Source: a virus. From it: a stretch of DNA of 44,281 nt. Below are positions 1 through 44,281 of this stretch, in pieces. How positions within the stretch are numbered: position 1 is the stretch's first letter; every line of letters starts with the position of its first letter. The stretch spans positions 1-44,281 of the IMG/VR virus record IMGVR_UViG_3300028800_000159; one strand, written 5' to 3'. The position numbers were made by a program, and so were the translations under genes. The notes beneath the pieces were generated by a model. That model did not search any database. It was not told where the DNA came from and was given only the letters and a program-made list of their open reading frames with translations.

Positions 1-100
1 GATGACCGCCAGACAGCAGGTCGCGGCACAGCGCCTCGGCACGTCGCGCCAGCTCGTGCGCGATCTCGGATGGCTCAGGCCCTTTGCGGGCCTGGTTCAT
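1..100 (-). CDS. Primase, 5' fragment (redundant copy of 43122-44213)
   Basis: The first 33 codons of the Toprim primase, cut by the contig start. The full gene is at the right end. Compared with that copy, codon 30 changes from Pro to Ser because of the mismatch at position 13. The start codon overlaps the stop of the 95-residue gene at 97-384 (ATGA), so the two are translationally coupled. Confidence 0.85.
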   Translation of the reverse strand, partial: MNQARKGPEPSEIAHELARRAEALCRDLLSGGH

Positions 101-168
101 GCGGCTTCCTCAAAAGAGCGGCCGCTCGCCTTACTCTGGCTTTGGGGCGAGCCGGCCGCGAGTTTGGA
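1..168. repeat. Terminal direct repeat, left copy (assembly closure of a circular genome)
   Basis: Matches 44114-44281 over 168 bases with two differences: position 13 (A here, G at 44126) and position 129 (C here, A at 44242). It holds the 5' end of the primase gene (minus strand, start codon at 98-100) and the 3' end of the next gene. A repeat interrupting a coding gene at both contig ends is what a circular molecule gives when cut at an arbitrary point, so I do not read it as a packaged terminal repeat. Confidence 0.9.
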
Positions 169-384
169 GGAAACGCCGTCCCGGATGGGCATCCGGACGG
201 CCTCGGAGGCCGCGCGGAACGCGGCCCATGGGGAGTAAAACAGCGGGAGCGCGGGCAATGCGGGGACGTATTTCGTAGGATCGCGCTGCGACCAGCCGAA
301 GTAGCGGCCGCGCAACCGCTCGCGTTCGGCGAGCAGGCGGGCGTTGTGGCCGGCCCAGGGCATCCAGATGACAATGCGCGCCAT
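97..384 (-). CDS. Hypothetical early protein, 95 aa
   Basis: I do not recognise this family. The start is the ATG at 384 (MARIVIWMPW...), two bases before the stop of the upstream gene at 387, and its stop overlaps the primase start by four bases. It is a basic, soluble-looking protein with no membrane segment. The N-terminus is rich in aromatic residues (W8, W11, F30, W32) and the C-terminus is Ser/Lys/Gln rich. Its position directly before the primase suggests a replication accessory role, which is inference only. Codon 86 differs (Ala here, Ser in the right-end copy) in the terminal overlap. The frame is supported by the four-base coupling and by GC-rich third positions. Confidence 0.65.
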   Translation of the reverse strand: MARIVIWMPWAGHNARLLAERERLRGRYFGWSQRDPTKYVPALPALPLFYSPWAAFRAASEAVRMPIRDGVSSKLAAGSPQSQSKASGRSFEEAA

Positions 385-386
385 GG

Positions 387-1148
387 TCAGGCCGCCCGCT
401 CGAGCAGACGGTCTTCGACGACGACGAATTCCGCCCTGCCCGCCTTGCGGCGTTCGTGGTTCAGCGGCTCGACGTCGCCGTCGAACGCCAGATTCCTCTC
501 GGCACACCAACGGGAAAGCGTAGCGCGGCTGATGGCGATCTTGCCGTTGACAGGCGAGGGCAGCACAACGCCGAGGGGCGGGCGGCCGGCTACTGGCGGC
601 GCAGGCGCGGCGATCGGCGACGGCGGTGGCGGCGAATGCTGCGCCGTCTCTGTCTCGATTTCCGCCGCACGCCGTTTCGCCTTGCCAGCGCGCGCGGCCG
701 CGGCGGTCGAGGTGCGCAGGGCGGCGATGAACTCAGGGGAGCGGTGGCAGTCCAGGCGATACGCTCGATCGGTCACCTGCTGTCCGGTTACTTTCGGGCC
801 GTCCATTTCGTTGAGCTCGGCCACGACCTCATCGCGCTCGACGCCCATCCGCCACCGCAGTTTCAGCAGCGCGTCGCGTTCCGCGCTGAACAGACGACTC
901 TGCACAACGCGGTTCTTCGGCGCCGTCGGGGTCTTGACGGCACGCGGTGCAGCCGGTTTCTCGGCTGCGTCGGCGGGCTGCCAGGCGCTGTCCGCTGGCA
1001 CCCTTGCCGCGACCGGCTCTGCGGCGGCGGGAGCCGGCATCTGAGCGTGTGTCAGTGCATAGGCCAGCGCCTTCGCCAACAGGCTGCTTTCCAGCAACTC
1101 GACGAGGGATTCACCCAATTCGATGCGGCATGTGATTTCGAGATTCAT
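387..1148 (-). CDS. Putative DNA-binding early protein, 253 aa
   Basis: The family is not recognised. It has three visible parts: an N-terminal helical stretch (residues 1-37, MNLEITCRIELG...), an Ala/Pro linker, and a middle segment of about 85-130 starting FSAERDALLKLRWRMG that looks like a helix-turn-helix or Myb-like unit. A second proline-rich linker (about 170-190) leads to a C-terminal segment with KIAISRATLSRWCAERNLAF, which again resembles a small helix-turn-helix. Two linked DNA-binding segments would suit an early regulator or replication accessory protein, but this is inference. The ATG at 1148 overlaps the stop of the upstream gene (ATGA), so it belongs to the replication operon. 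Confidence 0.65.
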   Translation of the reverse strand: MNLEITCRIELGESLVELLESSLLAKALAYALTHAQMPAPAAAEPVAARVPADSAWQPADAAEKPAAPRAVKTPTAPKNRVVQSRLFSAERDALLKLRWRMGVERDEVVAELNEMDGPKVTGQQVTDRAYRLDCHRSPEFIAALRTSTAAAARAGKAKRRAAEIETETAQHSPPPPSPIAAPAPPVAGRPPLGVVLPSPVNGKIAISRATLSRWCAERNLAFDGDVEPLNHERRKAGRAEFVVVEDRLLERAA

Positions 1149-1480
1149 GGCGTGCCCCCTCCAGGCATCGATCGCGACGCGCGCAGCCGGCCGGCGAGGG
1201 CGCGGTCACGCAGCGCGTCCGGGTTAACTCCCGCGACGTCGCACCAGACTTCGCGCGCCATCGCCCAGTCGCCGCCGGCACTGGTGAGGAAACTGCGGGC
1301 CGCCTCGGCATCGATGCCGCGCGGCACGCTGGCGGACAGAACGTGCGTGGTGTTGCGGCTGGCCAGCGCGTCGTCGATGGCCTGCTGCACCACCGCGGCG
1401 GCGAGCGCCCGCTCGGGAGAACGGATGGCGCCGGCGACCGGCTCGCTCTCGCGCGCGGAGAGGCTCGCGCCGGACTTCAT
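1145..1480 (-). CDS. Small phage protein, 111 aa (early operon)
   Basis: Start taken at the ATG at 1480; a GTG at 1489 would add three residues. The C-terminal half (GDWAMAREVWCDVAGVNPDAL, with spacing around the W, C and NPDA residues) resembles a short domain often seen in alphaproteobacterial phage and prophage proteins of unknown function that carry a 'DFRxVCxLAGxDPDxVR' type segment; I recall this only as a pattern. The N-terminal half is Ala-rich and helical. The overlapping frame 1224-1538 was judged a shadow because its product is an Arg-rich low-complexity string. Its stop overlaps the next start by four bases. Confidence 0.6.
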   Translation of the reverse strand: MKSGASLSARESEPVAGAIRSPERALAAAVVQQAIDDALASRNTTHVLSASVPRGIDAEAARSFLTSAGGDWAMAREVWCDVAGVNPDALRDRALAGRLRASRSMPGGGTP

Positions 1481-1534
1481 CGCCGCCACGCCCCGAGCCG
1501 CTTCTGCAGCGGCGCCAGGCAGCGGCCGATGGCG

Positions 1535-1915
1535 TCATGCAGCACGAGCAGCCATCGCTGGCAGGCCTGGCCGGCGCGCACCCGCAACCACACCCAAAGC
1601 ATCTGCATCCGAGGCTTCCTTGATGGCGGCGCGGCGGGCGCGCAGCTCGGCGGCTTCCTGTTCGAGACGGCAGGCCTCGGCCGCCAGCCAGCGCGCGTAG
1701 CGGGCGCGGATGGAGGCGGGCTCGAGGTCGCGGCCGGCGATCGTGTCGGGCCAGTAGAGGGCCTGCGCGGTACGCCGGCTCAGTCCGAGCACCGCGGCGG
1801 CGTCGCTGACGGCGTCGGCGACTTTGGCGTGCCGGCGCAGGCGGGTGACCAGGTCGTGTACCAACGGGCGCAGGGCGTCGGCGGGCGCGTATAAATCACT
1901 ACGTGCAACGGTCAT
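1535..1915 (-). CDS. Putative helix-turn-helix early protein, 126 aa
   Basis: Start at the ATG at 1915 (MTVARSDLYAP...). Residues about 28-50 (VADAVSDAAAVLGLSRRTAQ) look like a helix-turn-helix with the typical 'LGLSRRTAQALY' recognition helix. The rest (about 62-110) is a long amphipathic helix rich in Ala, Glu and Arg that could be a coiled coil for dimerisation. It sits near the head of the leftward early operon and may bind phage DNA during replication or early control, but no family is recognised. The start overlaps the stop of a 57-residue frame upstream. About 45 bases separate it from the next gene, the largest gap in this operon. Confidence 0.6.
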   Translation of the reverse strand: MTVARSDLYAPADALRPLVHDLVTRLRRHAKVADAVSDAAAVLGLSRRTAQALYWPDTIAGRDLEPASIRARYARWLAAEACRLEQEAAELRARRAAIKEASDADALGVVAGARRPGLPAMAARAA

Positions 1916-2085
1916 TTGGTTCCCCCATTTTGTTGCCGTGAAGCAAGCAACGAGAGAACAACCCGGAACCGAAGAAAGGACGGTCCAGCAGGAAGGCAAG
2001 CCGGCGGCGCAGGGGGAGCGCCGCCGGCCGCCGCCGCGCGAGACCGGACCCCTGACAGGGCACGCGCGGCGAAGGGGTTTGTCAT
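1912..2085 (-). CDS. Possible 57-aa early protein, coupled on both sides
   Basis: An ATG at 2085 overlaps the stop of the upstream gene (ATGA) and the stop at 1912 overlaps the ATG of the downstream gene (ATGA). This double coupling is the main reason to call it. The product is Ala/Pro/Arg rich with a short hydrophobic stretch near the C-terminus (FRVVLSLLAS). Composition alone would also fit a non-coding GC-rich frame, so confidence is modest. No function is proposed. Confidence 0.4.
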   Translation of the reverse strand: MTNPFAARALSGVRSRAAAAGGAPPAPPACLPAGPSFLRFRVVLSLLASRQQNGGTK

Positions 2086-2426
2086 GCTGGCCACCAGGAC
2101 AGCACGGCCACCACTGCGCGGCCGATCGCCTCGGCGACGACGATGCCCATGGTGATGACGGTCAGTGCGACGATGCCGCCGGCGACGAGGCGCGCGGTGC
2201 GGTCCGATTGCAGCTTCGGAGCTGCGCCGAACAGGCGGCGCGCCCGCACTTCGAGGGCGTGGCGATTTGATGGAAACAGAACTGCTTCTCGCCGGCCTGA
2301 CGGTGCTGTGGTTCGTGCTGCTGTGGCTGGTGCTGCGCCCCTGACATCGCAGGTCGAATCATCCCGCTCCGGAAGGCAGTCTCGCGCCATATCCGATGTG
2401 AAGGGGGTGAGGCTGCTGGCGGACAT
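2082..2426 (-). CDS. Small membrane protein heading the leftward early operon, 114 aa
   Basis: Start at the ATG at 2426, preceded by AAGGGG about seven bases upstream, a good ribosome binding site. The C-terminal third carries a strongly hydrophobic segment (about residues 81-110, LVAGGIVALTVITMGIVVAE...) that should span the inner membrane. The N-terminal 60 residues are polar and contain two cysteines. It is the first recognisable gene of the minus-strand operon that runs through the circle junction into the primase and helicase. Function unknown; early phage membrane proteins can be exclusion or host-takeover factors. A GTG at 2249 would give a shorter 55-residue form. Confidence 0.5.
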   Translation of the reverse strand: MSASSLTPFTSDMARDCLPERDDSTCDVRGAAPATAARTTAPSGRREAVLFPSNRHALEVRARRLFGAAPKLQSDRTARLVAGGIVALTVITMGIVVAEAIGRAVVAVLSWWPA

Positions 2427-2471
2427 CGCTAATCCCCTTCGTATCGAAGTGGACGCGTCACTGTGTTGTAG

Positions 2472-2509
2472 CCGGAACGGCAGAGTCGTGAAAAAACAAG
2501 CGGTTCCGG
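2472..2509. other. Intergenic inverted repeat upstream of the WYL gene
   Basis: CCGGAAC at 2472-2478 is repeated inverted as GTTCCGG at 2503-2509, with an A-run between the arms. It lies in the 176-base divergent intergenic region between the leftward operon (start 2426) and the rightward WYL gene (start 2603). It may be an operator or a weak terminator; no function can be fixed from the sequence. Confidence 0.35.
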
Positions 2510-2602
2510 CAATGACCAGCCGCCACGGCGCAGGCCTGACCGGGATGGCAATGACGGGTGGTTTCGGAATAGGATAGATGCGAGAACGGGATGGAGAATG
2601 CG

Positions 2603-3040
2603 ATGTCCGTCGGCTGGATCGTCGCGCTGGTGCTTTTCGTCGCGTATTTCCTTTGGCGCGGGGCGGTGCAACATCGGAAGGACGTGACCGCGGCAGCGAT
2701 CCGCGCGGCCCCCCTGGAACTGTTCGCGGAAGGGCTCGCGCTGCGGGTGGAGATCCATTACCAGGACGCCAGGGGCGAACGCTCGCTGCGGGAAGTCACC
2801 ATCGAGCGGCTGATGGGGCTTCGCCCGGTCGGCCAGGCCCCAATGGTGACGACCATCGAGGGCAAGTGCCACCTGCGCAACAGCCGCCGCAGCTTCAAGC
2901 TGGCCCAGGCGCTTTCGCTCGCCGACACGCGCACTGGCGAAGTCGTGGCCGATCCCGCCGGGTGGTTGTTGCGCGCCGCAGCCGATCCGGAAACACCGAG
3001 AGCGCCTGCCCGCCGCAGCCGAGCCAAGGCGAGCGACTGA
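2603..3040 (+). CDS. Membrane-anchored WYL-like domain protein, 145 aa
   Basis: Start chosen at 2603 because GGAG lies six bases upstream; the ATG at 2591 would place that site inside the gene. Residues about 3-17 (GWIVALVLFVAYFLW) form one membrane segment near the N-terminus. Residues about 48-125 match the pattern of a WYL domain: IHYQDARGERSLREV, then GKCHLRNSRRSFKL, then a D-TGEVV segment ending PAGWL. WYL domains bind nucleic acid or nucleotide ligands and are known in transcription factors and in defence regulation. Here there is no helix-turn-helix, so it would be a sensor or effector tethered at the membrane. It converges with cro and lies antisense to any transcript running from cro into the early operon. 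A Lys/Arg-rich tail follows residue 130. Confidence 0.6.
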   Translation: MSVGWIVALVLFVAYFLWRGAVQHRKDVTAAAIRAAPLELFAEGLALRVEIHYQDARGERSLREVTIERLMGLRPVGQAPMVTTIEGKCHLRNSRRSFKLAQALSLADTRTGEVVADPAGWLLRAAADPETPRAPARRSRAKASD

Positions 3041-3042
3041 CA

Positions 3043-3282
3043 TCAGGCCGCCTCTCGGGGTTCGGCGCTCACGGCCCGGAGCGCGGCCAATCGCGCCAGA
3101 TCGGAGGCGGAGGCCCCCGCGATCGCGCGCCGCTCCGCTGCCGTTTCGATCGCCGACCAGCGCTCAGGCGGGATGTTGCGCCGGTGCTTCCAGACCCGTG
3201 CCAGGCTGACGGGCACGCCGACGTCGGCGCAGAACACGTCGAGTGAGGGCCACAAGGTCATGACATCGGCAACGCAGCGCAT
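3043..3282 (-). CDS. cro: Cro-like repressor, up to 79 aa
   Basis: A small helix-turn-helix protein divergent from the CI-like gene, the standard place for Cro. The core LWPSLDVFCADVGVPVSLAR followed by VWKHRRNIPPERW matches the Cro-like proteins of alphaproteobacterial prophages, where a WPS..A.D.G motif opens the first helix. Two starts are possible: ATG 3282, which falls about where a transcript from the predicted PR promoter (-10 at 3288-3293) would begin and would make a leaderless mRNA, or ATG 3261, closer to the usual family N-terminus. Neither has a Shine-Dalgarno sequence. The gene ends two bases before the end of the oppositely oriented WYL gene. It should compete with CI for the operators nearby. 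Confidence 0.7.
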   Translation of the reverse strand: MRCVADVMTLWPSLDVFCADVGVPVSLARVWKHRRNIPPERWSAIETAAERRAIAGASASDLARLAALRAVSAEPREAA

Positions 3283-3287
3283 GGCGA

Positions 3288-3317
3288 ATGATTGCGCTAC
3301 GCAATTTCTACCGTCAA
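3288..3317 (-). promoter_or_regulatory. Candidate PR promoter of cro
   Basis: On the minus strand, -35 TTGACG (3317-3312) and -10 AATCAT (3293-3288) are separated by 18 bases. The palindromic operator 3291-3305 fills most of the spacer, so bound CI would exclude RNA polymerase. The predicted transcript start is near 3281, next to the ATG at 3282. Confidence 0.5.
3291..3305. promoter_or_regulatory. CI/Cro operator (right side)
   Basis: ATTGCGCTACGCAAT, perfect six-base arms around a three-base centre. It differs from the left-side site at 4107-4121, read on the minus strand, at a single base. Its place between the -35 and -10 of the cro promoter is the expected position for a repressor site. 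Confidence 0.65.
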
Positions 3318-3358
3318 GAGAATTTCAGAACGCATCCTCGCCTGTAGGGCTAGACGGC

Positions 3359-3373
3359 GTTACGCTCTGCAAC
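3359..3373. promoter_or_regulatory. Degenerate operator just before the cI start codon
   Basis: GTTACGCTCTGCAAC matches the operator at 3291-3305 at 10 of 15 positions and keeps the dyad symmetry. It ends three bases before the cI start codon, so binding there could give autoregulation of cI. It occupies the place where a ribosome binding site would be, and none is seen. Confidence 0.4.
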
Positions 3374-3376
3374 GCC

Positions 3377-4063
3377 ATGCCGCCACCAGATCTGCTCCGA
3401 ACCCCCGCCCAGCGCCTGCGCTACGCCCGCGAAATGGCCGGCTATACGTCGCCGACCGCGTTCTCGGCCGCGCACGGAATCCCACAGCCCACCTATCACC
3501 AGCACGAAAGCGGGACGCGCAAACTGCGGCCCGACGTGGCGGAGAAATATGCCGAGGAGTTGGGCTGCAGCGTCGCTTGGCTGCTGACCGGCGAAGGGCC
3601 GCTTCCGATCGATCAGACGGTGGGGATTATTAGTCGCCCCTTTCGGATAGCCGAGCTCGATATTCGAGCCTCGGCAGGCGGTGGAGCACTGAACGAATTC
3701 GAGGGAAGTGAGGTCGATGCCGTCGACCATTGGCAGGTTCCGGCTGACTTCATTCGCGCGCAGACCACCGCCCCTCCTGAAAAACTTCGCGTTATTCGGG
3801 TCTACGGCGACAGCATGCAGCCGGTGTTCAACGCGGGAGATCGTGTGCTTGTCGATACTTCCGACCGCACGCCCTCTCCGCCCGGAATTTTTGTCCTCTG
3901 GGATGGCCTTGGCACGGTCGTTAAGCGTGTAGAGCATATCCCATATTCCGCACCCGCATCAGTCAAGCTGCTTTCGGCCAATCCGGCCTATGGCAGCTAC
4001 GAAAAGACGCTCGACGAGGTGCAGATTGCCGGCCGGGTGATCGCCAAGTGGCTTTGGACCTGA
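3377..4063 (+). CDS. cI: CI-like repressor, helix-turn-helix plus S24 autoprotease, 228 aa
   Basis: Maintains lysogeny by binding the palindromic operators on both sides of the gene and is inactivated by RecA-stimulated self-cleavage. Residues about 10-70 are a lambda-type helix-turn-helix (RYAREMAGYTSPTAFSAAHG, then a recognition helix near PQPTYHQHESG). The C-terminal half is an S24/LexA-type peptidase: the nucleophile Ser146 lies in YGDSMQPVF, the base Lys183 in TVVKRVEH, and a likely cleavage bond is Ala100-Gly101 in RASAGGG. The start at 3377 is the ATG that gives a normal family N-terminus; in-frame codons upstream run back through the operator region and cannot be repressor sequence. 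No Shine-Dalgarno precedes it, recalling the leaderless lambda cI message. The S24 residues are intact, so the prophage should be SOS-inducible. Confidence 0.85.
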   Translation: MPPPDLLRTPAQRLRYAREMAGYTSPTAFSAAHGIPQPTYHQHESGTRKLRPDVAEKYAEELGCSVAWLLTGEGPLPIDQTVGIISRPFRIAELDIRASAGGGALNEFEGSEVDAVDHWQVPADFIRAQTTAPPEKLRVIRVYGDSMQPVFNAGDRVLVDTSDRTPSPPGIFVLWDGLGTVVKRVEHIPYSAPASVKLLSANPAYGSYEKTLDEVQIAGRVIAKWLWT

Positions 4064-4074
4064 CCCACCAGAAA

Positions 4075-4089
4075 ATTGCAAAGCGAAAT
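4075..4089. promoter_or_regulatory. Degenerate CI operator (left side, distal)
   Basis: ATTGCAAAGCGAAAT shares 11 of 15 bases with the left operator read as ATTGCGCTACGAAAT; only the central four differ. It lies 12 bases after the cI stop and 17 bases from the next operator, a spacing that would allow cooperative binding. Confidence 0.45.
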
Positions 4090-4095
4090 TTTTGC

Positions 4096-4124
4096 TTGCG
4101 GTTCTGATTTCGTAGCGCAATAGT
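4096..4124 (+). promoter_or_regulatory. Candidate PL-like promoter of the rightward early operon
   Basis: TTGCGG (4096-4101), a 17-base spacer and AATAGT (4119-4124), upstream of the first gene at 4159. The operator 4107-4121 fills the spacer, mirroring the arrangement at the cro promoter. The hexamers are weak matches, so the positional symmetry is the stronger evidence. Confidence 0.4.
4107..4121. promoter_or_regulatory. CI operator (left side, proximal)
   Basis: Read on the minus strand this is ATTGCGCTACGAAAT, 14 of 15 identical to the right operator at 3291-3305. Two nearly identical dyads flanking a repressor gene are very unlikely by chance and define a lambda-like OL/OR pair. Confidence 0.65.
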
Positions 4125-4158
4125 CCCGCCCCATCGCGCCACGCGATGGAGGCCGCCG

Positions 4159-4311
4159 GTGTTCAACCACTCAGTTCATCCGCTTCCGCCCCGCCCGTGC
4201 GGCCGCTACCCCGACGAACCGCCGGCATGGCTCGACCTCTGCCTCGCATTGGCGATCGGCTTGGTCCCGGCCATCGGCCTGATCGCCATCGCCGCCGCAG
4301 TGGCGCCGTGA
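4159..4311 (+). CDS. Small single-pass membrane protein, 50 aa (first gene of the PL operon)
   Basis: Starts with GTG at 4159, six bases after a perfect GGAGG (4148-4152), the clearest ribosome binding site in this region. The polar N-terminus is rich in Pro, His and Arg (residues 1-22); residues about 25-49 (LDLCLALAIGLVPAIGLIAI) form one membrane helix. The stop overlaps the next GTG start by four bases (GTGA). The family is not recognised. As the first product made from the CI-controlled promoter, a membrane role in host takeover or exclusion is possible, but that is inference. Confidence 0.6.
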   Translation: MFNHSVHPLPPRPCGRYPDEPPAWLDLCLALAIGLVPAIGLIAIAAAVAP

Positions 4312-4520
4312 GCGCCTCGAGCACACCCGCGTTCGCTATCGAGCGCCCCACGGCCCAGGGCGTCGAGTTCTCCTGGCGCGGCCGGATCGTGGTGCGGATC
4401 GCCGCAACCTCGGGCGGGTGGCAGGTCGAAAATCGCAAGGGCCGCTGCTCGCGCGTCTACCCCACCCGCGCCGGGGCCGAGGAAATCGGCCGGCGCATTC
4501 TCAGGATGCTGGCAGCATGA
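4308..4520 (+). CDS. Hypothetical protein, 70 aa
   Basis: GTG start at 4308 inside the GTGA overlap with the preceding gene. The product is basic, with a probable beta-rich core (GVEFSWRGRIVVRIAATSGG) and a C-terminal helix (RAGAEEIGRRILRMLAA). A longer frame starting at 4146 overlaps the membrane protein and is less likely because the Shine-Dalgarno at 4148-4152 serves the 4159 start. Function unknown. The stop overlaps the next ATG (ATGA). Confidence 0.6.
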   Translation: MSASSTPAFAIERPTAQGVEFSWRGRIVVRIAATSGGWQVENRKGRCSRVYPTRAGAEEIGRRILRMLAA

Positions 4521-4966
4521 ACCACTTTCTCGACGCTCGCATCGAGCGCGCCGCGACGGACCTCGGCGTACGTCTCGCCGCCGGCCTGTTCTCGGAACTC
4601 GACGACGGCATGCGGTCCGATCTCGTGGACCTGGCCGACGAAATGCTCGGCTGGGCACGCGAGACCCGCCGCCCGACCAGCGCCCCCGCCGCGCCGCCCG
4701 TGCCCCCGACCGCACCGCCCGCACGAAACAACGCCGGCCACATCGTCAGCCTGCTGCAGGCCTTCGCGGGCGAAGGGCCGATGTTCGCCTTCATCGCGCG
4801 CGTCGCCGGACTCCCGCGCACCGGTTGCGACACATTGCTCTGCCTGGCGGATGCGCTTCGCGACGCGGCCGCCGACGAGCTGAGCCGCGGCAATCCCGCC
4901 AACGCCGCCACCATCCATGCCGTCGCCGGCCTGCTGGCCGAGCTGGCGCCGCAGCGGGCCCGCTGA
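4517..4966 (+). CDS. Hypothetical protein, 149 aa
   Basis: Start at ATG 4517, overlapping the previous stop (ATGA). Two helical blocks are separated by a Pro/Ala linker at about residues 55-75. The N-terminal block begins MNHFLDARIERAATDLGVRL and is acidic; the C-terminal block contains paired helices (AFAGEGPMFAFIARVAGLPR and a second after CDTLLCLADAL) with two cysteines. No membrane segment and no recognised domain. It is co-transcribed with the PL operon through one-base coupling to the next gene. Confidence 0.6.
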   Translation: MNHFLDARIERAATDLGVRLAAGLFSELDDGMRSDLVDLADEMLGWARETRRPTSAPAAPPVPPTAPPARNNAGHIVSLLQAFAGEGPMFAFIARVAGLPRTGCDTLLCLADALRDAAADELSRGNPANAATIHAVAGLLAELAPQRAR

Positions 4967-5223
4967 TGCCCCGCCCGCACGCTCACGAACGGTTCGCGCC
5001 CGCGACGACGTTCCAGATCGTCGAGGATCTCGAAATGCCCGGCACTTTCGGCGTGTTGCTCGGCCGCTGGCTGAACGATGCCGGCGAGATCATCGACTTT
5101 GAGATATCGGGGCTGCCGCGCCGCCGCTCGCCAAACCGCGTCCGCCTGCCGCTCACGCCGGGCGCGATGTGCCTCGCGATCGGCCCTGTCGCGCCGCCCC
5201 GCCATTCCCCTCGGGAGGACTGA
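4966..5223 (+). CDS. Hypothetical protein, 85 aa
   Basis: ATG 4966 shares one base with the preceding stop (TGATG). Starts MPRPHAHERFAPATTFQIVE; a predicted beta-rich middle (GTFGVLLGRWLNDAGEIIDF) is followed by an Arg/Pro-rich tail. Family unknown. Position and coupling are the main support. Confidence 0.55.
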   Translation: MPRPHAHERFAPATTFQIVEDLEMPGTFGVLLGRWLNDAGEIIDFEISGLPRRRSPNRVRLPLTPGAMCLAIGPVAPPRHSPRED

Positions 5224-5226
5224 TAC

Positions 5227-5424
5227 ATGCCGCAGGAAGCACCCGCGCCGCAGGCCGCGCTCGAGCTGCTGCTGCGCCTCAATGTCGTGCTGCGCGCGCC
5301 GATTTTCGCCTCGCCTGCCAGTCAGGAGCGCGAGGCGATCAATGGCCACGTGCTCGCCCTGATGGAAGTGATCGACAACGCCGGCGACCACATGGTCGCG
5401 GCGGCACGGCTGCAGGCGGCATGA
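5227..5424 (+). CDS. Hypothetical helical protein, 65 aa
   Basis: ATG 5227 preceded by GGGAGG about nine bases upstream, a strong ribosome binding site. The product looks all-helical (AALELLLRLNVVLRAPIF, then REAINGHVLALMEVIDNAGD) and could be a small dimer or a partner of the following methyltransferase. The stop overlaps the methyltransferase start (ATGA). No family recognised. Confidence 0.6.
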   Translation: MPQEAPAPQAALELLLRLNVVLRAPIFASPASQEREAINGHVLALMEVIDNAGDHMVAAARLQAA

Positions 5425-6071
5425 CGGAGCTGCAGCTCGACCTGGTGGCACCGGGCACCCGCTACGCATCTGCGCCGCTCGCCGTCCTGCCCGGCTGGCC
5501 ATGGCCCGGGCTGCAGCCGCGCGCCTATCGCTGCATCCTCGCCGACCCGCCGTGGGCTTTTCGGCTCTACAGCGACAGTGGCGAGGCCAAGAGTCCGCAG
5601 CATCACTACGCGTGCATGGACCTCGCCGCGATCGCCGCGCTGCCGGTGGCGCAGCTTGCGCACCCCGTCGGCGGCGCGCTGGTGATGTGGGCAACCGCGC
5701 CGATGTTGCCGCAGGCGCTGACGGTGATGCAGGCCTGGGGCTTCCACTACGTCAGCGCCGGCCCGTGGGCTAAGCGGTCCAGCAGAGACGCCGGCTGGGC
5801 CTTCGGCACCGGCTACTGGTTCCGCAGCGCCACCGAGTTCTTCCTGCTCGGTACCCGCGGCAAGATCAGCCCGCTAAATCGCAGCACACGTAACCTGATC
5901 GTGGCACCGGTGCGCGAGCATAGCCGCAAACCCAACGAGTTCCGCGCGATGGTCGAGGGGCTAGTCCCCGGCCCGCGCGCCGAACTGTTCGCTCGCGAGG
6001 CCGCGCCGGGCTGGGACGCTTGGGGCAACGAAACCGACAAGTTCACGCCGTCAACTGAATCCGAGGCCTGA
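5421..6071 (+). CDS. MT-A70 family N6-adenine DNA methyltransferase, 216 aa
   Basis: Transfers a methyl group from S-adenosylmethionine to adenine N6. The catalytic motif DPPW is at residues 42-45 within CILADPPWAF, and the C-terminal segment HSRKPNEFRAMVEGLVPG ending DAWGNE is the usual MT-A70 signature. Length fits phage members of the family, which normally act without a partner nuclease. It starts at ATG 5421, coupled to the preceding gene. Modification could protect phage DNA from host restriction or alter regulatory sites; target sequence unknown. The N-terminus contains QLDLV (residues 5-9), close to the QLSLF-type sliding-clamp-binding peptide found in a neighbour. Confidence 0.85.
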   Translation: MTELQLDLVAPGTRYASAPLAVLPGWPWPGLQPRAYRCILADPPWAFRLYSDSGEAKSPQHHYACMDLAAIAALPVAQLAHPVGGALVMWATAPMLPQALTVMQAWGFHYVSAGPWAKRSSRDAGWAFGTGYWFRSATEFFLLGTRGKISPLNRSTRNLIVAPVREHSRKPNEFRAMVEGLVPGPRAELFAREAAPGWDAWGNETDKFTPSTESEA

Positions 6072-6073
6072 TC

Positions 6074-7822
6074 ATGGAAATCCCGCTCGACGTGCTCGAC
6101 TTCCTTCCGCCGGCGTTGCGTGTGCGCAGTGCGCCACCGTCCGACGCGGCGGTCGGCATGCTGGCCGCCAGCATGCGCGAGCGCGGCCAGTTGCAGCCGA
6201 TCGTCGTCGCGCCACTGACCGAGGGCCGCCGCCTGGTGATCATCGGCGAGACGCGCGCCCGCGCGGCGGCCTCGCTCGGCTGGAACTTCATCCGCGCCGA
6301 GGAGCAGCCGGTCGGCGGCGACGCCGATATCGTCGCCGCCCAGGCGGCCGAGAACCTGGCGCGCACCGCCATGACGCCGGTCGAGAAGTGGCGCGCCATG
6401 ACGCACCTGCTCGAGCTGCAGTTCACCCTGCCGGCGGCGGCGGCGATCGTCGGCGTGTCCGAGCGCGGCGCGCGCAAGCTGCAGCGGCTCGGCGCGCTGC
6501 ACCCCGACATCCTCGTCGCCATCGAGCGCGGTGACCAGCCCGACGAAGACGAGCTGCGCCTGATCGCCGGCGCATCGCTGGAACGCCAGGCCGAAGCGCT
6601 GGCGAACCCGGCCAGCCGCAGCGATTTCGGGCCCGACAAGGGCTGCATCGACTGGACCGAGCTCGCCGACCTGCTGCGCGTCGCGCGCATCCCGCTCAGC
6701 CGCGCCATTTTCGACGTCGAGAATAGCGGGCTGGTGTTCGAGGAAGACCTGTTCGCGCCCGCCGATGCGTCCGAGGCATACACCGACGACGTGAAGCTGT
6801 TCCTCGAGCTGCAGCGCCGCGCGCTCGAGGCCCGCGTGCTGTGCCCGCCGAAGGGCGTGCGCTACGAGATCACCACGCTCGACCGCTACGGCTACCCGAA
6901 AACCCCAGCCGGCGCCGAGCAGGAATACGACGCCGACCCGATGGCGCCAAAGCGCGGCCGCCTGGTGCTGTGGTCGCTCTACGAGGGCGACGACCAGGAG
7001 CGCGCCGGCGAAGTAGTCGGCCGCGTCTTCAAGGTTCCGGCGGCGAAGGGCAAGGCGGCGGAGGCAAAAGCACCACCGACGGGGAAGCCGGGCAAGCCGG
7101 CGCCGACCGGCGCACCGGAGCCGATCGACGATGCCGAGACCGATGCGGAGGACAGCGTGGCGGAGCCGGAGGACGCCGAGGCAGACGCGCCGGAGCCCGC
7201 CCCGGCGACGGAACCCACGGGCATCACCAAGCCCGGCCTGGAAATAATCGCGCAGGCCAAGACGACCGCGCTGCGCAGGCAGCTAGGCCAGATGGCCGCG
7301 CATTCGCTGACCGATCGGCAGGTGATCATCTGTTTGTTGCTGTTGCTGACCGCGCCGAACGTGAGGATCCACGGCTTCGACGCACCCGAAAACACCGACC
7401 AGCCATGGAACAGCGCGCGCGATTATCTGCGTGGCGTGCGCGCCCGCCTGGTCAACGCCGGCGGCGCCGCGCTGGCGCACGGCCTCGACGACGCCGACCT
7501 GCGGGCCCTCGCCGGCGACGTGCTGGCGCGCTGCCTGTCGGCGGCCGGCCCGCGCGATCGCGACCGTGGCGGCGGCGAGACCAGCGCCGAAGTGGCGGAA
7601 TGGATCGGCCACGCGCTGCGCGCCGACGACCGGCTGCCGCCCTTCGACACCGCCGAATTCCTAGCCTGCTGCAACGGCGACCTGCTTCGCGAGGCCGCCG
7701 CGATCGCCGGGCTCAAGCCGGCGAAGAAGGTGACAGCCCTGCGCGAGCAGCTCGAGGGCCACGCCCCGACCTGGTTGCCAGCCGCCGCCCAGTTCGGCGC
7801 GCCGGGGCCGCGGGGGACCTAG
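6074..7822 (+). CDS. ParB-like N-terminal domain protein, 582 aa
   Basis: Residues about 20-85 match the ParB/Srx fold: GQLQPIVVAPL, then the box RLVIIGETRARAAASLGW and ENLARTAMTPVEKWRAM, followed by a helix-turn-helix-like segment (LPAAAAIVGVSERGARKLQR). ParB proteins bind and spread on DNA using CTP; phage members often lack a ParA partner, as here. The middle (about 345-405) is an acidic Glu/Asp/Pro/Ala linker and the C-terminal 190 residues are a separate helical region of unknown type (ITKPGLEIIAQAKTTALRRQ). At 582 residues it is about twice a chromosomal ParB. It starts two bases after the methyltransferase gene. It may act in gene regulation or DNA modification targeting rather than partition. 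Confidence 0.75.
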   Translation: MEIPLDVLDFLPPALRVRSAPPSDAAVGMLAASMRERGQLQPIVVAPLTEGRRLVIIGETRARAAASLGWNFIRAEEQPVGGDADIVAAQAAENLARTAMTPVEKWRAMTHLLELQFTLPAAAAIVGVSERGARKLQRLGALHPDILVAIERGDQPDEDELRLIAGASLERQAEALANPASRSDFGPDKGCIDWTELADLLRVARIPLSRAIFDVENSGLVFEEDLFAPADASEAYTDDVKLFLELQRRALEARVLCPPKGVRYEITTLDRYGYPKTPAGAEQEYDADPMAPKRGRLVLWSLYEGDDQERAGEVVGRVFKVPAAKGKAAEAKAPPTGKPGKPAPTGAPEPIDDAETDAEDSVAEPEDAEADAPEPAPATEPTGITKPGLEIIAQAKTTALRRQLGQMAAHSLTDRQVIICLLLLLTAPNVRIHGFDAPENTDQPWNSARDYLRGVRARLVNAGGAALAHGLDDADLRALAGDVLARCLSAAGPRDRDRGGGETSAEVAEWIGHALRADDRLPPFDTAEFLACCNGDLLREAAAIAGLKPAKKVTALREQLEGHAPTWLPAAAQFGAPGPRGT

Positions 7823-7824
7823 CG

Positions 7825-8064
7825 ATGGCTCTGCGTCTTCACACTGCCAACAGCCCCGCTGAGGAGGCGAAGGCGCTCGTCGTGGCGAAGAAGATCGAAC
7901 GCAAGGCGGTTGACCTCCTGGCCCCGCTGGAACTCGAAATGCGGCTCATGGGATGGCGGCCGGAATTCAGCATGATCATGTGGCACGCCATAGTGACACG
8001 AGCGACGGCGTTGCTGATGGAAGCTGAACGTAGGCACCGGCCAACAGCTCGCCGCCATGCTTGA
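7825..8064 (+). CDS. Hypothetical protein, 79 aa
   Basis: ATG 7825, two bases after the ParB-like gene. Predicted all-helical and basic at the C-terminus (SPAEEAKALVVAKKIERKAV; the tail is ERRHRPTARRHA). No recognised domain. Overlaps the next gene by eight bases, consistent with coupling. The long frame that contains it (from 6841) is otherwise a shadow of the ParB-like gene. Confidence 0.55.
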   Translation: MALRLHTANSPAEEAKALVVAKKIERKAVDLLAPLELEMRLMGWRPEFSMIMWHAIVTRATALLMEAERRHRPTARRHA

Positions 8065-8554
8065 CCAGCTCAGCCTGTTTGCGGCCCCACCGCCGCCTTG
8101 CCCGACTTCCGGTTTTTCCGCCTCAAATGAGGTCGAGAAAATCGACATGGCGCCGGCGGCAACCTCTGCGCGGCTGGACGGCCTGGTGCTGCTGCCGCGC
8201 CGTCCTGTGGCCTGGCAGCGCCTACTGGACCGCGCCCCGCCGCACCCCGTCGAGCTGCTGGTGACGACGCTCTGGACCGGGGTGGTCGTCGAGACGCTGT
8301 CGGAGCCGGCCGGCCGCCATCACCTGTGGCGAGCGGGTCCGATCCTCGAATATCCGGCCGACCAGGTGTTCAAGCGCGTGGTGTTCTTCACCCCCGAAAC
8401 GCTCGCCGAACTCGCCCGCCGCACGCCGATCGTCGTTCCCCACCCAGGCGGCGAGTGCGGCTTCGTCGCCCGCTTCGCCGACCCAGGTGAGGCCGCCACC
8501 CCCAACCTGGCCGAGATGCTCGCCGCATTGAAACGGGACGATCCCCATGTCTGA
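8057..8554 (+). CDS. Protein with N-terminal beta-clamp-binding motif, 165 aa
   Basis: The first residues MLDQLSLFAAP contain QLSLF at positions 4-8, a canonical match to the QL(S/D)LF peptide by which bacterial proteins dock on the DnaN sliding clamp. A Pro-rich flexible segment (9-17) follows, then a folded part of about 40-160 with alternating beta and helix (VELLVTTLWTGVVVETLSEP; VFKRVVFFTPETLAELARR). The folded domain is not recognised. An exposed N-terminal clamp peptide suggests that it is recruited to replication forks, to modify, recruit or inhibit host replication; this is inference from the motif. It overlaps both neighbours by eight bases. Confidence 0.6.
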   Translation: MLDQLSLFAAPPPPCPTSGFSASNEVEKIDMAPAATSARLDGLVLLPRRPVAWQRLLDRAPPHPVELLVTTLWTGVVVETLSEPAGRHHLWRAGPILEYPADQVFKRVVFFTPETLAELARRTPIVVPHPGGECGFVARFADPGEAATPNLAEMLAALKRDDPHV

Positions 8555-8840
8555 CGCCATCCCCGCCGAGGCCTTCCTACGGGTGGCCGATGTCGCGAAA
8601 CTGACCACGCTTAATCGCGCGACGGTGTACGAGATGGCGAAGGCGGGCACGTTCCCGCATCCGCGCCGCCTCGGTGAGCGCGGAACAGTGTGGCTCCTGA
8701 CCGAGGTTGTCACCTGGATGCAGCAGCAGCCGACCGCCAATCTGGCCGCGGCGAGGCGCCCGGGCCACAGGGGCACCGGCAGCAACGGCGGGACTCAGAA
8801 CGGGACCGCTAGCAATATTGCAAGAAAGACAGCGGCCTAA
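8547..8840 (+). CDS. AlpA-type excisionase/regulator, 97 aa
   Basis: A short winged-helix protein of the AlpA/MerR-like class: AFLRVADVAKLTTLNRATVY, then EMAKAGTFPHPRRLGERGTVWLL and VVTWMQQQ, the standard order of recognition helix, wing and C-terminal helix. AlpA-type proteins activate or assist P4-type integrases during excision, and the integrase follows immediately on the same strand. The C-terminal 25 residues are low-complexity Gly/Thr/Asn, encoded partly by a 27-base repeat unit that recurs upstream of int. Start at ATG 8547, overlapping the preceding gene by eight bases. Confidence 0.8.
   Translation: MSDAIPAEAFLRVADVAKLTTLNRATVYEMAKAGTFPHPRRLGERGTVWLLTEVVTWMQQQPTANLAAARRPGHRGTGSNGGTQNGTASNIARKTAA
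8780..8806 (+). repeat. 27-base direct repeat, copy 1 (inside the excisionase gene)
   Basis: Matches 8989-9015 at 25 of 27 bases (CAGCA... through GGGACTCAG to ACGGGAC). Spacing of 209 bases start to start. Candidate arm-type integrase or excisionase site, or a local duplication. Confidence 0.55.
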
Positions 8841-8899
8841 TTCAGTCACTTAATCCAGCCGCTCCCATCCTACTCCGGGAGCCAGGTAGCCGTCGTGTC

Positions 8900-8934
8900 A
8901 CGGCGGGCAGTGTCGTAAAGACGCTGCCCGCCGT
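8900..8934. terminator. Strong hairpin between excisionase and integrase
   Basis: ACGGCGGGCAG and CTGCCCGCCGT are perfect 11-base arms; the stem extends through one wobble and GTC/GAC to about 15 pairs with a five-base loop (GTAAA). It is followed by TTGATATTT on the plus strand. It probably ends the PL operon, but the U-tract is weak and an attachment-site role is possible. Confidence 0.5.
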
Positions 8935-8988
8935 TGATATTTCGGGGAATTTTGTCGGCGGACATTGCCTCACGTAACCGGCCAGTGG

Positions 8989-9015
8989 CAGCATCGGCGG
9001 GACTCAGGACGGGAC
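8989..9015 (+). repeat. 27-base direct repeat, copy 2 (upstream of int)
   Basis: Second copy of the repeat at 8780-8806, two substitutions. Its last bases form the left arm of the hairpin at 9010-9035, just upstream of the integrase ribosome binding site. Confidence 0.55.
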
Positions 9016-9035
9016 TCGCCCAAACTCGAGTCCCG
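9010..9035. promoter_or_regulatory. Hairpin upstream of integrase start
   Basis: CGGGACTCG (9010-9018) and CGAGTCCCG (9027-9035) are perfect nine-base arms with an eight-base loop. The GGAGG of int begins three bases after it. It could limit int translation from long read-through transcripts or be a recombinase binding site. The right arm resembles a tRNA T-arm (TCGAGTCCCG), so it may also belong to the attachment core. Confidence 0.45.
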
Positions 9036-9047
9036 GCGGAGGACTGG

Positions 9048-10286
9048 ATGGGGCGCCTCAGCGACGCAAAGATCCGGCAGACCAAGGTTGCCGGCAAGCC
9101 ACAGAAGCTGTCGGATGGCAGCGGGCTGTATCTCTTGATCACCCCGGCCGGCGCGAAATCGTGGAGGTTCCGCTTCGCCCGGGGAGGCCGAGAGCAAGTC
9201 ATCACGCTGGGCCACTACCCCGATGTCGGGCTAGCCGAGTCCCGCCGGCGACGGGACACGGCACTTGCCGCGGTTCGGGAAGGGCAGGATCCGACAGCCG
9301 CCCTTCGCCCTCCGGAGGTCGCCCCGGCACGCACCCTCGAGGACGAGGCCCGCGCCTGGCACGAAGCTCACCGCCGCATGTGGGCACCACACCACGCCAG
9401 CGACGTGCTGGAGTCGCTCGCGCGCGAAGTGTTCCCGGTGATCGGCGCCGTCGCCATCGAGGCGGTCACCGCGCCACAGATCCTGGCCGTGCTGCGACCC
9501 GTCGAGGCGCGCGGCGCGGTCGAGCTCGCCCATCGACTTCGGCAGCGGCTGTCCGCGGTCCTGGACTATGCCGTCGCCCTCGGCCACGCGCCGGCGAACC
9601 CAGCAGCGAGCCTACGGCGGGCGCTGGCGCCAGTGGTGCGCACCGGCAGGCGACCGGCCGTGGCGACGCTGGAAGACGCCAGGGCGGTGCTGCAGGCCGC
9701 CGAGGCGGTGCCGGCACACCCGGTCACCCGGCTAGCTCTGCGGCTGCTGGCGCTCACCGCGGTGCGGCCAGGCGAGCTGCGCGGAGCACGATGGGAGGAG
9801 TTTGCCGGTCTGGACGGCCCCGAGCCGGTCTGGACGATCCCGGCCGACCGGATGAAGGGCACCGTGGAGCGACGGGCCGATACGCCCGACCATGTCGTGC
9901 CGCTGGCGCCGGCGGCCGTGGAGGCCCTGCAGGCCGTGCGATCGTTGACCGGCCGCGGGCCCCTGCCTTTTCCATCGTGGCGCCGCGCGCACCAGCCGCT
10001 CTCCGAGAACGCGATCGGCTACCTGATGCACCGTGCCGGATTCCAGGGACGGCAAACCGCCCATGGATGGCGCGCGACTTTCTCGACGGTGATGAACGAT
10101 CTCCATCCTGGCGACCAGGCGGTGATCGACCTCATGCTGGCGCACGTGCCTGCTGGCGCAGTGGAACGTGCCTACAATCGGGCCCTGCACCTGGCGCGCC
10201 GGCGCGAGATTGCTGAGGAATGGGCCGGGATGCTGATGGAGGGGATGCCGCCGGCGGCCGAGTTGCTCAGGCTGCCGCGGAAATAA
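9048..10286 (+). CDS. int: Tyrosine recombinase integrase, P4 type, 412 aa
   Basis: Integrates and excises the prophage at an attachment site. The N-terminal DUF4102-like domain (SDAKIRQTKVAGKPQKLSDG followed by GLYLLITPAGAKSWRFRF) binds arm sites; a core-binding helical domain follows at about 95-195; the catalytic domain carries Arg240 (TAVRPGELRGARW), the box H339-G-W-R342, His366 (LMLAHVP) and the nucleophile Tyr376 (ERAYNRAL). All catalytic positions are present and length is normal for the family. Start at ATG 9048, six bases after GGAGG; a longer frame from 8934 would run through the hairpin and repeat. Such integrases usually target the 3' end of a tRNA gene, but the host site is not in the window. 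Confidence 0.9.
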   Translation: MGRLSDAKIRQTKVAGKPQKLSDGSGLYLLITPAGAKSWRFRFARGGREQVITLGHYPDVGLAESRRRRDTALAAVREGQDPTAALRPPEVAPARTLEDEARAWHEAHRRMWAPHHASDVLESLAREVFPVIGAVAIEAVTAPQILAVLRPVEARGAVELAHRLRQRLSAVLDYAVALGHAPANPAASLRRALAPVVRTGRRPAVATLEDARAVLQAAEAVPAHPVTRLALRLLALTAVRPGELRGARWEEFAGLDGPEPVWTIPADRMKGTVERRADTPDHVVPLAPAAVEALQAVRSLTGRGPLPFPSWRRAHQPLSENAIGYLMHRAGFQGRQTAHGWRATFSTVMNDLHPGDQAVIDLMLAHVPAGAVERAYNRALHLARRREIAEEWAGMLMEGMPPAAELLRLPRK

Positions 10287-10327
10287 CGGCCGGATCCGTG
10301 CAGCGCGTTCCTGGCGTTCGCCCCGAA

Positions 10328-10348
10328 CTAGGGCAAGGCTTTCCCTAG
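10328..10348. terminator. Convergent hairpin between int and the methyltransferase gene
   Basis: CTAGGG (10328-10333) and CCCTAG (10343-10348) are perfect six-base arms with extra partial pairing inside (CAAGG/CTTT). It sits exactly where the rightward int and leftward methyltransferase transcripts meet and may stop both. No long U-run, so the call is tentative. Confidence 0.35.
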
Positions 10349-11085
10349 GCAGTTATTCGCACACATACCTGTTGATGCTTAGGGACAAAACCCAGGTACT
10401 CGAAATGCCTTCCGCTTGCTGAAATATATTCCCTAAAAGCGCGGAATTCATGCTGGCGCCAGCCAGGATAATTAAAATATTCATCGAATACAATTACCGT
10501 TCCTGGGACTATCCTAGAGGAGCAGTTATCTAAAATCACCTTTGTAGAGCTATACAAATCACAATCAATATGCAGAAATGAGATAATACCAGGATGCGTT
10601 TCGATGAATGCAGGCAGCGTATCTCCAAACAATCCGGTAATTAACTGAACATTATCATCAACATCCGGCATTTTTTGGGCGAAGCTCCCAGCAGAGAAAC
10701 CAGGGCGCCACGTTTCCGGAAGACCACCAAACCAATCGAAGCCGTAAACTTTATCAGGAACAATTAATTTTGCTATGTGGTTGATAGTCCTACCGCTGGC
10801 CACACCAAATTCAAGGGAAAGCCCGTCGAGACTTCGCCAAGAATTCGCAAGATCCAGTAATTTAAAATCATCCTCAGCTAGTTTGCATGCCATTAAATTC
10901 CTCTCGTAAAATCTCGCTGAATCCACTGCCGCCATAAAATCCGCCATAGACAACACATTATAGGACTCATTGAATTTCGAGAACAGACGAGACCACTCCG
11001 GCGCACCGGACTCTCGCCGAAAACGCCAGTAGCGTTCCATCACCTGATTTGGGACCAGTTTACGAACGACTCTGCGGATATTCAT
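10345..11085 (-). CDS. SAM-dependent methyltransferase (TylF/Methyltransf_24-like), AT-rich moron, 246 aa
   Basis: A class I methyltransferase: SAM-binding motif LEFGVASGRTINHIA (about residues 84-98), VYGFDWFGGLPE as motif II and HIDCDLYSSTKVILDN with PGTVIVFDEYFNYPG as later motifs. This pattern is typical of TylF/MycF-like O-methyltransferases and relatives found in glycan loci. It should methylate a small acceptor, plausibly a surface sugar of the lysogen (lysogenic conversion), but the substrate is not shown. The gene is clearly AT-richer than its neighbours: by my count 27 of 60 bases at 10381-10440 are G or C. That marks a late acquisition. Start at ATG 11085; an upstream GTG in frame would add 21 residues. 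Confidence 0.75.
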   Translation of the reverse strand: MNIRRVVRKLVPNQVMERYWRFRRESGAPEWSRLFSKFNESYNVLSMADFMAAVDSARFYERNLMACKLAEDDFKLLDLANSWRSLDGLSLEFGVASGRTINHIAKLIVPDKVYGFDWFGGLPETWRPGFSAGSFAQKMPDVDDNVQLITGLFGDTLPAFIETHPGIISFLHIDCDLYSSTKVILDNCSSRIVPGTVIVFDEYFNYPGWRQHEFRAFREYISASGRHFEYLGFVPKHQQVCVRITA

Positions 11086-11178
11086 TGGAAAACTGCCGTC
11101 TCTCCGAACAGGGACGGAACGATACCAGCCTAAGCCATCCAGCGCCACCGCCAGAGCAGGGTCGTCTCGGAAGGGCGG

Positions 11179-11361
11179 TCAGCCATTGCATACCTCCCGC
11201 GCAGCATCGTGCATCGCGCGCCAGATGTTGATGATCTCAGCCGCGTCGTGCACCGGCACGAAAAGCCCCTCAGGATTGAGACAGACATCCGCCGCGCGCA
11301 GCCCGGCTCGGATCATCGTTGGCGTTGGCTCGCGAGGGATCGTCATTTGAAAATCAGGCAT
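11179..11361 (-). CDS. Hypothetical protein, 60 aa
   Basis: ATG 11361 preceded by GAGGG at about six bases; a GTG at 11367 would add two residues. Begins MPDFQMTIPREPTPTMIRAG and ends with paired short helices (AAEIINIWRAMHDAAREVCN). It resembles the short 'IPREPTPAMIEAG...' proteins common in phage and plasmid accessory regions, for which no function is established; this is from memory of the pattern. It overlaps the membrane protein gene upstream by eight bases. Confidence 0.55.
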   Translation of the reverse strand: MPDFQMTIPREPTPTMIRAGLRAADVCLNPEGLFVPVHDAAEIINIWRAMHDAAREVCNG

Positions 11362-11494
11362 CGTCACCCTCTACCGCTTCGCCGCCGATACGGAGAGCCG
11401 ACACCACCAAGGCAATCGGCCCCAGAAAAACCACGGCCATCCAGAATCGCCAGCCGGGGCGCCTGGTCGTTCCAACAAGCGGCTTTTCAGCCAT
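11354..11494 (-). CDS. Small membrane protein, 46 aa
   Basis: ATG 11494 (MAEKPLVGTTRRPGWRFW) through a stop at 11354-11356. One membrane helix at about residues 18-34 (WMAVVFLGPIALVVSAL) with a basic N-terminal flank (RRPGWR), giving a likely N-in orientation. It overlaps the stop of the recombinase-like gene by eight bases and the next gene by eight bases, so all three are coupled. Exported small proteins next to a surface-modifying methyltransferase can be exclusion factors; no direct evidence here. Confidence 0.5.
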   Translation of the reverse strand: MAEKPLVGTTRRPGWRFWMAVVFLGPIALVVSALRIGGEAVEGDDA

Positions 11495-12083
11495 GGGATT
11501 GCACTCCTTCGGGGAACCTTGGCCCCAAGTCGTTGAACAGCTTCCGGCGGCTGATGCCGTGCTTGGCCGCCACCTGTGCCGCGGTCATGGCTGGATCGCG
11601 CCAGTCCACCAGGGCGGCCTTGCGCTTGGCCGGCGTCAGTTTGTTGGGCCTGCCGCCCGAGCCGCCCGCGCTGGCGAGCACGCGTCGGGCATTCGTGGTG
11701 CGGTTGCGGCGGTAGACCAGTGCGGCTCGATCAGCAAAAGCCAGGGCGCTCGCCAGCCCTGTCGCGGCCTCGCATGCCGTGCAGTCGAACACCAGCCCGC
11801 CGCGCCCCTCTACCTCGGCCAGCCGTGCCAGCACGCCATCTCGATCCGCCGCTAGGCAAGCCGCATCAGCAACCGCGACCTCATCGCCAGGCCGCACGGC
11901 GCGCAGCAGGTAATCCCACGTGCTCGGTTCCGCCGGCTCGCCCGCACGCGGTCTGCCGCGGGTCCGCTTGGCTGTTTCTTCCCGGTGGATGCGCGATGGC
12001 TCAACGTCGGCCGCCACCAATGCGGCGCGCTGTTCCGCCACCGTCCGAAGGCCCCGCGCATCCCTGATCCAACCGTGACGCAT
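11487..12083 (-). CDS. Serine-recombinase-like protein without catalytic serine, 198 aa
   Basis: The whole length aligns by eye with resolvase/invertase family proteins: GWIRDARGLRTVAEQRAAL matches the usual 'GYARVSTxxQ...Q..AL' start; LLRAVRPGDEVAVADA matches 'L..LRPGDVLVVxRLDRL'; and the C-terminus GRPNKLTPAKRKAAL with AAQVAAKHGISRRKL is the Hin-type helix-turn-helix. The catalytic Ser of the RVST motif is replaced (R-D-A-R), and the conserved Arg pair of DRLARS is absent (AACLAAD). It is therefore probably a DNA-binding regulator derived from a recombinase and not an active enzyme. Start at ATG 12083 with no Shine-Dalgarno; a GATAAA seven bases upstream would give a leaderless message. Confidence 0.65.
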   Translation of the reverse strand: MRHGWIRDARGLRTVAEQRAALVAADVEPSRIHREETAKRTRGRPRAGEPAEPSTWDYLLRAVRPGDEVAVADAACLAADRDGVLARLAEVEGRGGLVFDCTACEAATGLASALAFADRAALVYRRNRTTNARRVLASAGGSGGRPNKLTPAKRKAALVDWRDPAMTAAQVAAKHGISRRKLFNDLGPRFPEGVQSHG

Positions 12084-12317
12084 GAGTGCATTTATCTGTT
12101 GTGCAATTTAACGCTTGCAGAGGACGGTTCGGTTCCCGTCACCACCACCGCCGACACGCTGGCGGATTTCGTGGCGAAGTGGGGCAAGCCGAACGAGAGC
12201 GACGACACCTACGCGCACTGGTATTCTGTGCAGACCCGGCCCGGTGCTCGGCGTGGCAAGCTCTATGTCGTGGATTGCGGCGACTTCCGCGCCGCCAGAT
12301 TCGACGGCGAAGCCTGA
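12075..12317 (+). CDS. Hypothetical protein, about 80 aa
   Basis: Open frame on the plus strand, divergent from the recombinase-like gene and overlapping its start codon if GTG 12075 is used. The product (CIYLLCNLTLAEDGSVPVTT, then ADTLADFVAKWGKPNESDD and YAHWYSVQTRPGA) has a coding-like composition and ends in an acidic beta-rich segment. No family recognised and no good ribosome binding site is seen, so both start and reality are uncertain. A hairpin terminator follows 28 bases after the stop. Confidence 0.4.
   Translation: MTHECIYLLCNLTLAEDGSVPVTTTADTLADFVAKWGKPNESDDTYAHWYSVQTRPGARRGKLYVVDCGDFRAARFDGEA
12102..12119. promoter_or_regulatory. Inverted repeat in the promoter of the recombinase-like gene
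   Basis: TGCAA (12102-12106) and TTGCA (12115-12119) around an eight-base centre, located 19 bases upstream of the ATG at 12083 and over the predicted promoter. Candidate autoregulatory site for the helix-turn-helix of the recombinase-like protein. Short arms make this tentative. Confidence 0.3.
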
Positions 12318-12344
12318 TTCTCTCCTGATAACCCCGGACAGCAA

Positions 12345-12376
12345 AAAGCCGGCCGAGGCTTCCCCCGGCCGGCTTT
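12345..12376 (-). terminator. Intrinsic terminator of the late operon
   Basis: AAAGCCGGCCG (12345-12355) pairs perfectly with CGGCCGGCTTT (12366-12376) across a ten-base loop. On the minus strand the stem is followed by TTTTTGC, a proper U-tract, so it ends the leftward late operon after the GH5-like gene. On the plus strand the tail is only TTTCG, so it would also weakly end the 12075-12317 transcript. Confidence 0.75.
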
Positions 12377-12451
12377 CGTGCGAGTCATGGTCAGTGCAAT
12401 CGTTCCATGCTATGGCAGTGCATCGACCCTGGATGATGGGATCGGCGGCCA

Positions 12452-12580
12452 ATGCGGCACCAGCAAGCGTTGCTATCTAAAGTGGCATCGTTTCTTGTAA
12501 CGATTAGCGTTGTCGCGCTAATATCCTTGCTGTTGAGCGGACTGCTGATTTTAATCTGCCAAGATTGTGTATTTTTATAA
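12452..12580 (+). CDS. Possible 42-aa membrane protein
   Basis: ATG 12452 to TAA 12580. The product starts MRHQQALLSKVASF and is dominated by one long hydrophobic helix (about residues 12-36, VALISLLLSGLLILI) ending CQDCVFL. The stretch is AT-richer than the late genes around it. It overlaps the last six bases of the GH5-like gene on the other strand. No ribosome binding site is evident, which lowers confidence. Confidence 0.3.
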   Translation: MRHQQALLSKVASFLVTISVVALISLLLSGLLILICQDCVFL

Positions 12581-13531
12581 CTGCGCCGGCCATGTCTGAA
12601 TACCGGTATGAAGGCCAGTGTTGAACGTCGTTCCTGTGCTGTCGAGAAGGCCGTATCCGGCCGTTATTCCACCTGCGCCGGAAGTATCTGTGGCCCCCCA
12701 TAAAATCGACCCGAGGCAATCCGATAGTCCATTTGCGACGGCGGCGTTTCCTATGAGCCACGCCGTCTGCTGCGCCGCGGAATACATATTCCTCGAGGAC
12801 CCCGTCTCGCCCACGACAAAGCATCCGCGATACCAGGACGCCGACCTTAACCCGGCAAAATCTTCCGGCGCCGGAGCGGCGCGCTCCGCCTGGTAGTAGG
12901 TGTGCATATCGTGAAAATCGACGAGCGGCGCCATACCCTGCGCCCAGGCATCCGTGATCTGACTTAGCTGGTCGCAGGCATGGGAAATCGTGAGTGGGAT
13001 AGGTCCGATCACCGCTCGAATTGCGGAGCAAAAAATCGACATATCTGCCACCGCCGCAGGCACGCTTGTCCAACTCGACGGCGGAGACAGATTGACTTCG
13101 TTCATCGCGTCAATAAAGGCCACGTTCGGCTGCGTAGCCCATATTTTCGCCATTGCGACCGCCGCATTCGTGGCGGCAGACAATCCGGAGGCAAAAGTCA
13201 CGGCCGGCTGATACCCAAGTTGTGGATTCAGGACCATGCCCTTGCTCAAAGCGTAGCTGCACAACTCGCCGATCTCAGAAGCCATCGTCGTCGTGCTGGG
13301 GAATGTGTAGCCGCCGTCGCTAAGGCCGTCTGTCGTGACCTGCAAACAGTTGATGCCAAGCGTCGCGAGATTGTCGATTGTGCGCCTGATCGTCGTCCAG
13401 TCCCATGTAGACCAGAACTCCGCCCAATACGGCCACTGGCCCATCCCCTGAAGGATGACGGCACCCTTGAGCTTGGTTGGCGTTCCGGCATGAAGCATCG
13501 TGCCGTAGGGCCGCGCACTTCCTAGTATCAT
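12575..13531 (-). CDS. GH5-like (clan GH-A) TIM-barrel glycosidase, last late gene, 318 aa
   Basis: Order of strands and catalytic motifs matches clan GH-A: LKGAVILQG (strand 1), GINCLQVTTD (strand 2), GMVLNPQLGY (strand 3), FIDAMNEVN with the Asn144-Glu145 acid/base pair (strand 4), VDFHDMHTYY (strand 6), CFVVGETGSS with nucleophile Glu242 (strand 7) and ILWGATD with Trp278 (strand 8). It should cleave a beta-linked polysaccharide. Its place at the end of the tail-fibre block suggests a virion-borne or secreted depolymerase for capsule, exopolysaccharide or cellulose; substrate is unknown and no signal peptide is present. Start at ATG 13531, overlapping the upstream stop (ATGA). Confidence 0.7.
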   Translation of the reverse strand: MILGSARPYGTMLHAGTPTKLKGAVILQGMGQWPYWAEFWSTWDWTTIRRTIDNLATLGINCLQVTTDGLSDGGYTFPSTTTMASEIGELCSYALSKGMVLNPQLGYQPAVTFASGLSAATNAAVAMAKIWATQPNVAFIDAMNEVNLSPPSSWTSVPAAVADMSIFCSAIRAVIGPIPLTISHACDQLSQITDAWAQGMAPLVDFHDMHTYYQAERAAPAPEDFAGLRSASWYRGCFVVGETGSSRNMYSAAQQTAWLIGNAAVANGLSDCLGSILWGATDTSGAGGITAGYGLLDSTGTTFNTGLHTGIQTWPAQL

Positions 13532-14802
13532 GTGAATGCCACATGCGCTGCGGTCCAGTTGTAGCCGCACGAGTCCGACACGCCGGCAGAACCGGCAATC
13601 GGATTCGCGACGACCGAACCGTTAACGATCCATTTCGAGCTATACCAACGACCAGTGAAGGCCCCCTGCGACGCATCGATGACACCACTCTCAGAACCAA
13701 TGATGATCGGAACTGGCGAACTTGGCGTCGAAACGGCCCCAGCAGGCGTGCCGGTGACGGTTGTCCCGAGTTGCGTCCATGTCGAGCCGTCGGTGCCATA
13801 ATAAAAATTCGTGACCCCAGTCGTCGGCACAAGCGTCACCCGGAAATACGTCACGTTTCCGTTGCATGAGGACGGGACCACTGCCGAGGCAGTCGCCACT
13901 CCGACCCCTGCTCCATTGGTCCAGGCAATCGCGAGAATCCCGGTGGGCAGCAAATAGAAGATCGCCATCTGCCCAGGAGCGTTTACGGACCAAGATCCCA
14001 CGAGATTATTTGTCTGCGTTCCGCCCACGATAAACGTCGGCATTTCCACGCATGTCTGGATTTCGAACAGGTTAGCCCCAGGATTGAAAGCCGACGCATA
14101 GGGGGCCGAGATGCTTCCAATGGTGCTCCCGCTCGGTGCGAATGTCCCGTAGTGCGCCACCCCTGCCGGCGTGGCGGAAGACTCGGACGAATAGGCTCCG
14201 GTGCCCACCGAATTGACCGCCGAGACCTCGTAGTAATAGGTCGTTCCGTTGGTCAACCCGGTGTCGAGATATGGCAGCGACACGTTTGACGCGATGGGCG
14301 TTGACGACTCGCCCCCCGGAGAAGTCCCGCGCTTGATCGTGTAGCCCGTCACCGCCGGGTTGGCCGTGACCGGGTTGCAGCTTACGGAAACCTGCTGATT
14401 ACCGGCGCTCAACGTCAAGCCGGTCGGTGCGGATGGCGCAGCCGGCGCGGCACTCGGGACATAGCCGAGCGCGAGCGGAACGCCCACGATGTTATAGCCT
14501 ACCCCGCGGATAGCCAGCGTGTCCTGCTTGCCGGCACTCGTGTTGAAGGAGGGCGCGGCACCACCTGACCAAACAACATTGGAGAATGTCGGCGCGAACC
14601 CGGCAGTGCCACCCTGAATGATGTCCACCGATATCACCTGTTCGACCCCAGCCATCGGCGATCCGATGGAAATGGTCCCGTTGCCGGTCAGCGTCAGTTC
14701 GTAAGCGATATTCGGTCCACCGTTGGGCGCAAACGCCAGCGTTCCGCTGGTAGATACCGTGAGCGAATTGACGACGGAGGTTGACCGATCAAGATTCGAC
14801 AT
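13528..14802 (-). CDS. Fibre-associated protein with FN3 and lectin-like domains, 424 aa
   Basis: Start at ATG 14802 with GGAGGAA eight bases upstream. Residues 1-115 are a beta-rich phage structural segment (LTVSTSGTLAFAPNG...). Residues about 120-205 form a fibronectin type III domain (PSAPTGLTLSAGNQQVSVSC, then TGLTNGTTYYYEVSAVNSVG). Residues about 210-424 resemble a concanavalin A-like/LamG sandwich (FEIQTCVEMPTFIVGG; FYYGTDGSTWTQLG). These folds bind carbohydrate, so it probably presents or assists the following glycosidase at the host surface. It is coupled to the GH5-like gene by a four-base overlap. Confidence 0.65.
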   Translation of the reverse strand: MSNLDRSTSVVNSLTVSTSGTLAFAPNGGPNIAYELTLTGNGTISIGSPMAGVEQVISVDIIQGGTAGFAPTFSNVVWSGGAAPSFNTSAGKQDTLAIRGVGYNIVGVPLALGYVPSAAPAAPSAPTGLTLSAGNQQVSVSCNPVTANPAVTGYTIKRGTSPGGESSTPIASNVSLPYLDTGLTNGTTYYYEVSAVNSVGTGAYSSESSATPAGVAHYGTFAPSGSTIGSISAPYASAFNPGANLFEIQTCVEMPTFIVGGTQTNNLVGSWSVNAPGQMAIFYLLPTGILAIAWTNGAGVGVATASAVVPSSCNGNVTYFRVTLVPTTGVTNFYYGTDGSTWTQLGTTVTGTPAGAVSTPSSPVPIIIGSESGVIDASQGAFTGRWYSSKWIVNGSVVANPIAGSAGVSDSCGYNWTAAHVAFT

Positions 14803-14804
14803 CG

Positions 14805-15845
14805 CTATTCCTCCACCCAGGAAGTGGCTGCGGTTGACCAAGCAAGGCTTACGGCTTCCTTGACTGCTGGCGATGACATCAAAATGGTCCCGCTTGCGCC
14901 GTCGATGGTGCCGCTCACTGTGACCGCCCCGGCGCCATATCGCTTGATCACAAGTGGTACCGCGGGATCTGAGCCAGATCCCGGCAGCGAAAGAGTGCAG
15001 GCGGCCGAGCAGTTGGCAATTACGAGCCCCGTCGTTTGGGTCAAAGATGCGGACGCGGTGACGATCGACGAGGCCTGACCACCAGCCGATGCCGAGATGA
15101 CCCCGCTCCCACTGATGTTGATCGTCGATCCGTCTATTTTTACACCGCCGAGCGTGGTGGTGTTTGCTGTCGGCAGCGTATAGCTACCGCCGCCGCCCGG
15201 AGCGGAAATTACCCCGCTGCCGTTGATGACGATGGAAGATCCATCAATCTTCACGCCACCAAGCGTCGATGACGTCGCGGTTGGAAGCGTGTAACTGCTG
15301 CCCGGAGGCGCCGCCCAGCTCCCATCGGCCCGGAGAAAATTGTTCGTTCCGCCGCCAGATGCGGGCACCGCACCGGCCAGCGAGGAGGTAAACCCGTTGA
15401 CGAGCGCGGTGAGCTGCGCGTTCGTCAGCCCACCAAAAGCGCCGCTGTTGTTGTATTGCACCTGCGCGCTGCTACCCCCCGGCGACGTGCTGCCGCTGCC
15501 GCTCGGAGGCGTGGCCCATGCGCCGTCCGCGCGGAGGTAATTCGCAGTTCCCCCCGCCGAGGTTGGCACGAGGCCCGCGGCGGAACCGGCGAAAGCGGCG
15601 AGACGGGAATCGTTGCCTGCCGCGACCGTCCCGGCCGATGTCCCCACGCTCAGCACAGCCGCACCGCCGAGCCCGAGATTGGTCCGGACGGTCGCGGCGT
15701 TGCCGGAACCGATGACATCCTGTTTCGTAGCGAACTCGGCATTGAGCGCCGCCGAAGTCAGTTCGGCGTTTTGCGCCCACGTTCCTGCGGTCTGAGCGTG
15801 AGCCGCTGACACCATCAGCAGGAAGAGAAAAATTGCGTGCAGCAT
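14805..15845 (-). CDS. Tail-fibre-like protein with an N-terminal Sec signal peptide, 346 aa
   Basis: Start at ATG 15845 with AGGA about 10 bases upstream. Residues 1-17 (MLHAIFLFLLMVSAAHA) are a textbook signal peptide with an A-H-A cleavage site before Gln18. After it comes a typical fibre repeat architecture: NLGLGGAAVLSVGTSAGTVA, two 'NFLRADGSWAAPP' units (YLRADGAWATPP and FLRADGSWAAPP) and two copies of a 37-residue repeat containing STLGGVKIDGSSIVINGSG. The C-terminal 90 residues are a beta-rich tip. Phage fibres are assembled in the cytoplasm, so a signal peptide is unexpected and suggests export, or that the fragment moved next to a signal sequence. Co-transcribed with the lectin-like and GH5-like genes. 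Confidence 0.65.
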   Translation of the reverse strand: MLHAIFLFLLMVSAAHAQTAGTWAQNAELTSAALNAEFATKQDVIGSGNAATVRTNLGLGGAAVLSVGTSAGTVAAGNDSRLAAFAGSAAGLVPTSAGGTANYLRADGAWATPPSGSGSTSPGGSSAQVQYNNSGAFGGLTNAQLTALVNGFTSSLAGAVPASGGGTNNFLRADGSWAAPPGSSYTLPTATSSTLGGVKIDGSSIVINGSGVISAPGGGGSYTLPTANTTTLGGVKIDGSTINISGSGVISASAGGQASSIVTASASLTQTTGLVIANCSAACTLSLPGSGSDPAVPLVIKRYGAGAVTVSGTIDGASGTILMSSPAVKEAVSLAWSTAATSWVEE

Positions 15846-15886
15846 TTTGTTTGATCCTGTCCAGTAATCCGCAACCAGCGCCGCGA

Positions 15887-16636
15887 TTACGCCGCCAGCG
15901 CCGCCGCCTCCGCTTGCAGCGCAGCGAGGTCGAGGCCGGGCGGGGAGATCCATCGATTGTCGAGCCAGCTCGCGCTGACCGTCGCGTAGATGGCCAGCCC
16001 GAAGCGTGCCAGCGCCGCCCAGGTCAGCCGCCGGCGAAGGCCCCAGGTGACCAGGTCCACCCCGTCGGGGTCGTATCCCATGGCGCAGACACGATGATCA
16101 CCCCACAGCGGGGCGTCACTGACGTCCCAGATGTCAGCGTCTTGCCAGCCCTCCCGCAGCGCCAGGTCGAGCTGCAACGGACCCAGGAACGCCAGGGCGG
16201 CCCGCACGTGGGCCTCATTGGCCGGGTCGATGGCGCTGACGAAGGGAATGTCCAGCCACACGTCTCCCCATTCGACCCCACGGCTCGACCAGGCCGCCGC
16301 GGCCACGTCGCTGCGCAGGCCGAGGTCGTTCGCCGGTGTGCCATCCCATCCCCAGACCCGGTAGAGCGCACGAGCCATGGCACCGGTCGGCCGGCGGGTG
16401 TCGCCGCCGGCGATCGCGCGGCGGGCCTGGATCGAGCGCAGTGCACCACAGGCGACGCAGTTGCCGACCTGGTCGTTGTCGAGCGGGTCGCCGTCGTAGA
16501 TGGCGACGCCGGTGCGGGCCTCGGCGACGGCCGCCCAGTCGCGTTCCGCGGGCGGCTGAAGGCCTCCCAGCACGGTGCGGAGGTGCCCGGACGGCTCCCC
16601 GGGCACGTGGACGAGGCCGGTGCGGAAGTCAAACAC
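15887..16636 (-). CDS. Papain-fold (C1-like) cysteine-peptidase-like protein, 249 aa
   Basis: GTG start at 16636, seven bases after GGAGG; it overlaps the upstream stop by eight bases. DNDQVGNCVACGALRSIQ (54-71) fits the active-site helix of papain-like proteins, with Gln56 for the oxyanion hole and Cys60 as nucleophile; His181 in WGDHRVCAMGYD and the VTWG turn (196-199) match the His and NSWG positions, though Asn is replaced. A catalytic dyad remains, so activity is possible. Phage proteins of this type are common near tail/lysis genes in alphaproteobacterial prophages and have no settled role. It might process fibres or act on the cell surface. Confidence 0.55.
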   Translation of the reverse strand: MFDFRTGLVHVPGEPSGHLRTVLGGLQPPAERDWAAVAEARTGVAIYDGDPLDNDQVGNCVACGALRSIQARRAIAGGDTRRPTGAMARALYRVWGWDGTPANDLGLRSDVAAAAWSSRGVEWGDVWLDIPFVSAIDPANEAHVRAALAFLGPLQLDLALREGWQDADIWDVSDAPLWGDHRVCAMGYDPDGVDLVTWGLRRRLTWAALARFGLAIYATVSASWLDNRWISPPGLDLAALQAEAAALAA

Positions 16637-16877
16637 ACATCGCCTCCACCTTTGCGAGCGCCGCCAGACATGGCCGTTCGGCAGCGAGGATCATGCGCGC
16701 GACCTCGACCAACTGCGGCCTGATCGCCGATGCCGCCGCCGCGGCCGCGTCAAGAAACGGCTGCTGCTGCCATGGCTGCAAATCGTCCCAGGTGCCGTGC
16801 GGCAGCAGCGCGCCAATGCCCTCCATTGTGTGTTTCCGATAGAGGGCCTTGGCGACGGCAAGACGCAGCGCGGTCAC
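16629..16877 (-). CDS. Hypothetical protein, 82 aa
   Basis: GTG start overlapping the lipoprotein stop (GTGA). Helical, with an aromatic middle (GTWDDLQPWQQQPFLDAAAA) and a C-terminal helix ending EAMCV. Resembles short helical proteins found between lysis and fibre genes in many prophages; function unknown. No membrane segment or signal peptide. Confidence 0.55.
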   Translation of the reverse strand: MTALRLAVAKALYRKHTMEGIGALLPHGTWDDLQPWQQQPFLDAAAAAASAIRPQLVEVARMILAAERPCLAALAKVEAMCV

Positions 16878-17332
16878 TTCGCGCCATACCGCGCCATCGC
16901 CTCGGCCAGCGTCATCGCCGGCAGCGCGGCGACGGCCGGCGAAGCGATCATCGGCGCACCCACCAGGCCGGCGGACTGCGCGATAAATGGCAGCAACGCA
17001 TCCAGCGCGGCCAGCGCGAGGCTGGCGGCGGGGATGGAGGCCACCAGCGGCGCGGCGACGGGCACCAAGGCTTTCACAGCGTCATAGGCCTGCTGCGCCC
17101 ACCCTGCGCCCGCGGCGGACGGATTGGCGGCGACGGCGGCACCGGCGGCGGCGATCTTGTTGGCCCAGTCCTGGATCTGCGCGGTCATCGCCGACGCAGG
17201 CAGGACGGAAACGAAATCGCGGGCCGCGTTGCCCGCGGCAACGACATACTGTGCCCTTTTGGACATGGTTGTGCCGGCGCATGCAACCAGCGGAGCCAGG
17301 GCAACGGCGGCGAGCAGATGACGGCGGAACAT
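16874..17332 (-). CDS. Phage lipoprotein in the lysis cassette, 152 aa
   Basis: Start ATG 17332 with GAGG upstream. Residues 1-18 are a lipoprotein signal peptide with lipobox L15-V-A-C18, so the mature protein would be acylated at Cys18. The mature part is Ala-rich and helical; about residues 88-130 are hydrophobic enough for a membrane-associated helix pair. It lies after the holin, where outer-membrane spanin subunits are usual, but there is no recognisable inner-membrane spanin gene and it is not proline-rich like Rz1. It could be a unimolecular-spanin-like or an exclusion lipoprotein; this cannot be decided from sequence. Confidence 0.6.
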   Translation of the reverse strand: MFRRHLLAAVALAPLVACAGTTMSKRAQYVVAAGNAARDFVSVLPASAMTAQIQDWANKIAAAGAAVAANPSAAGAGWAQQAYDAVKALVPVAAPLVASIPAASLALAALDALLPFIAQSAGLVGAPMIASPAVAALPAMTLAEAMARYGAK

Positions 17333-17386
17333 GGAAACCTCGTTGTTGTGTAGGCGTGACGAAAGACGAAAGCCGCTGCAGCCCTG

Positions 17387-17806
17387 TCAGGCGGCAGCGG
17401 CGACCAGGGACGGCGCAGGCATGGCCGGACGTGCGATCGACACGTTCGGGTCGGTGACCAGCAGGCCGCTGAACTCGTGTTCGACGAGGGCGGCGACCGC
17501 GTCGGGCGTGATGCCGGCCAGGGTCAGCATCGGGCCGAGCGCGGCGATCGCGGTGTTGGCGCCGTGCGCGAGTGCCGCGTTGCGCACGTCGGCCTGGCCG
17601 ATCGTCGCGCCCTGCCTGGCCAGGAAGCCGTAGGCGGCTTTCGCGCCGAGCTGCGCGGCCGCGGTGATGGTGGCCTGCTGCTGATCGGTCAGCTCGATGT
17701 GCAGACGCTGGCGGATCAGAAGCACGACGTACGGCACGGCAGCCGTCATGGCCGCGGCGAGCAGGGCCAGCAGCGCCTGCACCACGGGGGTGAGGTCAAC
17801 AGTCAT
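17387..17806 (-). CDS. Putative holin (Phage_holin_6/LLH-like), 139 aa
   Basis: Start ATG 17806 with GGAGGGA upstream. One N-terminal membrane helix (about residues 9-30, ALLALLAAAMTAAVPYVVLL) is followed by RQRLHIELTDQQQATITAAA and a long Ala-rich amphipathic region, the layout of superfamily 6 (LLH) holins. It would form the membrane lesion that lets the cytoplasmic GH108 endolysin reach the cell wall. It lies 55 bases downstream of the endolysin gene. Confidence 0.65.
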   Translation of the reverse strand: MTVDLTPVVQALLALLAAAMTAAVPYVVLLIRQRLHIELTDQQQATITAAAQLGAKAAYGFLARQGATIGQADVRNAALAHGANTAIAALGPMLTLAGITPDAVAALVEHEFSGLLVTDPNVSIARPAMPAPSLVAAAA

Positions 17807-17861
17807 CCGAGATCCCTCCGAGAGGATGCGGCGAGGCCTCGCCGCGAGGTCGCGTTGCGAT

Positions 17862-18383
17862 TCAGGCGATCGCGGTGTGCACCACGCCCATCAGCCGGCG
17901 GAACCAGCCGAGGCCGAAGCTCGCGACGGTCGATGTCAGCGCGTAGCGCACGGCCCGCCTGGCGGCGATCTCCATCACCAGGCCGGAAAGGTCGTTGGCA
18001 TGGCGCGCGACCGCCGCCATCGTGGCGGGTCCGATCACGCCGTCGACATGGACCTCGAGCGCTGCTTGCAGATCGCGCCCGGCCGCGCCGAGGCCCTGGT
18101 TCCAGGCCTCATCGGCGACGATCGCCGCGACCGGCTGGGGTTGCGTGTCGCCGCAGATGCAGTCCCACACATCATGACGGAAGATCGCGAGCGCCCCGGC
18201 ACGCGAGAGACTGGCGATATCCAGCGTCGGATAGGCAGCGGCCGAGACGCCGAATTTCGAGCCGACCAGGCGACCGACACCGACGGCGCCGCCGGTCCAG
18301 TTGCCACGGTCAGACGCGGTGAGATCGAGGGTCGCGCCTTCGGCGCCGACGATGGCGGTGAAGATGGGATTGATGTCAGCCAT
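17862..18383 (-). CDS. GH108 endolysin (N-acetylmuramidase), 173 aa
   Basis: Hydrolyses peptidoglycan at lysis. The catalytic glutamate is Glu15 in NPIFTAIVGAEGATLDL, the usual 'xxEGG' motif of family GH108 with Ala in place of the second Gly. The C-terminal part (VADEAWNQGLG and VDGVIGPATMAAVA) matches the peptidoglycan-binding region that follows in this family, and total length (about 170-180) is normal. No signal peptide, so it depends on a holin. Start at ATG 18383; a GTG eight codons upstream is possible but would overlap the previous gene. Confidence 0.8.
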   Translation of the reverse strand: MADINPIFTAIVGAEGATLDLTASDRGNWTGGAVGVGRLVGSKFGVSAAAYPTLDIASLSRAGALAIFRHDVWDCICGDTQPQPVAAIVADEAWNQGLGAAGRDLQAALEVHVDGVIGPATMAAVARHANDLSGLVMEIAARRAVRYALTSTVASFGLGWFRRLMGVVHTAIA

Positions 18384-18394
18384 TTCGTGTCGCC

Positions 18395-18826
18395 CTATTT
18401 CCACCACCCGAAATGGTATGCCGCGGCGGTGCCGATGGCGCCGAGCAGCACGGGGAGGATGGCGCGAACCCCGTAATCGAGCGTATCCGCTATGCCGCTG
18501 TGCCGATTGATGCTCGAATAGATGTTCTCGATCATGGCAGTGATTTTCGCAAAACCATCATCTACTTTGGTTTCAAGGCGTAGCAAGCGGTCATTGGTGG
18601 AACGATCGATGCCGGACACCTGGCGCTCGAGTGCCGATTGTCCGCCTTCCAGCTTGCCGATTTTTTCAATGATGCTGGCGAGCTGGGGAGAAACCGAGTC
18701 GCTAAATGTCTCGTTCTGCATTTGGAATTTTCCCACATGGCGGACGCGCCGCGGCTTTGGTGCCAAGCGTCGCAATGATCGGCGTCGACGTTTGTAGGTT
18801 ACGGGTCGAGGAACCTCATCTGACAT
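18395..18826 (-). CDS. XhlA/holin-like membrane-associated protein, up to 143 aa
   Basis: The C-terminal half has a coiled-coil-like region (LASIIEKIGKLEGGQSALER, RLLRLETKVDDGFAKITAMI) followed by a C-terminal membrane helix (VRAILPVLLGAIGTAAAYHF), the layout of XhlA-type proteins that act with holins. From ATG 18826 the protein has a very basic N-terminus (YKRRRRSLRRLAPKPRRVRH); an internal ATG at 18721 gives a 108-residue form that looks more like the family. Neither start has an ideal ribosome binding site. It opens the lysis cassette. Confidence 0.55.
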   Translation of the reverse strand: MSDEVPRPVTYKRRRRSLRRLAPKPRRVRHVGKFQMQNETFSDSVSPQLASIIEKIGKLEGGQSALERQVSGIDRSTNDRLLRLETKVDDGFAKITAMIENIYSSINRHSGIADTLDYGVRAILPVLLGAIGTAAAYHFGWWK

Positions 18827-18923
18827 CCTGAACGCGTGATAGAAAGAAGCCAGCAGTCGCAGCAGCCTCCGCGAGACAACAGATGAATTCTGGGTTGGTC
18901 ATCTCGCGGTGCGGTACCGAGAT

Positions 18924-19487
18924 TTATCCGAGGAGATGGGTCGGATCGTCGAGATGGCTTTGGTCGAGGGTGAACGGTGAGGTGGACGGTGCCGATCCGG
19001 TCACCCAACAGAACACGCCATCCTTCCAGGTCCAATAGTAGACCTGGCCAGAAATCGGCGACGACGGCGGCGGCGGAACCCAGGCCGGGCCCGGCGGCCC
19101 GACGGCGATTACCACACCCTGCACGATGGCCGTGCCGATCGGTTGCACGGTCAACCAGACCTGCGCCGTCTCGCTGCGGCCGTTGGCAGTGGCCCAGGTG
19201 AGTGAGACCGCGTAAATCGTGCCGATGGTGCCGCCGAACAGCCATGTCGTCAGGACCGGCCCCGGCTCCGGCTGAACCGTGATCGCGAAATTGCCCGCTG
19301 CGCCAGCGGTGGTGAAGATCGCCGAACAGCTTTCGATCGTATCGCCGTCAAGGTCGGCGAGCCAGTTGCGCAGATCAAGCGAGAAGTCGAGCGTCGAGAA
19401 AGGCGTCTTGATGCCCCAGCTTAGCTGGGCGTGCGGCGGTCGGGCGGCGCGGCAGTATTCGACCGTGCGCGTCTTCGATGGGGTCAT
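18924..19487 (-). CDS. Phage fibre-tail adaptor-like protein, 187 aa
   Basis: Start ATG 19487 (MTPSKTRTVEY...). Core features such as LSWGIKTPFSTLDFSLDL, DLDGDTIESCSAIF and the repeated VSLTWAT/AQVWLTVQPIG strands match small beta-sandwich proteins called fibre-tail adaptors in phages. A Pro-rich hinge (VGPPGPAWVPPPPSSPIS) precedes a C-terminal aromatic segment (YYWTWKDGVFCWV). It likely links a fibre to the baseplate. The gene lies at the fibre/lysis boundary of the late operon. The family name is from general resemblance, not an alignment. Confidence 0.5.
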   Translation of the reverse strand: MTPSKTRTVEYCRAARPPHAQLSWGIKTPFSTLDFSLDLRNWLADLDGDTIESCSAIFTTAGAAGNFAITVQPEPGPVLTTWLFGGTIGTIYAVSLTWATANGRSETAQVWLTVQPIGTAIVQGVVIAVGPPGPAWVPPPPSSPISGQVYYWTWKDGVFCWVTGSAPSTSPFTLDQSHLDDPTHLLG

Positions 19488-19503
19488 GCAAATCGCCCTT
19501 CGG

Positions 19504-19866
19504 CTATGTCCCGGCGGGATAGGCCGGCATTGCCGGCAAAACGGTGGCACTGGATGTGCCCGCCGCGATCGGCCGCAGCGCGGCACGGTAGGATTGCCAC
19601 TCCGCAGGCAACGGAATCCCATGTTCATAGCAGCGAAGCACGGTGACGTCCGAGGCATCCAAGGCCGCCCTTGCCGCGGGCACCAGCGTCGGGCCAGGCG
19701 GCGAGCCTAGCATCAGCACGCCGTTGCTCACCGTGCTCCAAGGCCCCGCCGCGGCGGCATGCTGTTCGGTGCACGGTATCGCGCCGGCGGGCAGCGTGCC
19801 GTCGGGCGTGTAGCCGGAGCCAGTGACCATCGTGCCGTTGGTGGTCACATAATATGTTTCGCTCAT
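19504..19866 (-). CDS. Tail fibre assembly/chaperone-like protein, 120 aa
   Basis: Start ATG 19866 (MSETYYVTTNGTMVTGSGYT). The C-terminal half has RCYEHGIPLPAEWQSYRAAL followed by R, the 'P.W..YR..LR' signature of small phage tail-assembly chaperones that follow fibre genes. It would assist folding or assembly of the preceding fibre protein. Length is normal for the class. Confidence 0.6.
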   Translation of the reverse strand: MSETYYVTTNGTMVTGSGYTPDGTLPAGAIPCTEQHAAAAGPWSTVSNGVLMLGSPPGPTLVPAARAALDASDVTVLRCYEHGIPLPAEWQSYRAALRPIAAGTSSATVLPAMPAYPAGT

Positions 19867-19873
19867 GCTCGCC

Positions 19874-20476
19874 TCACGGGTAGGGGAAGAACAGCGCGGC
19901 GGCCGTATAGGTGGCGCCGACGCCCGGGCTGGTGCCGCAGGCAACGGTGTAGGTCACCGTAACCGGCGTGTTCGCCGCGACCACCAACATGCCCTGGTGC
20001 GCCTGGCTGATCACGGTTGCGTCGGCCGAGACCGACGTGCCGTTGATGGTGAGCACGGAGCTGACGGTCGCCGAGCCCTGCGCGCTCAGGTTCAGATAGC
20101 CGAAGGCGACCACGACACCCGCCATCAACGGGGTGAATGCCACCGACTGTGCGCCGCTGTAGTTCAGACCGAGCGTAATTCCCTGCGCGCTGCGCGACAC
20201 CAGACTCAGCATGGTGTCGCTTTTCGCCCGAAACAGCGCCCGCAGCGCAGCCAGCACCTGACCCGTGTTCGCCCCGGTATTGTCGGGAGATATGCCGGCG
20301 GCGACGAGGATCGCCATCAGCTCGGCGACCAGAATATTCCAATCATCCGGGCCGAGATTACTGACGTTCACGCCTACGCCAGGCGCGCCATTGTACGCAT
20401 AGCCAGGGGTTCCGACCGCAGCCGCCGGCGTCGGCAGTGTGGTCGGGCCCTGCGAGCCGTTCGCTAGCAGTCGCAT
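19874..20476 (-). CDS. Tail fibre-like protein, 200 aa
   Basis: Start ATG 20476 (MRLLANGSQGPTTLPTPAAA), seven bases after the gp48-like stop. The N-terminal 100 residues contain the baseplate-proximal fibre pattern (LGPDDWNILVAELMAILVAA with TGQVLAALRALFRAK). The C-terminal 100 residues are a beta-rich tip (TLGLNYSGAQSVAFTPLMAG...SVLTINGTSVSADA). At 200 residues it is short for a full receptor fibre and may be a collar or short fibre to which the later fibre-like proteins attach. Confidence 0.6.
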   Translation of the reverse strand: MRLLANGSQGPTTLPTPAAAVGTPGYAYNGAPGVGVNVSNLGPDDWNILVAELMAILVAAGISPDNTGANTGQVLAALRALFRAKSDTMLSLVSRSAQGITLGLNYSGAQSVAFTPLMAGVVVAFGYLNLSAQGSATVSSVLTINGTSVSADATVISQAHQGMLVVAANTPVTVTYTVACGTSPGVGATYTAAALFFPYP

Positions 20477-20483
20477 TGCACCC

Positions 20484-21086
20484 TCATCCGTACTTGAACC
20501 AGAGCACGCCGTGGCCCGGCGCGAGCTTGCGCAGCCGGCACTCGCATTCGGTGCCGTTGATCGCCCAGAACGCCTCGCCGAAGCGCGACTGGCCGAAAGT
20601 GAATCGGCGCACCGATATAGACGGCGCATTGACCTGCCACGCGAACCGCCAGGCCGTGGTGAGCAGCGGTGAGCCAAATGGCTTCCCGAACTGGAACACG
20701 TCCCAGGTGGTGATGGTGATCGGAACGCCGAGCGCCGCGGCGACGGCGACGAAATATGCGGCGCTCTGCCCGCCCGGGCTGGCGGAGATCTTGGCGAGCA
20801 GTGCAGCGCGGCGTTGCGGCACGGTGGCATTCGCCGGCGAACAGGAATCGGGGAGGCCGTAGTCGGTTTCCCAGTCGGGCAGGAGCTGCTCGGCCTGCGC
20901 CGGATCGCTCTCGACCTCGAGTAGCAGCACACAGAGCGCGTGGAAGGCATAGAGGCAGTCACCGACGGCGGCGCACAAGTCGGTCAGCGTCGCACCGGCG
21001 CGGCGTGTCCAAGCTCGCCCGCGCGGCAGCAAGCCCTGCACGCCGGCGCGGAAATCATCTGCCGTGAGGGCGGAGAAAATCGCCAT
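20484..21086 (-). CDS. Mu gp48-like tail protein (DUF2313/YmfQ), 200 aa
   Basis: Sits after the baseplate J-like gene, as in Mu. Features include LLPRGRAWTRRAGATLTDLC, the conserved ESDPAQAEQLLPDWETDYGL segment and the QRRAALLAK helix, all typical of YmfQ/DUF2313 proteins, which close the baseplate periphery. Start ATG 21086, two bases before the J gene stop. Length matches Mu gp48. Confidence 0.85.
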   Translation of the reverse strand: MAIFSALTADDFRAGVQGLLPRGRAWTRRAGATLTDLCAAVGDCLYAFHALCVLLLEVESDPAQAEQLLPDWETDYGLPDSCSPANATVPQRRAALLAKISASPGGQSAAYFVAVAAALGVPITITTWDVFQFGKPFGSPLLTTAWRFAWQVNAPSISVRRFTFGQSRFGEAFWAINGTECECRLRKLAPGHGVLWFKYG

Positions 21087-21087
21087 G

Positions 21088-22212
21088 TCAGGTGAACACC
21101 ACGGTTGGCGGCGCCGGCAGGTGGCCGGAGGCGAAGGTCACGTCGGCGGCCGGCACCACCAGGTCGTAGGACTCGATCCGCGCCGCGCTGTCGATCGCCG
21201 CCTGGATCATGCTGAGATAAAGGATGCCCGGGGTCTGCGTCGGGAACAGCGCGCCCGGCACGGGCTGGGTGATGCCGTCGCCGGCGGAGGCGCCGCCAGG
21301 CGGCACGGAGGCGACCAAGGCCACCAGCGCCACCTGCACGGCCGCCCTGGTGGCGCTGTCGCCGGGCACCATACCGTGGATGGTGATGGTGAGCGCATCG
21401 GTGGTCGGGGCGAGCACCTGATAACTGCCGATCACCGGGGCACGAGCGGCGACATAAGCCTGCACTGCGGTTAGATCGGCCGTCAGCGGCACCGGGTTGA
21501 CGCGGGTATCGATGGTGAAGGTCACGTCGCACGAGCCGGCGCCGCGGTTGTTCGGGTACACCCAGGCGCGCGTCGGAACACCGGAAGCCTTTGCCCACTG
21601 CCAGAAATCGGTGATGCAGCCGCCCTGTGGAGGCTGCTGGATGCGCGCCAGTCCGCGCGAGCGGAAACCAGCATCCGATTCGGCGTCGAGGCCGCCGGAC
21701 AGGCCGTTGCCGTCCACCGCGGCCTGCGGCTGCACGCCGGCGATCGCCGACACCAGGTTCAGCACCGCCCCCGCGGCGAGGTTGCCCGCGGATCCCGCCG
21801 TGCTGCAGTTGATAAGCACCGACACGGTGCCACCGATGCCGATCGCGCCGGCCGCCGTGGTGACAAACTGCAGGGCCTGGTCGGAGGTCTGCAGCCGCTG
21901 GCCGGCGGGGATCACCGTGGTCGCGGTGCCGATGAAAATGCAGTTGCCGCTCGCCGCCACCGCCTGGATGCGCGCGAGCGCGTAGTCAGCAAGTCGGCGG
22001 TCGAGATAAGGCGCCTCGGCCGAATCGATGAATAGCTGCCGACTCAGCCAGCCCAGGGCGCGGCAGCACAAATAGACCGCACCGGCGAGCGCATCGGCGA
22101 TCGTACCGACCACGCTTCGGCGCAGGGTCTGATCGAACCCGGGCAACCGAGCAGCAAAATTACCGCGGAACTGCGTCCGGAGCGTTGAGAGCGCGGGCAG
22201 GGACAATGGCAT
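21088..22212 (-). CDS. Baseplate J-like wedge protein (Mu gp47), 374 aa
   Basis: Part of the contractile-tail baseplate. Start ATG 22212, one base overlap with the gp46 stop. The baseplate_J core is visible: RLADYALARIQAVAASGNCI, a barrel segment with TTVIPAGQRLQTSDQALQFV, the LDAESDAGFRSRGLARIQQP wedge helix and the C-terminal domain beginning TIDTRVNPVPLTADL. Length (about 350-400) is standard. The frame extends upstream as a shadow of gp46. Confidence 0.85.
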   Translation of the reverse strand: MPLSLPALSTLRTQFRGNFAARLPGFDQTLRRSVVGTIADALAGAVYLCCRALGWLSRQLFIDSAEAPYLDRRLADYALARIQAVAASGNCIFIGTATTVIPAGQRLQTSDQALQFVTTAAGAIGIGGTVSVLINCSTAGSAGNLAAGAVLNLVSAIAGVQPQAAVDGNGLSGGLDAESDAGFRSRGLARIQQPPQGGCITDFWQWAKASGVPTRAWVYPNNRGAGSCDVTFTIDTRVNPVPLTADLTAVQAYVAARAPVIGSYQVLAPTTDALTITIHGMVPGDSATRAAVQVALVALVASVPPGGASAGDGITQPVPGALFPTQTPGILYLSMIQAAIDSAARIESYDLVVPAADVTFASGHLPAPPTVVFT

Positions 22213-22676
22213 CAGGAATTCCGCCAGGCCGTGGTGAACTGCGTGGAAGCGCCTTGCTGCTCGATGACGTTCAGCAACTCGATCCATCCCTGGCGCGGAT
22301 AGGACGCGGTCGAGCTGACGGCACCGGCGACATTGTCGTCGCGCATCCATTGCAGACTGGCCGCGCCGTAGCCCTGCGCCTTGACCAGGGTTGCGTCGGT
22401 CTGCAACGCGCGGTCGAGCAGCCATAGGCCGGAGCCGATATAGTCGGGCAGCGCCGTCGCATCGGTCGCCGCCGGGTCGACCGGCATGTCGCCCCACCAG
22501 CCACGCCGATCACTGGTGCCGTCTGGGATTTCGTCGCCGGGCTGGGCCAGCGCGTCCGAAAACAGCGAGACGATGGCAGCAGTTTGCAGCCCCTCGTCGA
22601 CCTGCAGGTCGCCGTTGACGATCTGCAAATCAGCCTCGCCGAGCGCCGCGTTCCATATCAATGCGATATCGGCCAT
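22212..22676 (-). CDS. Mu gp46-like baseplate protein, 154 aa
   Basis: GP46 family member. Diagnostic features are LQIVNGDLQVDEGLQTAAIV near the N-terminus, then SDRRGWWGDMPVDPA and GSGLWLLDRALQTDATLVKA, as in Mu gp46 and relatives that attach the wedge to the hub. Order with gp45, gp47 and gp48 matches Mu. Confidence 0.85.
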   Translation of the reverse strand: MADIALIWNAALGEADLQIVNGDLQVDEGLQTAAIVSLFSDALAQPGDEIPDGTSDRRGWWGDMPVDPAATDATALPDYIGSGLWLLDRALQTDATLVKAQGYGAASLQWMRDDNVAGAVSSTASYPRQGWIELLNVIEQQGASTQFTTAWRNS

Positions 22677-22678
22677 CG

Positions 22679-23152
22679 TTATGTGCCCGGATTAGGAGCG
22701 CCAGTGTTTCCGCCCTGCGGGTCGGCATGATTGTGCGTGCCAAGCCCGACCTGGTCGGAACCGCCGTAACCCTGAATGACCTGGCCGGTGACGTGCAGGT
22801 CGCCGGTGATCAGCGTGGTGACGGCGGTGATCTCGACCGTTCCGGTGTTCCGGAACACCACCTGGCTGGCACCGCGCTTGAAGCCGAATTCCCCCGCCGC
22901 CAGATCGCCGATCTGGTCGCCGGCGACGGTGTCGCCACCGAGTGCGACCAGATGGTCGCGGCTGCCGAGCACCTGCAGCACCGCCACGTCGGAGCCGCCG
23001 GCCGGACTCGCCGAATAGCCCGGCGGCAGCAGCAGCTCGACCTGGTCGATGGTCTCGCCCTCGAGGCCGGTGAGCTGCAGCAGCGTGCGTGGGCCGACCG
23101 TCGAGAGCGTCACGGTGCCGCGGGTGACCTGCGAGCGCATGCGATCGCTCAT
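22679..23152 (-). CDS. Baseplate spike protein (Mu gp45-like), 157 aa
   Basis: Forms the central puncturing spike. It has an OB-fold N-terminus (MRSQVTRGTVTLSTVG; LTGLEGETIDQVELLLPPGY), then repeats typical of a beta-helix needle (VEITAVTTLITGDLHVTG) and a metal-binding-type tip GTHNHADPQGG (His-x-His). Start ATG 23152, overlapping the hub stop. Short relative to Mu gp45 (about 197), with the tip motif intact. Confidence 0.8.
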   Translation of the reverse strand: MSDRMRSQVTRGTVTLSTVGPRTLLQLTGLEGETIDQVELLLPPGYSASPAGGSDVAVLQVLGSRDHLVALGGDTVAGDQIGDLAAGEFGFKRGASQVVFRNTGTVEITAVTTLITGDLHVTGQVIQGYGGSDQVGLGTHNHADPQGGNTGAPNPGT

Positions 23153-24306
23153 TGGCCCCCCGCGCCTTGCCAGTTCGGGCAGTTGCCGCCGTGGCCCTTG
23201 CCTTTGTGCTTGTGCAGCTTCACCTGGCCCGGGTCCGGCGTGTAGGCCTGCACCGGCGCCACGTGCAGCGTGGTGGTGCGCCCGGTGCCGGCGGCGAGGG
23301 CGAATTCGACGCGGGCGATCAGCAGGTCCTGGTCGACGCCGAGCGTCGGGCTGGTCACTGCGATGATCTGGTTGCGCTGCCACAGCGAACCGTCGGCCTG
23401 CCGCCAGCCGGCCACCGTGATGTCGGCCGACACCGAATGTCCGAAGGCCGCCTGGCGCAGCCAGTTGGCGCGCATCTGCATGCCGGCGAGCGTGAGCTGG
23501 CTTTCGGCGAGCACCACGCGCGGCCGGTAGCGTGGCACGTCGGTGTCGTAGGCGACCACCCGCATGCTGGTCTGCACTTTCGCGCCGGCCGCCGGCGAGG
23601 ATGGGCCACCGACACCGCCGGCGCCGCCCCAGGTCTGCCCTCCGCTCTTGGCGACGCCATGCTGCCCCTTGACGATGTATTCGGAGAACCGCCCCTTGCT
23701 GGTCAGCTTGGCGCTGCCGCGCTGGATGTTCTGCCCCTCGACCAGGCTGCCGGCAGCGCGCGTACCGCCGGCGGTGGTGAGCACCAGGCGGCCCTGCGCG
23801 TCGTCGCTCAGCAGCACACCGGCCATGCGGCCGAGCCGCTCGAGGAAGGTGAAGGCGGTTTCGCATCGCTCGAACTGCGCGTTGTCGAAGGTCCAGGTCT
23901 CCGCGTCCGGCGCCTCGACCACCACGTCGATGCCGAACAGCGCCGCGATGCTGCGCGCGATCGCCGCCAGCGGATAGCCGCGGAACTGACCGCTTGGAAT
24001 GTCCGGCGTGCACTCGAGCAGGTCCATGGTCTTGCTCTTGCCGGTGATTTGCGTGCTGTGCTCGGCCGGCCCGATGCGCGGGTCGTAATCCTCGACATAG
24101 CCGGTCAGGATCACCTCGTCGTCGATCAGGATCTGGCAGACCGCGTAGGGCAGGATCTGCCAGGGCGTCTCCTGACCGGTCCAGCGCTCCGACACCTCGA
24201 GGTGGAAGTCGCTTACGCAGCGGTCGATGCCGTGCGACACGCGGACGGCCTGCCAGCCCTCGTAGCGGCGGCCGTTGATCAGCAGGGTGAGGCGGTCCGG
24301 GGCCAT
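23149..24306 (-). CDS. Baseplate hub protein (Mu gpP/gp44-like), 385 aa
   Basis: LTLLINGRRYEGWQAVRVSH at the N-terminus, TGYVEDYDPRIGPAEHSTQI, and GKSKTMDLLECTPDIPSG are characteristic of gpP/gp44 hub proteins. These form the trimer on which the gp45 spike sits. A low-complexity tail (LHKHKGKGHGGNCPNWQGAG) follows residue 365. Position between gpN-like and spike genes is as in Mu. Confidence 0.85.
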   Translation of the reverse strand: MAPDRLTLLINGRRYEGWQAVRVSHGIDRCVSDFHLEVSERWTGQETPWQILPYAVCQILIDDEVILTGYVEDYDPRIGPAEHSTQITGKSKTMDLLECTPDIPSGQFRGYPLAAIARSIAALFGIDVVVEAPDAETWTFDNAQFERCETAFTFLERLGRMAGVLLSDDAQGRLVLTTAGGTRAAGSLVEGQNIQRGSAKLTSKGRFSEYIVKGQHGVAKSGGQTWGGAGGVGGPSSPAAGAKVQTSMRVVAYDTDVPRYRPRVVLAESQLTLAGMQMRANWLRQAAFGHSVSADITVAGWRQADGSLWQRNQIIAVTSPTLGVDQDLLIARVEFALAAGTGRTTTLHVAPVQAYTPDPGQVKLHKHKGKGHGGNCPNWQGAGGQ

Positions 24307-24307
24307 G

Positions 24308-25591
24308 TCAGGCCGCCGCCAGCAGCGCCGCGCCGATCGGCGGCATGAACAGCGGGTGGCTCACGTCGTTGAGCTGCTCGAGCTCGCCGGCGCGGGCCGG
24401 GTCCTGGTAGAGGCGTTGCGCGAGCGCAAGCGAAGGCGTCGCGTCGCCGGCGGCGTAGCTGCCGAGCGTCGGCAGAGATTGCGCGCGGGCGATCATGTCG
24501 GCCATCGCCAGCGCCTTCAGGCCTTCCCAGGCCCGGAAGAGATCGTCGGCGCCGAGCTGGGCCGCCAGGTCGCTTTGCGCGTCCATCAAGCCGAGCAGTT
24601 GCGTGCGCGCGTCGGCGGCGGCCTGCGCGTATGGCCACACCACCGAGGCGTAGACCTGCGCCAGGGCCGCCACGGCGTTGCCCTGCACCGACTGGACCAC
24701 CAGCGCCTGCTGCGCCGCCAGCGCCACGCCCAGGGCTGTCGTCGTGGGGATTGCGGGGAGAGCGGCGCCCCACGTGGCCAGGCCGGCCAGGCCTCCGGAG
24801 AGGTCGGCTGGCCCATCGATGGTGAATGGCGTGCCGGTGACGGCATCGGTGGCGGCGGTAGACGGCGCGGCGCCGTCGATGATGTTGGCTGCCATCGCCT
24901 GCGTCGCCGCCTGCACCGCTGCCGCCGTCGCCGGCGCGTCGGTTGGTGCGGCGCTGACCATGCCGATCGTGTCGGCGAGGCCGAGGATGGTGCCGGCCGG
25001 CAGGCCCAGCATAACCCCGGCCGCCTCGGCGAGCAGCGCGGCCGGCGCCTCGATGGCCAGCACCGCGAGCGAATAGGCCGCGCAGAGGATCGGCAGCGCC
25101 GAGTGGAGTGCCCCGAGCAGTGACGAGGCGGTGTCAGCGGTGAACAGCGGGCCGGGGATCGGGCCATCGAGCGCGAAGTCGAGTTCGAACTGGCAGAGCC
25201 CGAACCCCTGGACGAACCGTTCCGACCAGGTCAGCACGCCGCTGCGGCAGGTCATCGGCCCCATGGTGGGGTGGATGAAGGTGGCCGCCGTGTCGTAGCC
25301 CTCGCAGGCATCGATCAGGGCGTCGCGGGCATCGATATAGGCGTCGCCCTCGGCCTCGACGACGAAGGCCGCCAGGCGGAATTTCCGCGGCAGCTTGCCG
25401 ATGTCCTCGAGGTAAGGCGTGTCGCGCAGCGGGAATTCGTGGTCGATGCGCCGCCGGCCGCCGGCGCCACGGGCGCTGTCGACGTAGAACGGAACGCCGC
25501 GGAAGGAGGCCGGCAGCAGGCGCGCGCGCGAGCCGAACAGGTCGGACACGGCGGCCAGCGCGGCGCCGGCGATGGCAAGGGTACCGGACAT
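24308..25591 (-). CDS. Mu gpN-like tail/DNA circularisation protein, 427 aa
   Basis: N-terminal 90 residues match the 'DNA circularisation N-terminal' family: LLPASFRGVPFYVDSARG, then RRIDHEFPLRDTPYLEDIG and KFRLAAFVVEAEGDAYID. In Mu this gene lies between the tape measure and gpP, and its product is a baseplate/tail-tip protein. The central Ala-rich region is low complexity. Start ATG 25591 directly abuts the tape-measure stop. Confidence 0.8.
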   Translation of the reverse strand: MSGTLAIAGAALAAVSDLFGSRARLLPASFRGVPFYVDSARGAGGRRRIDHEFPLRDTPYLEDIGKLPRKFRLAAFVVEAEGDAYIDARDALIDACEGYDTAATFIHPTMGPMTCRSGVLTWSERFVQGFGLCQFELDFALDGPIPGPLFTADTASSLLGALHSALPILCAAYSLAVLAIEAPAALLAEAAGVMLGLPAGTILGLADTIGMVSAAPTDAPATAAAVQAATQAMAANIIDGAAPSTAATDAVTGTPFTIDGPADLSGGLAGLATWGAALPAIPTTTALGVALAAQQALVVQSVQGNAVAALAQVYASVVWPYAQAAADARTQLLGLMDAQSDLAAQLGADDLFRAWEGLKALAMADMIARAQSLPTLGSYAAGDATPSLALAQRLYQDPARAGELEQLNDVSHPLFMPPIGAALLAAA

Positions 25592-27400
25592 CTAGTTGAC
25601 GCCCACGACGCCGGCCATGCTGTAGCCGACATCGGTCTGAGGTTGAGCAACGTCGCCGGAGGCCTCGCTGCGCGTGGTCATGCCGGGCGGCGCGTTCTTG
25701 AACTCGACCACCGTTTTCACCTGGCCCTCGACGCGGGCCGCCGGAGCAGCAGCGGCGGCACCGCCGGCGCGGTAGGGGCTGGCGATCGGCGCCGGCACAT
25801 TGTCGTTGGCGTTGGCGCCCACCGTCGGCGCCACACCGCCGAATTCCGCGTTGCTGCCGACCGCGTTGCCGATCGAGGTGACCACGCCACTGGCCGCGCG
25901 GGTGACCTTGTTGTTGGTCATGAACTCGACCGCGGCCTTCAGGTTATCGAGGATCGGCTTGATCTTCTCCCAGGCCTGGGAGAATGCGGCCGTGATGCCG
26001 CCCCACAGGTTGATGAAGAACTCCTTGATCGCGCCCCAGTGCTCGTAGATTTCGTAGGCGGCGAGGCCGAGGGCGCCGACGGCGGCGAGGATCGGGTTCG
26101 CCCATGCCAGCGCGGCCAGCCCTTTCAGGATGCTGGTCAGGTTACCGAAAATGCTGATCGTCATGCCGACCGAGGCGATCAATGGACCCGCCAGCACGCT
26201 GCCGATCAGCAGAAGGCCGCCGTGCAACTGGCTCACCGTTCCGCCGAGGCTCAGGATGGTGCTGCCCCAGGAGCGGAATTCTTCACTGATCGCCTTGATG
26301 TCAAGCGACTTGAACCAGCCGGCGAGCTCTTCGACCTTGGCCGCCAGGCCCTGGGCGATCCAGTCGCGGTTGGTGGCGATCCACTGCGTCATGGCCTCGA
26401 TGATGGGCTGCAGCACCGGCGCCAGCTTGGCGCCGATGGCGTTCGAGAATCCGGTGACGGCGGTGGAAAGGTTGATGGTGGAGTGGTGGTAGGCTTCGAG
26501 GTTCTCGCGGTCCTGCGGGCTGAAGGCATAGCGCAGGCCCTTGGACGCATCGGCGAACTGCTCCAGACCAGCCGCGCCCTGGGTGAGCAGCGGCAGCATT
26601 TCGACGCCGCCGCGTCCGAACAGCGCCATCGCCATGCGCGCACGCATGGCCGGGTCGGTGGTGTTCTTGAAGGCCTCAGCCAGGCGCGGAAGGATGTCGC
26701 CGGCGCTGACCATATGTCCGTTGGCGTCGCGCGTGGCGATGCCAAGATGCCTGAACAGCGCCGAGGCATCCTTGTTCTTGCCGGAGGCGACATCGCCGAT
26801 CGCGCGGTTCAGGCGGTTGAGCCCGGTGCCCATGCTTTGCACGTTCACGTCGGTCATCCGCGCGGCGTAGGACAGCGAACCAAACTGCGAGGCCGACATG
26901 CCGGCCTGGATGGCTGACTTGTTCAGCTCGGCAAAGCTCTGGCTGACGTGCTCCGTCAGTGAAAAGACCCCCGCGAGCGATGCCCCGGCGCCCAGGCCCG
27001 CAAGCGCGGGCATCAGCGAGGAGATCGAGCCGCCCACGGCACCGATCGAGCCGCTGAGGTTGCCGAAATGCCCGCGCAGGATCCGCACATGGCCGGCCAG
27101 TGCGATCCACGGCCGCGGATTGGCGGCGTGCTCGATCTCCTTGCCGGCTTTTTTCGCGGCATCGCCGGCGCCCTTTATGGCGGTGCCGGCGCCGCGCGCG
27201 CCGCTGCCGGCGCCGTGCGCGCCCCGCTCGGCCTCGCCGAAGGCCGCGCGCACCACGGCACCCATGCCGGCGGCGTGCTTGCCGATGCTGTCGGTGAGCC
27301 CCGACAACCCACGCATCGACGCGGCGATTTTGCCGATCGGGCCGGAGGCCAGATCGCGCCCAACGACGTCTGCGTTGAAGACGGATGCGCTGTCGGCCAT
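25592..27400 (-). CDS. Tail tape measure protein, 602 aa
   Basis: Sets tail length and is threaded through the tube. Helical and Ala/Gly-rich, with a SQSFAELNKSAIQAGMSASQ region typical of the TP901/Mu tape measure core and hydrophobic helices at about 400-470 (LIGSVLAGPLIASVGMTISI; LAALAWANPILAAVGALGLA). Start ATG 27400, one base overlap with the frameshifted chaperone stop. At the rough rule of about 1.5 angstrom per residue, this length would give a tail of the order of 90 nm. Confidence 0.85.
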   Translation of the reverse strand: MADSASVFNADVVGRDLASGPIGKIAASMRGLSGLTDSIGKHAAGMGAVVRAAFGEAERGAHGAGSGARGAGTAIKGAGDAAKKAGKEIEHAANPRPWIALAGHVRILRGHFGNLSGSIGAVGGSISSLMPALAGLGAGASLAGVFSLTEHVSQSFAELNKSAIQAGMSASQFGSLSYAARMTDVNVQSMGTGLNRLNRAIGDVASGKNKDASALFRHLGIATRDANGHMVSAGDILPRLAEAFKNTTDPAMRARMAMALFGRGGVEMLPLLTQGAAGLEQFADASKGLRYAFSPQDRENLEAYHHSTINLSTAVTGFSNAIGAKLAPVLQPIIEAMTQWIATNRDWIAQGLAAKVEELAGWFKSLDIKAISEEFRSWGSTILSLGGTVSQLHGGLLLIGSVLAGPLIASVGMTISIFGNLTSILKGLAALAWANPILAAVGALGLAAYEIYEHWGAIKEFFINLWGGITAAFSQAWEKIKPILDNLKAAVEFMTNNKVTRAASGVVTSIGNAVGSNAEFGGVAPTVGANANDNVPAPIASPYRAGGAAAAAPAARVEGQVKTVVEFKNAPPGMTTRSEASGDVAQPQTDVGYSMAGVVGVN

Positions 27401-27582
27401 CAGGCTTTGGCCTCAAGTCGGGTGATGCGCTCGGCCTGCGCGAGGTATTGCCGGAGCCGTCGCGGCGGAAGCGCGAGGATATGGTCGAAGTCGTGCCACA
27501 GCCGCGCGCATTCGAAGTAGCGGTCTAGGAGCTGCTCGGCGCCGCCCCACCCGTGAAAAAACCCGCCACGATCCCCGCGCAT
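27400..27582 (-). CDS. Tail assembly chaperone, -1 frame extension
   Basis: Read in the -1 frame of the chaperone gene; after a slip at 27564-27558 the ribosome continues into a 52-codon extension that ends at 27400 (YFECARLWHDFDHILALPPR, then an Arg/Leu-rich helix). The fused product would be 148 residues. Fusions of this kind (lambda G/GT, P2 E/E+E') are required for tail assembly and the extension binds the tape measure, whose gene follows immediately. An independent start inside this frame (ATG 27582) is much less likely. Confidence 0.75.
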   Translation of the reverse strand: MRGDRGGFFHGWGGAEQLLDRYFECARLWHDFDHILALPPRRLRQYLAQAERITRLEAKA

Positions 27583-27845
27583 GCCGACCAGTCGCCGAAG
27601 CTCATCGCCTGCACGGAGGTCTCCGGCCAGCCGGCCAGGCGCGCGATCATCCGCGTCATCGCCTTGCCGTCGATCGAGGTCTCGCCCTCGCGGCCGAACC
27701 GCATCGGGAAACCGGCCTCGGAGATATCGAGGCCGTTGCCCTCACGCAGCGACACGGAGGTAACCATCTGGCCGAGCACCTGCACCGGCCGCGACAGCAG
27801 CAGGGCGGCGGGCAGGCTCTCGGCCGCTGGGGACGCGTCGCTCAC
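27525..27845 (-). CDS. Tail assembly chaperone, unshifted form, 106 aa
   Basis: Start ATG 27845, overlapping the tube stop (ATGA). LGQMVTSVSLREGNGLDISE and the DGKAMTRMIARLAGWPETSV segment resemble P2 gpE/Mu gp41-type chaperones. In the zero frame it ends 33 bases after a slippery sequence. Normal decoding gives this short form and a fraction of ribosomes makes the longer fusion. Confidence 0.8.
   Translation of the reverse strand: MSDASPAAESLPAALLLSRPVQVLGQMVTSVSLREGNGLDISEAGFPMRFGREGETSIDGKAMTRMIARLAGWPETSVQAMSFGDWSACAGIVAGFFTGGAAPSSS
27558..27564 (-). promoter_or_regulatory. Programmed -1 frameshift slippery site GGGTTTT
   Basis: Minus strand heptamer G_GGT_TTT sits in exact zero-frame register (G is the third base of a GCG codon), the canonical X_XXY_YYZ form. 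A -1 slip lets both tRNAs re-pair on GGG and TTT and opens the 52-codon extension. A GC-rich tract with GGCGGCGCCG follows downstream and could form the stimulating structure. Confidence 0.8.
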
Positions 27846-28213
27846 GCCAGGATCTCCCGCGCTGGATCACCGGCGAACTTCAAGCCGCTGATCTTGCCCT
27901 CGTGGATCTTCACGCTGGGCTGGTCGATCTGGCTGGCATTCGGCAACAGCCAGGACTTGCCGTTGTTCATGCGCACCTGGATCGGCACGCCTTTCGCCGC
28001 CATCAGCGCGGTCACGGCCACCTGCGGACCGTCCAGCGCTTCGAATTCGATTTCGCCCGCCTGGATCTCGGTGGTGTAGCCAGCGACGCCATTGCTGGAC
28101 AGCACCACCTTGCGCGTCTCGCCGCCCGGCTTGACGGTGACTTCGGCGGAGACCTCGTAGGTGGCGCCAGCCACAAACAGCGAGGATATGCCGCCGCGTT
28201 CGATCTGGGCCAT
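27842..28213 (-). CDS. Tail tube protein (Mu gpM-like), 123 aa
   Basis: Forms the inner tail tube. ISSLFVAGATYEVSAEVTVK, the VLSSNGVAGYTTEIQAGEIE beta-hairpin region and WLLPNASQIDQPSVKIHEGK match the Mu gpM family, and length (about 118-125) is standard. It lies between the sheath and chaperone genes, as in Mu. Confidence 0.85.
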   Translation of the reverse strand: MAQIERGGISSLFVAGATYEVSAEVTVKPGGETRKVVLSSNGVAGYTTEIQAGEIEFEALDGPQVAVTALMAAKGVPIQVRMNNGKSWLLPNASQIDQPSVKIHEGKISGLKFAGDPAREILA

Positions 28214-28301
28214 GCCGCCCGCTCCTTATCCGTTTAAGTGTGTGGGATTGGTACGGCTTTCGCGGCGCAAGGGCGCCGCTGTCGCCGATACAGGGCAAGC
28301 C

Positions 28302-29825
28302 TTACTGGCTTGCCTGGGCCTGCAGGTGGAACTGGGTCAAAACGGCGAACACGCGCAGCCCGCCGACATAGTATGGGTCGAACAGCGTGTCGACGCGCGA
28401 CGGATCCTGCGAATTGCGCTGCACGATCAGCCCCCGGATGAACAGGTCAGGCCTTTCCACCCAATTGCTGGCGACCATGCTGTTGTAGTCGGCAATCATC
28501 AGGCTCTTGATGACGCCCGGCGTGACCACGACGGGCGTGTCGCCGTTCGGCGTCGCCGCGATCGGCGTGCCGTCGTCGGCCAGCAGGGCGCGCGGCAGTT
28601 GCGTGGTGACCGCCGCCTTCAGCCGCCGGATCACTGCCATCGACAGATACATCGTCTCGGTGTCGAGATAGGACGTGTCCGACTGGCCGTAGCGGTTGCT
28701 CTGGTAGGTGGTGACCGCGCGCATGCACTGCGGGCCAGAACCGGTCGGCTTGTCGAGCGCGATGCCGACGGAGAGCAGCGCCTGCGCGCTGGCGAAGCCG
28801 ATGTCCTGGTCAGGCCTCTCGCAGAGCACGCCATAAGCCAGCAGGGTCTGCAACGGCCGGTTCGGCTGCGCCTTCAGGCTCGGCACCGAGGCGCCGAGGC
28901 GCGCCGCGCCGCGCAGGAACGCCGGAGAGGGGCTGGAAGAGGTGACACCGAGCACGGTGAGGTGCTGATCGTTCAGCGCCGCGCCGTAGCTCTGCAGGTT
29001 CGCTACCGTATCCTGCTTGGCGGTCCACACATGGCCATAGACCTGCGCGGCGTAGCTCCATCGGCCGGACGTGTCGTTCATCAACGCGCTGGTGAAGCCG
29101 AGCGAAACGGTGTCGCTGTACGGGCTGTAGATGAAGTCGAATGCCGCGCTGCCCAACCAGGTGGAGATGTTGGTCAGCGACGGATCGGTGGCGCCGCCGG
29201 TCATGGCGACGATGGTGACCGTGAGTCCGGCCGGGGTCACCTGGCCGCCCTTGCCGCCAAGGCGGTTCAGCAGGATGGACATCTGATTTCCGACCGTGCC
29301 GCCGTTGGTGGCGGTGAGCGGCACGCTGCCGCTGCTCACCGTGCCGGGGCCCATCGGCAACGGCGCCTGGGCAGCGGCCAGGGTGATCGCCGCGGCCACG
29401 TTGGTGGCGATCGCCGCGGCCGCCTGGCCGCTGGTGACGCCGACCTGGATGTCGGTTCCGGCGAGGGTCAGGAACAGGGTGCCGTTGACCGACGCGGTGC
29501 CGGCGATGGTGATGCTGCCACCGGCCTTGGTGGCGCCGCCGGCGTCCGCCAACGGCAGCGCCCACACCTCGCCCACCGGATCGTTCGCCTTGTAGGCGGC
29601 GATCATCGCCGTGAGCTGCGAATCGTAGCCGTACTGCGAACCCGCCCAGTCGGTCGAGGCGACGAAGCTCGGCACCGGCGTGGCCGGCACGCTTGCGCTG
29701 GCCTGGCCCACGATGAGGGTGCGCTGCACGGGCTGCGAGCTCGCCGCCTGGGTGGGATCGAACTCCGCGTAGAACAGCGGCACCCGGAGATTCGGCGGGA
29801 TATTGCTGAAGACGATGTCGGACAT
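28302..29825 (-). CDS. Tail sheath protein (Mu gpL-like), 507 aa
   Basis: Defines the phage as contractile-tailed. It starts with FSNIPPNLRVPLFYAEFDPT, has the middle SWLGSAAFDF/YSPYSDTVSL-type core region (WLGSAAFDFIYSPYSD) and the C-terminal WVERPDLFIRGLIVQRNSQD segment that closes the sheath fold. An inserted beta-rich domain (about 100-195) is usual in this family. Length is close to Mu gpL (495). Confidence 0.9.
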   Translation of the reverse strand: MSDIVFSNIPPNLRVPLFYAEFDPTQAASSQPVQRTLIVGQASASVPATPVPSFVASTDWAGSQYGYDSQLTAMIAAYKANDPVGEVWALPLADAGGATKAGGSITIAGTASVNGTLFLTLAGTDIQVGVTSGQAAAAIATNVAAAITLAAAQAPLPMGPGTVSSGSVPLTATNGGTVGNQMSILLNRLGGKGGQVTPAGLTVTIVAMTGGATDPSLTNISTWLGSAAFDFIYSPYSDTVSLGFTSALMNDTSGRWSYAAQVYGHVWTAKQDTVANLQSYGAALNDQHLTVLGVTSSSPSPAFLRGAARLGASVPSLKAQPNRPLQTLLAYGVLCERPDQDIGFASAQALLSVGIALDKPTGSGPQCMRAVTTYQSNRYGQSDTSYLDTETMYLSMAVIRRLKAAVTTQLPRALLADDGTPIAATPNGDTPVVVTPGVIKSLMIADYNSMVASNWVERPDLFIRGLIVQRNSQDPSRVDTLFDPYYVGGLRVFAVLTQFHLQAQASQ

Positions 29826-29837
29826 GCCTGCCTCTGT

Positions 29838-30389
29838 CTATGGAGTGGCGAGAGTCACGCCGGCGCTGATCGGCGGCGTGCCGTTGGGCGGGGTGGTGGT
29901 GAAATTGACGCCGCCGAGCTGCTGCACGACGCGCGGGGGGTAGATTTCGCGCCAGGTGCACTCGACCAGCAGCCGGCCATCGCCGACGGCCTGTTCGGCT
30001 TCCGGCTTGAACGCCCGCACCACGCGCGTGCTGCTGATGTTCTGCACCAGGCGGAGCCATTCGCTGTCGCGGAACAGGCAATCCTTCACCTGCGCGATCA
30101 GGGCGTCGACGCCGGCGACGACGTCCGCGCGTCCGGCGCGGCGCACCAGCGCCTGCACGATGATCTGGCAGGTGACGTCGAAGGCCGGCGCGGTGCCGGC
30201 GCGGCTGGCGGTCGCCCCGCTTTCGTCGGCGAACACGCTGATGAGCTGGCCGACGCTGCTTTGGATGGCGTCGATCCGCTCATCCTCGACCGGCACCTGG
30301 GCGCCATCGAGCACCAGGCCATAGGCCCGCAGCGAGGCCACCGCCGCGCGGCGGACGCGGGTGGTATGATCTTCGGTCGGCGTGATCAC
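29838..30389 (-). CDS. Mu gp37-like tail protein, 183 aa
   Basis: GTG start overlapping the gpFII-like stop. Located directly before the sheath, where gp37 lies in Mu. VRRAAVASLRAYGLVLDGAQ and the DVTCQIIVQALVRRAGRADV helix fit tail terminator/gp37 proteins, which cap the tube before head joining. The assignment rests on position and general pattern. Confidence 0.6.
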   Translation of the reverse strand: MITPTEDHTTRVRRAAVASLRAYGLVLDGAQVPVEDERIDAIQSSVGQLISVFADESGATASRAGTAPAFDVTCQIIVQALVRRAGRADVVAGVDALIAQVKDCLFRDSEWLRLVQNISSTRVVRAFKPEAEQAVGDGRLLVECTWREIYPPRVVQQLGGVNFTTTPPNGTPPISAGVTLATP

Positions 30390-30745
30390 TGGCTCACCGG
30401 ATCGGGCGGCAGCGGAGCGACACTAGCCTGCGCGTCGGTGCGCCAGCGCAGCCGGCACATCGCAGCGCCGACGCCGTCTGGATGCACTTCAGTGATGACG
30501 TAGGCGATGCCGCGCAGCAGCAGCGCATCGCGCTGGGCCGGCTGGCCGGGCCATTGCGACAGGCGGATGGAGATTTGCGGCGTGATCTCCACGACCTCGG
30601 CCCCGTCCTGGAAGCGCACGTCCTTCGCATTGTCGAAGAACTTCACCGGCACCCGCCAGGCGATTCCGCCCACGGGTGTCCAGAGCGCCCACTCACCGAA
30701 AGCGTCATCGGCGGCGGCCAGGACGGTGGCGTCGAGATCGATCAC
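30386..30745 (-). CDS. Head-tail joining protein (lambda gpFII-like), 119 aa
   Basis: GTG start. The sequence DDAFGEWALWTPVGGIAWRV, the VEITPQISIRLSQWPGQPAQ core and DALLLRGIAYVITEVHPDGV are typical of gpFII attachment proteins, and length matches lambda FII (117). Joins the completed head to the tail tube. Confidence 0.75.
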   Translation of the reverse strand: MIDLDATVLAAADDAFGEWALWTPVGGIAWRVPVKFFDNAKDVRFQDGAEVVEITPQISIRLSQWPGQPAQRDALLLRGIAYVITEVHPDGVGAAMCRLRWRTDAQASVAPLPPDPVSQ

Positions 30746-30748
30746 GGC

Positions 30749-30919
30749 TCAGGCGGCCGGAGCGGCCTGGCCTTCGACGTGGCCAAGATTCTGCAGCTCG
30801 GCCGCGTGCTCGGACGGCAGATGCACGACGTCGCCTTCCAGGAAGACGTGCGCCGTGCCGCCGGTGTGGACGGTGACCCCGGGGTTCACCGTCACCGGGG
30901 TCTTCTGGATGGTATCCAT
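30749..30919 (-). CDS. Small head-region protein, 56 aa
   Basis: ATG 30919 with GGAG six to seven bases upstream. Starts MDTIQKTPVTVNPGVTVHTG; the rest is a short beta-rich chain ending in an Ala/Pro tail. The stop lies just before the FII start. Similar short proteins occur between the major capsid and joining genes of several phages and may be capsid-associated; no family is recognised. Confidence 0.6.
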   Translation of the reverse strand: MDTIQKTPVTVNPGVTVHTGGTAHVFLEGDVVHLPSEHAAELQNLGHVEGQAAPAA

Positions 30920-31016
30920 TGCGGTTCTCCGAAAGGAAGAGAGCGCTTTCGGCAGCGCAAGGGGGCGCTGCCTGTCGCTTGCCTCGCCGCGCCGGCCCAG
31001 GGCCGGCGCGTCTGGT

Positions 31017-32267
31017 CTACGCGACCTTCGCGGCGAGCAGCGCGTTGACGCGCGAGGGAACCACCAGCGGCGCGCTCTGCATCAGCAGGTGCCGGCGGCT
31101 CGGGTTCTTCTCCACCCAGGTCTTCGGCGCAAAGGCCAGCGCCCCATAGGCGAAGTCTTCGTCCATGATGGCGCCAAACGCTCGCACGCCCTCGAGGCTG
31201 CGGCTGCCCATCAGCACGTAGTTCGCCGGCAGCATCGGCGTCTCGTAGGAGAGCGTGACGTTGCTGGCCGCCGCGGTGGTCACCGGGGAGGTCGAGGCGA
31301 TGGTGACCGTCGAGCCACTGACCGCGCTGACCACGCTGCCGGCGGCGATGCCGTTCGCGGTGCCCTTGGAATCGGTGGTCGCCAGCGTCGCGCCGACCGC
31401 GATCGTGCTGCCGGCCGGGACGGTCAGGGTGCGGGTGCCGCTGCCCCACGTGCAGTTCATGGCCTGGTCGACGAACCAGTCGTTGTAGACCCACAGGCGA
31501 TACTCGCCCCACACACCCTTGAACACGGCGCCCTGGATCGGTGCCGTGCCGCCGAACTCGATGCGCGAGTCGCCGGAGCGCTGGTACCAGACACTCTGCT
31601 GCACGCGGCTGTCGAGCAGGAAGAGATCGAAGGACTCGGTGGTGAACACGATGTCGGTCGGCGCCACGCCGCTCTTCTGCAGCACCAGGCGCGCCCAGGT
31701 CTCGATCCACTGCGTCGGCGTCGGGCTCGAGGTCGCAGTCCAGGGCGAGTTGGTGCCGGCGGAGCTGATATCCACGCTCAGCGCCGCGTCGCGGTTGAAG
31801 TTGAGCTGCACGGTCTCGAAGCCGTCGCCGCTCACCGTATAGCTGCCGTAGGTCAGCGCATTCGCCGCCATCCACTCGAGGCGCCGCTGCACCATCTGCA
31901 CCTGGTCTTCCATTTCGAAGGCCAGGTTCTGGGAGATGCGCTCCTCCGCCGACAGCGCGCCGCCGATGCGCTCGCCGATCGCACGCATCACCGGCTTGCG
32001 GAAGTCCGGCGTGCGCAGATCCTTAATGTAGGCAGGGCGGAAGGTGTTGGTCTGGAACTTGCGCCCCTCGACCGGCTTGCCCTCGACCAACGGGGAGACG
32101 AACGGCGCCATCCGGCGCAGGCCGACATCGACGTCGATCGATACCAATTCCGTATCGAACTCGATCGTGTTGGGGAAGAAGGTCTGCAGCAGAAACTGGC
32201 TGGGAAGCTTCAGGTTTCGCACCACGTGCACCAGCACATTGGTGTCGAAGATCGGGTCGATCGGCAT
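31017..32267 (-). CDS. Major capsid protein (lambda gpE-like, HK97 fold) with inserted domain, 416 aa
   Basis: Starts IDPIFDTNVLVHVVRNLKLP with the usual gpE N-terminus, then VEGRKFQTNTFRPAYIKDLR and QVQMVQRRLEWMAANALTYG (conserved E family helix). Compared with lambda gpE (341 residues) it is about 75 longer; the extra is a Thr/Ser/Ala-rich, beta-type segment at about 271-341 (RTLTVPAGSTIAVGATLATT...), inserted before the conserved YETPMLPANYVLMG end. It is the building block of the head, decorated by the gpD-like protein encoded upstream. Confidence 0.85.
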   Translation of the reverse strand: MPIDPIFDTNVLVHVVRNLKLPSQFLLQTFFPNTIEFDTELVSIDVDVGLRRMAPFVSPLVEGKPVEGRKFQTNTFRPAYIKDLRTPDFRKPVMRAIGERIGGALSAEERISQNLAFEMEDQVQMVQRRLEWMAANALTYGSYTVSGDGFETVQLNFNRDAALSVDISSAGTNSPWTATSSPTPTQWIETWARLVLQKSGVAPTDIVFTTESFDLFLLDSRVQQSVWYQRSGDSRIEFGGTAPIQGAVFKGVWGEYRLWVYNDWFVDQAMNCTWGSGTRTLTVPAGSTIAVGATLATTDSKGTANGIAAGSVVSAVSGSTVTIASTSPVTTAAASNVTLSYETPMLPANYVLMGSRSLEGVRAFGAIMDEDFAYGALAFAPKTWVEKNPSRRHLLMQSAPLVVPSRVNALLAAKVA

Positions 32268-32344
32268 GTTGAACTCCGGGGAAAGCGCGGCCGCGCCGCG
32301 GATTTATGGGAAACCCGGTCGCCGCGACCGCGGCGGCCCAAGCG

Positions 32345-33046
32345 TCAGAGGATCGCGTTGGCGATCGCGCCGGTCTTGATGACGAGGGCGCGGCCGGCCT
32401 GCATCAGCGCCTGCTTGACGCCCTGGATCGTAAGCCCGGCCCCGAGCGTGAGATAGTTGCCGTCGAATTCGCCGCGGACATAGACCGGGCAGGTCAGGGC
32501 GCCGCCGGAGGCGTCGGTGTCCTCGGCGAGGATCGCCCAGTTCTTGGGGTCCTGGCTGCCGTCGGTGGCGGTGCCGGTCACCTTCACATAGGCAGCGGTG
32601 CCGGCGCCGGCGACGGGCTCGATCACGATCGAGAAGCCGTCGTTGGCGGCGATGCCGGCGCCCGTGGTGACGGTGAAGCCGATCTGGTTCGAGGTGAACG
32701 GCGTTCCGACGGTGCCCGCGGACCCTACCTGCTCGCCGGTCGGATCGGTCACGGTGAAGGCGGTGGCACCGGTCAGCAGGACGTAGTAGGTGCCCAGCCG
32801 AACGGCGGCGCCGACCGACGGCGCGCTGATCGTCTCGGCGCCGGCGTTCGCGCCGCCGGTGGAATTCACGGCGGTTGCCACCGCCGCGTAGAGGCTCGCG
32901 GTCTGCTGGCCGACCAGAGTGCCGCGGACGCAATTCTGGCCACTCGCCAGGGTCACCGAGTCGGTGACGATCTCGGCACTGCCACCGATCAGTTGATCGG
33001 GATTGAAGATGCTGTTCGACAGCATCGGTTCGAAGGTATAGGGCAC
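32345..33046 (-). CDS. Head decoration protein (lambda gpD-like), 233 aa
   Basis: The N-terminus (LSNSIFNPDQLIGGSAEIVT) and C-terminus (VYVRGEFDGNYLTLGAGLTI) correspond to lambda gpD, which is only 110 residues. The extra 95 residues (about 57-150) form an inserted beta domain of the kind found in many larger decoration proteins (TYYVLLTGATAFTVTDPTGE). Stabilises the expanded capsid. Located between scaffold and capsid genes, as in lambda. Confidence 0.75.
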   Translation of the reverse strand: MPYTFEPMLSNSIFNPDQLIGGSAEIVTDSVTLASGQNCVRGTLVGQQTASLYAAVATAVNSTGGANAGAETISAPSVGAAVRLGTYYVLLTGATAFTVTDPTGEQVGSAGTVGTPFTSNQIGFTVTTGAGIAANDGFSIVIEPVAGAGTAAYVKVTGTATDGSQDPKNWAILAEDTDASGGALTCPVYVRGEFDGNYLTLGAGLTIQGVKQALMQAGRALVIKTGAIANAIL

Positions 33047-33122
33047 GGCCGAAAGCTCCTTGTGTTGGTGGCGACTTGCGCCGGTTTCATCGGCACGCGA
33101 TCGCGTGCCTGGTCAGCCGCGG

Positions 33123-33755
33123 TTACTTCTGGGCGGGCTTCAGGCCGCGGGCCTGCTCGTAGAGATCGACGATATGCGCGGCGATCGCTGCGGTGCTGCC
33201 CTGCGCGGGGCCGCTCGGTGCATCGATACCGACGTTCGGCACCGCCGCGGTGGCCATGCGATCGGCCAGACGGCCGGCCTTCGGCGCAGCGCCACCGGAC
33301 TTCAGCACGGCGATCGCCTCGCTGCGGGGGAGCGAGGTGCCGAAGGCGAGCTGCGCGGCCAGCGCGGTGTTGAGCGCCGCGGCCGGATCGGCGAAGATGG
33401 CGGCGCAGCGGGCGCGCTCGCGCAGGCGAGCCGATCGGGCCTTCTTGCCCTTCTTCATTTCGTCGCGGTCGTCGTCGTCGTCGCCTTCTTCATCCTCGTC
33501 GTCGTCGCCGTCACCGTCCGGATCCTTGTCCGACGCCTCGGTTTTGGCGTCTTCATCGTCTTCCGCCTTGTTCTCTGCCGATTCTTCGTCTTCAGCCTGC
33601 TTTTTGGCCGCTTCTTCGTCAGCGGCCTTTTTCGCGGCCTCTTCGTCTTCGGCTTTCTTCTTCTTGGCCTCTTCGTCTTCGGCCTTTTTGGCATCGGCAC
33701 TGCCGATACCGATCAGGTGGGCGAAACTCGTCGCCCGGGCGAGCACGGTGCTCAT
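33123..33755 (-). CDS. Putative capsid scaffolding protein, 210 aa
   Basis: Start ATG 33755. The N-terminal 110 residues are charged repeats built on KKAEDEEAA units, almost certainly a coiled coil; then an acidic run (DPDGDGDDDEDEEGDDDDDR) and a conserved-looking helical C-terminus (ERARCAAIFADPAAALNTAL; FGTSLPRSEAIAVLKSGG). It follows the S49 protease, where lambda encodes the scaffold Nu3 inside the C gene; here it is a separate gene 25 bases downstream. The DNA carries direct repeats (GCCTCTTCGTCTTCGGC at about 33637 and 33667). Confidence 0.65.
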   Translation of the reverse strand: MSTVLARATSFAHLIGIGSADAKKAEDEEAKKKKAEDEEAAKKAADEEAAKKQAEDEESAENKAEDDEDAKTEASDKDPDGDGDDDEDEEGDDDDDRDEMKKGKKARSARLRERARCAAIFADPAAALNTALAAQLAFGTSLPRSEAIAVLKSGGAAPKAGRLADRMATAAVPNVGIDAPSGPAQGSTAAIAAHIVDLYEQARGLKPAQK

Positions 33756-33780
33756 TGACTGCTCTCCAGCGGTTGTTGGG

Positions 33781-34653
33781 TTAGCCCAGTTGGGCAATGA
33801 GTTCGACGAACGCAGCGTCAGGCGCCGCCACTTCATCGGCGAAGCCGATCGACACGCCGGCCGGGCCCTGGAAACAGCCGGCCTCGGTAGCCTTCACGGC
33901 CTTCGGCGTCAGGCCGCGGTTCCGTGCCACCGTGGCGACGAACAGGTCGCCGGTGGCATTCACGTCGGCCTGGAACTTCGCGCGGGCCTCGTTGCTCAGC
34001 GGCGCGATGTCGGCGCCATCGGCCTTGTGGGCGCCATAGGTGATCAGCGTGACGGCGATGCCGGCAGCGGTCAGCGCCTTCGAAAGGTCGCAGTGCATCA
34101 TGATCACGCCGACGCTGCCGACGCCGCCGGTGCGTGGCACGGTGATGTGCGTGCAGGCCGAGGCGATGGCATAGGCCGCCGAATAGGCGCCTTCATCGAG
34201 GATGGCCCAGATCGGCTTTTCGCCGGTCTCGCGCGCCGCATAGATCGCGTCGGCCAGGTCGAAGCAGCCGCTGACCTCACCACCGGGACTGTCGATATCG
34301 AGCACGATCGCGCGCACCGCAGGATCGTCCCAGGCCATCGCGAACAGCGCCTTGATGCCGTCGTATCCGGTCATGCCCGAATACGGATGCAGCGAGCCAA
34401 GGCGGTGCACCAAGGTGCCCTCGACCGGGATCACTGCCACGCCACTGAGGACGCCGTACGGCTTGTAGTCCGCCGGTTCGCCGGGCTCATCGACCGGCCC
34501 CAGGCTGACCTCGGCGCCGTCGGCATGGAACAGCCGCCCGACGCCGAAGCGATCGGCGAGGGCGGCCATGATAACTTCGGCCTTGTCGGGAAGGATCGCC
34601 AGCGGCCGGTTGAACAGCCGTTGCGCCAGCATCGGCAGGCGATGTGCGGTCAT
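33781..34653 (-). CDS. Head maturation protease, S49 family (lambda gpC-like), 290 aa
   Basis: The SppA-like Ser/Lys dyad is visible: nucleophile Ser158 in DEGAYSAAYAIAS and general base Lys210 in TYGAHKADGAD. The region GVAVIPVEGTLVHRLGS and VLDIDSPGGEVSGCFDLAD is the conserved S49 core. Shorter than lambda gpC (439) because the scaffold portion is a separate gene. ATG 34653 overlaps the portal stop. Confidence 0.85.
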   Translation of the reverse strand: MTAHRLPMLAQRLFNRPLAILPDKAEVIMAALADRFGVGRLFHADGAEVSLGPVDEPGEPADYKPYGVLSGVAVIPVEGTLVHRLGSLHPYSGMTGYDGIKALFAMAWDDPAVRAIVLDIDSPGGEVSGCFDLADAIYAARETGEKPIWAILDEGAYSAAYAIASACTHITVPRTGGVGSVGVIMMHCDLSKALTAAGIAVTLITYGAHKADGADIAPLSNEARAKFQADVNATGDLFVATVARNRGLTPKAVKATEAGCFQGPAGVSIGFADEVAAPDAAFVELIAQLG

Positions 34654-36314
34654 GTCGGCTGCGGCCTTTCGGGCTTCGCGGAAACGTCGCTGGCGGTGGT
34701 GCCTTCCTGGTCGTTGCCGATCTCCTGGCCAAACCAGGTCGGCTGGGGTAGGTCGAGCGCCTTGAAGCGATCGCGCTCGATGGCGCGCTGGTAGACGTTG
34801 TCTTCCCAGTCCATGCCCTGTTCGGCGCATTCCTGCTCGAGCGTGCTCAGCCCGGCATCCATGCGCAGCACCGCGGCCTGGGCCTCCTTGACGGGATCGA
34901 TCCAGCCGCGCGGCGGGCCCATCCACATGCAGGCCGCATACTCAGCGCGGGCCTCGGCGAAGTCCGGCGCGCCGGCTGGCATCGGCAGCTCGCCGCGGTC
35001 CATCGCCTCTTCCAGGAAGGCGCCGTAGACCGGCGAAGCGAAGCCGGTGCCGAAGTCGATGCGGCGACGGTTCAGGGTTTTCCAGGCTTCCAGCAGCGCG
35101 GCCCGGGCGGACGAATAGTTCACATGCGACCAGTCCTGGCTCAACTGTTCCGCCGTCATGCCGGTGGCCGCCGCCAGGTTGCGGATGGCGGCGAGCTCGA
35201 ACACGCCGTAGCTGGTCGATGGGCGCTTGCTGTCGACGGCGTGGATCTTTTCGCCGGGCCGCAGCACGGGCAGCACGCCGTCCATGACACGCAGGCGGCT
35301 GTCGTGCATCGGCGCCGGACCGTCATCCTTGTCCGACTGCTCGGTGCTGCCCAGCGCGTCCTGCAGGGCGTTGATGTCGGCGTCGCTCTCGACATAGGCA
35401 GCGAACACGCTGTTGACGATCGCGGCCTGCAGCTCGGCCTGGTCGAACTGGGACAGCATCTTCATGCGGCCGAGGATCGGCGCGAAGATGCCGCCGGCGG
35501 CGCGGTGCTGGGCGGGACGGTCGCTGTCGTAGTCGTGGATGATGACCGGCCGGCCCCAGTCCGTCTCGCGCTCGATGCGGTCCCAGATCACGGAGGCGGC
35601 GGCGTTGAACCAGTCGCCCTGATGCGCGCGGCGGATGTGATAGGCGACGGCCGCACCATAGTCGTCGATTTCGACGCCGGCGCGGCGATGGATGGTGTCG
35701 ATGCCGAGCTGCGGGTTGCTCAGCCGGTCGGTGTCGATGAGCTGCAGCGCGGTTGAATATTTCGCGCGGCCGTAGCCCATGCGTTCGGGCAGCCAGAGCA
35801 GGATGGCGAGCGATTCGCCGTCCACCAGCTTCTGGCGGAAGGCGAGGCGGAACAACTGCGGGATGGTGTAGCGGCGGCCGCCGTCGCACCAGCGTGCCGG
35901 GTCGGTCGACCAGGACCGCCAGAGGGCCTCGGCGGTGCGGCCGAATTCGTCGGCCCAGGTGCGGTCTAGGGTCTTCGATTGCAGGCGCAGAGCCCGCCAG
36001 TCCGGCTTGGCGACCGCCCGAAAATCGGCGCCGACGACACTGTCGAGGATGCGCGTGACAGTGCCGGCGGCCCAGCCGTCGTTGCGCACCAGGTCGCGGA
36101 CACGGGAGACGATGACGTCGCGGGCGAAATTGATCTCGACGTCGGGCGAGGCAAGGTAGGCGTTCCAGTCGCGCGTTTCCGGCCCGCTGTAGCCGCCGGC
36201 ATCGTAGGCGGTGGCGCCCTCGCCCCGGATCATGCCGATCCGCCGGCGCTGCGGGGTGCTGGCGGGCTTTGGCGCGATGGTGAGCGGATTGCCCAGGGTG
36301 TCGATCAAGGTCAT
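34650..36314 (-). CDS. Portal protein (lambda gpB-like), 554 aa
   Basis: Lambda-type portal: VSRVRDLVRNDGWAAGTVTR, the RSWSTDPARWCDGGRRYTIP segment, AVAYHIRRAHQGDWFNAAAS and AAATGMTAEQLSQDWSHVNY are diagnostic of the family. Twelve copies form the head vertex through which DNA is packaged. ATG 36314 overlaps the gpW stop. Length is normal (533 in lambda). Confidence 0.9.
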   Translation of the reverse strand: MTLIDTLGNPLTIAPKPASTPQRRRIGMIRGEGATAYDAGGYSGPETRDWNAYLASPDVEINFARDVIVSRVRDLVRNDGWAAGTVTRILDSVVGADFRAVAKPDWRALRLQSKTLDRTWADEFGRTAEALWRSWSTDPARWCDGGRRYTIPQLFRLAFRQKLVDGESLAILLWLPERMGYGRAKYSTALQLIDTDRLSNPQLGIDTIHRRAGVEIDDYGAAVAYHIRRAHQGDWFNAAASVIWDRIERETDWGRPVIIHDYDSDRPAQHRAAGGIFAPILGRMKMLSQFDQAELQAAIVNSVFAAYVESDADINALQDALGSTEQSDKDDGPAPMHDSRLRVMDGVLPVLRPGEKIHAVDSKRPSTSYGVFELAAIRNLAAATGMTAEQLSQDWSHVNYSSARAALLEAWKTLNRRRIDFGTGFASPVYGAFLEEAMDRGELPMPAGAPDFAEARAEYAACMWMGPPRGWIDPVKEAQAAVLRMDAGLSTLEQECAEQGMDWEDNVYQRAIERDRFKALDLPQPTWFGQEIGNDQEGTTASDVSAKPERPQPT

Positions 36315-36562
36315 CCGAGGCGGATCCCGATGGCGCGGCGGGCGCGATAGCCGAGCTGGGTCTGCAGGCTTTCGATGTAGCTCCGCAGCGAGCCGAGCTG
36401 CCCCTGGTTGTAGGTGACGCTGCGGCTGCCGGCTCCTTCCGCGTACGTCACGGTGGTCACCTGCGAGCCGCGCACCAGGTCGTGCAGCGCTTTCTGGGCG
36501 GCAGCGAGGTTCGCCTGCAACGTGGCCTGCGGCAGAAGCGGAGGAGGCGGACGGCGGATCAT
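36311..36562 (-). CDS. Head-tail joining protein gpW-like, 83 aa
   Basis: Sits between terminase and portal, exactly where lambda W is. ATG 36562 overlaps the terminase stop. The pattern of one helix (LAAAQKALHDLVRGSQ), a short beta-hairpin (TTVTYAEGAGSRSVTYNQG) and a second helix (LRSYIESLQTQLGYRARR) is the gpW fold; lambda gpW is 68 residues. Confidence 0.8.
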   Translation of the reverse strand: MIRRPPPPLLPQATLQANLAAAQKALHDLVRGSQVTTVTYAEGAGSRSVTYNQGQLGSLRSYIESLQTQLGYRARRAIGIRLG

Positions 36563-38703
36563 GCGAGCCTCCTTCCTGCCCGGACGAAACCGGGATTGAA
36601 TGGCTGCGAACGAACAACAGGTGCGAAAACCGGGCCCTGAACCGCGGGAGTGGCCGCCGGCGCAGGCAGTGTGGGTACCTGCGCCGGCGCGACGGTCACG
36701 CGCTGGCTGGGTGCATCCGGGTTCGAAACCATCGAATTCTGGTCCCACGGCGCCGCCCAGGACGGTGGGCGCGCCCAGTTGAGGCGGGCGAGGCCGTGCA
36801 GGTGGGCGACGACATGCGTGCCGACCATCAGGTCGGTCGGCTCGTTGCGGTGCTGGCTGGTGTGCTTCCAGGTGCGGTTGGGCTGGCGGGTTTCGGCCAC
36901 CAGGCCCTCGAAGAAGATGTGCGGCTCGGCGTCGCTGCGCAGAGCGGCGGGAATGTGCACCGCGAAGGCGCCTTGCGCGGTGGCGAGCTGGCTGGCCAGC
37001 GCATCCTTGAACGTGTTGGCGTTGAACTGCGCGATCGGAACGGTGCCGCCGGCGGCCGCGTGGCGGTCGTGGCGCTGGGTGTCGGGCCGCACGGTGACCA
37101 GCGGCGGCGCGTTCGGTCCGCCGAGGCCCTTGGTCGGGATGACGTTCCAGGCCTCGCGGCCGTCGATGCGGGCGCGCAGTCCGAGCTTGCCCCGGGCCCG
37201 CCAACGTCGCCACGCCGCGTAGGCGTGCAGGGTCGTGCCCGGCGCGCCGTAAGCGTCGAAGCCGGCGCCGCGGATGTGCATGACGCGGCCGGTGCCGTCG
37301 GACAGCGGGAACGCGGCGGTGACCAGGTGGCCGACCAGCTTGTCCCAGTCGGCGGCACTGGTGGTGGGCTCTGCGGCGATGGTTTCGGTGGCGATCACCC
37401 AGGACTCGGAGCCCTCACCCCAGCCCCGGAAGAGAAGTTCGAAGCGGTTGCCTTGCACGTCGACGAAACAGGTGATGAAGCGAACGCCATCCGGCACGAT
37501 GCCGAGCTTCAAGGCGGGTTCGGCGCGGTTGGCGATGTTCTCGGCGGTGAGCTGGTCGACCGCGCGCTTCGGTTCGTAGGCGAGGCCCCAGCGCTTGACG
37601 ATGACGGTCTTCAGGTTCTCGTCGTTGCCGCTCTGGGTGGCGTTGCGTTCCGCCTCGACCCGGGCGCGAGCGAGTTCGCCGATACCGCCGACCACCAGGG
37701 TGGACATGACGCCGACGATCCAGAAGCCGGCGAGCGGGCGCGCGACGGGATCTCCGGTGATGGTGCCGTCTTCGTCGATGGCCTGGCCTAGCGCGATCCA
37801 CACGCCGGCGGCGTTCATGGTGCGGCGAGCGCTGTCCTCGATCAGCGTGCCGCAGCTCGGGCAGAGCAGGCGCGCGGCGTCGCGGATTTCGTCGAGCGGC
37901 GCGTCGGAGGGATATTCGAGCGCCATGACGCGAACACCGAGCGGATGGGGAGAGCTCCATGCGTTGCAGTGTGGGCACGGCCAGTACCACAGGCGGCGAT
38001 CGCTGGCGGCGTATCCGCGCATGATGCCGGTGGTCCATTTGCTGTCGGCCATGCCGCCGGCACGGTCGGGATGGCTCAGGCGCAGCATCTTGCTGGAATC
38101 GCCGTAGGTGGACCGGCGCAGGTCGAGGATGCCGGCGACGTCGCCAAGGTTGCTGGCGTAGGCGTCTTCCTCATCGAGCACCAGGCGCGGGGCGCGCTTG
38201 CTGATGAGGTTGTTCGGCGCGGCCGGCAGGAATTGCACGGTCATGCTGCGGAAGCGCTTGAAGCCGAGGCTGTCATCGACCGGGCGGAGGCCAAGGCGCG
38301 CCTTCAACGTGGTTTCGTGGAGGTCGATCATCGGGTTGATCGCTTCCTTCACGTAACTTTCGAGCGCCGGCTCGGATTGCATGAACCACAGCATCGGAGC
38401 CGGGTCGATGTCGACGCTGTGGCCCAGCCAATTTTCGGCGCAGGCAGTCTTGGCACACTGGGCGGGGCCGACCATGACGACGGAACGGAATCGCGGATCG
38501 GTCAGCGCCTCCATGGGCGCCACGACGTAGGGGGCTTCGGCATGCTGCCAGCGGCCGACGTAACCACCGCCGGTATTGTTGAGCCAGCGCTTGGCGGCGG
38601 CCCATTCGGCAACGGTCATGCTGGCCGGCGGCGCGAAGGCCTGCAGCGCGTCGAAAACCAGCTCGCCGGCGTCGGCAAACGGGGCGTCAGACGGCAAGGG
38701 CAT
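36559..38703 (-). CDS. Terminase large subunit (lambda gpA-like), 714 aa
   Basis: Packages DNA and cuts the concatemer. ATPase motifs: Walker A-like GPAQCAKT (79-86) and Walker B LVLDEED (174-180); the MTVAEWAAAKRWLNNTGGGY start and SKMLRLSHPDRAGGMADSKW region are typical of the gpA family. The nuclease half (about 360-560) is present. A long Pro/Ala C-terminal tail (after about 660) is likely the portal-binding end. Start is ambiguous between ATG 38703 and 38715. It overlaps the small subunit stop by 17 bases. Confidence 0.88.
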   Translation of the reverse strand: MPLPSDAPFADAGELVFDALQAFAPPASMTVAEWAAAKRWLNNTGGGYVGRWQHAEAPYVVAPMEALTDPRFRSVVMVGPAQCAKTACAENWLGHSVDIDPAPMLWFMQSEPALESYVKEAINPMIDLHETTLKARLGLRPVDDSLGFKRFRSMTVQFLPAAPNNLISKRAPRLVLDEEDAYASNLGDVAGILDLRRSTYGDSSKMLRLSHPDRAGGMADSKWTTGIMRGYAASDRRLWYWPCPHCNAWSSPHPLGVRVMALEYPSDAPLDEIRDAARLLCPSCGTLIEDSARRTMNAAGVWIALGQAIDEDGTITGDPVARPLAGFWIVGVMSTLVVGGIGELARARVEAERNATQSGNDENLKTVIVKRWGLAYEPKRAVDQLTAENIANRAEPALKLGIVPDGVRFITCFVDVQGNRFELLFRGWGEGSESWVIATETIAAEPTTSAADWDKLVGHLVTAAFPLSDGTGRVMHIRGAGFDAYGAPGTTLHAYAAWRRWRARGKLGLRARIDGREAWNVIPTKGLGGPNAPPLVTVRPDTQRHDRHAAAGGTVPIAQFNANTFKDALASQLATAQGAFAVHIPAALRSDAEPHIFFEGLVAETRQPNRTWKHTSQHRNEPTDLMVGTHVVAHLHGLARLNWARPPSWAAPWDQNSMVSNPDAPSQRVTVAPAQVPTLPAPAATPAVQGPVFAPVVRSQPFNPGFVRAGRRLA

Positions 38704-39268
38704 GGTCCGTGGCATCGTCTTCGGTGTCCATGACGCGTGGCGGCTGGCGAAGGAACTCGGCGGCATCGCGGACGAATTGCTGCTGCAGCTCGGCCAGGCG
38801 GCGTTCGCGTTCGGTGCGGATGGCGGCTGGCCATCCGTCTTCGCGCGCCAACTGGCCGAGGAAGCCCCGCATGCCGCGACCGATGTCGCCGAACACCTTG
38901 GTCAGCAACTCGCTGACCTCGACCGTGGAGACGAGAGAGCGGGCTCGTTGCGCCTGGGCTAGGCGGAGGTCGTTGAGTTTCAGAGCCTTGATCTGATCGT
39001 CGAGAGACGGCTGCGGAGAGGACGGTTTGGCGGGCTCGGGACCAAACGGGAGGAGGAGCTGGGCGAGCTGCTCATCGCGCTCGGCCCGGCGATCGGCATC
39101 CTCCTGCTGGCGGGCGCGGAGGAAGGTGCAGACGTCGCGCGGGTCGAACTTGTAGGAGCGGCCGTTGGTGCCGCGCTCGCGCACCGGAAATTCTGGCCAA
39201 CGGTCAAGCCAGGCGGTCAACGTCGGCAGCGACGTTTTGAGGAAGTTGGCCAGCTCGCGCTTCGTCAT
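38687..39268 (-). CDS. Terminase small subunit (Nu1-like), 193 aa
   Basis: Recognises the packaging site. The N-terminal winged-helix DNA-binding part (MTKRELANFLKTSLPTLTAW) with a wing (VRERGTNGRSYKFDP), then a long helical region (ALKLNDLRLAQAQRARSLVS) that would dimerise, matching the Nu1/DUF1441-type layout. Start taken at ATG 39268; the longer frame adds 15 residues from non-ATG starts. Confidence 0.75.
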   Translation of the reverse strand: MTKRELANFLKTSLPTLTAWLDRWPEFPVRERGTNGRSYKFDPRDVCTFLRARQQEDADRRAERDEQLAQLLLPFGPEPAKPSSPQPSLDDQIKALKLNDLRLAQAQRARSLVSTVEVSELLTKVFGDIGRGMRGFLGQLAREDGWPAAIRTERERRLAELQQQFVRDAAEFLRQPPRVMDTEDDATDHALAV

Positions 39269-39401
39269 CAGCGGCGCGGCTGCAACCTCAGACGACAACA
39301 CCAACGACAACACAAACCTCTGTTCTAATTACACAAAATCCGCGCTCAACCGAGGTGCAAAATGCCCGTGGTTGGGTGGGGGGCTGGGAAGGACCCGCTG
39401 G
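39269..39401. other. Intergenic region before terminase small subunit, candidate cos site
   Basis: 133 bases without a gene, AT-richer than its surroundings, directly upstream of the small terminase gene. In lambda-type phages the cos site lies exactly here. On the minus strand it contains TGTTGTCGT twice at a spacing of 12 bases and an AT-rich TTTTGTGTAATTAGAA tract that might bend DNA or act as a promoter. The nick position cannot be seen. Confidence 0.35.
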
Positions 39402-40094
39402 CTAGCGGGCGGTTGCGATGGCCTCGGCCAGGCGGCGGCGGAAGGCGGCGGGCCACTCGGCACGGGCGACCTGCGCGACGCGGTCGCGGTAGTGCATGCG
39501 CGGCGTGTAGTGCGTGGTGGTCTCGAAGAGCGTGAGGCGAGTGAGGCCGTGGCCTTCACGACGCTGGAAGAAGCCGCCGATCTGCGCCTTGTTGCCGGGG
39601 GCGTTGGCCGGGAGATAGGCCACCGATTGCGAACTGGAAACAGCAGCGGCTGCCTTCTTGCTCCGCCTGGATGGCTTGGCCTGGCGGCCCAACGTCTTCA
39701 ACGTGCCGCGTGGGATATTGCCGAACTGGTCGAGCAGCAGGCCACGGCCCGGCAGCACCAGGGCGGTCGCTTGCTTGCGGGTGTTCTCAGCCGGCTCGCG
39801 CGTGCCTCCGATTTCCTCGTGCAGCAGATATTTCTGCTGGATCGGACGCACGGTGACGGTGGCGACCAGATGCTCGCGACTGGCGGCGAGAGCGCGCGGG
39901 GCGATGACGGCACGCGACGTGAACGGCGTTGGGCGGTCGAAGATTTCGCCCATGTGGGCGTTGATCGAATTGCCGGAGGACCGAGCGATGTCGTTCAAGG
40001 CACGCGCCGCCGCAAACGGTATCTGGCGACTGGCAACGACCTGCAGGGCGCGTTCCATGCGGCTGAAGTCGGTGCGGAGCGACAACTCGATCAT
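39402..40094 (-). CDS. Minor tail protein Z-like/tail completion protein, 230 aa
   Basis: The N-terminus (RALQVVASRQIPFAAARALN followed by DIARSSGNSI) matches the usual 'A.A.AIN..A' pattern of lambda gpZ-type tail completion proteins, and the C-terminal Arg-rich helices fit. It is placed before the terminase, away from the tail module, which is unusual. ATG 40094 overlaps the NusG-like stop by four bases, so the two are made together. Moderate certainty. Confidence 0.55.
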   Translation of the reverse strand: MIELSLRTDFSRMERALQVVASRQIPFAAARALNDIARSSGNSINAHMGEIFDRPTPFTSRAVIAPRALAASREHLVATVTVRPIQQKYLLHEEIGGTREPAENTRKQATALVLPGRGLLLDQFGNIPRGTLKTLGRQAKPSRRSKKAAAAVSSSQSVAYLPANAPGNKAQIGGFFQRREGHGLTRLTLFETTTHYTPRMHYRDRVAQVARAEWPAAFRRRLAEAIATAR

Positions 40095-40741
40095 GCGATG
40101 CGGATATCCGCCAGGGGTAGGGTGGTTTCGGTTTCGCGGCCGAAGATCGAGAGCAGCACGGTGACGCGACAGGGGGCCGGCATGGAGCGGACGCGGCCGA
40201 TCCAGGATGCGAACGGACCGTCCATGATCTCGACGACGACGCCTTCGGTCAGGGTTTTACGGGTGACCGCGCGCGGCGCCAGTTGGAGCGGGTCGGCGAG
40301 CAACTGCTGCATGATCGGCGTCGGCATCGTGATCGGAACCAGATCGGGCCGGCGCAGGATGTTGGCGATGCCTGGGGTGTCACGCAGGCTGCCCCATGGA
40401 TCGCGTTCGGCGTCGAACTGGATGAACAGGTAGCCCGGGAACAGCGGCTCGGTGACCTGGCTGTCGCGCGTGGCGCGAACCAACAGGCTGGGCTGGAAGG
40501 TCGGCCAGACCGGGATGTCTCGCGGAGGGTGGGCGATGCAGCGTAGGGCGCGGTGCAGGCCGCCAGGCTTCAGTGTTGCAAGGTGCCAATGATCGGGGGC
40601 TGTACCGGCTTCCGCACCGAGGGTGGTTGAACCACCCCGGCGCGTGTCGATGACGCCAGTGCCTATGCAATCACAATCGCGTCGGTCAAGCAGTTTTTCC
40701 TTGCATGTGCCGGTCTCACACCTGCTCACGGCTTGGCTCAC
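40091..40741 (-). CDS. NusG/RfaH-like transcription antiterminator, 216 aa
   Basis: Full NusG layout: an NGN domain (about 50-153; HWHLATLKPGGLHRALRCIA, LFPGYLFIQFD and SLRDTPGIANIL) followed by a KOW domain (about 166-216; LTEGVVVEIMDGPFASWIGR and VTVLLSIFGRETETTLPLAD). NusG proteins bind RNA polymerase behind the moving fork and modify pausing and termination; phage and RfaH-like paralogues act on specific operons. As first gene of the late operon it probably promotes read-through of the structural genes. Start is GTG 40741 with AAGGGA upstream; the first 45 residues, cysteine-rich (C8, C13, C23, C25), have no NusG counterpart and are odd. Confidence 0.8.
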   Translation of the reverse strand: MSQAVSRCETGTCKEKLLDRRDCDCIGTGVIDTRRGGSTTLGAEAGTAPDHWHLATLKPGGLHRALRCIAHPPRDIPVWPTFQPSLLVRATRDSQVTEPLFPGYLFIQFDAERDPWGSLRDTPGIANILRRPDLVPITMPTPIMQQLLADPLQLAPRAVTRKTLTEGVVVEIMDGPFASWIGRVRSMPAPCRVTVLLSIFGRETETTLPLADIRIA

Positions 40742-40936
40742 GGCTTAATCCCTTCATTCTACAGTCATATCTATCTAGCTGTGAGATGTGAGAGGTGTGA
40801 GAGAGGGGCGCTATATGAACGAAATCGCCTTAACGAGGGAATTCGGCGAAATCGTCTCACACCTCTCACACCCCTGCATTTCCGCGGCTTTGCGGTCTCA
40901 CGGCTTGTCTCACGGCTTTCTCACGGCTCACGGCTT
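40711..40936. repeat. Repeat array between helicase and NusG-like gene (candidate origin/leader)
   Basis: CTCACGGCTT occurs at 40725, 40737, 40897, 40909 and 40927, with a near copy at 40920, mostly at 11-12 base spacing. A related CTCACACC unit is at 40715, 40856 and 40864, and the reverse form TGTGAG is at about 40780-40802. TGTGAGAGGTGTGAGA (40787-40802) is a perfect 16-base inverted repeat of 40855-40870. Iterons of this kind next to a helicase gene suggest a replication origin. Confidence 0.6.
40756..40785 (-). promoter_or_regulatory. Candidate late promoter upstream of the NusG-like gene
   Basis: On the minus strand, -35 CTCACA (40785-40780) and -10 TAGAAT (40761-40756) are 18 bases apart; the -35 lies in the repeat array. 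AAGGGA follows and precedes GTG 40741 by about eight bases. The hexamers are moderate matches to sigma70. Confidence 0.4.
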
Positions 40937-42853
40937 TTCGGGCGGGCGCCATTCGGGATCCCAGGCCTCGCGAGGCAGCCAGATGGCCGTGCTGGGCGGC
41001 ATGCCGGGCTGAATTCGCACCCCGCCCGGCGAGACGATGGCGCCCGGTAATCGCTTCAGTTCCTGCACCCATCTGCCTTCCTGCAAACCGCGCTGGCCAC
41101 CGAACAGCGTGTGCAGCCATCGATGCGTGCGGCTCAGCCACAGGCCATCGCCAGGAGAGCCCCGGGGCGCGGGGCGCTTGCTGTATTTGTCGGGCGCCTC
41201 GTCCTTGGAGATCACCCGGATGCCGACACGCTCCAGGTAGTGGCCCGCAGCGCCACGATCCTCGATCCAGGTCGGATCGCTGTCGTGCTCAGGACGGCCC
41301 CAGGCGCGGTCTACGAGCGCGCCGATGGTCTCGACATCGGTGCTGCGGTCTTTCTGCACCAGTGACGAGGCCAGGAACTGCACGGCGCGCCGCGGGCCGC
41401 TGTCGGCCTCGACCTCATCGACGCGGCGCACATAGGCATCGAGGGCGACCACGCCATCGAGCGACTGGCGGTCGGTCGGCACGTCATCCTCGGTCAACAT
41501 CCACCAGCCCGCCAGCAACGCTCCGAACTGATCCATTTCGCGGGCGAGGCACCCGGTGCGGCCGAGCGCGGCACGGAACGCTTGCAGCGCTGCCTGATAG
41601 CGCGGCCAGGACGTCAGCACCCGCAGCCAGATCGACGGCGCCGCCGCGGCGGCCCGCGCGATCGCCGCCTCCATCGGCGCGCGATGATCGACGCCCGCCT
41701 CCGGAGTGCGCAATTCGACGATAGTGAAGCGCGCCTGGTGCTGCGGCTGCAGGTCCGGCGCGTTGATCGCCGCCATGGCCACCGAGGTCACCACGTCGAT
41801 GCGCCGCGCCTTGCCGTCGGCGGTGCCGCGCAACCCGCTGGTGCCGGCGCCGCTCGAGGCCGACAGCACGACGTCGATGAGGTTCTGCGCGGCCCGGCCG
41901 TCGCCGCGATCGGCGGACTCATCGAGCACCGCCGGCATCGAGGTGTTGTTGAGCGCACTTTCGATGCCGGCTTTGGTGGTGTCGGTGGAATAGACGTGCA
42001 TCGGGCAGCATGCGGAGAGCAGCTCGGCGAGCTTGCTCTTGCCGCTGCCGGCGCCGCCGGTAAGGAAGATGTTCGGCCGCCAGTTAGTGGCCGCGCCATA
42101 CAGCGCCGTGCCGAGCCAGCCCAAGGCCACGAATTCGCCGCCCGGGCGATCCAGCGTCCACAGCTCGCGAATATCGTCCTGCAGGCGGCGCCCGACTTCG
42201 GCTCCGGCGATCGCCGCATGCTCGATCGACAGCGGCTCGCCGTTCGGGGCCCGGGCACAGGGCGGTGCGTGGTGATCGACGGTCGCGGCCCAGATGGTGC
42301 CAGTGTCCTGGTCGCGGAATCCGGCACGGCGCCACGCGCCGCCGATCAGCACATAATCACCGACATGCACGACCGGTGCGCCGTCGCGGCCGCGCCAGAT
42401 GCCGGGCCTGCGGATCGGGCGGCTCGGGTCGTAGCCGCCGGCGTGGAAGCAGAGCTTCATCAGGTGTTCGCCGGCGGGCGCAGGGCGATAGTCGACGGTG
42501 ATGTCCTCGGAAACTTCGTTGCCGTTGCCGTCGGCGCTCTTGCGCTGGATCTTTTTCGGGAAATGCAGCTTCAGCCAGCCGATGTCGCCGCCGAACAACC
42601 CGGAGATGCCGCCGCGGCTGACCAGCTCGCGCGCATTCAGCACCCGGCGGAAGCCGGCCGGATTGAGAAAGTAGAAGGCGCCGTCTTCATCGTGGCCGAG
42701 CGGCAGCACCGGCGGATCGTCGTCGGGCGAGCGGCTCTTGTTGCCGCCCCTACCGCCGCCTTTCGACGCCCCGGCCGCGCCGCCATCGATCACCTGCAGG
42801 CCCTTCACTTCACGCGCGCCAACGATGCCCTCACGCACACGATCTTTGCTCAT
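40928..42853 (-). CDS. Replication helicase, P-loop NTPase (P4 alpha/DUF927-like), 641 aa
   Basis: Walker A GGAGSGKSK at 266-274 and Walker B PAVLDESAD at 307-315 within a helicase core (SKLAELLSACCPMHVYSTDT; AMAAINAPDLQPQHQARFTI). The N-terminal 200 residues and the C-terminal winged-helix-like region (RTHRWLHTLFGGQ; QEGRWVQELKRLPGAIVSPG) resemble P4-type alpha proteins, in which helicase and origin-binding parts are joined. The primase is separate here. Start ATG 42853 is coupled to the gene upstream; the iteron array begins at its stop. Confidence 0.75.
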   Translation of the reverse strand: MSKDRVREGIVGAREVKGLQVIDGGAAGASKGGGRGGNKSRSPDDDPPVLPLGHDEDGAFYFLNPAGFRRVLNARELVSRGGISGLFGGDIGWLKLHFPKKIQRKSADGNGNEVSEDITVDYRPAPAGEHLMKLCFHAGGYDPSRPIRRPGIWRGRDGAPVVHVGDYVLIGGAWRRAGFRDQDTGTIWAATVDHHAPPCARAPNGEPLSIEHAAIAGAEVGRRLQDDIRELWTLDRPGGEFVALGWLGTALYGAATNWRPNIFLTGGAGSGKSKLAELLSACCPMHVYSTDTTKAGIESALNNTSMPAVLDESADRGDGRAAQNLIDVVLSASSGAGTSGLRGTADGKARRIDVVTSVAMAAINAPDLQPQHQARFTIVELRTPEAGVDHRAPMEAAIARAAAAAPSIWLRVLTSWPRYQAALQAFRAALGRTGCLAREMDQFGALLAGWWMLTEDDVPTDRQSLDGVVALDAYVRRVDEVEADSGPRRAVQFLASSLVQKDRSTDVETIGALVDRAWGRPEHDSDPTWIEDRGAAGHYLERVGIRVISKDEAPDKYSKRPAPRGSPGDGLWLSRTHRWLHTLFGGQRGLQEGRWVQELKRLPGAIVSPGGVRIQPGMPPSTAIWLPREAWDPEWRPPEKP

Positions 42854-43125
42854 TTCGACAGATATCCCGTGCCGAGAGGTCGTTTCGTGTCAGGCGCCGG
42901 ATGGCAGGTTGCGCAGCACCAGGCATCGCCCGATCGCCACCAGTCGCGGCCGGAGCAAGATCCGCAGATGGCGCTTGGCCCGGGCTTACCGCCGATCGCC
43001 GGCCAACTCGGCGGCAACCGCGTGGAACCGGCAATGAAGGCGGGCCATTCGCCGCCCCGCGCCCCTTCGGTCGGGGCTGCCTCGTTCTTTGCACGAATAG
43101 CGCGGGCGGTGGCGCTCCTGGTCAT
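42850..43125 (-). CDS. Zinc-ribbon-like protein, 91 aa
   Basis: ATG 43125 overlaps the primase stop. The C-terminal half has ICGSCSGRDWWRSGDAWCCA followed by TCHP, giving two CxxC pairs, a likely zinc-binding ribbon. Such small proteins occur between primase and helicase genes and may bridge them at the origin. Residues 1-45 are basic and Ala/Gly rich. Role inferred from position. Confidence 0.65.
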   Translation of the reverse strand: MTRSATARAIRAKNEAAPTEGARGGEWPAFIAGSTRLPPSWPAIGGKPGPSAICGSCSGRDWWRSGDAWCCATCHPAPDTKRPLGTGYLSK

Positions 43126-44213
43126 CCCTCGACGCCTTGCAGGATGTCGTTCCAGTCCGCACCGGGCACGCGCGGCATCGCCCATTTCACCGTGCGGCCC
43201 TCGCCCATGTAGCGTTCGATGGCGGCCCGGCGGGCAGCGCGTTGCTTGCGGTAATCGTCCCATGCGCGTGCTGCCGGAGGCATATCGGGGGGCGGTGGGG
43301 GATCATTGTCGAAGGCCAGCAGCACCGTGGTCACCGCAGGCGGCAGGGCGAGCGCGCGCAGGCCGCCAAGCGACACGGCGGACACCACGCGGAACTCCGG
43401 GCACGCGATCGCCACCGACAGCGCCGTCTCGATGCCCTCGGCGATGGCGATGGTGTCGCCGATCGGCGCCTCGCGCAGCGGCTTGCCGGAGGCGCCGCGC
43501 CACAACGGAATGAAACCGTCGCCGATGCGGCCGAGCACTTTCTTCGGCACATCGAGCGGCGCCTTGATCCAGCGATCGCCGGCGCGCGCCAACCAGGTGC
43601 GATGCGTGGCCACGTGCACGCCGGCGGAGCTGTTCACCGCTGCGACCATGGCGTCCCACTTGCGACCGCTCTCGACGTTCCAGAGTGCCGGGTGGTAACG
43701 CAGAGCGCGCGGCTGGCGGCCGAGCTCGGCCAGGTCGATGCCGCGCCCCTGCAGATAGGCCGCGACCGGCGTGCCGGCGAGCTTCGGCTGGGCGTTCAGC
43801 CACATCGCCTGCGCGGCGCGGCGCTTCTGCTCATCCTGCTCGGCGGCCGCGGCGGGATCGTCCGGCGGAGCGGCCGGGCGGGTCGGCGTGGGCTGCTTCC
43901 GATCGCTCCAGCCGAGCCAGGACAGCGCCCAGTCGATAGCGTTGCCGATGTCTCCGGCATAGCGGCAGCGGGCGACCAGGTCGAGGGCGTCGCCGCCGTC
44001 CACGCGGCCATTATGGTCGACCCACACGCCGGCGCGCTCGCCATGCAGCTCGACAGCCAGGGAGCCGCCTGCCTCGCCGGCGATCGACCCGGCGCGCCAC
44101 TGGCGGCCGTCGCGATGACCGCCAGGCAGCAGGTCGCGGCACAGCGCCTCGGCACGTCGCGCCAGCTCGTGCGCGATCTCGGATGGCTCAGGCCCTTTGC
44201 GGGCCTGGTTCAT
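43122..44213 (-). CDS. Toprim primase-like protein, 363 aa
   Basis: Makes RNA primers for phage replication. The Toprim motifs are IAIAEGIETAL (Glu259) and VLLAFDND (Asp302, Asp304); the region before (KAPLDVPKKVLGRIGDGFIP) matches DnaG-like phage primases. The N-terminus has no intact CHC2 zinc finger. Start ATG 44213. It contains the circular junction and overlaps its upstream neighbour by four bases. An amino-acid polymorphism at codon 30 (Pro/Ser) appears between the two copies. Confidence 0.85.
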   Translation of the reverse strand: MNQARKGPEPSEIAHELARRAEALCRDLLPGGHRDGRQWRAGSIAGEAGGSLAVELHGERAGVWVDHNGRVDGGDALDLVARCRYAGDIGNAIDWALSWLGWSDRKQPTPTRPAAPPDDPAAAAEQDEQKRRAAQAMWLNAQPKLAGTPVAAYLQGRGIDLAELGRQPRALRYHPALWNVESGRKWDAMVAAVNSSAGVHVATHRTWLARAGDRWIKAPLDVPKKVLGRIGDGFIPLWRGASGKPLREAPIGDTIAIAEGIETALSVAIACPEFRVVSAVSLGGLRALALPPAVTTVLLAFDNDPPPPPDMPPAARAWDDYRKQRAARRAAIERYMGEGRTVKWAMPRVPGADWNDILQGVEG

Positions 44214-44281
44214 GCGGCTTCCTCAAAAGAGCGGCCGCTCGACTTACTCTGGCTTTGGGGCGAGCCGGCCGCGAGTTTGGA
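44114..44281. repeat. Terminal direct repeat, right copy
   Basis: Second copy of 1-168, two mismatches (44126, 44242). It holds the first 33 codons of the primase gene and the last 24 codons of the 95-residue gene (minus strand, 44210 onward), which is complete at 97-384. Confidence 0.9.

Follow-up and report, generated by a model that had tools for sequence, protein, structure and literature searches.

The virus record IMGVR_UViG_3300028800_000159, analyzed here along its whole length of 44,281 nucleotides (the window), is the complete genome of a temperate, contractile-tailed phage. In this work, we show that this genome carries a gene of the NusG/RfaH type (40091..40741, minus strand; 216 aa, GTG start) that directly follows the replication block, with a co-directional late unit of about 28 kb downstream. 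Taking together its sequence, its predicted structure and the analogy with known operon-adjacent paralogues, we consider it fairly likely that the product is a specialized phage NusG paralogue acting as antiterminator or processivity factor of the late operon.

A NusG-like Protein with Two Differently Related Domains

This open reading frame was the only one in the whole record to match the NusG family. The match to Pfam PF02357 (NusG) reached 34.9 bits (E 2e-8; cut-off 22.2), and that to PHROG 6386, "transcription antiterminator," had an E of 3e-14. No homology to Q families was found in Pfam or PHROGs, where the only matches were to NusG and phrog_6386. A sequence search of the PDB aligned residues 51–208 with full-length RfaH (E 7e-8) and also returned NusG, at a best E of 1e-9. 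The AlphaFold model has an NGN domain at about residues 51–150 (40292..40591, minus strand) and a beta-barrel KOW domain at about 165–215 (40097..40249, minus strand; strands at 169–215), mostly with pLDDT of 85–96. The top Foldseek match of the model was RfaH bound to RNA polymerase (RNAP; E 6e-10), and the KOW domain also matched structures of the NusG C-terminal domain. The NGN and KOW domains named in the original prediction, which had proposed structure prediction against NusG and RfaH as a check, were therefore borne out by Pfam, PHROGs, the PDB sequence search, AlphaFold and Foldseek, and by sequence and model the protein is a member of the NusG/Spt5 family whose fold is beyond doubt.

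The two domains differ in their affinities. The NGN domain is 29% identical to that of RfaH versus 15% to that of NusG, while the KOW domain is 38% identical to that of Escherichia coli NusG versus 20% to that of RfaH. RfaH of E. coli and Salmonella, the best structural match, shares with our protein the motif EPLFPxYLF and the equivalents of K10, a DNA-contact residue, and E48, one of the residues of autoinhibition. Of the other autoinhibition residues, I93 is replaced by M and F130 aligns with V. Unlike in RfaH, the gate-loop HTT is not conserved, the position of R73 (DNA contact) holds a P, and the KOW domain, according to the AlphaFold prediction only, is a NusG-like beta-barrel instead of the alpha-helical autoinhibited form. 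The Rho-contact loop of NusG, I164-F165-G166, is also present, whereas RfaH lost it early (PMC7593976). Because an RfaH-like NGN domain is combined here with a NusG-like KOW domain that keeps this loop, we favor a late-operon processivity factor that may still communicate with Rho and S10; with the loop in place, a simple insulation from Rho is not assured.

The same KOW identity and conserved loop would also suit a global decoy, which would draw RNAP and, through I-F-G, Rho away from host NusG, so that Rho polarity is lifted everywhere or phage transcription is favored over that of the host, with no dedicated operon. We regard this as unlikely, since the gene lies co-directionally just upstream of the terminase genes in every locus where the large terminase subunit (TerL) was found and the record need not wrap around (see below), which points to a link in cis with late genes and not to a takeover gene acting freely early on.

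Single-protein scans of viral contigs and genomes returned no close homologue, only RfaH and NusG paralogues at about 30% identity; relatives were recovered with a NusG profile. In a phylogenetic tree with long branches the placement of the protein was not resolved.

The first 50 residues (40592..40741, minus strand) form an N-terminal extension that the original prediction had described as an extra cysteine-rich N-terminus. It exists as open reading frame, but its pLDDT of about 40–58 indicates disorder, its GC3 of 0.60 (against 0.83 in the remainder of the gene) is a poor coding signal, and part of it is encoded by iteron-like repeats, a GGTGTGAGA copy giving rise to its first cysteine, C8 (in the context RCE). 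A zinc domain is thus improbable, and the extension is unlikely to be a functional domain. The gene has no in-frame ATG, GTG or TTG closer to the NGN domain, so that the extension may still be translated.

Position between Replication and Late Genes

The ends of the record overlap by about 168 bases (1..168 with 44114–44281; 115 exact, few mismatches). This terminal repeat is inexact, yet it closes the genome into a circle of about 44.1 kb, and it is this closure that places the NusG-like gene between the early/replication genes and the late genes. A CI-like repressor (3377..4063, plus strand; phrog_4, E 2e-40) lies divergent from a small gene (3043..3282, minus strand) without PHROG match, assigned as Cro-like by position only, which starts the leftward early unit and is preceded by a leftward promoter-like site (3317–3288). 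This unit crosses the record junction into a Toprim primase (43122..44213; DUF7146 and Toprim_3 in Pfam) and a replication helicase/primase-like protein (40928..42853; phrog_21086), both on the minus strand directly upstream of the NusG-like gene.

Downstream, on the same strand, a phrog_1924 minor tail protein (39402..40094) overlaps the stop of the NusG-like gene by ATGA, followed by the small terminase subunit, TerS (38687..39268; phrog_141/57), a GpA-type TerL (36559..38766; PF05876/PF20454), a portal protein of the lambda family (34650..36314; Pfam) and, from 34653 down to 12575, genes for protease, major capsid, sheath, tape measure, baseplate, endolysin and fiber-like proteins. The head, tail and lysis genes expected of the leftward 28-kb unit are thus present. 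At its end stands a strong intrinsic terminator (12347..12374, minus strand), with a hairpin of −25 kcal/mol followed by TTTTT. It had been proposed, at 12345–12376, as the first strong one of the unit, which has to be qualified by internal hairpins near 30940 (−22 kcal/mol) and 17371 (−24 kcal/mol). Their U-tracts are weaker, and they are possible readthrough points.

Elsewhere in the genome, the plus strand carries the integrase (9048–10286) and, in the rightward early region, an MT-A70 methyltransferase (5421–6071) and a ParB-like protein of 582 aa (6074–7822). Past the late terminator, a sugar/macrocin-type O-methyltransferase (10345–11148, minus strand; TylF, Methyltransf_24) may be a lysogenic-conversion gene.

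The gene stands right behind the replication block, but the primase and the helicase upstream run in the same direction. The late unit is for this reason not sharply set apart from the genes before it, and a late transcript of its own, as originally predicted, is only a possibility. All genes from 3282 across the junction to 12.5 kb are in fact co-directional, an arrangement that would also be expected of an N-like antiterminator modifying polymerases that start at the early leftward promoter, with the early leftward transcript running through replication and late genes and no late promoter. Promoter scans are in line with this reading: they gave weak sites only, in numbers not above chance expectation, and the leftward ones reported precede either the Cro-like gene or the NusG-like gene. 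The site before the NusG-like gene, which is sigma70-like (CTCACA-18-TAGAAT; 40756..40785, minus strand), is the sole leftward site in 38600–44281 and a weak candidate for a late promoter. Nevertheless, the NusG-like gene is the last of the early block, as is Q, whereas N is the first of its operon, and in several loci the NusG-like gene comes right after a replication gene or overlaps it, ahead of TerS. An N-like role therefore seems to us rather improbable. The position itself, that of lambda Q with replication genes on one side and late genes on the other, is well supported by the circularization of the genome, the content of the late unit and the recurrence of the same slot in unrelated phages.

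Recurrence of the Arrangement in Other Phages

A scan with the NusG profile, blind to neighboring genes, yielded NGN(-KOW) proteins in 27 phage loci, several of which are closely related, so that independent groups number roughly a dozen. HMM searches detected TerL in 20 of the records, always on the strand of the NusG-like gene, and in 18 it lies 0.6–5.4 kb downstream; the remaining two agree with this pattern provided that their records are circular. These TerL proteins belong to four Pfam families (GpA, TerL_ATPase, Terminase_6N and Terminase_3). Replication genes stand just upstream in several representative loci; as an exception, the NusG-like gene of locus L186 is near DNA-polymerase genes. 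Several "phage" records (L110, L111 and L112) have nusG beside genes of the secE/rplK/rplA type, that is, a host housekeeping nusG, and matches of this kind probably stem from bacterial contamination or misbinning.

The same layout is found in isolated phages, namely MinM1, phiLM21 (gp34), phi3LM21, phi2LM21, PPF1 and Nostoc JY10, and some of their proteins are already annotated as antitermination NusG. NusG-like genes close to terminase genes, for which the original prediction had proposed a search, are in this way found in other phages, and the view of the paralogue as a solution peculiar to one phage is wrong. In Synechococcus phage MinM1 the order of CHC2/Toprim primase, helicase, GTGTGAG array, NusG-like gene, TerS and TerL is that of the window, although its NusG-like protein (UXQ89129, "hypothetical protein") is only about 21% identical to ours, with a divergent KOW domain, and the phrog_1924 gene is missing between the NusG-like gene and TerS. 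The Sinorhizobium phages (phi2LM21, phi3LM21 and phiLM21), Rhizobium PPF1 and Nostoc JY10 likewise have a protein of the NGN/KOW type between replication genes and terminase. In phi2LM21 and phi3LM21 the order is replication initiator, NusG, phrog_1924-type gene, TerS or an unnamed gene, TerL and portal, with the phrog_1924-type gene next after the NusG-like gene as in the window. The proteins of these phages, known from annotation alone, are not detectably close to ours by BLAST, and the window phage differs in its helicase with an iteron array and in its contractile tail.

No NusG was found in 50 records of TerL relatives, and 33 phage loci with a TerL about 50% identical to that of the window lack it, which indicates that the NusG-like gene is replaceable. 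The absence from close TerL relatives, like the failure to find a close homologue, is what one would expect of a neutral passenger, a host rfaH- or nusG-like gene acquired horizontally and with no role in late expression. We find this very hard to credit, given that the same slot has been filled repeatedly in many unrelated phages, that both domains are intact and that the gene is coupled by ATGA to the next one.

In several of the NusG-free TerL relatives, a conserved protein of about 240 aa with the motif LFRTPQ.AL.FAFNYSMQ is encoded upstream of the phrog_1924 gene (L003 4502–5281, L005 4203–4955, L022 3436–4164, and similar). It has no Pfam or PHROG match and is a candidate late regulator.

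A Repeat Array Upstream of the Gene

The gap between the helicase and the NusG-like gene holds an array of repeats with a GTGAG core (GCCGTGAG and GGTGTGAGA, in both orientations; 40714..40934). The six near-copies of GGTGTGAGA in the genome all lie at 40714–40872. Since lineage-specific arrays of a similar kind precede many phage nusG genes, the array might be thought of as a loading element forming one recruitment system with NusG. However, the nine nearest relatives of the helicase (viral contigs L119–L127) have 11–12 copies of repeats of the same kind (GGTGTGA, GTGTGAA or CTCACAC; at most 3–4 copies in shuffled sequences) right 3′ of the helicase and no NusG match, and the array is absent from the six annotated NusG-like phages with other replication genes that we examined. 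Moreover, the repeats occur in both orientations, whereas the ops element is strand-specific. On the helicase control and the array-free NusG phages we rejected the array as a NusG loading site, a role that we hold to be highly improbable. Its retention after the helicase in NusG-free phages points instead to an origin-type element, and the array probably represents origin iterons tied to the helicase/primase. Such iterons recall primase-helicase systems of the P4 type. Matches of the 16-mer TGTGAGAGGTGTGAGA in other viruses were mostly due to chance.

After the array of L119–L127, the slot of NusG often holds an unrelated protein of about 265 aa (e.g., L120 8866–9663) with no Pfam or PHROG match. 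Its C-terminus looks HTH-like by eye, making it a candidate alternative late regulator.

A strong hairpin in the 5′ region of the NusG-like gene (40613..40644, minus strand; perfect palindrome at 40621–40637) is a possible loading signal, although one that lacks comparative support.

A Proposed Role of the NusG Paralogue in Late Transcription

Lambda Q, unrelated in protein, shares the slot of the gene described here and loads at its promoter DNA. NGN domains bind elongating RNAP and suppress pausing, and paralogues adjacent to operons are dedicated antiterminators (PMC7593976, PMC7819879, PMC12691694). LoaP, TaA and UpxY adjoin the long operons under their control (PMC7819879), and LoaP uses an RNA hairpin (PMC12691694). 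As in the LoaP/UpxY/TaA/ActX class, a specialized NusG stands here beside a long operon and in the same direction (the 28-kb late unit of the window, and a downstream, same-strand TerL in 18 of 18 non-wrapping relatives), but the targets of that class are biosynthesis or pilus operons, whereas the window gene adjoins a phage late operon. RfaH, on the other hand, is encoded at a stand-alone locus, while the window gene lies in cis, inside the operon.

By analogy, the NusG-like protein would be produced both from the distal end of the leftward early/replication transcript and as the first product of the late unit. Through its NGN domain it would clamp onto the host RNAP leaving the nusG/terminase region, taking the place of host NusG, and would keep the enzyme processive over about 28 kb, across internal hairpins and Rho sites. 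The KOW barrel would meanwhile contact S10 and the ribosome, and perhaps Rho. We further suggest, tentatively and with the chances slightly against it, that NusG paralogues are widespread late antiterminators repeatedly recruited to the Q slot of many unrelated temperate phages, some of which, as here, keep the Rho loop and control Rho instead of merely excluding it.

Both the arrangement and the antitermination annotation were already public for isolated phages, and a recurrent class of Q-slot NusG proteins is an interesting extension of them; a literature search on phage NusG in late control returned no functional, experimental or comparative work. To our knowledge, late-gene control is understood in detail for few phages, and the recurrence of the slot suggests a readily testable way of switching on virus-assembly genes. 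If this holds outside the lambda-like models, one could predict from sequence how many environmental temperate phages transcribe their late genes, the logic of RfaH and LoaP, in which a dedicated elongation factor serves a long silenced operon, would extend to viruses, and proteins such as this one would offer natural hybrids of RfaH-like and NusG-like domains for dissecting the coupling to Rho and to the ribosome.
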